From IMG/VR virus record IMGVR_UViG_3300031951_000542, positions 1 through 37,276 of that record: DNA of 37,276 bases; one strand, given 5' to 3'. This document shows, piece by piece, positions 1 through 37,276 of this stretch. The stretch's first letter is position 1. Each line of letters begins with the position of its first letter. The notes below the pieces were generated by a model, which searched no databases, was not told the origin of the DNA, and was given only the letters and a program-made list of their open reading frames with translations. The DNA is from a virus. The translations under genes and the position numbers were made by a program.

Positions 1-78
1 ACCGTGATAGTGAAAGAGAAAGAGGGCTACATCAAATTTAAAACTGAAAACAGCAATTACGAACTATGGCAACAATAG
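1..78 (+). CDS. 3' end of an unknown upstream gene (partial)
   Basis: Frame 1 is open from the first base of the window to a TAG at 76-78 and gives 25 residues ending in NYELWQQ. It overlaps the start of the next gene by 13 nt, which is the usual style in this operon. The remnant is Lys/Glu-rich and too short to assign to a family. It is called a gene end because the frame is open to the edge and no other explanation for the first 65 bases is visible. The alternative is that these bases are only a leader of the next gene. Confidence 0.5.
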   Translation, partial: TVIVKEKEGYIKFKTENSNYELWQQ

Positions 79-467
79 AACAAAAGAAAAGCGAGATGGT
101 CAAAGATCTGATCAACAAGATGTTTGAGATCGCCGGTCACGACGTGACCTATGACGACGTCAAGGACAGAAAGGATGACTGGTACACCCAGTGGACCATG
201 AGTGTCAAGCAGAGCAACGAGTGGGTTGAATGGGGAGAGAAAGAAATAGCAAGAAGGTTTAGGCGTAGCAAGAAGTTATGCCAAGTAGAGATGGCTTGGT
301 TCTCTCTGATGTATGGCCTTAAGTTTAGAATCTCTATCGACTGCGACCGCTGCGGATCGGTTATCAAGACAGAAGACCAGATGTCACAATTTGAGAAGGA
401 CGCATACCTTGGAAGGCAAGAAATGTTGCCAAAGTTATGCACAAAATGTAGGAATTCTGATAACTAA
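66..467 (+). CDS. Conserved phage protein with C-terminal zinc ribbon
   Basis: A 133-residue protein with a charged, helical N-terminal part rich in Trp and Lys/Arg. A C-terminal treble-Cys-pair ribbon has C93-x2-C96 and C125-x2-C128, spaced as expected for binding one zinc ion. Proteins with this layout (a WY...W..W motif, then a W-F-x-L-x-YGL segment) occur as unnamed early proteins of Bacteroidetes phages; that recognition is from memory, not from a search. It opens the visible part of the replication/recombination operon. Function is unknown; a nucleic-acid or protein adaptor role is plausible for a small zinc ribbon but is inference only. Confidence 0.85.
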   Translation: MATIEQKKSEMVKDLINKMFEIAGHDVTYDDVKDRKDDWYTQWTMSVKQSNEWVEWGEKEIARRFRRSKKLCQVEMAWFSLMYGLKFRISIDCDRCGSVIKTEDQMSQFEKDAYLGRQEMLPKLCTKCRNSDN

Positions 468-471
468 AAGG

Positions 472-479
472 TAAATTTG
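472..479 (+). promoter_or_regulatory. Bacteroidetes -7 box (TAAATTTG)
   Basis: TAAATTTG matches the TAnnTTTG -7 element of the Bacteroidetes primary sigma factor. It lies in the 15-nt gap between two genes and ends 3 nt before the ATG at 483, so the predicted transcript would start at or just after the start codon. No clear -33 TTG/TTTG is visible 17-19 nt upstream. Confidence 0.45.
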
Positions 480-482
480 TAG

Positions 483-704
483 ATGAGTTTTGATATAGTA
501 AACAAGCCAGCACACTACAACCAGTCGGCTATCGAGTGCATCGAAGCGATAGAGGCTTCAATGACCAAAGACCAGTTCTGCGGGTACTTAAAGGGAAACA
601 TACTTAAGTACATGTGGCGGTTTGAGGACAAGAACAAAGCAGAGGACCTCAAGAAGGCCCAATGGTATTTAAATAAATTAATAAAATCATATGAGCAAGT
701 TTAA
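483..704 (+). CDS. DUF3310 family protein
   Basis: A 73-residue protein with the features of DUF3310: an N-terminal NKPAHYN motif, then ECIEAIE, a YLKGNILKYMWRFE core and a C-terminal KAQWYLNKL helix. The family is common in phage genomes and is sometimes annotated as a nucleotide kinase. That activity is poorly established, and no P-loop is present here. The start at 483 is supported by the conserved N-terminal motif beginning at residue 7. The gene overlaps the next one by 14 nt, consistent with translational coupling. Confidence 0.9.
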   Translation: MSFDIVNKPAHYNQSAIECIEAIEASMTKDQFCGYLKGNILKYMWRFEDKNKAEDLKKAQWYLNKLIKSYEQV

Positions 705-1269
705 AGAATTAAATTCAATCAACGTCAACAAGATGACGGAGAAGAAGGGAAACCTAACTTACCTGTCATGGGCTTACGCATGGCAAGAGACAATGAAGGT
801 CTGCCAAGACATGACACGCACCGTTTACGAGTCTGCGACCGGTAACAACTACCACACAGACGGCAAGACAGCATGGGTTAAGGTCGGCATCACCATCGGT
901 GGCCAAGAGCACATCGACTACCTGCCAATCATGGATGCAAGAAACGCTGCGCTTCCCATCGAGAAGGTTACGTCGTTCGATGTTAACAAGGCCATCCAGC
1001 GGTCAACCACCAAGGCCATCGGCCTGCACGGACTAGGTCTTTACATCTACGCCGGCGAGGACATGCCAGACGACGAGAAGGCCGCTAAGGCCCCATCAGA
1101 GCCAGCCATCATCGAGCTAGTTGTTGGTGACGAGAACTGGGCCAAGGTAATGAACTACTTGACAGCAAACAAGAAGAAGGGATCTAAGTTCATCATCGAG
1201 CAGTTGTCGAAGAAGTACAGCATCAGCGAGGCCACACGCAGTGAGATCAACAAGGAGGTAGCATCGTGA
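691..1269 (+). CDS. Single-strand annealing protein, DUF1071 (Sak3-like) type
   Basis: A 192-residue protein. Its first ~130 residues match the DUF1071 pattern of phage single-strand annealing proteins: NLTYLSWAYAW near residue 21, a middle segment around PIMDARNAA, and VNKAIQRSTTKAIGLHGLGLYIYAGED near residues 90-117. The C-terminal ~60 residues are charged and helical. In this family the protein coats resected single strands and pairs homologous DNA. The next gene encodes a PD-(D/E)XK nuclease and the one after an SSB-like protein, so the three form a complete Red-type recombination cassette. The stop codon overlaps the GTG start of the exonuclease gene. Confidence 0.88.
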   Translation: MSKFKELNSINVNKMTEKKGNLTYLSWAYAWQETMKVCQDMTRTVYESATGNNYHTDGKTAWVKVGITIGGQEHIDYLPIMDARNAALPIEKVTSFDVNKAIQRSTTKAIGLHGLGLYIYAGEDMPDDEKAAKAPSEPAIIELVVGDENWAKVMNYLTANKKKGSKFIIEQLSKKYSISEATRSEINKEVAS

Positions 1270-2000
1270 CAACCGAAATCCTAACGAGACTGAACAGCGA
1301 CTCTGACTACTACGGAACATTTGGAAAACAGTTCCTCTCAAACTCGGACATCGGGGCCCTACTGAAGGACCCCTCGTCCTTTGGGAAGGACAAAGAGAAA
1401 ACCGTTCCGATGGTGCAGGGTTCTTACTTCCACGCATCACTGCTTGAGCCAGAGAAGGTCGTTGACTTTCTGATCTGCGACGTGTCATCTAGAAATACCA
1501 ACAGGTACAAAGAGATGTGCGAGGCACACCAGACAGACATCATCCTGCTGTCTAAGGAGGTCGAGGAGTTGGACGCGATGGTTGACTCCATCAAGGGCCG
1601 CATGGACTTCTTCGACATGATCTACGAGGACGGCAATCTGTACGAGCAGCCAGGCATCTCCAACATCATGGGAGAGACATGGAAGGGAAAGGCAGACATC
1701 ATCTCATCGGAGTATGTCATCGACCTAAAGACCACATCAAACATCGAGGAGTTCAAGTACTCTGCAAGGAAGTACAACTACGACTCACAGGCCTACATCT
1801 ACAATCAGATCTTCGGCAAGCCGGTTCTGTTCATTGCGGTAGAGAAGGGCACAAACAAGACGGGAATGTTCGACTGCTCAGAGGAGTTCCTAGACCGTGG
1901 CAAAGAGAAAGTACAAAGAGCAATAGAAGTATGGCGCAAGTTCTTCGGGCCAAACAAAACAGAAGACATCACACAATACTACACAAAAGAAACATTATGA
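1266..2000 (+). CDS. PD-(D/E)XK exonuclease (RecE/lambda-exo-like)
   Basis: A 244-residue protein starting at GTG; the GTGA overlap with the annealing-protein stop decides the start. The N-terminal third contains the LSNSDIGALLKDP and GSYFHASLLEP segments typical of RecE/YqaJ-like phage nucleases, where substrates are recognised. The catalytic motif is visible: D144 in GKADII, then D153-L-K155 in VIDLKTT, followed by an SQAYIY helix (the Q-x-x-x-Y motif). The predicted job is 5'-3' resection of double-stranded DNA to give 3' tails for the preceding annealing protein. Aspartate in place of the usual glutamate before K155 is allowed in the family. Confidence 0.88.
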   Translation: MTTEILTRLNSDSDYYGTFGKQFLSNSDIGALLKDPSSFGKDKEKTVPMVQGSYFHASLLEPEKVVDFLICDVSSRNTNRYKEMCEAHQTDIILLSKEVEELDAMVDSIKGRMDFFDMIYEDGNLYEQPGISNIMGETWKGKADIISSEYVIDLKTTSNIEEFKYSARKYNYDSQAYIYNQIFGKPVLFIAVEKGTNKTGMFDCSEEFLDRGKEKVQRAIEVWRKFFGPNKTEDITQYYTKETL

Positions 2001-2287
2001 GTGCACTAATCAGTTTATCAATCGACGTGACTAAGATCACAAAAAGCAAACTTAAGGACGGTAAGTACCTTGACGTAACCATCTCTGTAGACGACCAGAC
2101 CAACCAGTGGGGCAAGAACGCATCCATCTACGAGTCGCAGACAAAAGAGGAACGCGAATCTAAGGCCTCTAAGGCCTACATCGGAGGCGGAAAGGTAGTT
2201 TGGACCAACGGAACTATTTCAGTGGCTGAGAAGGCCTCTAATGAGCCCAAGAAGGCAAATCCTCCGGTAGACGAGTTACCGTTCTAA
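1997..2287 (+). CDS. SSB-like protein with acidic DELPF tail
   Basis: A 96-residue protein; the ATG overlaps the exonuclease stop codon as ATGA, which fixes the start although the frame is open further upstream. It is predicted to be mostly beta-strand in its first ~75 residues (alternating hydrophobic pattern ISLSIDV, YLDVTISV, GKVVWTNGTISV). It then has a short Pro/Lys linker and ends in DELPF. This C-terminal tip resembles the D-D-x-P-F tip by which bacterial SSB recruits partner proteins. Together with the annealing protein and nuclease upstream, this suggests a small phage single-strand DNA-binding protein with an OB-like fold. The fold is inference; the tail is seen directly. Confidence 0.75.
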   Translation: MSALISLSIDVTKITKSKLKDGKYLDVTISVDDQTNQWGKNASIYESQTKEERESKASKAYIGGGKVVWTNGTISVAEKASNEPKKANPPVDELPF

Positions 2288-2295
2288 GAAACCAA

Positions 2296-2341
2296 GACAC
2301 TGGCACAGGGGACCGCCCCCTGTGTCGTTGTGTCGGTTTTT
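2296..2341 (+). terminator. Intrinsic terminator after the recombination cassette
   Basis: Inner stem CACAGGGG (2304-2311) / CCCCTGTG (2317-2324) with loop ACCGC, enclosed by GACAC (2296-2300) / GTGTC (2330-2334), followed by GG and five T residues (2337-2341). It sits directly after the SSB-like gene. Two CGACACA motifs (in reverse orientation) of the neighbouring array fall inside it. Confidence 0.65.
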
Positions 2342-2537
2342 AGCTCTCCTATTCTATATATATTATTTATACTACTTATATTTTTTTCTTTGAATAAGTA
2401 TTGAACAAGTAAAAATCGACACAAAAAAGCTAAGTAAAAGAAATTCAATGCGCTTGGTTGTGTCGCTTACTTTTAAAATCGACACTAAACCGACACAAAC
2501 CCCAAAAAAACGACACAAAATGGCAAAAATCGACACA
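2321..2537 (+). repeat. CGACACA iteron-like array
   Basis: Eight copies of CGACAC(A) within about 215 bp. Forward copies start at 2417, 2480, 2491, 2511 and 2531; reverse copies (TGTGTCG) lie at 2321-2327, 2329-2335 and 2459-2465. Most have A-rich flanks, giving a longer consensus near AAAATCGACACAAA. Centre-to-centre steps from the copy at 2417 onward are about 42, 21, 11, 20 and 20 bp, i.e. whole numbers of helical turns. The array runs into the first codons of the gene at 2520. Confidence 0.75.
2341..2537. other. Candidate replication origin (AT-rich stretch plus iterons)
   Basis: Bases 2341-2400 are almost pure A/T (runs such as TATATATATTATTTATAC) and adjoin the helically phased CGACAC motifs at 2417-2537. 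An AT-rich unwinding element beside phased iterons is the usual build of an initiator-dependent origin. The primase-helicase gene starts about 500 bp downstream. No promoter-like TAnnTTTG box was found here. The alternative is a regulator-binding region controlling the downstream genes. Confidence 0.5.
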
Positions 2538-2702
2538 CATAAGATCAGAATTATACACGCTGAGGTGGTAGAGAATGGAATTTTAATCAAGGCAATTGGA
2601 CTTTATTCACCCGACGGCGACTATATTCGCGACACCAAGTTGAACGGCAAGCTTCTTTGCACACTCACCGAGTCATTGATGGACATTAAAATTTGTAACT
2701 GA
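2520..2702 (+). CDS. Small unknown protein downstream of the iteron array
   Basis: A 60-residue protein starting MAKIDTHK. The frame is open upstream to an ATG at 2448, but the extra 24 residues would be read from the iteron repeats and are low-complexity (Lys/Thr/Pro), so 2520 is preferred. The pattern of short strands (IRIIHAEVV, ILIKAIGLY, GKLLCTL) suggests a small beta-rich fold. No family is recognised. The stop overlaps the next start as TGATG. Because its first codons contain the last CGACACA motif, its expression may be affected by whatever binds the array. Confidence 0.6.
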   Translation: MAKIDTHKIRIIHAEVVENGILIKAIGLYSPDGDYIRDTKLNGKLLCTLTESLMDIKICN

Positions 2703-2908
2703 TGCCAGACATAACAATGTGTAATGGCACTGGATGTCCAAGGAAGGAATCATGCCACAGATTTACAGCAAAGCCAAGTGAGTACCAGTCATACTTTGTT
2801 ACGCCTCCGGTAAAAGAGGACGGCAAGTGTGAGATGTACTGGGGCGATGCTCAGCAAGACATATACGACGCACTTAGCGACATCGTAAATGGTATTGGAA
2901 ATTTATAA
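2702..2908 (+). CDS. Cys-rich small phage protein
   Basis: A 68-residue protein with four cysteines, C7-x4-C12-x5-C18 and C43, in a CNGTGCPRKESCHRF context, followed by an aromatic YQSYF / PP segment and a short acidic C-terminal helix. The arrangement suggests a metal site (zinc or iron-sulphur), but this cannot be decided from sequence. Similar small Cys-rich proteins recur in early regions of Bacteroidetes phages (from memory). It overlaps the preceding stop by one base and the following HTH gene by 20 nt. Confidence 0.8.
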   Translation: MPDITMCNGTGCPRKESCHRFTAKPSEYQSYFVTPPVKEDGKCEMYWGDAQQDIYDALSDIVNGIGNL

Positions 2909-3074
2909 GTGCACGGCAAGGCAGTACGCCGTGTTAATAATGAGGGAGGACCTACACTACTCCTACCAAAAGTGTGGTATCAAGCTTGGCATATCTAGGT
3001 ATGCGGCTTTTCAGTTATACAAACGAGCAAAAATCAAATTAAATGGGAAACATAACAATATTCAAAAGCATTAA
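2889..3074 (+). CDS. Small HTH protein resembling sigma-70 region 4
   Basis: A 61-residue protein whose whole length fits a region-4-type helix-turn-helix: a T-x-R-Q-x-x-V-L start (TARQYAVLI, residues 9-17), a middle helix, then the recognition part KLGISRYAAFQLYKRAKIKL at residues 32-51. The match to the TARQ motif supports the start at 2889 rather than the internal ATG at 2940. It overlaps its neighbours on both sides (20 nt and 32 nt). It could redirect or modulate host RNA polymerase, or simply be a DNA-binding regulator; no sigma region 2 is present. Confidence 0.7.
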   Translation: MVLEIYKCTARQYAVLIMREDLHYSYQKCGIKLGISRYAAFQLYKRAKIKLNGKHNNIQKH

Positions 3075-5439
3075 GGACACTTCCACTCCTTTCTACCGGT
3101 CTGTTGACTACATCATACACCGGATCAGAGAAGGGAAGTCCAAGGACATCATCAAGCGGATCAGAGAGGAGAAGGACAAGGACAAGCGAAACCAAATCAA
3201 GAAGGAGCTACCGGCAATATGTTTCTCTGGCGAGTTCACTCGCAGGGAAGACTCAGCGCTCATCGCCCACTCTGGAATCATCTGTCTTGACTTTGATGGT
3301 TTCACCAAGAAGGCGGACATGCTGGCCAAGAAGGACGAGTTCACGAAGGACAAGCACACGCTGGCCGTATTTATCTCTCCATCTGGTGATGGTCTAAAGG
3401 TACTTGTAAGAGTTCCTGCCGATGAGAACAAGCACAAGAGCTACTTCAACGCGCTGGAGAAGTACTACAACTGCGAGCAGTTTGACAAGACGTCAAAGAA
3501 CGTAAGCCGTGTGTGTTATGAGTCTTACGACCCGTTGATCTTTCACAACCCAGAGGCAAAGCAGTGGGACAAGCTAGCAGAGGAGGAGTACGAGCCGATC
3601 GAGAGGCCGGAGAACAAACGTACCATCACCGTTACTGACCAGAACGAAATCATCAGACGCTTGCGCCTGTGGTGGGACAGAGAGTATGGAATGGTCGTGG
3701 GCGAGAGAAACCACAACCTGTACGTGCTCGCTGCCGCGTTCAATGACTTTGGTGTAAACAAGGAGCTGGCCACTTATGTGCTGAGCGAGTTTGCACACGA
3801 CGACTTCCCGCTGTCAGAGGTAAAGACCACCATCGACAGTGCCTACAAAAAGGAGATGAACTTCGGCATCAAGTTCTTTGAGGACAGGGATGCCATCGAC
3901 AGCGTTCGCCGTCAGATAAAGAAGGGCGTGCCAAAAAAGGAGATACGTCAGCAGCTTAAGGAGTCTGGACTGAATGACGAGGTTACCGACGCCGTAATTG
4001 TAAAGATCGAGGAGGACTCCTCAAGCAAAGAGTTTTGGACCAAGTCGTCGAAGGGCGTTGTGTCTGTAGTTCATTACCTATTAAAAGAGTTTTTAGAAGA
4101 CAATGGCTATTTCAAGTATTCGCCAGAAGGCACAAAGAATTATATTTTTGTTAAGGTTACGAACAACCTTATATCAAATACGACGGAAGATGAGATAAAG
4201 GACTTGGTGCTGGACTACCTGTTCAGAATGGAGGACCTTTCAATCTACAACCACTTTGCAGACAAGACACGCTACTTCAAGGAGGACTTCCTGTCGATGC
4301 TGTCGCCGGTTGACGTGTACTTCGTTGAGGACGACAAGGACAATGCATACCTGTACTACAGGAACTGCGCCGTTCGTGTTACCTGTAGCGACATCACAAT
4401 GATCGACTACCTCGATCTTGGTGGATACGTTTGGAAAGACCAAGTAATTGACAGGGACTTTCAGATCTGCGACGCGTATGACTGCGACTTTAAAACGTTC
4501 ATCAGCAACATCTCTGGTGGAGAGAAGGACCGCATCAGATCGGTAGAGAGTACCATTGGTTTCCTGCTTCATAGCTACAAGAACCTTGGCTACTGCCCGG
4601 CGGTAATCATCAATGATGAGGTCATCACTGATAACCCAGAGGGAGGAACCGGTAAGGGCCTGTTCATGAACGCGGTGTCCAGGATGAAGAAGTCAGCGGT
4701 TATCGACGGCAAGAGTTTCAACTTCGAGCGAAGCTTTGCGTATCAGACCGTGTCAACGGACACGCAGATCATTGTGTTTGATGACGTGAGAAGGAACTTT
4801 GACTTTGAGAGGTTGTTCTCTATTGTAACCGAGGGTATCACACTTGAGAAGAAGAACAAGGACGCGATCAAGATTCCGTTCCACAAGTCACCGAAGGTAG
4901 TTATCACAACCAACTACGCCATCAAGGGAAAGGGTAACTCTTTCGAGCGACGCAAGTGGGAGCTAGAGTTCAAGCAGCACTACAGCAAAGACTTCACGCC
5001 ACAGATTGAGTTCGGCCGGTTGTTGTTTGAAGACTGGAACGAGGACGACTGGTGCAAGTTTGACAACTACATGGTCAACAACTTGAAGAACTACCTATGC
5101 TTTGGCTTTGTAAGATCAGACTTCAAGAACTTGAAGACGCGTAAGTTTATCGCCGAGACAGACCACAACTTCTGGGAGTGGATGACAGACAAGGAGAACC
5201 GGTTCGTCAAGGTGAACACCAAGATCTACAAGGAGGACGTGTACAAGGAGTTTGTTGTCGATAACCCAGACTACGGCCAGCGAGGCAAGACGTCTATATC
5301 GCTCAACAAGTTCTACAAGTGGCTTGAGGCCTTTGGTCTTTTCTACACGGGAGAGACAGTAGAGCAGGGACGCGATGGCTCTGGACGATGGATTAAGTTT
5401 GTAAGAAGTGAAGCTGAGCAAGTTGAATTTGATTTCTAA
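3043..5439 (+). CDS. Primase-helicase (VirE_N/BT4734-type N-terminus, SF3-like helicase)
   Basis: A 798-residue replication protein. Residues ~1-170 resemble the VirE_N/BT4734-like domain, with a GIICLDFDGF motif (D83, D85) and SPSGDGLKVLVRV near 112-124. These look like motifs I and II of archaeo-eukaryotic-type primases, an inference. Residues ~205-280 form a small helical domain (WWDREYG ... FNDFGV) like primase C-terminal modules. The C-terminal half is a helicase: Walker A NPEGGTGKGLF near residues 530-540, Walker B QIIVFDDV near 574-582, sensor 1 KVVITTNYAIKG near 622-634. It probably unwinds and primes at the fork, and may start at the nearby iteron array. It ends with a TAATG overlap onto the SF2 helicase gene. 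Confidence 0.88.
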   Translation: MGNITIFKSIKDTSTPFYRSVDYIIHRIREGKSKDIIKRIREEKDKDKRNQIKKELPAICFSGEFTRREDSALIAHSGIICLDFDGFTKKADMLAKKDEFTKDKHTLAVFISPSGDGLKVLVRVPADENKHKSYFNALEKYYNCEQFDKTSKNVSRVCYESYDPLIFHNPEAKQWDKLAEEEYEPIERPENKRTITVTDQNEIIRRLRLWWDREYGMVVGERNHNLYVLAAAFNDFGVNKELATYVLSEFAHDDFPLSEVKTTIDSAYKKEMNFGIKFFEDRDAIDSVRRQIKKGVPKKEIRQQLKESGLNDEVTDAVIVKIEEDSSSKEFWTKSSKGVVSVVHYLLKEFLEDNGYFKYSPEGTKNYIFVKVTNNLISNTTEDEIKDLVLDYLFRMEDLSIYNHFADKTRYFKEDFLSMLSPVDVYFVEDDKDNAYLYYRNCAVRVTCSDITMIDYLDLGGYVWKDQVIDRDFQICDAYDCDFKTFISNISGGEKDRIRSVESTIGFLLHSYKNLGYCPAVIINDEVITDNPEGGTGKGLFMNAVSRMKKSAVIDGKSFNFERSFAYQTVSTDTQIIVFDDVRRNFDFERLFSIVTEGITLEKKNKDAIKIPFHKSPKVVITTNYAIKGKGNSFERRKWELEFKQHYSKDFTPQIEFGRLLFEDWNEDDWCKFDNYMVNNLKNYLCFGFVRSDFKNLKTRKFIAETDHNFWEWMTDKENRFVKVNTKIYKEDVYKEFVVDNPDYGQRGKTSISLNKFYKWLEAFGLFYTGETVEQGRDGSGRWIKFVRSEAEQVEFDF

Positions 5440-6689
5440 TGGAAAATAAAATCACATTAAGACCATACCAGCAGGACATAGTGGAAAAGACTCGTGTCCT
5501 GCTAATGGGTCCTAAAAGGTTCGCATATCTTTCTATGGAGGTGAGGACGGGCAAGACATTAACAGCACTGTCCGCTCTTGACCATATCGTTGACGTCAAC
5601 GAAATGGTATTTGTCACCAAGAAGAAGGCCATTGCTGGAATCCAGAAGGACTACAAGGCCCTTGCTCCTAAGTATAAGTGTACGTTTATTAACTACGAGA
5701 GCCTGCACAAACTAGACGTGAGTAAGATCGACGCCATTGTATTCGATGAGGCACACGGAATGGGAGCGTTTCCAAAGCCAAGCAATAGGGCCAAGGAGGC
5801 CCGTGCCTTGGTGTTGAAGCACAACCCATACGTCATCTTCTTGTCTGGAACTCCATCGCCGGAGTCGTACTCACAGATGTACCATCAGATGTGGGTGCTT
5901 GGATCTAGGTCTCCGTTTACTGAGCCTACGTTTTACAAGTGGGCACATACATACGTAAAGGTATGGGAGCGTATGATAAACGGCTTTCGTGTTCACGACT
6001 ACAGCAACGCATACCAAGACAAGGTAATGGACGCCATCAAGCCATACATGATAAGCTACACGCAGAGCGAAGCAGGATTTACATCCAAGGTAAACGAGCA
6101 TGTGTTAAAGGTAACGATGTCTGACACAACGTACAAGATCGCTGACAAGCTGAAGCGTGACTTGGTGTTCGAGGGAAAGGAGGATGTGATACTTGCGGAT
6201 ACGCCGGTGAAGCTGATGCAGAAGCTGCACCAGATCTACAGCGGTACAGTCATTCTTGAGTCTGGAAAGGCAATCATACTGGACAAGACCAAGGCAGAGT
6301 TCATCAGAGAGAAGTTTGCAGGAAAACGCATAGCGGTCTTCTACAAATTCCAGGCAGAGCTAGAATGCTTGTTGTCTGTCTTCCAAGAAGATATGACCAC
6401 CGATTTAGGAAAATTTCATGCAGGTGAGTGTAACAACTTTGCTATACAAATTGTTACCGGGCGTGAGGGGATATCTCTAAAGGAGGCTGACTTCTTGGTC
6501 TACTACAATATTGACTTCTCCGCCACGTCCTACTGGCAGAGCCGTGATCGCCTAACTACGATGGATAGACTAGAGAACAATGTGTACTGGATCTTTGCAG
6601 ATGGTGGCATCGAAGAGAAAATCTACAAGGTTGTGCAAGGAAAAAAGCCGTACACTGTTTCACATTTTAAGCGTGATGTTTTAAAGTAA
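5439..6689 (+). CDS. SF2 DEAH-type (SNF2-like) helicase
   Basis: A 416-residue superfamily 2 helicase. Visible motifs: a Q-like LRPYQQ at residues 7-12, motif I VRTGKT (35-40, K39), motif II DEAH (103-106), motif III SGT (136-138), motif V TGREGISL near 345, and motif VI QSRDR (367-371). It is shorter than most SNF2 proteins and has no extra nuclease or chromatin domains. In phages such proteins usually stand beside a VRR-NUC nuclease, as here, and are thought to assist replication or recombination restart; the exact substrate is not known. The ATG overlaps the primase-helicase stop (TAATG). Confidence 0.9.
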   Translation: MENKITLRPYQQDIVEKTRVLLMGPKRFAYLSMEVRTGKTLTALSALDHIVDVNEMVFVTKKKAIAGIQKDYKALAPKYKCTFINYESLHKLDVSKIDAIVFDEAHGMGAFPKPSNRAKEARALVLKHNPYVIFLSGTPSPESYSQMYHQMWVLGSRSPFTEPTFYKWAHTYVKVWERMINGFRVHDYSNAYQDKVMDAIKPYMISYTQSEAGFTSKVNEHVLKVTMSDTTYKIADKLKRDLVFEGKEDVILADTPVKLMQKLHQIYSGTVILESGKAIILDKTKAEFIREKFAGKRIAVFYKFQAELECLLSVFQEDMTTDLGKFHAGECNNFAIQIVTGREGISLKEADFLVYYNIDFSATSYWQSRDRLTTMDRLENNVYWIFADGGIEEKIYKVVQGKKPYTVSHFKRDVLK

Positions 6690-6695
6690 AGGTAC

Positions 6696-6703
6696 TATAT
6701 TTG
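6696..6703 (+). promoter_or_regulatory. Bacteroidetes -7 box (TATATTTG)
   Basis: TATATTTG lies in the 21-nt gap after the helicase stop and ends 7 nt before the VRR-NUC ATG. It would give an internal promoter with a near-leaderless transcript for the nuclease-MazG-RNR genes. No convincing -33 element precedes it. Confidence 0.5.
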
Positions 6704-6710
6704 CAACCCC

Positions 6711-6971
6711 ATGTTAGAATCTAAGCTGCAATCAAAGATGATCAAGCTTGCTGAGGAAAACGGGTGGTACGTCCTAAAACTTTTGAGTACAAACAAGCCA
6801 GGCATTCCCGATCTGTACATGTATCGGGCGGGAAGAACTGTCTTTGTTGAGGTCAAGAGGGAAGGCGGAAAGGCCCGGCCACTGCAAGAGTATCGAATGA
6901 AGGAGCTGAAAGAGATAGGAGTCGAGGCATTAGTCTGCGACTCAATTGAAAAATTTAAAGAACTATTATGA
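6711..6971 (+). CDS. VRR-NUC domain nuclease
   Basis: An 86-residue stand-alone VRR-NUC domain of the PD-(D/E)XK nuclease superfamily. The catalytic pattern is seen directly: GIPDLYM with D34, then VFVEVK with E47 and K49, GGKARPLQ after it, and a C-terminal helix IEKFKELL. Stand-alone phage members cut branched or looped DNA such as Holliday junctions. Its position directly after an SF2 helicase fits a shared job in recombination intermediates. It has its own candidate promoter 7 nt upstream and overlaps the MazG-like gene (ATGA). Confidence 0.92.
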   Translation: MLESKLQSKMIKLAEENGWYVLKLLSTNKPGIPDLYMYRAGRTVFVEVKREGGKARPLQEYRMKELKEIGVEALVCDSIEKFKELL

Positions 6972-7366
6972 AAAAACTAATAACACAAGCACACGAAATG
7001 GCCAAGAGCAAAGGCTTTTGGGAAGGAGAGAGAAACAAACCAGAGATGTTAATGCTCGTTGTTTCAGAATTGGCAGAAGCTTTAGAGGCTTTAAGAAAGG
7101 ACCACTACGCAAGTAAGCACGCCGTAAATAGTCTGTACCAAGACATACAAGTTAACCTATGGGATGACGAGTACAACATCATGGAAGGTCCATGGAAGGC
7201 TGGATTTGAAGCAAATATTAAGTCATCATTCGAGGACGAATTGGCTGACGTAGCTATCCGTTTGTTCGACCTATGCGGTGGTCTTGGTGTGGACCTTGAA
7301 AAACACATCGAATTGAAAATGATGTACAACTCAATGCGTGGTTATAAGCACGGTAAGAAATTTTAA
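6968..7366 (+). CDS. MazG-like nucleotide pyrophosphohydrolase
   Basis: A 132-residue all-alpha protein. The MazG metal-binding motifs are visible as E34-x2-E37 in SELAEALEAL and E91-x2-D94 in EDELADVAIRLFDLCG. They are separated by a ~50-residue insert longer than in minimal MazG. The family hydrolyses (d)NTPs or alarmones to monophosphates; phage copies are proposed to clean nucleotide pools or lower ppGpp. The adjacent ribonucleotide reductase supports a role in nucleotide supply. The start overlaps the VRR-NUC stop, and the next gene begins 4 nt after its stop. Confidence 0.85.
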   Translation: MKKLITQAHEMAKSKGFWEGERNKPEMLMLVVSELAEALEALRKDHYASKHAVNSLYQDIQVNLWDDEYNIMEGPWKAGFEANIKSSFEDELADVAIRLFDLCGGLGVDLEKHIELKMMYNSMRGYKHGKKF

Positions 7367-7370
7367 AACT

Positions 7371-9227
7371 ATGGAACTAGAAAAAGAAATATTGTCGGAT
7401 TTGGTTGTTTGGAGTAAATACAGCCGCTTTGTACCGGAGTTAAACAGGCGTGAGACGTGGCAAGAACTTGTTACACGAAACAAGTCTATGCACTTGAAGA
7501 AGTTTCCACACATGGAGAACGTAATCGAGAAGGCATACGAGTTGGTGTATGCCAAGAAGATTCTACCATCAATGCGTTCGTTGCAGTTTGGTGGAAGACC
7601 AATCGAGGTAAACAATAGCCGCCTGTTTAACTGCAGCTACTTGCATGTTGACGACTATCGTGCATTCTCTGAGACCATGTTCCTACTTCTTTGTGGGACT
7701 GGTGTTGGATACTCTGTACAAAGCTTTAACATCAACAAGTTGCCAGCAATCTCTAAGGCTACAAAGACTCGTAGATACTTGATCGGAGACTCTATCGAGG
7801 GATGGGCTGACGCAATCAAGGTATTGATCAAGGGATACTTGGGACTAAGTGCAACTATTCCTACGTTTGACTTCCGTGCTATCAGAGCAAAGGGTGAGCG
7901 ATTGATCACGTCTGGTGGAGTAGCTCCAGGGCCAGAGCCATTGAAGATTTGCTTGGCACACATTCAATCTATCTTGGACCGAAAGAAAGACGGAGACAGA
8001 CTTACTTCAGTTGAATGTCACGACATCATGTGCTTTATCGCTGACGCCGTATTGAGCGGTGGTATTAGAAGAAGTGCAATGATTGCGTTATTCGACATCG
8101 ATGATGAAGACATGTTGACATGCAAGTTTGGTGACTGGTGGGAATTGAATCCACAGAGAGCACGTGCAAACAACTCTGCTATTCTAAAGCGTGATAGTGT
8201 AAGTAAAGAAGAGTTCTTGGCGCTTTGGAAAAAAATTGAGCTGAGCAATTCTGGTGAGCCAGGGTTCTACTTTAGTGACAACGAAACAATGGGCACCAAC
8301 CCATGCGCTGAGATTGCCTTGAACCCATTCCAGTTCTGTAACTTGGTAGAAGTAAACGCTTCTGACGTTAAAAACCAAGAAGACTTGAACGACCGCGTGT
8401 ACTGGGCCTCTGTTATTGGAACGTTGCAGGCTAGCTACACAGACTTCCATTACTTGCGTCCGATCTGGAAAGAGACCACAGAACGCGAGGCGTTACTTGG
8501 TATCGGAATGACCGGTATTGCTAGTGGAGCTGTAATGAATCTAGACTTGGAGCTTGCTGTTGGCTATGCGTCTATGGCTAATGAAACAGTAAGTGAGCAG
8601 ATCGGAATCAACAGAGCTGCACGTATCACATGCGTTAAGCCATCTGGAACGTCTTCTCTCGTGTTGGGAACGTCTTCTGGTATCCATGCATGGCACGACG
8701 AATATTACGTGCGTAGAATGCGTATTGGAAAGAACGAAGCTATCTACACATACATGTCAATCTACCACCCAGAGATGTTGGAGGACGATGTGTTCAAGCC
8801 AACACAGCAAGCTGTTGTGTCTGTTCCACAGATGGCGCCATCCGGTGCGATTACTAGAAGCAAGGAGAATGCAATTGAGTTCTTAGAGCGTGTTAAGTAT
8901 TTTCACAAGCACTGGATCATGCCAGGGCACTGGACTGGTGACAACACGCACAACGTAAGTGCCACTGTTACCATGAAGCATGACGAATGGCCTGCTGTTG
9001 GGGAGTGGTTGTGGGAGAACAAGAAGCACTTCAACGGTCTTTCTTTCTTGCCAGAGGATCTAGGAACGTATGTTCAAACTCCTTTTGAGACCATCACGAA
9101 GGAAAGATACGAGCAACTCGTTACAAATCTTAACGCTTTGAATGTCGCAAATATTGTAGAAATTAGCGACAACACAAACCTCACGGACCAACAGGCATGC
9201 GGCGGCGGCAACTGTGAGATTCAGTAA
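7371..9227 (+). CDS. nrdJ: Adenosylcobalamin-dependent class II ribonucleotide reductase
   Basis: A 618-residue enzyme that reduces ribonucleoside triphosphates, of the monomeric RTPR type. All five functional cysteines of that type are visible. C88 in LFNCSYLH and C323 form the active-site redox pair. C312 in the NPCAEI motif is the thiyl-radical cysteine, exactly 11 residues before C323 as in the Lactobacillus enzyme. C610 and C615 in ACGGGNCEIQ form the C-terminal shuttle pair. It is about 120 residues shorter than the 739-residue Lactobacillus protein. The frame is open to an ATG at 7338, but the ATG at 7371 follows the MazG stop by 4 nt and begins the conserved region. The enzyme needs host-supplied B12 coenzyme but no oxygen. 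It is the last gene of the left operon. Confidence 0.93.
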   Translation: MELEKEILSDLVVWSKYSRFVPELNRRETWQELVTRNKSMHLKKFPHMENVIEKAYELVYAKKILPSMRSLQFGGRPIEVNNSRLFNCSYLHVDDYRAFSETMFLLLCGTGVGYSVQSFNINKLPAISKATKTRRYLIGDSIEGWADAIKVLIKGYLGLSATIPTFDFRAIRAKGERLITSGGVAPGPEPLKICLAHIQSILDRKKDGDRLTSVECHDIMCFIADAVLSGGIRRSAMIALFDIDDEDMLTCKFGDWWELNPQRARANNSAILKRDSVSKEEFLALWKKIELSNSGEPGFYFSDNETMGTNPCAEIALNPFQFCNLVEVNASDVKNQEDLNDRVYWASVIGTLQASYTDFHYLRPIWKETTEREALLGIGMTGIASGAVMNLDLELAVGYASMANETVSEQIGINRAARITCVKPSGTSSLVLGTSSGIHAWHDEYYVRRMRIGKNEAIYTYMSIYHPEMLEDDVFKPTQQAVVSVPQMAPSGAITRSKENAIEFLERVKYFHKHWIMPGHWTGDNTHNVSATVTMKHDEWPAVGEWLWENKKHFNGLSFLPEDLGTYVQTPFETITKERYEQLVTNLNALNVANIVEISDNTNLTDQQACGGGNCEIQ

Positions 9228-9239
9228 TGAATGACTTAT

Positions 9240-9274
9240 CCGCCAAAACTTGACAAAAATTTGAGTTTTGGCGG
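9240..9274 (+). terminator. Terminator-like hairpin after nrdJ
   Basis: An 11-bp perfect stem CCGCCAAAACT (9240-9250) / AGTTTTGGCGG (9264-9274) with a 13-nt loop, 12 nt after the ribonucleotide reductase stop. The downstream T-tract is short (GTTTAT), so efficiency is uncertain, but position and stem fit the end of the early operon. Confidence 0.6.
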
Positions 9275-9347
9275 GTTTATCATGCAATTTTCACATATTA
9301 AATAGCCAAAATTGGTAGAAAATCACAAAAATGGCAGATAAGGATTT

Positions 9348-9380
9348 TGCGAAATGTATTGCTTTTTGATACTTTTCGCA
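9348..9380 (+). promoter_or_regulatory. Inverted repeat (candidate operator) overlapping the RNA promoter
   Basis: TGCGAAATGTAT (9348-9359) is repeated in inverse as ATACTTTTCGCA (9369-9380), 11 of 12 positions pairing, with a 9-nt centre. The arms flank the -33 to -7 spacer, and the right arm abuts the -7 box at 9381. It looks like a dimeric repressor site. The alternative is an RNA hairpin, but it lies upstream of the expected transcription start. Confidence 0.55.
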
Positions 9381-9388
9381 TATATTTG
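9359..9388 (+). promoter_or_regulatory. Promoter of the tRNA-like RNA (TTG-N19-TATATTTG)
   Basis: -33-like TTG at 9359-9361, 19-nt spacer, -7 TATATTTG at 9381-9388. Transcription would start near 9393-9396 and run into the structured RNA. This is one of only three boxes in the window with a recognisable -33 element. Confidence 0.55.
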
Positions 9389-9526
9389 CTTTAAAATAAT
9401 TAGCCCAAAGTACACGGGATCGAAAACAGGAGGGCATACCGTAAGATCTGCTCACTCGTCCTCTGAATCGTTGGTCAGCATAGTTATCGGGTTCTATGGT
9501 ATGCGATAAGCGAAAAACCCGGAAAT

Positions 9527-9635
9527 AGCCAAGTGGCGAAAGGTTGGGGACTTCCCCGACGTGGTAGTCGCTATCCTGTAGTAAGGAGATGCTGAGTTAA
9601 AAACGGCGTTCAAGGTTCGAGTCCTTGCTTGGCTA
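9527..9635 (+). tRNA. tRNA-Leu-like RNA with D-loop hairpin insertion and abnormal anticodon loop
   Basis: Acceptor stem AGCCAAG (9527-9533) / CTTGGCT (9628-9634), discriminator A9635, no encoded CCA. T arm CAAGG-TTCGAGT-CCTTG (9611-9627) is canonical. D stem GCG (9536-9538) / CGC (9569-9571) with the GGTAG of a Leu D-loop retained, but a 7-bp hairpin GTTGGGG-ACTT-CCCCGAC (9543-9560) sits inside the loop. The anticodon arm ATCCT (9573-9577) / AGGAG (9584-9588) leaves only a 6-nt loop GTAGTA; it could show UAG (Leu) or AGU, neither in a normal U33 context. A class II variable arm TGCTG/CGGCG follows. The sum fits a decayed or repurposed tRNA-Leu. Without the insert the length (about 89 nt) is normal for Leu. 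Confidence 0.6.
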
Positions 9636-9648
9636 CAAACTATATTTT

Positions 9649-9678
9649 GGCAAAATTGCTAACAATTGCCATTTTATT
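9649..9678 (+). terminator. Terminator after the tRNA-like RNA
   Basis: Hairpin with outer GGC/GCC and inner AATTG-CTAA-CAATT (9649-9670, two-base bulge), followed by ATTTTATT. It begins 13 nt after the tRNA-like 3' end. Stability is modest because the inner stem is AT-rich. Confidence 0.45.
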
Positions 9679-9715
9679 GTGCAAAACTGGTTTACAACTA
9701 TGCGGTGTTATGAAT

Positions 9716-9723
9716 TAACTTTG
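9716..9723 (+). promoter_or_regulatory. Bacteroidetes -7 box (TAACTTTG) for the 9789-11073 genes
   Basis: TAACTTTG in the otherwise gene-free region, 65 nt before the ATG at 9789. The expected start near 9729 would leave a leader of about 60 nt containing the GC-rich hairpin at 9753. No clear -33 element is seen. Confidence 0.4.
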
Positions 9724-9752
9724 CTTTGTTCATATCTCGTTTGGGTAACATT

Positions 9753-9783
9753 GGGGTCTGGCTCGTCCGGCCCCATTGTTTTT
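9753..9783 (+). terminator. Terminator-like hairpin just before the 9789 gene
   Basis: GGGG (9753-9756) and CTGG (9758-9761) pair with CCGG (9767-9770) and CCCC (9771-9774) around loop CTCGT, with a single bulged T, then ATTGTTTTT (9775-9783). Shape and T-run fit an intrinsic terminator, yet it stands between a candidate promoter and an ATG only 5 nt further on. It may end upstream transcription or act as an attenuator. Confidence 0.5.
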
Positions 9784-9788
9784 AAGCC

Positions 9789-9974
9789 ATGAAATCTCAA
9801 AATAAAAATATAGCAAACTACGTCAACCACGTCATGAGCGAGTTGAACGAGTTGACAACCGATCTCTATGAGGCCATGATGGATCAAGAGAACGCAGAAG
9901 TGAAGAAGATTGTGGAGACAATGATACCTATCCTTAAGGATATACAGTCGACCCATACAAATGAAGTCATATAA
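9789..9974 (+). CDS. Small helical protein of unknown function
   Basis: A 61-residue acidic, almost entirely helical protein (heptad-like segments in NYVNHVMSELNELTTDLYEAM and VKKIVETMIPILKDI). No Cys, no transmembrane segment and no recognised family. Its last 14 nt overlap the start of the metallophosphoesterase gene, so the two are probably co-translated and may work together. The ATG follows a terminator-like hairpin by 5 nt. The open frame is short, but the overlap and its place between the hairpin and the next gene support it being real. Confidence 0.65.
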   Translation: MKSQNKNIANYVNHVMSELNELTTDLYEAMMDQENAEVKKIVETMIPILKDIQSTHTNEVI

Positions 9975-11073
9975 ACAAGAGGCCGTTGACCTTTTCAATG
10001 AAGGAAAGCTTAACAAGTCCCAGATTGCACGTGTTCTAAAGGACAAGTACAATTTGCCGATGTCTTTAGAGACAGTGAGAAAGGAAGTTTGCAGGCAGGT
10101 AGGAAAACACAAAGCTTTATTGCAAGAATGTGAAAGGCTTGGAATACCAGCAGAGCAAGTCAAACATTACTGGCACAAAGGAAAACACTTTTCAATCAAT
10201 GTAAAAGGGTCTGAGGCTCCGTCATACGAAGAGATTCGTGACGAGATGATCGACCAAATGAAGAGATACTCTCCACAGTACCAGTACATACACAGAAGCC
10301 ACAGCAAAGACGGACACTTATTGGTATTAGATCCGGCCGACGTACACATTGGTAAGCTTGCTAGCTCGTTTGAGACTGGAGAGGATTACAATAACCAGAT
10401 CGCTGTACAGCGAGTAAAAGAAGGTGTTAAAGGTATTTTAGACAAGACTGCCGGTTTTAATATCGAGAAGATCTTGTTCATCGCCGGAAACGACATACTG
10501 CACATCGACACACCAAGAAGGACCACCACGTCTGGAACTTTCCAGGACACCGACGGAATGTGGTATGACAACTTCTTGATCGCGAAGCAGCTATACATTG
10601 AGGTTCTTGAGATGCTTGTTACTGTTGCCGACGTTCACTTCTGCTTCAACCCAAGTAATCACGACTACACCAATGGATTCTTTTTGGCCGACACGATTCA
10701 GTCATGGTTCTCAAAGTGTGAAAACATTACTTTCGACTGCTCTATAGCACACAGAAAGTATTACACATACGGTACCAACATGATTGGATCAACACATGGA
10801 GATGGTGCCAAGGCACAGGACTTGCCATTGCTTATGGCTCAAGAGTCTCCAATGTCTTGGGCACAGACCAAGCATCGCTATGTGTATACACACCACGTGC
10901 ACCACAAGACGTCTAAGGACTTCATTGGTGTAACTGTGGAAAGCCTACGCTCACCATCTGGCACTGACAGCTGGCACGATCGTAATGGCTACAAGGGAGC
11001 TCCCAAGGCGGTGGAGGGATTCCTCCACCACCCAGAGCACGGGCAGGTAGCCCGTATCACTCACCTATTTTAA
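9961..11073 (+). CDS. Metallophosphoesterase with N-terminal helix-turn-helix
   Basis: A 370-residue protein. Residues ~3-50 form a helix-turn-helix (GKLNKSQIARVLKDKY then SLETVRKEV). From residue 120 it shows the calcineurin-like metallophosphoesterase motifs: DPADVH (D124, D127, H129), GND (N177, D178), a variant NPSNHD in place of GNHD (N233, H234, D235), STHGDG (H279) and THHVHH (H311-H315). Members act as nucleases or phosphodiesterases, SbcD/Mre11 being the best known. A DNA-binding HTH fused to this fold suggests a DNA endo- or exonuclease. Its stop codon overlaps that of the convergent giant late gene. Confidence 0.85.
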   Translation: MKSYKQEAVDLFNEGKLNKSQIARVLKDKYNLPMSLETVRKEVCRQVGKHKALLQECERLGIPAEQVKHYWHKGKHFSINVKGSEAPSYEEIRDEMIDQMKRYSPQYQYIHRSHSKDGHLLVLDPADVHIGKLASSFETGEDYNNQIAVQRVKEGVKGILDKTAGFNIEKILFIAGNDILHIDTPRRTTTSGTFQDTDGMWYDNFLIAKQLYIEVLEMLVTVADVHFCFNPSNHDYTNGFFLADTIQSWFSKCENITFDCSIAHRKYYTYGTNMIGSTHGDGAKAQDLPLLMAQESPMSWAQTKHRYVYTHHVHHKTSKDFIGVTVESLRSPSGTDSWHDRNGYKGAPKAVEGFLHHPEHGQVARITHLF

Positions 11074-14000
11074 TCTTCTTCAACATCCTCTGCTCTGCGC
11101 TTTATCTTTTTATTGATAAGATTAGCAACGCTAGCAAATTCAGAAGGAAGGACGCCAATAGTGGTAGCTGTCAGAACGGCAGATGTAATCGCTGCGGCGT
11201 CCTTGTCTTCGTCAAGTATCTGCTTTTCAACCTCGTTATCCCTGTAAGTTTCAGAAAACCTTCCAGTGGTGGACATTCTGATGTTGTCGTAAAGCTCACC
11301 TAACTTCTCTGCTGCTATACCTTGAGTACCAAGTTGATCAAGAACACTTGTTTTTTCTGGAACATAGAAGTTAAATGTAACATCCTCGTCCTCTATGCCA
11401 TACCAGTTCTTTGGAATACTTGAAGACAAACCGCTTTGGTCTAACAGGTAGTTTACCCCCTCACTGGCTTTCGCGTCTATTAATGGCAATGGAGGCAAGA
11501 AAAAGTCCTTCATGAAGTTCTGAGCAGTAGATGAAGCTTGTCTCATCAATATTTTCTTTTCGTACTCCTCATCTTCCTCGTCCTCATCACCCCATATTGC
11601 TTTAGCAGTATACCACAAAGCCTTTAATATTTCTAATCTTATCGCGGCAAAGGCAACTTGCTCAACGATCGCTCCAGATATAGACCTAGCCGCTTCACTT
11701 TTGTCCTCTTTACTAGCCAATTTGCTAGCTAGTGTTCTTGAGTCTGCCCATATTCTTGTCTTTTGGTTAAGAGTAAAAGACATCAATGGGAAAAACGCCC
11801 TTCTCAAGAATACGGTAGCTGGTTGTTTGCTTGTAAACAAGTCTCCCTGCATATCGGTGTCGCTGATGTTCTGTTGAGAATCAACCATTAACTGAGCATA
11901 ATCGGCAGCTTTTTTGTTTAATTCGTGTGTGCTCCAATCAATATTAGAAGTTTTTACGCCCTGTGTTTTAAGGTTGGATATGTAAAACGAAATCCAAGAA
12001 GATCTAGCAGCCCACATATCTGGATACTTAAGCACCAATCCAACAGCATTATTGTTTAAGTCTAGAATTCCTTTCAGTCCTTTAACGGCTAGGTTTCTGT
12101 CTGCCTCTTCAAGCTTTCTGTTGATAGACTTCAATTCTCCTTGAGACCCAATACCACGAGTTGCAATTGGATATCCAGACTCATTAATAAAGTTCATGCC
12201 ACCTCTAAACAATTCGGCTATGTCAAACCTTCCTGTTTGGGCAAGTGTGTTTAACATTGGGGGGACGAACTGTTTTGGTATCTGAGAAACGCTGAACAAT
12301 GCCTTTGCAGTTCCCAAAGATGCAATAGCGTTAGACAACTTATTCAGTTTAGCCATCTCGCTTTGGTCAACGTATCCGCCACCTTTAACAGTATTTACAT
12401 AACCAATTGTCCGCTTCTTGTATAGATTTGCATCTTCTGGGCTAGCAAACAACTTTGAGAAGTCTTTAGATGTCACAAATCCTTTTACCTTCTCAATAGA
12501 GCTAGCTGTTTCTACATCAACCATAGCCGACGTCATTGCATTGACGTTATTGGTATCAAAATCAAGATTCACAATGCGCTTTCTTACTCCGTTGTTGTCT
12601 TTTGGAAGATTCTTGATTCTGTTGTTTTCACGAAGTGATCCAGACTTAGACGTGTTGACGTACTCGAAGCTTCCAAAGAAACCAGACTCAAAGTCTTCAA
12701 TCTCTGCTGGCGACGCCTCTTTCATTTGAAATCTGTCAGGTGTATAATTGGCATCTCTAGAAAGTATTGTATTGTATACATTCCTAGAAACCTCGTCCAG
12801 TCTGTCGTACTTTTTGATCCACTCAGATACCCACCAGTCGACTGCCTTTTGGTTTGTTTCGCTAACCTTAGATTTAACGTCTGCGATATTTTTTGAGCCT
12901 TTTAAGATCTTGTCATATACTTTTTGAATAGTCTTACCCTTCTTGATTTCGGCGTCAGTGTTATACGTGGGATCTTTTAGCGCCTCAATTGTCTCCTCAA
13001 TCAGTGTTTTGCGCCTATTATACTCGTCTTGCACCTGGAATTCATCACCGATCACCGTTCTTGACATAAATGCAAGCATACCTCTTTCGATGATGTTCTC
13101 TGCCGTCAAAAAGTCTTTGATCTTTGAGAATTTAGACGTGTATTCATTAACTATCTTGTCAACAACACTAATGGCCTTTGCTTTTCCAGTTGAAACACCA
13201 GATACTCCAGACTTGTCCATAACTTCTAGGGCTCTTTTAGATGTTACCCACATGACCCTGTTAAGCATAGGCAATGTTCCTACTTGTTGCAGCCACATTC
13301 TTCCTGGACTCTTAAAGAAGTATTTCTTTATTGGAGCAGACTTGACACCTTCATCTTTTAATTCTGTAGCGTTTAAGCTTCCTTCGTAGTTGTTTACAAG
13401 GCCGCTGATACCAGACGTGATGCCGTTGGCAATAAAGTTGTTCGCATATTCAACAGCTTTAATGGCATTTGCAAGAGACAGGTCGTCGGTGTCCATGTCG
13501 GCAAGCTTTATCAAGTCCCTCTTCTCGTCTATTGTAAGATCAATCGGATCCCCAGTAAATGGATCTTCTCCGGTTCTTACGATCTTCTTTATGATCGGAG
13601 ACATCTCGTCCATCATTTCCTTCACGGCCTTCTTGGCCTCTTTCAACTTCTCTTCAGACTGGTCCTCTTTGTTTTCGATAGCCTGCAATACCTTTTTAAT
13701 CTCATTGATTGTCATTTTGCTTGACAATACGCCAGCATCTACCAAGTCTTGATTCTGGCTAAGAAGATCGTTTTTGATTTGCTCTCTCTGCTTTTGTATC
13801 TGATCGTCTATGTAGTTGATCATGTCTTCAAAGTTGGCAACATCTCTCATTAATGGAGACCCAACCTTTCTAGACACAGACTTCAATAAGCTTTCTGCAA
13901 ATTCTATGTACTGGTCGATATTATCAACCATTGATGGGCTAATCTCGTTGAAAGCTTTAGCAATTTTCGCCACCTCTGCTTGATTTGCCTCTGATTTTGC

Positions 14001-17000
14001 AGCTTTGCTTATTGAGCGTCTTAGCTTTGACGCCTGTGCTATTTTGTCTTTGTACTCAGCAGTTTGAAGAACATTCGACATGTAGTCAACGAAACGGTCT
14101 CTCATTACCGGGTTCAAGATGTTCATCTTGTCGTACCTAGCCAATATAGCGGTAGCCTGCTTCGCAGAAATAACGCCACGGCCTGACATTCCACGCAGTG
14201 TTGTAGAGATCTGAGTTCTCAATTCTTTAACGTATGCAACAGCATCTTTGGCAGCCTTAGCTTCCAGTTTGATTTGGTCCTTAAGTGCTGTCTTCTCCTT
14301 TACTGTTACCTCTTTGGTGTCCTTGATCTCACCCATGATGCGAGCCACTGATGGAGCGGTCTTCATCTTTTCGCCTCTGATCTTCTTGAAGTCGCGGATG
14401 ATCTGCTCACGCTGAGAGTCGTCGGCCCTTTCGTATACTGCAGACTTTTGGATGTATCCAATAGCGGCAGCACTTGCCTGGTTGTAGCTTCCGCCACGGT
14501 TCATGCTCTTCTCTAAAATGCCTTCAACCTCACCCATCATTCTTTCGTATCCAGGGATGACGGTTACGTCTACCTTTTGAGAACGAGTGGTTACTGACGG
14601 CTTGGCCTTTTCAATCAACAAGATCCTATCCCTTGTGAATTTGGTCAACTGGAACTTGCTTCTGTCAAAATTTCCGAACGCATTCTCTGTGTCGATCGTC
14701 AATACGTCTCCCTCTATGTCGGTTATTTTGCCATACCTTTTATATACAAATACCTCATCTCCAATCTCAAACACGTCCTCTGGTATTTCCTTGAATCCGG
14801 TGTAGTCAGCCTCTGGAGTTAACTCCTTCACAGTCTGAGCTCTGTAGCTCTTAGGTCCTCCCCAGTTTGTAACAACCATGTCATACCCGTTCTCTGCGGC
14901 AACCTTGGTAACCCATGCTGCTGCATTGTTTGAGTCGAACGCGTATGTAGTTGGCCTTGTTTCATTTCCACGGTTCTTGTACTCCTGGAACCTACGGCGT
15001 GCTTCTGGCTCGAAGTTCTCTGGATCGTTTAATACCTTTCCTCTTTCAGTAGTTCCGTAGAAGTAAACCTTGTCTTTAGGAACTAACACGGTATGTGGAA
15101 CGTCACCTACGCCACTTTCTACTTGGCCCTGCTTTGTGTAGTACATGGCAACACCACCAACAGATGAGATGGCGGCTACCTCTTCGCGTCCTGTAAAGTT
15201 CTTTTTAGAACCAGACATTGGCTTAATGGTGTCACGCTTCTCATCAGAGTAGTGAACAAATACATAGTTGCCTTTTCCGTCGTCTGTAAGAACCTCGTCT
15301 ACAACTGCGGGCACAGCTTTCTGTGACTTGGCAGTTACTTTTGTTTCTTCTTCTGGCTTCTGGTAGTCTGCATCAATGGTAGAAGTATACATTGTTCCAG
15401 AGATTGCAGTGAATGGATTTGTCACTGTTTTCTCATGACCATTCTCCATCAACCACTTAGTAACCTTGTTCTTTCCTATGATTCCAGAAGACTTTGACTC
15501 AGATGCGTTATTTGCATCGTTGTATAATTTGTATCCCTTAGCATCTGGGAATCCCATAGATGGGAATAGCTTATTAACATTCCTTGCTTTGTCTAATCTG
15601 AAAGATTTTCCGTTTGAAGAAAATGATTCGTTAAACATTTCGTGCTGAATGCCCTTGTTTTTATTAGCTAAAAAATCCTCTCTAGTTACATAAGGATCCG
15701 CATAGAAACCACCAAGAGTAGTCCCTCCAATTGAGCTTTCTTTAAAGTTTGACTTTTCTAAAGCGTCATACAGGATTTCGTCCATAGTGTCTTTATAGAA
15801 GTCTTTTCTTCCATATCCAACATCTAATAACAATTTTTTTATCTCTGGATTTTTACCAGTTGCGCTTTTCAATGGAATCAACTCAGACAACAAAGACGAT
15901 CTGAACTTGAATGAGAAAGCCTTAGAACCAAGTTCTCTTGCAGCTTTAATTCTTCCTTCGTGAGTGTCAAATCCTTTTTCTTTGATTATGCCTTTTAGCT
16001 TATCTAATTGCTTGTACTGAGCATCTCCTTTTATTTCTTTAATAGACCTTGCATCACCCTTTGACTCAGAAGCCTTTCTCTCTGAATCAACGTATCTTTT
16101 CTGTGCTTCAGCAATAGCTGTGTCCATTAGCTTTCTAGCTTTGGCTACTGTTGTTTTCTTTTCGGTAATTGCCTTGTCTAATCCATCCATCAGGAACTCT
16201 CCAGCATACCACTCTCCAAGCATTGACTCTGCATTTTGGATTGTAACGAACACAGCAACTGGTTTTCCAGCCATTTCTGGATTCGACGCATCTCTTTCGC
16301 TCGCGATCTGTTGAATCAATCTGTGGAATGTTCCTACGTGTGCTTCGCTAGTAGCAGCAAAACCAATATTATCATTTATGTTCTCTTCAAAATAAGCATA
16401 TCTCCATCCACCCTGCAATTTCTTGTTGTCTCTTGTCATGCCTACCTTGGTGCCATCGCTATTGATAAATACAGCAGCCCCACCAGATTCTTTCAATACA
16501 TTCTCAATAGGCTCAACCTCTGGCATTTTCAACTTATCCGGCATGTTAGAATCGTTGTATTCTATAGACATGTCAAATTGATTGTCAACAGAGTCTTTGC
16601 CGATCTGAGCCCTTGAGATAATACCACCATCCATAGTAGCTCCTGGAGTTTCACCCCTAAAGAACTGAGATATGTCCTCTCCCTTTGACACCTTCTCAGA
16701 GATGGTTATCATAAATCCAAGGATGTCCTCTGGTGTTGCTTGGTCCAAGAATTGCTTCTTGCCGGTAAACAACTGAGCGAACTTGTTGATGATGTCTCCG
16801 ATCTTCTGCAGAAGAGTCTTCTGTTGAGCCGTTAGTGGGCCCTTTCCAAAGCCAGATGCTACCAACATACCACCGAGCTCAGCCATGTACTCTGAGTATT
16901 TAACGGCCTCATAGCCACGCTGGCTAGCGAATGCGTCTAACTTGTCTGCAATGTCCTCAAAACCTTGAGCCCTTAGCTGTGCGTCAATGCTGTCAACAAA

Positions 17001-20000
17001 CTCCTTCATTCGGGCTTGATCGTCAGCAAACGCGTCGTTAAGTAATGTTTCCCAAACCTCGTGTCCAGCAGTAACAGAGTCAGCTGTCTCCTTGTTGAAT
17101 ACCATAGCATATGGCTTGCCGTTCACGAACACTGTCTGACCTCTGGTCTCAGTGGTGAAACCGGCAGCTACATCACTTGCTTGGCTTGGAGCAACAGCGG
17201 ACAATGCCTCTGCGATCTGCATTTGTGCATCGTCAGTATTCTCAGCAATAATAATTTTAAGTCCAGGGGCCACCATATTTAACGACTGAGCAGACTTGTT
17301 TACTGCTTCTTCAAAGTTGGTCTTTGGCGCAAAGTCGGTATCTATCTCAAAATCATATCCAACAGAGAATGTCTTTGGCCCTTCTGGTGTGTTTATAATA
17401 GAAACAACGTTATCTCCAGGAACAAAGTTTTTAGTCTCTAAATTGTCTTTCGCCTTATTCCTTGGATTCATCTTTCCGTTCTGGTAGATCATGCCATCGG
17501 AGTGTGCTACAGACTCTTGGTTAAACTCTTTAGCAAATTCAAAAGCATCCTCCTTAGTCATCCCCTTAACAAAGAAAGAGTTCTCCGCTTGGTCATACTT
17601 TCCTACAATCTTTTTAGGAGAGTATCCCTTGTCAATAAGCCACTGCTCTGCTTTTGTGTTTAAGGCCACATTCTCCTCTTCGGTCAGAGGCTGAGCCTTT
17701 GGATTCTCTGCAGTAACCATGGCGAACTCGCCTTCTATGTCACCTTGAAACTCTTCCTCCGTAATAACCGGAAGTTCAAACGCCTTAGCTGAAACATATT
17801 CCTTGCTGTTCCTAACTTTTTGACGCTCGGTCTTTTCTTGTTCGGTAGGATAAGTTATCTCAATACCAGAGACAACGGCTTTCTCACCTGGAATTACTTC
17901 TTCTTGGTCTTGACCTTCTTCGGCAGCGACTTGAGGTTCTGGTTGGGGTTTTCCTTCGACCACTTCTTCGCCAGTTCTGGTTTCTGGCTGTACAGGTACT
18001 TGACTTGTTGTTTGCTCTTGAACGGCATTGCTTATAGTTATTAGTTGGTTATCAATTTCTGTTATGCGCTTCTTTTGCTTGTCCACCAATGCTGGATCTT
18101 TTCCCTCTATTTGCTTTGTTAGCTTTCTCTTCTCTGCAATCAAGTCAAACGCAGCTCTCTGATTGTCTTCGCTTAGCTCTTGAGGTAGCTCTCTTACAAT
18201 TGCTTTTGCTTCTCTAAAGTTTCTAAAAGTATTTTGCGCTTGCTGCTTAGAAATCTTTCCGCTCAAAATCTGAGATTTAAGAGTAGAAGCCAGCGCTGAT
18301 TCTGTTGTATTGCTAGCAAGTATTTGCTTCATCAAAGCAAATGTTTCATTTGTATTGGACTTCCCGGTAACATATTCTGCAGTTTGCTGTGCAATGTTTG
18401 CCGCTCCAGCCATCCACATACCACCGAGGGCCTCCATCTTTGCGTCTTCTAGTAACGCTTCTTTAAACCCTTCTTCGTTGAAACCAGGTTGATTGAACAA
18501 GTCTTTACCCTTTGCAATTTCATACGCTTCTCTGAATGCGGTATCTGAAATGCTTTGAAGAGCGCCTGTCTCGGCCTCCGAAATCATTGCTCCAGCAGTG
18601 TTAACCGCTCCGCGTAATACTAGGTTATTAATTTCTGCATTTATCAGCTTCTTAACACCACGCATCCCCGCCTGTGGAACTACTTTAGACAATACGTCTA
18701 CCGTTACAGAAGATATTAAACCCTTATTTGCTCCAGCCCACTGAGAGATACCAAAGTTTTCCAATGCGGCCTCAACCATCGCAGGAACTGCAGACATAAA
18801 GAACTTTTCATTCTCTGGCAAGTCCTTTGTCATCGGGCTGTCATTAAGTTCAGTCAATCTTCTTCCTACGCCTTGAGATACCAATACTCCGTATCTAATA
18901 TTGGCGGCCGGGATAAGCATATTTGGAACAAACTCGGCAGCGCCAACAAGCGCTTTTAACACGGGTGGCAATGACTGTACGTACTCTTTAGAGACATCTG
19001 CTTCTACAGAAGACATAACGTTGTCTATGGCCTTTGTATACGCCTCTCTTGCAGCCTTAGCATCTCCAAGATCTTCGGCAGTAACATCAACGCCCATATT
19101 AATAGAGGCTAATTCCGCCAATCCGGTATATGCAACGCTTGCAGCCTGGTTTGCAATATCAAGAACGCCGGTTACGGAGTTTTCTACAAACTTTAATAAG
19201 CTATTATACATTGCAGATGGAAGATTTCCTTGCTCTCCCATTATTCTCGCGTTTTCTCCGGCAGCCTTTTTAACACCCTCATCAGTTAAAGACGCTATAG
19301 ACTTTGCGTACTTTATACTCCTCTCGTATTCGCCCTGTAGCTCAGAAAATCTAGCCTCTATTTCTGGAGTTACGCCACCGATCATGGCGTCTTCGTTTAG
19401 CTTTGCTATTTCTGCCTGTATCTTGTCAACCCCGTCCTTGGTCTTTTCAAGTTCGTTGTTAGCAAACTTAATAGAACTATCTACCAACTCTTGGCTATAA
19501 ACCCTTTTAAACTTTGCCTCTTCTTGTGGAGAGATGCCATCCCTTGACATCATCAAGAACTCCATCGGGCTTACTGGCTTTTTCTCTACGCCAGCAGACT
19601 TGCCCATCAAAAACGTCTGTAACTTTGCCTCTTCTTCTCTTAACTTCTCGTCCGATCCTGTTGATTGAACAATATGTGTAGAGCCATCATCCGCAGTTAC
19701 AACTATATCTCCAAGGCCCAACCCCTTTTGAATCTTACTAGGAGCTTCTTTAAAGCTAACGCCTAAGTCTTTGTATTTTTCATTAAGGTTTTGTACTGTA
19801 CTTTTGGTCTGTCCAGGTATCCCCTTGAGAGTCCCTGTTTGTACATTGGCTTTTCCGAACAAAGCTTTGTCTGCCTGTTCTTTTGGAACAGGAGTAAATC
19901 CAGGCTTAGACGAGGCCACTGCAGCTCCTGCAGCTAAGTTTACGCTTGCTTGAAGTTGCTCTTGTAGGCTAGGTCCTTTTTTTGCAGAAGGCGCCGATGG

Positions 20001-20282
20001 CCCACCGGCCATCTCCCCACCAGTAGCCAATGAAGTAGGTTGAGCGTTTTGTTGAGAAGGAGATACCTGTTCTTTTTTTTTTACTGGAGCAGGGGCTCCA
20101 ACACCCATCAACTCATCAAAATCTTTTTGTGTTTTATTGTAGCCAGTGCTTACAAACAAATCATACGCATCTTTTCTTGCGGATGGATTTGATTGAATTA
20201 GCGCCTTGAAGTTATCGTAAGACTTGTTATACCCAGTGTTTACAAACAGATCATACGCATCTTTGATTGCATCTTCATTCAT
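11070..20282 (-). CDS. Giant polyvalent virion/ejection protein (gp16-like position)
   Basis: A 3070-residue protein, the largest in the window. It begins with two tandem 30-residue repeats (residues 7-36 and 37-66, each with DAYDLFV-x-TGYNK). Then come a Pro/Ala/Gln-rich linker (to ~130), a long helical part with hydrophobic stretches (~400-620), an acidic linker (~740-820), and a zincin-like segment AGHEVWETLL (~1068) with AELGGML (~1134). A region at ~1680-1800 (HYSDEKRDTI ... GGVAMYYT ... VPKDKVYFYG) recalls ADP-ribosyltransferase-like domains of polyvalent proteins. Long coiled coils (~1850-2150) and a C-terminal helical region with a strongly acidic EDEEDEEYE run follow. It follows gp14- and gp15-like genes, so it is probably packed in the head and injected with DNA. 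Domain calls beyond the repeats are tentative. A TATCTTTG box lies 4 nt before ATG. Confidence 0.8.
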   Translation of the reverse strand: MNEDAIKDAYDLFVNTGYNKSYDNFKALIQSNPSARKDAYDLFVSTGYNKTQKDFDELMGVGAPAPVKKKEQVSPSQQNAQPTSLATGGEMAGGPSAPSAKKGPSLQEQLQASVNLAAGAAVASSKPGFTPVPKEQADKALFGKANVQTGTLKGIPGQTKSTVQNLNEKYKDLGVSFKEAPSKIQKGLGLGDIVVTADDGSTHIVQSTGSDEKLREEEAKLQTFLMGKSAGVEKKPVSPMEFLMMSRDGISPQEEAKFKRVYSQELVDSSIKFANNELEKTKDGVDKIQAEIAKLNEDAMIGGVTPEIEARFSELQGEYERSIKYAKSIASLTDEGVKKAAGENARIMGEQGNLPSAMYNSLLKFVENSVTGVLDIANQAASVAYTGLAELASINMGVDVTAEDLGDAKAAREAYTKAIDNVMSSVEADVSKEYVQSLPPVLKALVGAAEFVPNMLIPAANIRYGVLVSQGVGRRLTELNDSPMTKDLPENEKFFMSAVPAMVEAALENFGISQWAGANKGLISSVTVDVLSKVVPQAGMRGVKKLINAEINNLVLRGAVNTAGAMISEAETGALQSISDTAFREAYEIAKGKDLFNQPGFNEEGFKEALLEDAKMEALGGMWMAGAANIAQQTAEYVTGKSNTNETFALMKQILASNTTESALASTLKSQILSGKISKQQAQNTFRNFREAKAIVRELPQELSEDNQRAAFDLIAEKRKLTKQIEGKDPALVDKQKKRITEIDNQLITISNAVQEQTTSQVPVQPETRTGEEVVEGKPQPEPQVAAEEGQDQEEVIPGEKAVVSGIEITYPTEQEKTERQKVRNSKEYVSAKAFELPVITEEEFQGDIEGEFAMVTAENPKAQPLTEEENVALNTKAEQWLIDKGYSPKKIVGKYDQAENSFFVKGMTKEDAFEFAKEFNQESVAHSDGMIYQNGKMNPRNKAKDNLETKNFVPGDNVVSIINTPEGPKTFSVGYDFEIDTDFAPKTNFEEAVNKSAQSLNMVAPGLKIIIAENTDDAQMQIAEALSAVAPSQASDVAAGFTTETRGQTVFVNGKPYAMVFNKETADSVTAGHEVWETLLNDAFADDQARMKEFVDSIDAQLRAQGFEDIADKLDAFASQRGYEAVKYSEYMAELGGMLVASGFGKGPLTAQQKTLLQKIGDIINKFAQLFTGKKQFLDQATPEDILGFMITISEKVSKGEDISQFFRGETPGATMDGGIISRAQIGKDSVDNQFDMSIEYNDSNMPDKLKMPEVEPIENVLKESGGAAVFINSDGTKVGMTRDNKKLQGGWRYAYFEENINDNIGFAATSEAHVGTFHRLIQQIASERDASNPEMAGKPVAVFVTIQNAESMLGEWYAGEFLMDGLDKAITEKKTTVAKARKLMDTAIAEAQKRYVDSERKASESKGDARSIKEIKGDAQYKQLDKLKGIIKEKGFDTHEGRIKAARELGSKAFSFKFRSSLLSELIPLKSATGKNPEIKKLLLDVGYGRKDFYKDTMDEILYDALEKSNFKESSIGGTTLGGFYADPYVTREDFLANKNKGIQHEMFNESFSSNGKSFRLDKARNVNKLFPSMGFPDAKGYKLYNDANNASESKSSGIIGKNKVTKWLMENGHEKTVTNPFTAISGTMYTSTIDADYQKPEEETKVTAKSQKAVPAVVDEVLTDDGKGNYVFVHYSDEKRDTIKPMSGSKKNFTGREEVAAISSVGGVAMYYTKQGQVESGVGDVPHTVLVPKDKVYFYGTTERGKVLNDPENFEPEARRRFQEYKNRGNETRPTTYAFDSNNAAAWVTKVAAENGYDMVVTNWGGPKSYRAQTVKELTPEADYTGFKEIPEDVFEIGDEVFVYKRYGKITDIEGDVLTIDTENAFGNFDRSKFQLTKFTRDRILLIEKAKPSVTTRSQKVDVTVIPGYERMMGEVEGILEKSMNRGGSYNQASAAAIGYIQKSAVYERADDSQREQIIRDFKKIRGEKMKTAPSVARIMGEIKDTKEVTVKEKTALKDQIKLEAKAAKDAVAYVKELRTQISTTLRGMSGRGVISAKQATAILARYDKMNILNPVMRDRFVDYMSNVLQTAEYKDKIAQASKLRRSISKAAKSEANQAEVAKIAKAFNEISPSMVDNIDQYIEFAESLLKSVSRKVGSPLMRDVANFEDMINYIDDQIQKQREQIKNDLLSQNQDLVDAGVLSSKMTINEIKKVLQAIENKEDQSEEKLKEAKKAVKEMMDEMSPIIKKIVRTGEDPFTGDPIDLTIDEKRDLIKLADMDTDDLSLANAIKAVEYANNFIANGITSGISGLVNNYEGSLNATELKDEGVKSAPIKKYFFKSPGRMWLQQVGTLPMLNRVMWVTSKRALEVMDKSGVSGVSTGKAKAISVVDKIVNEYTSKFSKIKDFLTAENIIERGMLAFMSRTVIGDEFQVQDEYNRRKTLIEETIEALKDPTYNTDAEIKKGKTIQKVYDKILKGSKNIADVKSKVSETNQKAVDWWVSEWIKKYDRLDEVSRNVYNTILSRDANYTPDRFQMKEASPAEIEDFESGFFGSFEYVNTSKSGSLRENNRIKNLPKDNNGVRKRIVNLDFDTNNVNAMTSAMVDVETASSIEKVKGFVTSKDFSKLFASPEDANLYKKRTIGYVNTVKGGGYVDQSEMAKLNKLSNAIASLGTAKALFSVSQIPKQFVPPMLNTLAQTGRFDIAELFRGGMNFINESGYPIATRGIGSQGELKSINRKLEEADRNLAVKGLKGILDLNNNAVGLVLKYPDMWAARSSWISFYISNLKTQGVKTSNIDWSTHELNKKAADYAQLMVDSQQNISDTDMQGDLFTSKQPATVFLRRAFFPLMSFTLNQKTRIWADSRTLASKLASKEDKSEAARSISGAIVEQVAFAAIRLEILKALWYTAKAIWGDEDEEDEEYEKKILMRQASSTAQNFMKDFFLPPLPLIDAKASEGVNYLLDQSGLSSSIPKNWYGIEDEDVTFNFYVPEKTSVLDQLGTQGIAAEKLGELYDNIRMSTTGRFSETYRDNEVEKQILDEDKDAAAITSAVLTATTIGVLPSEFASVANLINKKIKRRAEDVEED

Positions 20283-20286
20283 ACAT

Positions 20287-20316
20287 CAAAGATACCTCTT
20301 TTTTACCAAACAGCAA
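20287..20316 (-). promoter_or_regulatory. Promoter of the giant gene (TTG-N19-TATCTTTG)
   Basis: On the minus strand TATCTTTG (20294-20287) ends 4 nt before the ATG at 20282. A TTG at 20316-20314 stands 19 nt upstream. The gap to the preceding gene is 49 nt, AT-rich, with no terminator. The transcript is predicted to be leaderless. Confidence 0.55.
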
Positions 20317-20331
20317 CTAAAAATATTACAA

Positions 20332-21714
20332 CTAGTTCCATTTGCTTCCGGCAGCGCTTGATACTGTAGTACCGCCTTGATATAGCTTTTCGTAATCTAT
20401 GTTGTTATCTTTTTCTTGTGACTTGTTGTTTAATATGGTATTATATATGTCTTTTACCTGTGTGTGGTTTACTGTTTTAATTAGAGCTAACCGGCCCTTT
20501 TTGTCAAGTCTTTTTTGTGGGTCATTAGACTCCTTGTCTCCGGGGATAGTCTGGTATCCGTAGAAGTCATAAAAATACCCTCCGGCTTTCCTTGGTCTTC
20601 TTTTGATTACTTCAACTGTAGATCCTTCAAGAGGTCCCTTTAGCTCGGAGTTGGCCTTTACTAAGTCTGACTCAAGTTGGTTTAGCTTCCTCTCTCTGTT
20701 TGTTATTTTAACAGTTTCACCATCTCCACCATCAGCGCTAGAATCCCTAGTTGTAGTTGTTTCAACAGGCCTTGGCTGTTCTTTCTCTACGTCAACGCGT
20801 GAGTCAACCAATCTATCTAGAACATCTCTTGCCTCTTTCTCTTGGGCCGCTGTAAGCTTTGGCGTTACAATACCGTTAGGTCCTTGCACCAATTGAATAG
20901 CCTTACCTCCGGCAGCTTCAATCTCTTTCTTCTGCTGTTCTGTTTCGTAGAAATCGTATCCACCCACATAGTCAGACAAGATACTTGCAGCGCCTCTTGG
21001 GTTCTGCAACATAGACTTGGTGAAGTTGGCCTTTGCTCTTTGGTATTCTGCCTTTAGCTCTGGAGACGTAGTCCAATATCCACCCAAGAACTTGGATGTT
21101 TCTCCAAGACCTTTTGTAAATTTCTCAACCTCAGTAATAACGTCAAGCTTTTCTGGGGTTTGGTTTTCAGGAATAAGCAATGACTTGAAGTCTACAACCA
21201 TACCAGTTGTTGGATCTGTCATAACTACATTGTAGCTAGACGGGTCAACAACTAGCTGCTTGTTTGCAACGTCAGCAAGCTTTGACTGTTTGTCTAAGAA
21301 ATACTCTCCAAGCTTTGACGCTTTAGGATCGTTCAGGTATTCTACCTGCTTATTAATGATGTCATTGTAAGACTTGGTGAAGTCTCCAAAGTATTTCCAG
21401 TCTTCAGACATCTTAGCAACGCGAGACTTGTACTCGGTTGGCGTAAGCTGTCCATTCATCAACTGCTTCTTAAGATCTAACGTGGTGTTTCTAACACGGT
21501 CTGCACCCTGTAATACCAAGTCATTAAGACTGCCAGATTGACCCGGCTTGTATTCTTTAGACGCCGCAACTAAGTCGTCGGCAGACTTCTCAAGAGCTTC
21601 ACGCTGTTTCTGTCTGTCTTCCTCAATTTTATCTATGTCCGAAATGGCCCCCTTAGCAATGCTTAGCCAGTCTACTGGTTTCGGCCTTCCTGCATAACTT
21701 ATGTATTCTGCCAT
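20332..21714 (-). CDS. Putative internal virion (ejection) protein, gp15-like position
   Basis: A 460-residue, mostly helical, charged and soluble protein without signal peptide or transmembrane segment. Helical segments at residues ~20-120 (IDKIEEDRQKQREALEKSAD) and ~150-270 are followed by a disordered acidic linker rich in Thr, Asp and Gly near 315-335, then a Lys-rich C-terminal part. No enzyme motif is visible. Its place between a small Ala/Gln-rich protein and a giant polyvalent protein matches T7 gp14-gp15-gp16, the trio ejected to carry DNA across the cell envelope. The assignment rests on order and composition only. It begins 2 nt after the preceding stop codon. Confidence 0.65.
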   Translation of the reverse strand: MAEYISYAGRPKPVDWLSIAKGAISDIDKIEEDRQKQREALEKSADDLVAASKEYKPGQSGSLNDLVLQGADRVRNTTLDLKKQLMNGQLTPTEYKSRVAKMSEDWKYFGDFTKSYNDIINKQVEYLNDPKASKLGEYFLDKQSKLADVANKQLVVDPSSYNVVMTDPTTGMVVDFKSLLIPENQTPEKLDVITEVEKFTKGLGETSKFLGGYWTTSPELKAEYQRAKANFTKSMLQNPRGAASILSDYVGGYDFYETEQQKKEIEAAGGKAIQLVQGPNGIVTPKLTAAQEKEARDVLDRLVDSRVDVEKEQPRPVETTTTRDSSADGGDGETVKITNRERKLNQLESDLVKANSELKGPLEGSTVEVIKRRPRKAGGYFYDFYGYQTIPGDKESNDPQKRLDKKGRLALIKTVNHTQVKDIYNTILNNKSQEKDNNIDYEKLYQGGTTVSSAAGSKWN

Positions 21715-21716
21715 GT

Positions 21717-22439
21717 TTATCCTTTATATGGTGTTGTTAGCCCAGGGAAAGAAGGTGCATATCCAGGTGAATACCCCGGTTTATTGCTCATCTCTGGCTT
21801 AGGTTTCTGGAATATAGAAGATGTTGGCGCTTGAAATGGCGCCGTAGCTTGTTGAATTGTAGGCGTGGGTAGTGGTGTTTGTTTTTGGGCAGCATACAAT
21901 GGCTTTGACTCCAAGTACTGTCCGTAGCCAGCCTGTAAAGCACCAATACCACTGGTAATAGCATCATTCATTATCTGTCTATTCTCAGACGCCGCAAGCT
22001 GTGCACCCTCTAATTCACTAGCAGCAATTCCTGTTTCTCTCTGAACCCTACGCATGTCTTGATCCTGTCTAGACTCTGCCCTAAACAAGTCTCTCTGGTA
22101 CTCTTGATTTTGAAGGTCTGCGCCAAGCTCCAAGTTTGCACGATTAGATTGCTCGGTAAGTGTTGGCAATCCGCCGATAACACCAGCAGCGCCAGTGTCT
22201 TGCAATGCTTGAATACCAGTTGATACTTGTTGCTGAACACCTTGCTGTGCCAAGTCGTATCCCATAGTTGGAACTTGAAGACCAGCTGAATAGTCAGTCT
22301 CTGATATACCCTTAAGTTTGGCCGCTGCGTTCTTTGCGGCAAAGTCTGCTTCTTTTCTCCGCTTGTTTGCGGCGATTGCTTGCCCAGCACTTGCTGCGGC
22401 TGAAGCTCCTGCAATTATTAATGAGGTTGCTGCTGGCAT
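21717..22439 (-). CDS. Putative internal virion protein, gp14-like
   Basis: A 240-residue protein with an Ala-rich hydrophobic N-terminus (SLIIAGASAAASAGQAIAA, residues 6-24) that could insert in a membrane. A helical Gln/Arg-rich middle (NQEYQRDLFRAESRQDQDM) and a Pro/Gly/Tyr-rich disordered tail follow. This composition, a small glycine/alanine helix followed by glutamine-rich helix, is typical of T7 gp14-like ejection proteins, which form a pore in the outer membrane. It is flanked by the GNAT gene upstream (2-nt gap) and the 460-aa gene downstream (2-nt gap), so the three are one transcription unit. Confidence 0.7.
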   Translation of the reverse strand: MPAATSLIIAGASAAASAGQAIAANKRRKEADFAAKNAAAKLKGISETDYSAGLQVPTMGYDLAQQGVQQQVSTGIQALQDTGAAGVIGGLPTLTEQSNRANLELGADLQNQEYQRDLFRAESRQDQDMRRVQRETGIAASELEGAQLAASENRQIMNDAITSGIGALQAGYGQYLESKPLYAAQKQTPLPTPTIQQATAPFQAPTSSIFQKPKPEMSNKPGYSPGYAPSFPGLTTPYKG

Positions 22440-22441
22440 TT

Positions 22442-22849
22442 TTATAGTATTTTTACAAGCTCAGTACACCCAACACTTCCTTGAACAAAACCACACTCCA
22501 TGTACTTATTGATCAGAGCTGGATTCCTCAAAGAAACATAAGCATACTTTGCTCCGTTTTCTTTTCCGTATTCTGACAGAGTGTCTATCAAGAACTTAAT
22601 CGCCTCTTTGCGATCTGGCTCTCTATAGTCAAAGCTAGACACAATAAACTCTATCCATACTGCTTTAGAGTTGGTAAAGTAAATGTATCCAGCACAAATG
22701 TCGACACCGTCTTTGCAGACCATGACGCCACCTCTGCCACTGTTTGGCAAGAAGTCTCTAGAAGGAGCGGCCCATCTCCACTGACTCCACCACTTTGTAA
22801 GTGTATTGTCGTAGTCAAGATCTGTTAGTGGCCTCGCCGTGAAACTCAT
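22442..22849 (-). CDS. GNAT-fold acetyltransferase-like protein (gp13-like position)
   Basis: A 135-residue protein with the build of a small GNAT domain. It has an N-terminal RPLTDLDYDNTL segment, a central strand pair GVMVCKDGVDICAGYIYFT, the strand AVWIEFIVSS, then a helix KEAIKFLIDTLSEYGKENGAKYAYVSL and the closing NPALINKYMECGFV typical of GNATs. The acetyl-CoA loop (R/Q-x-x-G-x-G/A) is not clear, so it may be catalytically inactive. In T7-type podoviruses a protein at this place (gp13) is needed for assembly of the internal core. It has its own -7 box 7 nt before the ATG and leads the ejection-protein operon. Confidence 0.75.
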   Translation of the reverse strand: MSFTARPLTDLDYDNTLTKWWSQWRWAAPSRDFLPNSGRGGVMVCKDGVDICAGYIYFTNSKAVWIEFIVSSFDYREPDRKEAIKFLIDTLSEYGKENGAKYAYVSLRNPALINKYMECGFVQGSVGCTELVKIL

Positions 22850-22856
22850 TGCTACG

Positions 22857-22864
22857 CAAAGATA
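22857..22864 (-). promoter_or_regulatory. Bacteroidetes -7 box (TATCTTTG), ejection-protein operon
   Basis: The minus-strand TATCTTTG ends 7 nt before the ATG at 22849, in a gap of only 21 nt between two genes. The same octamer recurs at 20287 and 31101. No -33 element is seen. Confidence 0.5.
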
Positions 22865-22870
22865 GCGAAG

Positions 22871-23620
22871 TTATGGGTAACTTTTGAATACCTGTGAAGA
22901 AATAGCAAATAATTCTACAGCGCTAGAGCTTGTATTTTCAAGCAATACCTGCATGTAGTATCCGCGTGCTCCGTAAGACTCAGCAACTGCGTTCTTGACA
23001 AACATCACAAAGTTTCCAACAACAGGAACTGTTCCACCAACAACCATTACAATAGTGACAGAGTTTGACGCAACTGCAGTAACTTGCCCAGACACTAATG
23101 GAGTTCCTGCTGGGACTACATATATCAAGTCGCCAATGCTTACGGTAGACCCAATGTCAAATAAGAAGTCTATTCTATATGTGGCAGCAGCAACTAGAGT
23201 AACGGCAGATGCACTTCCAACGCCCTGTGTTGACAAAGCCTTGTAATCAATGGTATCTGGATTTCTTCTGATATATGTAAAGTAGTCCCCTTCCTTTAAC
23301 TCAAAGTAAGACGCCTCCATGACTCCAGAGTTTAAGTCCGTGGTGATGGTGGTCTTCCATGGAGAGTCAGTCTCACATGCGATAGTCTTAAACATCTTTG
23401 ACTCGCTAGGAGCGTCATTAAACACCACAGTTACTGTTGATGGGTCCGAGGCAGCTCCATACCAGCTATTCCGTGTAGCATTTGTGTTATGCTTCCATAA
23501 CTCACCGCTCTTGAACGTGTACAAAAAATTGTTCATGTTGGTCATCCATTCCGGATAGTAAGAGTGGAACGATGTCCACCCTTCTAGCATTGGTGAGTAT
23601 GTAAGAGTATAATTAGCCAT
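22871..23620 (-). CDS. Tail-associated structural protein
   Basis: A 249-residue, beta-rich protein. The first ~125 residues carry a pattern seen in tail proteins of Bacteroidetes phages (from memory): EGWTSFHSYYPEWM, then NNFLYTFKSGELWKHN, then FELKEGDYFTYIRR. A beta-sandwich-like region (residues ~130-210, rich in Val, Thr, Ala, with GDLIYVVPAG) and a short C-terminal part follow. It stands directly downstream of the 1954-aa nozzle protein and probably decorates or closes the tail tip. No enzymatic motif is visible. It has its own TAACTTTG box 4 nt before ATG, indicating a separate promoter. Confidence 0.7.
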   Translation of the reverse strand: MANYTLTYSPMLEGWTSFHSYYPEWMTNMNNFLYTFKSGELWKHNTNATRNSWYGAASDPSTVTVVFNDAPSESKMFKTIACETDSPWKTTITTDLNSGVMEASYFELKEGDYFTYIRRNPDTIDYKALSTQGVGSASAVTLVAAATYRIDFLFDIGSTVSIGDLIYVVPAGTPLVSGQVTAVASNSVTIVMVVGGTVPVVGNFVMFVKNAVAESYGARGYYMQVLLENTSSSAVELFAISSQVFKSYP

Positions 23621-23624
23621 TACG

Positions 23625-23632
23625 CAAAGTTA
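23625..23632 (-). promoter_or_regulatory. Bacteroidetes -7 box (TAACTTTG)
   Basis: The minus-strand TAACTTTG fills the 17-nt gap between the nozzle gene and the 249-aa gene and ends 4 nt before the ATG at 23620. The predicted transcript is leaderless. No -33 element is recognised. Confidence 0.5.
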
Positions 23633-23637
23633 CAACA

Positions 23638-26600
23638 TTAGCAGGCTTCTGTTGATGTCCAGGCCGATCCACTCCAGTAGTGTGCATTCAACAAATCAGC
23701 AGAGCTCTTGTAGTATCCAGCTCCCGCAACGGTAGTTCCAGAAGAGTTCAAGTACAACGTTCCGCTTACGCCAATAGTACCATCTGTCCAGTAAGAGTAG
23801 TAGTTCGTGTCAGCACAAACAACAGACTTAGTTCCAGCATCTGTCAAGAACACCTCGGTAAGCCCAGGCGCCTCTCCGGTACATATTGCACAGCTAGCAG
23901 ACGTTACCAATGTGGTAGGCACAGTGAATGTGGCAGCCTGAGGAGAAACATTGGCTGTTTTGGTCCAGCAGTTACCATCAGATGTCTTGAATATTGTTCC
24001 ATTGGCAATAACCCTAACTACTGCATCGTATAGAACCGCACTGTAAGTACTGTTACACAACGTAGCTTGGTAGTATCCACCGGCAGGAGGAACTGGAGGA
24101 GTTGGAGGAGTAGATCCACAGTTGAATACAGATTCTACAACACCATCGTTGCCAATCTTGATGGCTTGGTTATTGTTTGTCTTGTACCAAGAACTAGACC
24201 CTTCAAATACATTTCCTCCTCTAGCTTGTAAGAATACAGTGTCTCCAACGATTGGATAGGTATAATATCCGTTGTGGTACAAGTTATCCCATCCGAGAAC
24301 CAACAATGCACATGCAGCAGAAGACGTTCCCTGTCCATTGATGAACACTTCAAATTGTGTAGCTGGATTATCGTTTAATACTGATGACACGGTTACTTGA
24401 GTTGTTGGTCCAGTTCCGAAGCAGTTGGTAGCAGTGAATGCTGCTGGATACTCTCCAATACCCTCTACTGTTCCGCTAATGATACCGGTTGTTGAATCAA
24501 AGTTAAGGCCAGCTGGCAATGAGAATCCAGAGCACGCTCCTTCAACTGTCAGTGTGGCGTCTGCAGATCCAGAGATCTGGCTAACAGTTCCAGACGCAAA
24601 ACAGCGAGAAGATGTCTGTCCTCCAGATACCACAATGGTTTCATAGTATCCAGTCTCACAGTTTGCTCCGTAGAACACAGCTCCCTCTGATCCACCAAAG
24701 AAACTAAAGTTACTGCACGCAGAAACAAGTGTGTAGCTTGTAGGATTGTTAGTTGCAGGCACTTTGAAGTTCACAGACTGTCCTGAAACAAACTCCATGT
24801 TTGACGCAGTCACAATTGGAGGGGCAGTCTCAGAGCACACGCAAGATGAAATCTCGGTAACCACGCCATTGGAAGTTACAAACATCAAGTTTGTTCCTGT
24901 CTTATGATACGCATTTCCGCCATCGTAAACTGACGATCCGGTTGAGTCATTATAGATTGTGCAACCAATAGACACCACACCACCATCAGCATTGTGATAC
25001 TTTGTAGTCGATGGTGTTTGAGAGCATACGTTATCAATAGTTCCGTTTGTCGTGTCAAGCGTAAACGAAGTCAACGAAGCGCATCCAGTTGTAGCTGTCC
25101 AGCTATTTGATGATAGTGGAGAGTATACAGTAAGAACTGTTTCCTCTGTTGAAGTTCTAACAAAACCTAATGTTCCTGTGCTATTGTTAACCAGGCCATT
25201 GTATGGCTCAACCAATGCAATCTCCGCTTCTGGAACACCGGCCGCGATCAATGCATTGTAGTTGGCTAAGCTGTTTAGACCAACATACCCAGAGTCGGCA
25301 ACTACGTTTCCGCCAACAGAGATAACAAATCTGTCTGGTGTTGACTGTGCGTCGTAAGAGAATGACACCCGGCCAATATTAGCGCCCATATTTACAACAG
25401 TTGGAATTGTTGCAGCTACGCCACTATAAGACACTGCAGATCCGCACGCTACGGTATTTCTGTAGTCCCAGATAAGATAAAGGTATTGTTCGTTTGATGG
25501 TGCAGAGTAAACAAATGTTCCAGAATACTCTGTGCCAACCAATGACATAGTTACTGGAGTAGCGAGACTCAGTACTGTTGCATAGTCCTCCTGTGTGTAT
25601 TCGGTATTTGACACCAAGTAGTACACCTTGTTTCCTGCAGTTGGAATGAACGGATTCAACTCTGCGTCCAAAGCAGATGTAGCGTCCTTGTATGCATACA
25701 CAGTAACTGTATCGCCAGGGGCTGGGATTCCATTGGTTCCAGCCACGTCAGACGCTGTGTCAAACAAGCTAACATCAACAGGCTTGAAGATGGTATCGTT
25801 GAACTCATACCCTGCCGTTGTAGAGCTAGAGTAGTTGTACTTCTGAGTACCAACCTTACCAGACTCTTCTGGAGATCCAATAACGAATGTAGATCTACGC
25901 TTGATTACTGTTGCAGTCTGTGTGATGGTAAAGGTCCTAACAACACCACAGCTAGCTGTAATTGTAAGCGTAGCAGTTCTAGGAACTCCTGTATTGTTGG
26001 CAGCGATATCAGCCTCAACATCTTGGTTTCCAGTTCCGCTTGATGGCGCTACGGTCATCCATACTGGAATGTTTGTAATAACCCAGCCAGAGTTAGACTG
26101 AATGTCGAATATGTTCTTGGTCTGAGACGTCTTGTCTACAGTAATTGAAGACGGAGTTACAACTAGTTCACAAGGAGAAGCTGTGTCGTCGTTAGACGCC
26201 AGTACATACATTTGGTTATACGGATCAAATGTACCTATCTTTTGTCTGTTGATACCAGCAATAAATAGGTCCTTAAACCAATCACGCATACCTTGCATTG
26301 AAATCTCCTGGATAGAGTTTCCTGCAACTCTCAGTGCTACACCGCGTCTAGCGTCTGTGAAGAACAAGTCACTTCCCCATACCGCAAAGCTTTCTGGGTT
26401 CAAGCTAATTCCGTATTCGCCAGGGAATGCGATCTGCGTTCCAAGAATCTCTGGAACCGTAGAGATAGTACCACCGCCAACAGAGTCGCTGATTAAGTTC
26501 TTTCCATACAATACCACAGACACCTTGTTCTCTTGGAATACCACCAAGTCAGTGTCTCTAGCATAAAGCTTTTGAATGCTACCAAAGAATCTATCTACAT

Positions 26601-29502
26601 ACTTGAAGTTCGCAGTAGACAAGTTAAACTCGTTAAGCCTGTTTGTTCCGGTATCTTCACGGAAAACTCCGCTATATGTAAGACCATTTGTTACCTGCTC
26701 CTGTTCGTAGTTCTCAACGTTAGACAATACGCGAGGGCTGTACTTCATTAATGACCCATTGAAGTCATCTCTGATACGGTCGCTCTCTACGCCATTTCTA
26801 AAGCAGAATGCATTGTATACATTGTCCAAGCTAACCACTGCCGCTTTCTTTGACGTTCCTGCCGTAGCTCTTGTTTGGTTTGTTACGTTTCCAGAGTGTA
26901 AGCCATTAACAACATCGAATGTCGCAGCCTCGTGGTAGATATCCGCATCGCTTGATGTTGGTACAGTTTCTAGAATCGTTGGATTCTCCACTTGAGTCAG
27001 AGAGAAGTCTACTGTAAGTAGTGAGCGCTCGCAGTCTGTCAAGCTTCCAGGAGTATTACCGTATCCAAGGATGTACATCCTTACGGCTCCATAAAGAGAC
27101 TGCCTTGTTTCGTTTATATTGTCCTTTATTCTAAAAACTACAGACCTTCTAAAGAAGATGCTCTTGTACCCCTTGTTCCCGTCCGCCATCATGACAAACT
27201 TGGTATAAGCCCCATCCTCAATAAACCACTCTTCGATGTTCGCGTAGTTTCTAGAAGAAACAAATGTTTGCACAGGCTGATCAGATCCACCCACAACTTT
27301 AGTCTCGTCTATCTTGATGGTAATTACAGCCCCAGCCTTTATCTCTAAGTCCTCTTCTGTTGCATTAATACCAGGGACGGCAGTGGTCTGAAGTGCTCCA
27401 GGAATAATAGCACAAGACCCAATGGGATCGTTTTTTCCGTTCCAAGCTGTGCGGTCACCAAAATAGTTAAGTCCATTGTCTGAGCGACAGTTTATTCTCC
27501 AGCTATCGCCAATTGTGTGGCCATTTACTGTAGCAAACTTAATATTAGCAATGTCTCTTCCGTCCTCATCTTTTAGTATTTGATTGGCCCCTGTAATTGC
27601 AATCTTAGAACCAAGTACTTGAGAGGACCCGAACATTGTGTACTTAAATGTATTTATACCATCGATAGTTACCGTATAACGAATATCCTTTGTAGTACCC
27701 ATGGATATCCACTGAGGATCCACAGATAGGTTGTTCAATCCAACCCCGTAGAATATGGGAGGCTCAATCAACGCCTTCCTGTCCAAAAGTGGGTTTATTG
27801 TCTCCTTGCTACACAACAATCGACCAACACCAGTGCGTCCTTTACCTACAGACTTGTATGTAAATAGACTGTCCTCGTTAAACGCGTTGTTGTTGTCTAC
27901 TTTTATCTTCAAGTATACACCAGCCACATTGGGTCTTGCGCTGTTGTTCAAGAAGTCCTTTGGCTTCACCTCTAGCTCTAGAACTTTATATTGCTGAGCA
28001 CTGTATGTAATTCCAAGAGGATTTGCCTTGATGGTGATATAGTCGTTCGCTTTTACCTTATCTACGTCTGACTCGTTGATGAGCATGTATACGAATGGTC
28101 CGTCAACATAAAACAACGTAGGATAAATGGTATAGTATGCGCCCTTGTTTTGCTTGATCATGATACGATACTTTGTAGCAAAAGCAGGTGCCTCGTTATT
28201 GATGTTCACCAACAACTTGTTAGATGTGTCAGAGTTCTCTGGGCCAATATAGACAGAGTTGTCTACAGAAGTAAGCACAGTGCTCATTCTTCCGTATGCG
28301 TCAACATAAGAAATGCCGATCTCGTAGTCTCTGTCACTACGCATTGTCTTCACAGGAGTTCCTACAACATACGATGTAGACAACTTGCTCTCTGGAACAA
28401 CCTCTACTCCGTAGTTCATTGTGATGCCTTTGTTTGCGATATCTACAATGTTGTAAAACTGAGTGTAGTTTCCATAAACCAAGCGACTACCGATCAGGTC
28501 TTGAGCTTTGGCTTTTAACGGAACGTTATCAAATAATCTTGTCAGCTGATTAGCAGGAAGAACACTGTAAAGTTTATTGTTTGAAAAAGACTGAAGCGTT
28601 GCTGTAGTTCCAGATAAGCTAACAGAGCTAACATTTCCAGATACTATCTCTGCTCTTGAGAAGTTGTCTACTACATTCACATTCAATCCAGACGCATCTC
28701 TAAATACCAACTGGATCTCTTTTACGTTATCAGATCCAATGTCAAATGAAACATCTACAGCATTGTATGTGTTTACCATAGACTTGTTTACACCGGTTCC
28801 GTAGTCGTACTGAAAGTCCTTTGGGAAGAATGCCACCTCAGAGAACGGAGCAAGAGAGCTGTACTCGTTGTTCTGATACTTGTATCTATAAGAGAAGTAC
28901 AAGAACTTGTCTGTCATGTTGTTTGTGTCAGACCCGTCGTTCTTTAGTGTTAATGTAGGTGCAGTAAGCGGTGGCTTTACAATAACATTGATGTCCTCTT
29001 CTGTAAATGCATTGTATGCGTAATTCTGTTTGGTGTCAATTCTCCTTGGAGGATTAAGACCATCGGTCCAGAAAAGCAAGTCACTAATATAGTTCACTCC
29101 AGTAATTAAGTACTGAGTGTTGAAATTCAATATGTTTGCAGATCCAACTCTCGTGTCCATCACGTGCACGGTAGTTAATCCGGTAAGCTCGTTGTATGAT
29201 GCGATGATGTTTCCACCAACGGCCTTTACAAACCAGAAAATAAGAAACTCAGAAGGCACAGCAATTGAACCAATTGCCTTAGCTCCTGTCAGAGAAAATG
29301 CAGATCCAGAAAATGCAGTGGCCGCAGCAGCTAGTCCACTGACCTTGGTATTCCCTAATTCATTCGACAAAGCTCCAACGTCAGACCCCTCGGAGGTTCC
29401 GACGGTCACGTTCATTGCATCTCTGTATTGTCCATCCGGGATCAGGCGCTCGTCCAGATCCTTATTCATTATACCAGCTACTAGGGTTCTCTTTAATTCC
29501 AT
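23638..29502 (-). CDS. Tail nozzle/muzzle protein with BACON domain and C-terminal repeats
   Basis: A 1954-residue protein. Residues 1-~1100 begin with NKDLDERLIPDGQYRDAMNV and contain repeated beta-blades, as in podovirus nozzle (T7 gp12-like) and crAss-like muzzle proteins. Residues ~1109-1203 form a BACON domain: SSITVD, NIFDIQSNSGWVIT, WMTVAPSSGTGN, RTATLTITASCG, RTFTITQ. Beta-rich modules follow, among them a He_PIG-like Ig domain (~1655-1690, LPAGLNFDSTTGIISGTV). The last ~200 residues carry degenerate Tyr/Cys-rich repeats with GT-x-LY-x-N and WYK/YYK motifs, likely receptor-binding. BACON domains are often glycan- or mucin-associated in Bacteroidetes proteins. Its start overlaps the upstream adaptor stop (TAATG). 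Confidence 0.85.
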   Translation of the reverse strand: MELKRTLVAGIMNKDLDERLIPDGQYRDAMNVTVGTSEGSDVGALSNELGNTKVSGLAAAATAFSGSAFSLTGAKAIGSIAVPSEFLIFWFVKAVGGNIIASYNELTGLTTVHVMDTRVGSANILNFNTQYLITGVNYISDLLFWTDGLNPPRRIDTKQNYAYNAFTEEDINVIVKPPLTAPTLTLKNDGSDTNNMTDKFLYFSYRYKYQNNEYSSLAPFSEVAFFPKDFQYDYGTGVNKSMVNTYNAVDVSFDIGSDNVKEIQLVFRDASGLNVNVVDNFSRAEIVSGNVSSVSLSGTTATLQSFSNNKLYSVLPANQLTRLFDNVPLKAKAQDLIGSRLVYGNYTQFYNIVDIANKGITMNYGVEVVPESKLSTSYVVGTPVKTMRSDRDYEIGISYVDAYGRMSTVLTSVDNSVYIGPENSDTSNKLLVNINNEAPAFATKYRIMIKQNKGAYYTIYPTLFYVDGPFVYMLINESDVDKVKANDYITIKANPLGITYSAQQYKVLELEVKPKDFLNNSARPNVAGVYLKIKVDNNNAFNEDSLFTYKSVGKGRTGVGRLLCSKETINPLLDRKALIEPPIFYGVGLNNLSVDPQWISMGTTKDIRYTVTIDGINTFKYTMFGSSQVLGSKIAITGANQILKDEDGRDIANIKFATVNGHTIGDSWRINCRSDNGLNYFGDRTAWNGKNDPIGSCAIIPGALQTTAVPGINATEEDLEIKAGAVITIKIDETKVVGGSDQPVQTFVSSRNYANIEEWFIEDGAYTKFVMMADGNKGYKSIFFRRSVVFRIKDNINETRQSLYGAVRMYILGYGNTPGSLTDCERSLLTVDFSLTQVENPTILETVPTSSDADIYHEAATFDVVNGLHSGNVTNQTRATAGTSKKAAVVSLDNVYNAFCFRNGVESDRIRDDFNGSLMKYSPRVLSNVENYEQEQVTNGLTYSGVFREDTGTNRLNEFNLSTANFKYVDRFFGSIQKLYARDTDLVVFQENKVSVVLYGKNLISDSVGGGTISTVPEILGTQIAFPGEYGISLNPESFAVWGSDLFFTDARRGVALRVAGNSIQEISMQGMRDWFKDLFIAGINRQKIGTFDPYNQMYVLASNDDTASPCELVVTPSSITVDKTSQTKNIFDIQSNSGWVITNIPVWMTVAPSSGTGNQDVEADIAANNTGVPRTATLTITASCGVVRTFTITQTATVIKRRSTFVIGSPEESGKVGTQKYNYSSSTTAGYEFNDTIFKPVDVSLFDTASDVAGTNGIPAPGDTVTVYAYKDATSALDAELNPFIPTAGNKVYYLVSNTEYTQEDYATVLSLATPVTMSLVGTEYSGTFVYSAPSNEQYLYLIWDYRNTVACGSAVSYSGVAATIPTVVNMGANIGRVSFSYDAQSTPDRFVISVGGNVVADSGYVGLNSLANYNALIAAGVPEAEIALVEPYNGLVNNSTGTLGFVRTSTEETVLTVYSPLSSNSWTATTGCASLTSFTLDTTNGTIDNVCSQTPSTTKYHNADGGVVSIGCTIYNDSTGSSVYDGGNAYHKTGTNLMFVTSNGVVTEISSCVCSETAPPIVTASNMEFVSGQSVNFKVPATNNPTSYTLVSACSNFSFFGGSEGAVFYGANCETGYYETIVVSGGQTSSRCFASGTVSQISGSADATLTVEGACSGFSLPAGLNFDSTTGIISGTVEGIGEYPAAFTATNCFGTGPTTQVTVSSVLNDNPATQFEVFINGQGTSSAACALLVLGWDNLYHNGYYTYPIVGDTVFLQARGGNVFEGSSSWYKTNNNQAIKIGNDGVVESVFNCGSTPPTPPVPPAGGYYQATLCNSTYSAVLYDAVVRVIANGTIFKTSDGNCWTKTANVSPQAATFTVPTTLVTSASCAICTGEAPGLTEVFLTDAGTKSVVCADTNYYSYWTDGTIGVSGTLYLNSSGTTVAGAGYYKSSADLLNAHYWSGSAWTSTEAC

Positions 29503-30401
29503 TACTTGATCCAGTTTCCTTGATTTCTCAATACCATCAAAATACGATTGGGCTTGATATTAGAAAGTCTGATCTTAGCGTTTCTAAGCATTGCAGACTT
29601 TTCTTCTCTCGCTCTACGTACAACGTACTCTTGCACTCCCACTTTGTTATTCAAGATAGCCCACTTGATGTAGCTATAAATAAAGTCTTCTGCCAACTTG
29701 TTTACTTTAACTGCATCATCATCGCCGTTCTCAAGACCATCAGATATGTACTCAATCACTACAAGTCTGTTACTCATGCCAGAGCTAAAGTTGATTACGC
29801 CAGACGCCTTGTCAATTCTGAATGTTGGGTTAACATTGGCAACCTCTGAGTTTAATCCGAAGTACCCACCCAAGTCGTAGTTGAAGTACCAGTAGTCATC
29901 AATATTCCATCCCCAACGCCCGTTGGCCCATCCCTCACCTGTAAACAATGTCTGTGGGTATCCTTGAATTCTCTTGATGTCTAGCTCTGACGTACCTGTA
30001 ATAACGCTACCGTTTTGGTCGTAAAGTATGTTGTCGCTAGAATCTTTCAAGTATGCCTGTGCGTAGTTCACATTCATGTTCTCGCTAAGCGTAAACAACG
30101 TGCCCTCAACCTCCATAGAGATCCTCGCATAGTTAACGTAGTCTGGAGGTAATACCAACTTAAGGTCTTCTCCAACGTTAATCTCTAACACTTTTACATT
30201 TCTGGCCGCGTCATAGTTCAACTCCTGTATTGCACGCTTTGCGTGGAACAGTACGTTGTATCTCTTTGTAACGCCTATTAATTTGTCATCGCCAACATAC
30301 ATAAGCATGAAGTTATTCACTATGTCAGATAGGCTGACATATTGGTAATCCCCGCTATTGTTAGGATCTGAGTAGTATGCTTGATTAGTTATGTATGCCA
30401 T
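29502..30401 (-). CDS. Head-tail adaptor / tail ring protein
   Basis: A 299-residue protein without signal or membrane segment. It has an N-terminal helical part (LSDIVNNFMLMYVGDDKLIG, then RYNVLFHAKRAIQELNYDA), a strand region KVLEINVGEDLKLVLPPDYVNYARISM, a Trp/Tyr-rich loop (WANGRWGWNIDDYWYFNYD) and a C-terminal helical bundle ending in a basic tail. The LPPDY motif after a helical hairpin is characteristic of gp11-like adaptor or ring proteins joining portal to nozzle (family recognition from memory). Its place between another connector and the nozzle gene fits. Both ends overlap the neighbouring genes as TAATG, so the three are translated together. Confidence 0.7.
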   Translation of the reverse strand: MAYITNQAYYSDPNNSGDYQYVSLSDIVNNFMLMYVGDDKLIGVTKRYNVLFHAKRAIQELNYDAARNVKVLEINVGEDLKLVLPPDYVNYARISMEVEGTLFTLSENMNVNYAQAYLKDSSDNILYDQNGSVITGTSELDIKRIQGYPQTLFTGEGWANGRWGWNIDDYWYFNYDLGGYFGLNSEVANVNPTFRIDKASGVINFSSGMSNRLVVIEYISDGLENGDDDAVKVNKLAEDFIYSYIKWAILNNKVGVQEYVVRRAREEKSAMLRNAKIRLSNIKPNRILMVLRNQGNWIK

Positions 30402-31093
30402 TAGCTTTGCTTAGTTTGCTCAGTGTTGTCAGACCCGGTCGCGAACTGTACAACCTCTGCCTCACGAAGATTAACACCAGCGTATGACAAAATTTTATAT
30501 ACTAGGTCGTTTTGTGCGCTTTCCGGAAGCTCAAAGTCTTGATAGTCAAGAGCTGACTGGTTGAATATAGGCGAGCCTGCCACGACAGTATATGTCCACT
30601 TAGGATCAAGAGGGTAGCGAACATACAACGAACTGACGTTGCTCTGGATGGTCGTGGGGTAAACTTTAATATCATTGCCTTTTTGGTAGTATGCAGGATA
30701 GGCTACGGTTGGTGCAGTAATGTTAGAGTTTAACAAATTCATGACCTTGTTCTGGGCCACAAATTCAATTTCTTTAGTACCGTATAGTACAACATTAATG
30801 TAATACCAATCGCTAGGAAGGGCAAACGATTCAGTAACGCCTGAATACGATAAATTGCTAGATGTAGAAAATGTATCAATTGTCTCCGCTATATTCTTCT
30901 GAATGTCTGAGTAACCGTCATTAGCCAACCTTCCATTTCTTTTGTTCACCCAGTTGGTGTAGTCGTAGAAGTACTGCTCAAATATCTCAAGCTGTGCTTG
31001 TTTGGCAAATAGGTTGAACTCTTCCGGTGTAATGTAACCGTTGTTATCCTTATTAAGGATAGCCATAACAGTATTTCTAACCGTGTTTATCAT
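30401..31093 (-). CDS. Head-tail connector protein with EF-hand-like loop
   Basis: A 230-residue protein starting MINTVRNTVM. The frame is open 10 codons further, but that stretch would be read through the TATCTTTG promoter box 7 nt before this ATG, so 31093 is preferred. Residues ~14-26 form an EF-hand-like loop, NKDNNGYITPEEF (ligand positions N, D, N, T, E), suggesting a bound calcium. The middle has an LPSDWYYINVV motif like the LPPDY of the next protein, and a strand-rich core (IKVYPTT, LYVRYPLDPKW). It probably forms the first ring under the portal. It starts the operon that continues with the adaptor and the nozzle protein. Confidence 0.7.
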   Translation of the reverse strand: MINTVRNTVMAILNKDNNGYITPEEFNLFAKQAQLEIFEQYFYDYTNWVNKRNGRLANDGYSDIQKNIAETIDTFSTSSNLSYSGVTESFALPSDWYYINVVLYGTKEIEFVAQNKVMNLLNSNITAPTVAYPAYYQKGNDIKVYPTTIQSNVSSLYVRYPLDPKWTYTVVAGSPIFNQSALDYQDFELPESAQNDLVYKILSYAGVNLREAEVVQFATGSDNTEQTKQS

Positions 31094-31100
31094 GTCATCA

Positions 31101-31108
31101 CAAAGATA
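31101..31108 (-). promoter_or_regulatory. Bacteroidetes -7 box (TATCTTTG), connector-adaptor-nozzle operon
   Basis: The minus-strand TATCTTTG ends 7 nt before the ATG at 31093 and stands directly behind the terminator at 31111-31139. It resets the connector start codon. No -33 element is recognisable because the upstream DNA is the terminator A/T run. Confidence 0.55.
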
Positions 31109-31110
31109 AC

Positions 31111-31139
31111 AAAAAAAGGCCACCCCTTACGAGATGGCC
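31111..31139 (-). terminator. Intrinsic terminator after the 93-aa gene
   Basis: On the minus strand GGCCAT (31139-31134) pairs with GTGGCC (31123-31118) and is followed by seven T residues (31117-31111). It sits 24 nt after the stop at 31163 and abuts the promoter of the next operon. Confidence 0.7.
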
Positions 31140-31162
31140 CTATTTTTAAATAGTGTTAATGT

Positions 31163-31444
31163 TTACGCTACGGCAATTCCACTTACTGCGTATGGAAGAT
31201 TAGATACGCTGTATGTAACATAAGTCCAAGAAGTCTGCAAAGCAGCAACTACGGCATTTTGAATTGCGTCACGCTGTGTCTCGTCTCCGGCACCGGCGGT
31301 GGCATGTGTAAGTGTAACTACCTTACCGCCTCCGTAAGTAATAGTAACTGTGGTTGTAGAGGCTTGCTCGATCAAGATGATTCCGGTAGCCTGAACTAGC
31401 TGGCTTTGTTCGCTAGTAACTGGGATGCTTAAAAATTTTTCCAT
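31163..31444 (-). CDS. Small beta-rich virion-region protein
   Basis: A 93-residue protein starting MEKFLSIPV. An upstream ATG at 31519 would lie inside the preceding gene and read through a TATATTTG box 4 nt before this start, so 31444 is chosen. The sequence is strand-rich and neutral (GIILIEQASTTTVTITYGGGKVVTL) with many Thr, Val and Ala, and ends in PYAVSGIAVA. The size, composition and place among head genes would suit a decoration or minor capsid protein, but no family is recognised. It forms its own transcription unit: promoter in front, strong terminator behind. Confidence 0.75.
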   Translation of the reverse strand: MEKFLSIPVTSEQSQLVQATGIILIEQASTTTVTITYGGGKVVTLTHATAGAGDETQRDAIQNAVVAALQTSWTYVTYSVSNLPYAVSGIAVA

Positions 31445-31448
31445 ACAA

Positions 31449-31456
31449 CAAATATA
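31449..31456 (-). promoter_or_regulatory. Bacteroidetes -7 box (TATATTTG)
   Basis: The minus-strand TATATTTG fills the 19-nt gap between two genes and ends 4 nt before the ATG at 31444. It predicts a leaderless transcript for the 93-aa gene. No -33 element is seen. Confidence 0.5.
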
Positions 31457-31463
31457 CACATAA

Positions 31464-32207
31464 TTACGACAACTTATTCTGTACCATCTCTGCGATTGGC
31501 TTACCTTCTTCTGATTCAAAGAAAGCTGTCAATACAGATACTGGATCATCACCTGGTTGAATGTTCATCAACTTACGCTTGTTTCCGGGCATGTTAAACC
31601 AGATCTCACGGTTGTTGTTTCTCATTGTAAACAAACCAGAAGATAATGCCTTAGACGCCATCGCTGTTTCTGCCAAGTCTGGATCGTTGATCATTTCCAA
31701 GAACTGAATAGGGTAGTTTCTAGCGTAAAGCAAGATATCTCTCTTCAACTCTGGAGTGGTCATTGTGTCTACAACACCACCGTAGATCAATCGTCCAACA
31801 GCCTCCATGGTCTCAAGATTCATCTCTCTAGCAGCGATCTGTGCATCAAGCTCGATATTTAATTCCTCGATGTCCAATGTAGCCTCTTTCTCTTGGTTAA
31901 GCTCTTTGAATACGTCACCATTCAATGGGTGCATGTCCAAGAACTTTCCAAGGATTGGATTGCTTGCAGGAACCACTAAGTTGCCGTCCTCAAATACGAT
32001 TGGCTCAAGGATAGCCTTGTCGTCCTGTTCGTCCTCAAATACTGATTTCTGGTTTCTAGAATAACGCAACGCACGGTTGGTAGTTCCGTCGAAATAGAGA
32101 AGAGAAAAACGCTTTGTGTTTCTTGATGGAAGTGTGTAGCTCAACGGAGCTTCTTCTTTTGTAAGAACAAATACCCTGTCCTTAACTTGGTTAGTTTGAT
32201 TTTTCAT
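31464..32207 (-). CDS. Unknown protein downstream of the capsid gene
   Basis: A 247-residue acidic protein. The N-terminal ~80 residues look beta-rich and contain RVFVLTKEEAPLSYTLPSRN; the rest is helical with clear amphipathic segments (LDIEELNIELDAQIAAREMN, TPELKRDILLYARNYPIQFLEMI). No signal peptide, membrane segment or enzyme motif. No family is recognised. It stands between the major capsid gene and head-completion genes, so a role in head assembly or maturation is likely but inferred only from position. It has its own promoter overlapping the capsid-gene terminator, with an AT-rich leader of about 15 nt. Confidence 0.75.
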   Translation of the reverse strand: MKNQTNQVKDRVFVLTKEEAPLSYTLPSRNTKRFSLLYFDGTTNRALRYSRNQKSVFEDEQDDKAILEPIVFEDGNLVVPASNPILGKFLDMHPLNGDVFKELNQEKEATLDIEELNIELDAQIAAREMNLETMEAVGRLIYGGVVDTMTTPELKRDILLYARNYPIQFLEMINDPDLAETAMASKALSSGLFTMRNNNREIWFNMPGNKRKLMNIQPGDDPVSVLTAFFESEEGKPIAEMVQNKLS

Positions 32208-32228
32208 AATTTGATTTAATTAACGATG

Positions 32229-32256
32229 CAAATATAAACAAAAAGGGTGAGTACAA
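32229..32256 (-). promoter_or_regulatory. Promoter TTG-N17-TATATTTG inside the capsid-gene terminator region
   Basis: On the minus strand the -33 TTG (32256-32254) lies in the terminator hairpin, 17 nt before the -7 TATATTTG (32236-32229). This spacing equals the Flavobacterium consensus. The ATG at 32207 is 21 nt further, so this is one of the few units with a real 5' leader. Confidence 0.55.
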
Positions 32257-32268
32257 TTGTACCCACCC
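32240..32268 (-). terminator. Intrinsic terminator of the major capsid gene
   Basis: On the minus strand GGGTGGGTAC (32268-32259) pairs with GTACTCACCC (32254-32245) over 10 bp including one G-T pair, loop AATT, then five T residues (32244-32240). It begins 24 nt after the capsid stop codon. Confidence 0.8.
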
Positions 32269-32291
32269 CTTTGTATGATTACCTATTGTGA

Positions 32292-33692
32292 TTAGGCAGT
32301 CTTGAACAAGAAGAAGTTGTTCGCTCCCAAGGTGCACAATGCACGCTCAGACAAGAAGCTAACCTTCATCGCATCCAAATCGCTAGTAGCAGCACCACCG
32401 GCAGAACCAGTGATCCAAGTCTTGTAGCGACGGTTCTCAGTTTCGCTAGCGCGGTAACGAACGTGCAAGAAAGGACGCTTAGCGTTCTTACCCATCACCA
32501 TGTCGTACACGTTAGTAGAACCAGCAGGAACCAACACACCATTAACTTCACCACCAACGATACCACCACGCAAAGTTGCGTCGTTCAAGTATTTCCAGTC
32601 GGTCTTGTAGAAGTCATAGCCACGCTTGAACCCTTTGAAGCCCAAGTTCAAGGCCATAGTTTCGTCGTTGTTGAACACACCGTAGCTAGTACCGTTAGCA
32701 CCGTAGCTGTTTTGAGCAGCCAACATATCGTCGATATCGAAACCGAAGTTACGGTTAACGAACAACATGTTCTCTTGGATAGCACCCTGCTTGTCCAAAC
32801 GCTGGATGATCGCGTCGAAGTCAGCCAATGTGCTTGGGTTTCCACCACCCCATACGTTACCACGTTGTTCGATTGTGTAGAACAAACCTTTGGTACCCTT
32901 GTTTCCAACGTCACCAGTTACAGCGATAGCACCAGAGCCAGTTTCAGCAGGAACACCTTCTACCATAGACATTTCCAAGTAGTCCTCGAAACGCAAACGA
33001 GTTTCGTGCTCAGACTTGATGTACCACAAGTAGCCAGTTGCACCATTCTCAGTAGTAACTTCTACCCATCCGATCTGAGCCATGTCAGAACCAGATACTT
33101 CATAGTTGTCCTTGATGATGATAGGGCTGTTGTCGAAGATGTCATCTTGAGCCTCCAAAGACCCAGACATACCAGCAGCACCTTTTTTGAATTCAGAACC
33201 GTAAACAAATGCAGTAGATGCAGTTGATACAGGGATGTTCTGTCCAGGGCCGTTGTAGTAAGCAACGGTGAAAGTCAAACCAGACACGGCAGTGATGATA
33301 GCCTTGTCGCTTTGAGTACCACCAGAGTTACGAGACAAGAACACAGTCTGACCTACGCGGAAGTTACAAGCAGTAATACCTGCGTCAGCAACAGTCCAAG
33401 TAGCGGTGTCAGAACCGGCAGCAGCAGCAGAAGTACAGCTTACATACTTGGTATGCAAACGACCTTGCTCTGCCCACTTGATCAAGTCAGAGTTAGAAGG
33501 CATCTCAGCGCCAACCTGGCGCAAGAAAGATGCGATAGAGCGATTACCATAACGCTCGAATTCTTTCTCGTAGGTATCAGGAAGATACTGATTCAAGAAA
33601 TCGAAGTTGGTAATGTAGTTTGAAGGCAAAGTTGCCTTGACGGACGAGGGGGTTATAGCAAACCCTGGGCTCGTTTGAACTGATCCAGCCAT
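32292..33692 (-). CDS. Major capsid protein
   Basis: A 466-residue protein, identified by position (after portal and scaffold, ahead of connectors) and by build. It has an N-terminal arm, a helix with YLPDTYEKEFERYGNRSIASFL, and an inserted beta-barrel-like domain (residues ~80-165, with TWTVADAGITACNFRVGQTVFL). A long helical/strand core with an EMSMVEG loop and a C-terminal strand LCTLGANNFFLF follow. It is expected to have the HK97 fold. The codon use is visibly different from its neighbours (strong preference for CGT/CGC arginine and AAC), as expected for the most highly expressed gene. No -7 box lies in the 28-nt gap before it; an A-rich tract stands in place of a Shine-Dalgarno. A strong terminator follows. 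Confidence 0.85.
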   Translation of the reverse strand: MAGSVQTSPGFAITPSSVKATLPSNYITNFDFLNQYLPDTYEKEFERYGNRSIASFLRQVGAEMPSNSDLIKWAEQGRLHTKYVSCTSAAAAGSDTATWTVADAGITACNFRVGQTVFLSRNSGGTQSDKAIITAVSGLTFTVAYYNGPGQNIPVSTASTAFVYGSEFKKGAAGMSGSLEAQDDIFDNSPIIIKDNYEVSGSDMAQIGWVEVTTENGATGYLWYIKSEHETRLRFEDYLEMSMVEGVPAETGSGAIAVTGDVGNKGTKGLFYTIEQRGNVWGGGNPSTLADFDAIIQRLDKQGAIQENMLFVNRNFGFDIDDMLAAQNSYGANGTSYGVFNNDETMALNLGFKGFKRGYDFYKTDWKYLNDATLRGGIVGGEVNGVLVPAGSTNVYDMVMGKNAKRPFLHVRYRASETENRRYKTWITGSAGGAATSDLDAMKVSFLSERALCTLGANNFFLFKTA

Positions 33693-33720
33693 AGTTTTTT
33701 AGTTTTTGTTTTTTTGTTTG

Positions 33721-34845
33721 TTATTTGTTACGCATTTTTATCTTTAGCCCGCTTCCGTGGTCATTGTCTAGCGCTACAACTTTAAACCCAGTAGATGGCG
33801 TTAACTGAGGTGTTGACCGAACGTCCATCTGGATGTTCTTTGACTCCTTAGCAACACTGTCTACCGCAGCGGCCATACCTTGCTCATAAAAGTGCTTGGC
33901 AAAACCGTCGGGGTTCATAGCTACAGCGATAGCCCTATGATATGCAGCAGCATCCTTCACGTATCCATTCTCATCTAAGAACGAACCAATGAACTTGCTA
34001 ATATCAGATTGAGCTTTTTTCATTTGTTCTGGGCTGCCAGGTTTAAACGAAATTGCTTTGTCGTCGACCTTAAATTCAAAACCTTTGAACTGGTCGCTGA
34101 AAAGCTCGTCCGTCTTCTTAGCAAAGAACTCTGAACGCTCTAACTGAGACTTCTGCACTTCCTCGGACTCTTTGGCATATCTTTTAAAAGCCTCGTAATC
34201 ACTCTTCTCTTCATCAGAAACTAAGCCACCTTTTGACTCAAGAGGTATCTTGTATTGTTCCTTCAGTTGATTGAAGTGGTCCTTGGCCTTAGCAAGATCT
34301 TTTTTCATTGCTAGCTTCTTCTTCTTGATTTCCTTTGGGTCGTCAAGATCTTCATCAAACTCGTACCTGCTTTCGATTTCAAACTTTACGTCTTCGTCAT
34401 CGAACTCTGGGTTCTCTTGCTTGATGTAATCAGCTAGCAGTTGATTTGCAGGAACTGCATCGTAGTCCTTATTCAATTGAATAAAGTCTTGGATTCCTCG
34501 GCCTGTCTCCTTCTTGTACTTCAAAAAGGCTGACACGTCCTCTGGTAGTTCCTCCGCATCTTTTCTCGCCTGGAACAAGTCATCAACAGAGTTGATTTCC
34601 TTGTTGTACCGATTTTTTAAGTATGTAAGAACGTCTTCGTCTCCGAGATCCTTGGCAACTGGCGCCTCAGTCTCTTCGACTTTTTCTATTGTTCCATCAG
34701 ATGCCACAATTGTGGTCTCTACTGGTTTTTCTTCGGAAGAGATGCCGTGCTTCTCTTCGTGCTCTTTTAGGAGCTGCTCTTCCACTTCTTGAACAGATTT
34801 CTGTTCCTCGAAGGCAACCTCCTTCACTTTGAATTCATTTTCCAT
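33721..34845 (-). CDS. Scaffolding-like protein
   Basis: A 374-residue, very acidic and helical protein. An N-terminal coiled coil (VQEVEEQLLKEHEEKHG), a Glu/Asp/Lys-rich middle with long helical repeats (DDPKEIKKKKLAMKKDLAKA) and a C-terminal part with a basic end (GSGLKIKMRNK) are visible. A high charge, no hydrophobic core pattern in the first half, and a place between portal and major capsid genes are the usual marks of phage scaffolding proteins, which guide procapsid assembly through a basic C-terminus. No protease motif is seen. Its promoter box TAAATTTG lies 23 nt before the ATG. Confidence 0.75.
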   Translation of the reverse strand: MENEFKVKEVAFEEQKSVQEVEEQLLKEHEEKHGISSEEKPVETTIVASDGTIEKVEETEAPVAKDLGDEDVLTYLKNRYNKEINSVDDLFQARKDAEELPEDVSAFLKYKKETGRGIQDFIQLNKDYDAVPANQLLADYIKQENPEFDDEDVKFEIESRYEFDEDLDDPKEIKKKKLAMKKDLAKAKDHFNQLKEQYKIPLESKGGLVSDEEKSDYEAFKRYAKESEEVQKSQLERSEFFAKKTDELFSDQFKGFEFKVDDKAISFKPGSPEQMKKAQSDISKFIGSFLDENGYVKDAAAYHRAIAVAMNPDGFAKHFYEQGMAAAVDSVAKESKNIQMDVRSTPQLTPSTGFKVVALDNDHGSGLKIKMRNK

Positions 34846-34868
34846 ATTTAATTAGATTTATTTCGTCA

Positions 34869-34876
34869 CAAATTTA
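34869..34876 (-). promoter_or_regulatory. Bacteroidetes -7 box (TAAATTTG), scaffold-capsid genes
   Basis: The minus-strand TAAATTTG lies in the 48-nt gap after the portal gene, 23 nt before the scaffold ATG at 34845. It would drive scaffold and capsid as one message ending at the terminator at 32240. No -33 element is clear. Confidence 0.45.
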
Positions 34877-34879
34877 CAC

Positions 34880-34900
34880 AAAATAGTGACACGCTATTTT
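34880..34900 (-). terminator. Weak hairpin over the portal stop codon
   Basis: AAAATAG and CTATTTT form a 7-bp AT-rich stem around a 7-nt loop; the portal TAG stop is part of the stem. There is no separate T-run. It could be a weak terminator or only a chance inverted repeat. Confidence 0.25.
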
Positions 34901-37276
34901 GGCTCAAATCCAGCTAGGTCAAATCCATCAAGGGTGTCCTCATTGGATTCGAAGTCGACCGGTGGCAAATTGTTTTTTCTTTGCTCAATCAACTTAGACT
35001 GCTGAGTATTTTGAAGAGAAACTCGTTTATCTTTAGCTTCTTCTTTCATCTTCTCTTTCTCAGTAACAACCTGTGACTCAAGACCCTTCAATTGCATATT
35101 CATCTGGAACTCTTGCTGCATTAAGCTCAACTTAATACGTGCTTCTTGCTCCATTGTTTGAATCGCAAACATTGACTCGGCCTCTTTGATTTGAATCTTA
35201 GACTGAGTATCCGCCTGGATTTGTTGCATCTTAGCCTCGGCTGCTGCCTGTGTAGCTGCGATGTTAGAGTCAGACTGGAACTTAGACATCATCTGCTGCT
35301 TCTCTAGGTCTCTCTTCTCCTTGTCCTTGCGCTTAACCTTCAACAACTGATTAGCAAGCTTCAAGTTTTTGATCTCGCGGATGTCGATTGCATCTTCCAA
35401 TGCGATCTGGTCTCTGCTCAATGCCATCTGAATGTTAGCCTCAAGCTGTTGCTTTTCTTCTTCGTCTGGAGAAACCTCAATGAAGATACCAAAGTTGTGC
35501 AGGTAAAGCTCCTTGATGCTGTCAAGGATCTGGATGTTGTACTTACCGATCTGGTTTGCAAACTCGTCTCTGAAGTCAGCATACTCCAAGATATCAGAGA
35601 TACGGCAAGACAAAGCTTCAGACAGTCTGCGTGTGATAAAGATACCACCGTCTAGAATGTGTCTTGTGGCAGTATTTGAGTTAGCTGCAGCGAGCTTCTG
35701 TACGCCCACCAAAGCGTCTGAGCTAGGCATAGACCCATCTCGTGCTTCGTTAAGCCCTGTAACGTCACGCAGCATGCTCATGTACTGGTTATATGCAGAG
35801 ATCAGACTAGATATTTTTCCTTGTGCGGCGCTAGAGTTTAATTCTTGGATAGGAACGCGTGCGTTGTTGAACTCACCGTCCTGTGTGTAGCTTCTTCCGA
35901 TTACACTACCAGTCTGGAAGTACATGCGAAGAGCGTCCTCTGGGTTGTATGCGGCACCATTGCCCAAGTCAACCTCGTTAAGTCCGTCTGCATCGATGAA
36001 TACACCGTCTGGAACCATCTTAGACAACACCTGCTGTAACTTGAGGTGTGTCATCTGGATCAAGTCAGCGAACGCTGTCATGCGTCGGCCCAAAGACTCA
36101 ATGGCCCCCTTGTACATACGAGGCGCAACCATCACGTAGTTTGAGTACGCATACTGTGACGCAGACTTTGGTCTGGCCATGTTCTTAGACATCTCCCACT
36201 TGATCAGCTTGTTTGACCCGAGAACCATGATGCCCTCGTACCAAACATCGATACGCTTCTCTACCTTCTCAAATCTTTCTTCGGTTTGATCAGCTGGAGG
36301 ATTAAAGCCCTCGTCCTTGCGGATTACACGCTCTCCACCATTTTCAAGAAACTTTTTCTTGTATACAAATGTCTTGTCAGTTTTATAATTAAAGTACAAC
36401 AGGGTAACCACGTCCTTGTCGAACAGGTCATTTCTGTATGTACGCATAACGCCATAGTAGTCCCACCATGCAGTACCCAACTGAGAAATCTCTTCAAGCT
36501 CTTCCTTGGTAATGTCTGGCTTGATCTTGATCAGCTCGGTGATCGGAACCTGCTTTACCTCTCCCCAGTAGAATACGTCGTCAAAATAGGGTGACTCGGT
36601 GTAGCTGTAGACCACGTTGGCGGGATCGACATACTCAACCTTAACTCCAGATCCTGGATAGAATGAATGTTTGACACCACCGATACCCAATGTGGTAAGG
36701 TCGTAATCGACACGCTTTTTAGTGTCTGCATAGTTATTTTGTTCAAGTAGGGTGTTAATTGCTTCTTCCTCGGCAATCTCAATGCTTGGCTTATACTTCA
36801 GCTGCATGTAGAGCTGCAACTCCTCGTCGTTTGACGGAAGCTCTTCTACATTGGTATTGAAAGCGTCAACGCCAAACTGCTCCTTTGTCTGCAACAAAAA
36901 GTCCTTAGCGACCATATCGCCCTCAATCATGTCTTGGAACTGATTGCGCTTCTCAGCGGCCATCGCATCTTGAGCGACTGCCTTTACAGAGAAATTACGG
37001 TCTGCCATACCATTAACAACGATGTCAATGAACTTGGGCATGATTGGAACTGGCGTCCAAGATAGGTTAAGGTACGACAAGTCGCCATCGAATGACATCT
37101 CCTTCTTGTACTTCTCAACAGACTGCTCACCACGTGCGTACAATCGCAGACGATGGAACTCAATCCACTGGTTGTAGAACCTGCACGAGCCAGCGTCCTT
37201 ACGGAACCACTCTGACTGGACAGCAAGTCCAACCTGTAGGCCAAACTCTTTAGATGCCTTTTGTGCATCTGTGGCC
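34894..37276 (-). CDS. Portal protein (N-terminus beyond the window edge)
   Basis: The frame stays open to the last base of the window, giving 793 residues in view; the first in-frame start-like codon (TTG at 37143) is internal, since conserved sequence (EWFRKDAG, YNQWIEFHRLRLYARGEQ) precedes it. Features of a large crAss-like/podoviral portal: LSWTPVPIMPKFIDIVVNGM near the wing, GIGGVKHSFYPGSGVKVEYVD, a DVTGLNEARDGSMPSSDALVG stem-helix region. Then comes a very long C-terminal coiled coil (about 130 residues rich in Gln, Lys, Glu and Met), likely the barrel inside the capsid. The portal forms the dodecameric DNA gate at one vertex. The terminase gene would be expected further right, outside the window. 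Confidence 0.88.
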   Translation of the reverse strand, partial: ATDAQKASKEFGLQVGLAVQSEWFRKDAGSCRFYNQWIEFHRLRLYARGEQSVEKYKKEMSFDGDLSYLNLSWTPVPIMPKFIDIVVNGMADRNFSVKAVAQDAMAAEKRNQFQDMIEGDMVAKDFLLQTKEQFGVDAFNTNVEELPSNDEELQLYMQLKYKPSIEIAEEEAINTLLEQNNYADTKKRVDYDLTTLGIGGVKHSFYPGSGVKVEYVDPANVVYSYTESPYFDDVFYWGEVKQVPITELIKIKPDITKEELEEISQLGTAWWDYYGVMRTYRNDLFDKDVVTLLYFNYKTDKTFVYKKKFLENGGERVIRKDEGFNPPADQTEERFEKVEKRIDVWYEGIMVLGSNKLIKWEMSKNMARPKSASQYAYSNYVMVAPRMYKGAIESLGRRMTAFADLIQMTHLKLQQVLSKMVPDGVFIDADGLNEVDLGNGAAYNPEDALRMYFQTGSVIGRSYTQDGEFNNARVPIQELNSSAAQGKISSLISAYNQYMSMLRDVTGLNEARDGSMPSSDALVGVQKLAAANSNTATRHILDGGIFITRRLSEALSCRISDILEYADFRDEFANQIGKYNIQILDSIKELYLHNFGIFIEVSPDEEEKQQLEANIQMALSRDQIALEDAIDIREIKNLKLANQLLKVKRKDKEKRDLEKQQMMSKFQSDSNIAATQAAAEAKMQQIQADTQSKIQIKEAESMFAIQTMEQEARIKLSLMQQEFQMNMQLKGLESQVVTEKEKMKEEAKDKRVSLQNTQQSKLIEQRKNNLPPVDFESNEDTLDGFDLAGFEPK

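Follow-up and report, generated by a model that had tools for sequence, protein, structure and literature searches.

What job does an array of short repeats do beside the replication genes of a tailed phage, and which protein reads it? The question was raised by the DNA analysed here (the window: the whole 37,276-nucleotide stretch, positions 1 to 37,276 of IMG/VR record IMGVR_UViG_3300031951_000542), for which the preliminary description had proposed a candidate replication origin made of helically phased CGACACA copies next to an A/T-rich stretch. The copies, supported by the sequence and by relatives, are the following:

2322-2327, minus strand, iteron 1, CGACAC
2330-2335, minus strand, iteron 2, CGACAC
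2417-2422, plus strand, iteron 3, CGACAC
2460-2465, minus strand, iteron 4, CGACAC
2480-2485, plus strand, iteron 5, CGACAC
2491-2496, plus strand, iteron 6, CGACAC
2511-2516, plus strand, iteron 7, CGACAC
2531-2536, plus strand, iteron 8, CGACAC, coding for part of the MAKIDT start of the next open reading frame

On both strands of the 37 kb, CGACAC was found 16 times, with 13.9 copies expected from shuffled sequences, and eight of the 16 lie within 2322-2536. No other 6-mer of the window is as clustered (8 copies in 215 bp). When the whole window was shuffled 150 times with its dinucleotide composition kept, the top 6-mer, whichever it was, had 4, 5 or 6 copies per 215 bp and never more, so the eight-copy cluster first described stood up to the count and probability check proposed with it (0/150 shuffles reach eight). 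The claim that no such cluster occurs elsewhere also held within the window. Several short, similarly spaced repeats far beyond chance, as in iteron-type origins, are present in the array.

The centre-to-centre steps of the last six copies, taken between 7-mer centres, are 42, 21, 11, 20 and 20 bp, exactly as claimed. A Rayleigh test at 10.5 bp against a uniform null bore out the helical phasing of these six, one of them reversed (R = 0.93, p = 0.0003). Since the last six are a subset picked at first reading, the value for all eight copies (R = 0.73, p = 0.007) is the fairer figure; the leftmost two are 8 bp apart and do not lie on the same face of the helix.

The array is embedded in a plus-strand module that runs from a Sak-type annealing protein through an exonuclease, an SSB-like gene and a hairpin to the array, followed by a 60-aa ORF, a Cys-rich ORF, a weak HTH ORF, the primase-helicase and an SF2 helicase:

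691-1269, plus strand, Sak-type annealing protein (annotation)
1266-2000, plus strand, exonuclease (annotation)
1997-2287, plus strand, SSB-like gene, 96 aa, C-terminal tail acidic with DELPF at its end (weak hit to a PHROG of unknown function)
2287-2341, plus strand, strong terminator-like hairpin following the SSB-like gene (folding energy -32.1 kcal/mol, z -5.6)
2338-2416, no strand, A/T-rich spacer (82% A/T), candidate unwinding element (base composition; still A/T-rich in 14 relatives)
2520-2702, plus strand, 60-aa ORF (unrelated genes at the same place in relatives)
3043-5439, plus strand, primase-helicase with BT4734-like_N, PriCT_1 and DUF5906 domains (Pfam; PHROG 28855)
5131-5400, plus strand, predicted C-terminal winged helix of the primase-helicase, residues 697-786 (AlphaFold model)
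5439-6689, plus strand, SF2 helicase (annotation)

The primase-helicase gene, said to follow shortly, starts 507 bp past the last copy. The 96-aa gene directly precedes the array in the window and in close relatives; a Pfam search of its product gave no hit, and it is called SSB-like from its tail motif and position. The host group may be judged only from relatives, the primase matches among named phages being mostly Flavobacterium, Polaribacter, Cellulophaga, Nonlabens and Bacteroides phages.

The description of positions 2341-2400 as nearly pure A/T was overstated, the content being 82%, while the adjoining A/T-rich DNA is real: the densest 60 bp (2355-2414, 52/60) are the most A/T-rich of the whole window. 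An adjacent A/T-rich region, another feature of iteron-type origins, is thus present by composition, with unwinding as its candidate role. The hairpin at 2287-2341 is retained in four relatives' sequences despite sequence changes, and part of its 3' arm is formed by iterons 1 and 2, so the hairpin could be another reason why these two copies are conserved. A terminator scan made no call at the hairpin (0 hits).

A search of IMG/VR with the primase gave 80 loci, the 14 closest at 87-100% identity. When the array was looked for near their primase genes, as had been suggested, it was found in 14/14 with conserved spacing (offsets 0, 8, 95/96, 138/139, 158/159, 169/170, 189/190 and 209/210), although in L005-L008 one of the two leftmost copies is not exact CGACAC. 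The array of this clade is at full strength, with 7-8 consensus copies. The spacer has diverged in sequence in the 14 relatives and kept its A/T-richness.

The gene behind the array varies: the window and L002-L004 have the 60-aa ORF, L005-L007 and L009-L015 have a different small ORF, and the L008 gene resembles, by eye, thymidylate synthase ThyX. Each of these genes starts with ATG, about three bases and then AAAATCGACACA, with the last iteron in its first codons (MxKIDT), and between about 510 and 2340 bp separate the array from the primase. Since the array spacing is constant while the downstream genes are exchanged, the conserved object is the array and not a neighbouring gene; likewise, the 60-aa ORF is not tied to the array, as it is replaced by unrelated genes. 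The edge of the array looks like a gene-swap junction, the following gene being exchanged between close relatives.

Further away, the array before the primase (array 1) is found in several states. L079 and L019 (63%) have a CGACAT array directly before the primase, with steps of 11, 11 and 20-21 bp; its final copy overlaps the beginning of the primase gene. In L017, L018, L020, L022 and L055, the primase is preceded by a pair of weak inverted copies, an A/T-rich core and a single CGACAT, and a similar pattern spelt CAACAT/TAACAT is present in L021, L025, L054 and L074; others have only a terminator-like stretch there. Hits of CGACAC in L035 were set aside as array copies, the DNA there looking like coding sequence.

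Among 34 larger records, a count test, in which a region stands out when 5% or fewer of same-size segments are equally rich, singled out the primase-upstream region in G001, G002, G003, G011, G012, G014, G015, G020 and G033 and not in the other 25; G013 was missed because its array 1 sits further upstream. In about half of the 34 (including G010, G016-G019, G021-G023, G025-G029, G031 and G037), array 1 before the primase is weak or missing, and it is therefore dispensable in the phage family.

In many of these relatives, a second array is strong where array 1 is weak or missing. This array 2 has the same layout, adjoins the phage groEL (groEL and groES were identified by Pfam) and lies 9-12 kb from array 1, outside the window. 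The second CGACAC cluster is at 56990-57196 in G001 (65 kb) and at 61011-61217 in G002 (68 kb, with a terminal overlap of about 108 bp), in both as an inverted copy, an 86-bp A/T-rich gap and direct copies in 21/20-bp steps. G003 carries two CGACAT arrays, at 50165-50344 and 62679-62859, and the complete, circular MW202828.1 (Podoviridae sp. ctfjg026) carries one at 42621-42804 beside groEL and one at 53555-53738 at the primase start. Typically, array 2 consists of inverted copies, 83-87 bp, two direct copies 8-9 bp apart, about 41-44 bp with an IHF-like box, and then direct copies in steps of about 10-11 or 20 bp.

Unsupervised 6-mer clustering of the 34 records and the window placed a CGACAC, CGACAT or TCGACA cluster lying no more than about 3 kb from groEL at the top in 10 records (G003, G006, G010, G011, G012, G018, G025, G028, G029 and G037), and array 1 at the top in G001, G002 and G013. 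Upstream of groEL, the motif-class count exceeded every control segment of the same genome in 16 of the 28 groEL records, and the A/T-richest 60 bp of the array span were in the genome's top 1% in 26/28. For G001 and G002, the loose motif class was beaten or equalled by 2/110 and 14/115 controls, respectively, and the exact motif is the evidence there. A clear array 2 was not found in the groEL-bearing G009, G016, G017, G019, G023, G027 and G031. Other short-repeat clusters (CGGTTC, GACAGC, CGGAGC, CGTCGC) were seen in relatives, at G028 14160-14231 (L066), G033 56533-56640, G036 39293-39418 and MW202828.1 near 42980.

The regions were also compared with the consensus sequences of the IHF site and of the DnaA box (TTATNCACA). 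A perfect IHF consensus occurs in 11/16 array-2 regions versus 0.7 expected, the records being related and thus not independent. Such a bending site is common and not obligatory in iteron origins; in the window array the best match has 2 mismatches, and the exact DnaA box seen in relatives' array 2 is missing there. In G001, a perfect DnaA box, TTATCCACA, is interleaved with the array-2 iterons at 57177-57185.

The strongest GC-skew turn lies no more than 5 kb from array 2 in 19 of 21 assessable records (the other 7 of the 28 groEL records lay too close to an end, and clusters are weak in some of the 21). Since this turn coincides with divergent transcription, it is not independent proof of a replication start. 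The groEL/groES genes head a leftward operon beside array 2 (G001 53582-55476; L137 3261-5059, by eye; MW202828.1 40671-42561). A skew minimum far from 2.4 kb had been named as evidence against the origin reading, and it applies in part: the turn is at array 2, 9-12 kb off, and not at the window array. What stands of that reading is a set of phased iterons by A/T-rich DNA in a replication module, conserved in 14/14 close relatives; the idea of a lone origin was dropped once the second array was found in relatives.

The two arrays of a genome tend to change together. The motif is spelt CGACAC, CGACAT, CAACAT or TAACAT according to lineage, and records with usable array-1 regions were grouped in seven clades, chosen after the data had been seen. 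The motif make-up of arrays 1 and 2 was more alike within the same clade than expected (mean similarity 0.83 vs. 0.42), and only 2/5040 pairings were as good; the weakest match was G014, with CGACAC in array 1 and CAACAC/TAACAT in array 2. That two loci 9-12 kb apart share such changes points to a single trans-acting protein with sequence specificity; this phage-encoded protein would recognise both arrays.

The shared changes also argue against explanations at the RNA or coding level, in which the repeats would be a by-product kept for the SSB-side hairpin or for protein starts. The strength of that hairpin and its retention in relatives would fit such a by-product, as would the last copy encoding part of MxKIDT, but the hairpin spans just two of eight copies, the downstream proteins are unrelated, the array-2 copies are intergenic and an Rfam scan of the array region gave no match. 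This explanation is thus considered very improbable.

Regarding the protein, four neighbours had been named as binders: the 60-aa, Cys-rich and HTH proteins and the primase-helicase. The last was found in 14/14 close relatives and in 34/34 larger records, the latter figure largely by construction because the primase was either the route by which these records were found or was confirmed in them. The 60-aa protein is present in 3/14 close relatives and 0/34 larger records, the HTH protein in 6/14 and 2/34, and the Cys-rich protein in 14/14 and 4/34. By these presence counts, the three small proteins, absent from most records, do not travel with the array and were rejected, and of the named candidates the primase-helicase is left.

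The AlphaFold model of the primase-helicase has a mean pLDDT of 74. Residues 697-786 are modelled as helix-helix-strand-helix-helix-strand-strand, a winged helix, with ten-residue block means mostly of 73-89. The VIA alignments gave hits only over residues 328-786, so the N-terminal primase part was barely compared; over this range the best matches were ASFV PrimPol and the SaPI5 primase-helicase, both with Z 15.8, and 362 residues were aligned to 7ola_C. The SaPI5 alignment (Z 15.8) covers 328-780, and both it and the ASFV alignment extend across the winged helix. Foldseek TM-scores were low.

SaPI Rep recognises origin iterons by its C-terminal domain, and residues 400-538 of its relative Cch2 bind the putative origin of that element (PMC7581432). 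When primase residue columns were compared with motif class, common descent dominated the association, and the winged helix was not picked out. Taken together, the primase-helicase appears to be the best candidate to bind the arrays, most likely via its predicted C-terminal winged helix. That the array consists of initiator or origin-type iterons with the primase-helicase as binder is given a little better than an even chance.

A different binder was considered, namely small phage proteins with a DnaA domain IV (Bac_DnaA_C), to which the iterons would be variant DnaA boxes and which would bring in the primase-helicase. Such a protein was found in 28/36 records, 21 of them over the cut-off, often twice per genome and in the replication module, and also in G027 by a purpose-built profile; it is encoded upstream of the array in 7/14 close relatives. 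In addition, DnaA boxes and CGACACA have CACA in common, and the DnaA box of G001 lies among its array-2 iterons. Against this, the protein was not detected in the near-complete G001, which keeps both CGACAC arrays, nor in G021, G023, G032 and G037, and the CGACAT and TAACAT variants lose the common CACA. It was not found in the window either, which does not include the stretch where relatives encode it. Reading by these proteins is judged unlikely, yet they are a serious rival to the primase-helicase. Stand-alone examples are at 51033-51335 and 60107-60676 of MW202828.1 and at 27471-27671 of G011.

With the primase-helicase as the most likely initiator, the protein would assemble on the phased copies along one DNA face, assisted at array 2 by an IHF-like bend. 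The adjoining A/T-rich DNA would then melt, and the fused SF3-type helicase-primase would load on the melted DNA and prime. Since array 2 carries the IHF-like box in 11/16 regions and lies at the skew turn, this groEL-side array is the likelier main origin. For the window array, the probable role is that of a further origin-type site, or of a control or autoregulatory site, used by the same initiator. It could be comparable to crr, the second cis site in satellite P4, and through it the initiator may also tune the expression of the replication genes.

The same initiator might use array 1 purely as an operator, repressing its own operon or being titrated there, with replication solely from array 2. 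An operator would suit the position of the last copy, which in the window clade, L079 and L019 overlaps the start codon of the gene behind it (the primase in L079 and L019); it would also suit the skew turn at array 2 and the retention of just three or four degenerate array-1 copies in several relatives. However, the window-clade array is at full strength, with its 7-8 consensus copies next to the window's most A/T-rich 60 bp, other genes now separate it from the primase, and no promoter-like match was found at it. This possibility is rated as rather unlikely. These readings overlap, as the operator proposal concerns the job of the array and the DnaA-domain-IV proposal concerns the binder.

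No more firmly held than the operator is a bipartite origin, a tentative idea in which the two paralogous arrays, 9-12 kb apart, would be read by the self-loading primase-helicase, possibly with a DnaA-domain-IV partner. Initiation on the groEL side would need looping to or pairing with the SSB-primase array, and the iterons of the window clade would also supply start codons of the following gene.

Control of transcription unrelated to replication, with the arrays as operators of a phage regulator at two early promoters, is distinctly unlikely. As operators would be, both arrays are intergenic and sit where transcription units begin, array 2 being between divergent operons or close to them. 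Yet promoter scans at the window array gave no sigma-70-type or Bacteroidota-type match; the A/T-rich core, the IHF-like boxes and the SSB-like/primase position fit an origin better; and among the window proteins and the DnaA-domain-IV family, no other DNA-binding protein is as widespread as the primase and that family.

The preferred reading, iterons bound by the primase-helicase, was compared with known replicons. Satellite P4 needs two separate iteron regions, ori and crr, in cis. Two separate arrays of one motif per genome are likewise found in relatives, the window holding one only. The P4 alpha protein unites origin recognition, helicase and primase (title of a reference cited in PMC8628076); unlike the BT4734-like/PriCT protein of the window, it has a bacterial-type TOPRIM primase domain (PMC4234260). 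In SaPIs, an initiator helicase encoded by the element reads multiple short iterons through its C-terminal domain (PMC7581432), the SaPI5 protein being among the best structural matches here. As in SaPI Rep, primase and SF3-type helicase domains and a C-terminal winged helix are combined in the window protein, by predicted structure. The SaPI motif differs, however, and the window belongs to a tailed phage and not to a satellite island.

The SaPI origin lies directly downstream of rep (PMC7581432), whereas the arrays here lie upstream of the primase and 9-12 kb away; no array was found directly downstream of the primase, a side covered only by the 6-mer clustering scan. The pRN1-type AEP primase/SF3 helicase/winged-helix proteins have the same order of activities, including the C-terminal winged helix, but a large stem-loop and not iterons is proposed as their recognised origin (PMC4234260). 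By analogy, the window system seems to work like SaPI and P4 replicons, with an element-encoded primase-helicase, short iterons and an A/T-rich core, and is filed under neither.

Lambda-type and DnaD-like initiator genes also have short repeats about 11 bp apart, and among the ORFs that overlap CGACAC triples at 11-bp spacing are members of DnaD-like and initiator families. In these cases, though, the arrays sit inside the initiator gene and the letters CGACAC are not the common feature. A survey of viral contigs for CGACAC at 11-bp steps gave at least 120 loci, compared with 64 for a reversed-letter control. The scan covered those loci whose triple is overlapped by an ORF (80 of the 120 listed and 40 of the 64, one of 41 control ORFs being omitted as common to the motif set), and phrog_2514, of initiator/primosomal families, was among the matches listed for 13/80 CGACAC-triple ORFs and 6/40 control ORFs. 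Eight initiator-like ORFs chosen by eye all matched; as a selected set, they were not used as a count. The letters CGACAC were thus rejected as a marker of initiator genes, the control at 11-bp spacing behaving alike, and since the control has the same trend, phasing and not spelling is the general mark of initiator-type genes.

Two opposed CGACAC arrays with 11-bp steps and a short spacer were seen in L213, L216, L217, L226, L237, L239, L246, L247, L249, L251, L253, L255 and L280. Many of these contigs are only 4-6 kb long, and the arrays are near terminase-small-subunit-like and exonuclease-like genes (by eye, three loci). They form a separate group in which the motif and its phasing recur.

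A literature search, limited in depth, found no description matching this motif or the paired, co-varying arrays of this phage group. Iteron origins as such are already known. If the proposal is true, a predicted origin and a predicted initiator would be available for a large group of groEL-bearing phages. These phages would also offer a natural experiment, one layout in several spellings, with a matched pair of arrays in each genome. This would open the DNA-recognition code of primase-helicase initiators to testing and raise the question of why one phage carries two origin-type arrays.

Follow-up and report, generated by a model that had tools for sequence, protein, structure and literature searches.

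Does the RNA encoded at positions 9527-9635 (plus strand) of the window decode, and if it does not, what does its tRNA body serve? The window is the whole stretch of 37,276 nucleotides analysed here, an IMG/VR virus record whose genes are ordinary phage genes; its portal protein is about 46-63% identical to the portals of an environmental phage and of Maribacter, Flavobacterium and related phages. The RNA is flanked by genes for a ribonucleotide reductase (7338-9227) and for a DNA repair exonuclease (9961-11073). Two very long reading frames are found on the reverse strand among the virion genes, at 11070-20282 (3070 aa) and 23638-29502 (1954 aa).

An RNA of tRNA shape with an unusual interior

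RNAfold yields one dominant structure for these 109 nt, the minimum-energy structure being also the centroid, with a folding energy of -43.3 kcal/mol (z = -3.5 relative to dinucleotide shuffles). It consists, in this order, of a 7-bp acceptor, a D stem, an inserted hairpin, a TCCT[GTAGTA]AGGA hairpin, a second hairpin and a 5-bp T arm. The Rfam tRNA model (RF00005) covers 9527-9635 from end to end with 28.1 bits, below the gathering cut-off of 29 bits, which several relatives of the RNA exceed; ARAGORN called no tRNA for it. The limits and the structure that the initial annotation had given for a tRNA-Leu-like RNA are exact.

All parts lie on the plus strand. The 5' strand of the acceptor stem, AGCCAAG (9527-9533), pairs with CTTGGCT (9628-9634), which together with the discriminator A73 makes up 9628-9635; C74 follows at 9636 and CCA is not encoded. 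The D stem of the RNAfold structure is formed by GCGA (9536-9539) and TCGC (9568-9571). Directly after its 5' strand come A14-A15 (9540-9541), then the inserted hairpin GTTGGGG-ACTT-CCCCGAC (9543-9560, in which 9543-9549 pairs with 9554-9560), then G18-G19-U20-A20a (9563-9566). As the hairpin sits between A14-A15 and G18-G19, the elbow nucleotides are retained. Between the D arm and the T arm CAAGG-TTCGAGT-CCTTG (9611-9627), the place of the anticodon arm and variable arm is taken by a hypervariable insert (9572-9610) which ends in U48 and contains two hairpins, at 9574-9587 (the TCCT[GTAGTA]AGGA hairpin) and at 9588-9610. The short 6-nt "anticodon" loop that had been reported is present, but what had been read as anticodon and variable arms are not tRNA arms: together they are the insert of this family member. 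Similarly, the A-T first pair, previously taken for an anomaly, is the one with which the common frame of this family, AGTCAGG...CCTGACT, ordinarily starts. A selenocysteine or allo-tRNA identity would need an acceptor/T stem layout other than 7/5, for instance 8/5, 9/4, 8/4 or 9/3; we rejected it, as the layout is 7/5 in the window and in its relatives.

A family with a conserved frame and a hypervariable insert

The window RNA is one of a large family that occurs in uncultivated freshwater phages of Bacteroidota. Among the matches listed, about 160 distinct RNAs have intact acceptor and T stems and count as members; this number is approximate because a few entries span two neighbouring elements. 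The family set was built from exact patterns and is consequently biased toward one frame: scanning IMG/VR for the D-loop hairpin module gave 17 contigs, and scanning it for the common frame start AGTCAGGTGGCGGAAYGG (an 18-nt pattern) gave at least 120 matches. In most of the records tested the common frame is present once to six times, and the reversed control pattern is absent from all of them.

The frame of the members is tRNA-Leu-like, with a 7-bp acceptor, a D arm, a T arm and A73. An insert of 23 to about 120 nt, with a median of 61, stands in the place of the anticodon and variable arms. Across the family the frame is far more conserved than the interior; BLAST clustering of the inserts of the about 160 members gave 129 clusters, 110 of which are singletons. 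The unusual interior of the window RNA is a hypervariable, exchangeable insert within a conserved frame.

In a collection of 50,697 records, no cultivated phage covers 80% of a frame query. In 84,980 species genomes the frame is present in five contigs, all belonging to metagenome-assembled genomes and probably phage, three of them Sediminibacterium or Chitinophagaceae; a scan of the phylum found it in 1 of 395 genomes, one that was known already. The proteins encoded nearby include a type IX secretion signal domain, which is consistent with Bacteroidota hosts. The family thus seems to occur chiefly in uncultivated phages of Bacteroidota, and this may explain why it is apparently undescribed. 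Its novelty is provisional: we found no description of the family in the literature covered, outside of which lie preprints and most subscription journals.

Selection on the frame

We aligned the 16 members carrying the D-loop hairpin. The pairs of the frame are formed in 99.7% of the cells of this alignment, and 12 of the 22 pairs change on both sides. These are six of the seven in the acceptor, four of the five in the T stem and two in the D-loop hairpin; there is little variation in the D stem. The covariation score of the frame is 0.53, compared with 0.17 in shuffles and at most 0.09 when the structure is slid along the alignment. The relatives thus show a structure far beyond chance, as far as aligned sequences can tell, and the tRNA shape is under selection, as had been proposed, with acceptor, T and inserted stems all covarying. 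The D-loop hairpin, whose covariation in related phages the initial annotation had suggested to check, is a genuine insertion with all 7 pairs retained in the 16 sequences. These comparisons show a frame of the tRNA-Leu type, made up of acceptor, D arm, T arm and A73, to be conserved with compensatory changes.

Position 74 is a C in 163 of 166 family members and in all 157 normal tRNAs of the same contigs, whereas bases 75-76 of the family are mostly not CA. The retention of C74 after the discriminator, as in the normal tRNAs of these phages, points to the same 3' processing.

The RNA could be a decaying tRNA-Leu, one of the options first considered, since it scores just below the Rfam cut-off and its anticodon is absent. 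However, random decay without compensation did not occur in the relatives, where the acceptor stem, the T stem and the D-loop hairpin show compensatory changes; moreover, C74 is retained and the same architecture is found in many unrelated phages. Decay is contradicted by these findings, and we regard it as the most improbable of all the explanations weighed here.

Decoding and leucine charging

A segment resembling an anticodon arm (a 5-bp stem and a 7-nt loop with U33, at the expected place) is found in 1 of 120 non-redundant inserts, when 0.73 are expected from shuffles. Together with the 6-nt loop of the window RNA, this rules out normal decoding, as had been suspected, and on these comparisons decoding is contradicted for the family. 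There are tRNA-Leu genes with introns in bacteria, and one could imagine a decoding tRNA whose anticodon arm is restored by intron removal. Inserts of 23-33 nt are nevertheless too short to hold an anticodon arm, a variable region and an intron, and the anticodon-arm-like segments are at the chance level just given. This explanation too is contradicted, and is hardly more credible than decay.

The family shares with bacterial tRNA-Leu (RF00005) the 7-bp acceptor, the 5-bp T arm, A14, A15-U48, G18G19, A20a and A73; it differs from it by the missing anticodon arm, by the hypervariable insert and, in a subset of members, by the D-loop hairpin. The leucine identity rules comprise A14, A15-U48, G18G19, A20a, A73 and the D/T-loop contacts, and a truncated E. 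coli tRNA-Leu deprived of its anticodon and variable arms is still charged (PMC9976931). The window RNA retains every one of these elements, its D-loop hairpin being placed so as to spare G18G19 and A20a. A14, A15-U48, A20a, TTC56 and A73 are all present in 86 of 120 members (window included). Among the normal tRNAs of the same contigs, scored without TTC56, the set is complete in 14 of the 15 tRNA-Leu and in 9 of the 142 others. As A14-A15 are part of the rule by which members were selected, the independent evidence is limited to U48, A20a, A73 and C74. In 14 of 166 members A73 is replaced by G, which would weaken charging. Because the frame keeps the main bacterial identity elements and loses parts reported to be dispensable, we make the strong prediction that the RNAs of this family would be leucylated.

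Inserts are structured and exchanged

Compared with their dinucleotide shuffles the inserts are more stable, with a mean z of -0.94 over 120 of them (P about 2e-13). One insert type, known from five sequences, keeps an 8-bp helix with double changes at four pairs; another type is found in five frames, each of which has a different acceptor stem. The window insert is found elsewhere only in L003/L107 and L114, and the inserts of the other members are unrelated to it.

The exchange can be followed between nearly identical phages in the gap between the small and large terminase genes, one recurrent element site. There, L137 and L147 have the same frame and flanks (400 bp) that are 96% identical upstream and 93% downstream, whereas the identity of their inserts is 0.44, compared with 0.45 for shuffled inserts, which means that the inserts are unrelated. 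Inserts are likewise exchanged at a fixed site in L159/L171, L219/L171 and L183/L241. The change sets in where the D arm ends and extends as far as the T arm. These alignments show that the decoding part has been replaced by a structured insert which is exchanged as a unit between phages. The D-loop hairpin is a separate module, since L109 and L140 have an identical insert and only L109 has the hairpin.

These properties bear on the main rival of the reading that we favour below, namely that the RNA is a decoy whose frame is the working part: it would absorb host enzymes or nucleases directed at tRNAs, only the missing anticodon arm would matter and the interior would be free to vary. The much stronger conservation of the frame fits this, and defence systems that attack tRNAs, CCA tail included, are known (PMC12851939). 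However, the interiors are more structured than shuffles, are found nearly unchanged in unrelated phages and covary, which argues that the interior itself is selected and weakens a decoy made of the frame only. We therefore hold such a decoy to be unlikely, if less so than the other alternatives.

We looked for the inserts elsewhere. Copies outside frames were not found: the matches viewed in context lay in other frames, some of them diverged or cut, with the exception of L175, where an insert match precedes the 3' end of a frame whose 5' half could not be recognised. The inserts contain no common sequence motif above the level of shuffles. In 296 genomes of the host family Chitinophagaceae they gave two short matches, which we viewed and dismissed as chance. 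Rfam, at gathering and at permissive thresholds, has no family for the inserts or for the leader motif described below; above the cut-off, the scanned loci contain tRNA, tmRNA and freshwater-1 RNA only.

The gene is mobile

Between the window and L114 the similarity is limited to 115 bp, at 94% (window 9523-9637). Similarly, L189 and L133 or L215, as well as L239 and L244, share only 131 bp, at 95-99%, besides short matches to other tRNA arms. These comparisons show that unrelated phages share the RNA gene only, and that this gene is mobile; it is also under selection.

We also retrieved 80 related contigs with the window exonuclease as bait. The content of the gap that harbours the RNA in the window differs sharply among the closest relatives. 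In L003 the window RNA is accompanied by a further tRNA-like RNA, 110 nt long. A different tRNA-like RNA, whose acceptor stem is the same, is found in L006 and L007. The contigs L004, L005, L009 and L010 lack a tRNA-like RNA and have a small hairpin RNA only. In L002, whose exonuclease protein is identical, the RNA, its promoter and its leader are missing, 9346-9672 being replaced by about 20 bp.

Such a distribution could also fit a selfish RNA gene, spreading by recombination between the conserved arms of the frame with little benefit to the phage: unrelated phages share nothing else, the near-identical DNA of the frame arms could act as recombination arms, and the close relative L002 lacks the element. 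On the other hand, the acceptor and T stems diverge with compensation, so that it is the RNA fold that is selected and not just DNA arms, and no mobility gene is consistently linked to the elements. A purely selfish gene seems to us improbable, more so than the decoy.

Upstream sequences and neighbouring genes

A Bacteroidota-type promoter, TTG-N19-TATATTTG (9359-9388, plus strand), exactly matches TTG-N19-TAnnTTTG, and a similar sequence is found at the same place in most of the relatives L003-L010, including most of those having the small hairpin RNA only. In the family, a promoter box is located 4-9 nt before base 1 of the frame in 8 elements, when 0.4 are expected. The window promoter precedes a leader RNA (9404-9526, plus strand) directly 5' of the tRNA-like RNA, in which CGGGTT (9488-9493) pairs with AACCCG (9516-9521). 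The leader has homologues in L003 (about 91%) and L016 (75%); in the latter the stem is CAGGTT/AACCTG and another tRNA-like RNA follows. By RNAfold alone the leader has no excess stability (z 0.02).

The leader contains a recurrent motif, GCATACCGTNAGATCTGCTC (9434-9453, plus strand; L254-L331), which has at least 120 IMG/VR matches. In at least 120 phage contigs it sits on top of a variety of stems, in terminator-like hairpins and in long RNAs adjoining tRNAs; neither the window nor the scanned loci gave an Rfam match for it. A recurrent linker, GACGGCTCGGAAAGACGAGCAACAT, ends exactly at base 1 of tRNA-like RNAs (L371-L388, L107, L123, L166, L231), and such linker hairpins stand before 17 of 117 odd RNAs as against 2 of 153 normal tRNAs.

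The adjoining genes are co-directional with the element in 241 of 267 cases. Among 104 neighbour clusters no constant partner gene lies beside most elements, nor is there a recurrent toxin-like gene; the neighbours are ordinary phage genes.

A probable carrier for exchangeable RNA cargo

We consider it rather probable that these RNAs are non-decoding carriers, processed as tRNAs and probably leucylated, for an exchangeable RNA cargo which perhaps acts in counter-defence. The carrier would be expressed as part of phage operons or by a promoter of its own, and host tRNA enzymes would trim both ends and add CCA. It would then be charged with leucine, given that the only parts replaced are those that leucyl-tRNA synthetase does not need. 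As such an RNA cannot decode, its tRNA body would serve the making, protection and delivery of the insert. Finally, and this is the weakest step, the insert and the D-loop hairpin, a second insertion site, might bind a fast-changing factor of the host or of a competitor, for instance a defence nuclease, a toxin or an RNA. Such binding would explain the rapid exchange of inserts; as the inserts have no motif and no match beyond chance in the 296 genomes, it is this turnover only that suggests the last step, and with no recurring partner gene nothing points to a specific target. The fast exchange at fixed sites and the mobility of the gene suggest, from genome comparison, a conflict with host defences or with other phages. 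Of the roles listed in the initial annotation, a decoy or effector RNA is possible, and a primer role has no support.

More generally, and much more tentatively, leucylated non-decoding tRNA bodies might be a general delivery chassis in phages of Bacteroidota, the inserts swapped at two sites acting as a rapidly diversifying, RNA-based counter-defence or as a weapon between phages. The insert and the D-loop site would then be swapped between phages much as specificity modules are in proteins.

If the carrier reading is true, the family would be a natural counterpart of the laboratory "tRNA scaffold", a chassis matured by the host with swappable cargo, and would add a fast-evolving module at the RNA level to the conflict between phages and hosts. 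It would imply leucine-charged RNAs that never enter translation, and some of the tRNAs that are called "undetermined" or pseudo in phage metagenomes could be explained by it. The prediction can be tested directly, since the charging rules of tRNA-Leu are known and the frame and inserts are short enough to be synthesised.

Comparison with known systems

In plant RNA viruses, tRNA-like structures are the 3' ends of viral genomes and have pseudoknotted acceptors. There too a viral RNA mimics a tRNA well enough for tRNA enzymes to handle it, as they probably do with the RNAs of our family. Unlike the plant virus structures, each of our RNAs is encoded by a gene of its own in a DNA phage, has true cloverleaf ends and carries an exchangeable insert. 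The ToxI antitoxin RNAs of type III systems, and the pseudo-antitoxin decoys of phages, are small, varied RNAs which phages can use against defence. Our RNAs are also small and varied, the inserts in L127 and L149 being apparently pseudoknotted, but they are embedded in a tRNA frame and have no tandem repeats. We rejected an identity as type III antitoxin RNA, the Rfam scans giving no ToxI match and the neighbours no recurrent toxin-like gene.

Phage tRNAs that evade anticodon nucleases are likewise altered around the anticodon, and defence pressure may be the cause (van den Berg et al. 2023, eLife 85183); they keep a decoding anticodon with loop changes, whereas our RNAs have no anticodon. 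Theta ribozymes, which adjoin phage tRNAs (PMC10879173), and GOLLD/ROOL RNAs (PMC12286853) are, like our family, structured non-coding RNAs of Bacteroidota or lake phages at tRNA genes; their anatomy is different, and Rfam matched none of them in the window or in the scanned loci.

Other unusual RNAs were noticed in the scanned contigs. In L117 (reverse strand, from about 2693) and L228 (from 4269), the D-loop insert resembles an acceptor stem and a T arm, so as to form a nested mini-tRNA, CCCCGT...GTGGTTCGAATCCAC...ACGGGG, inside the D-loop of the tRNA-like RNA. In the phage of L003, a minimal acceptor-plus-T-arm RNA, GCACGGG...TGGGGTTCAAATCCCCA-CCCGTGC, is located at about 1309-1354 of L104, next to another odd tRNA-like RNA. 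A tmRNA (77 bits) is present on a phage contig, L275 (1387-1793), close to normal tRNAs, and L195 has a freshwater-1 RNA (RF02979) at 1826-1887, with a tRNA-like RNA and a normal tRNA close by.
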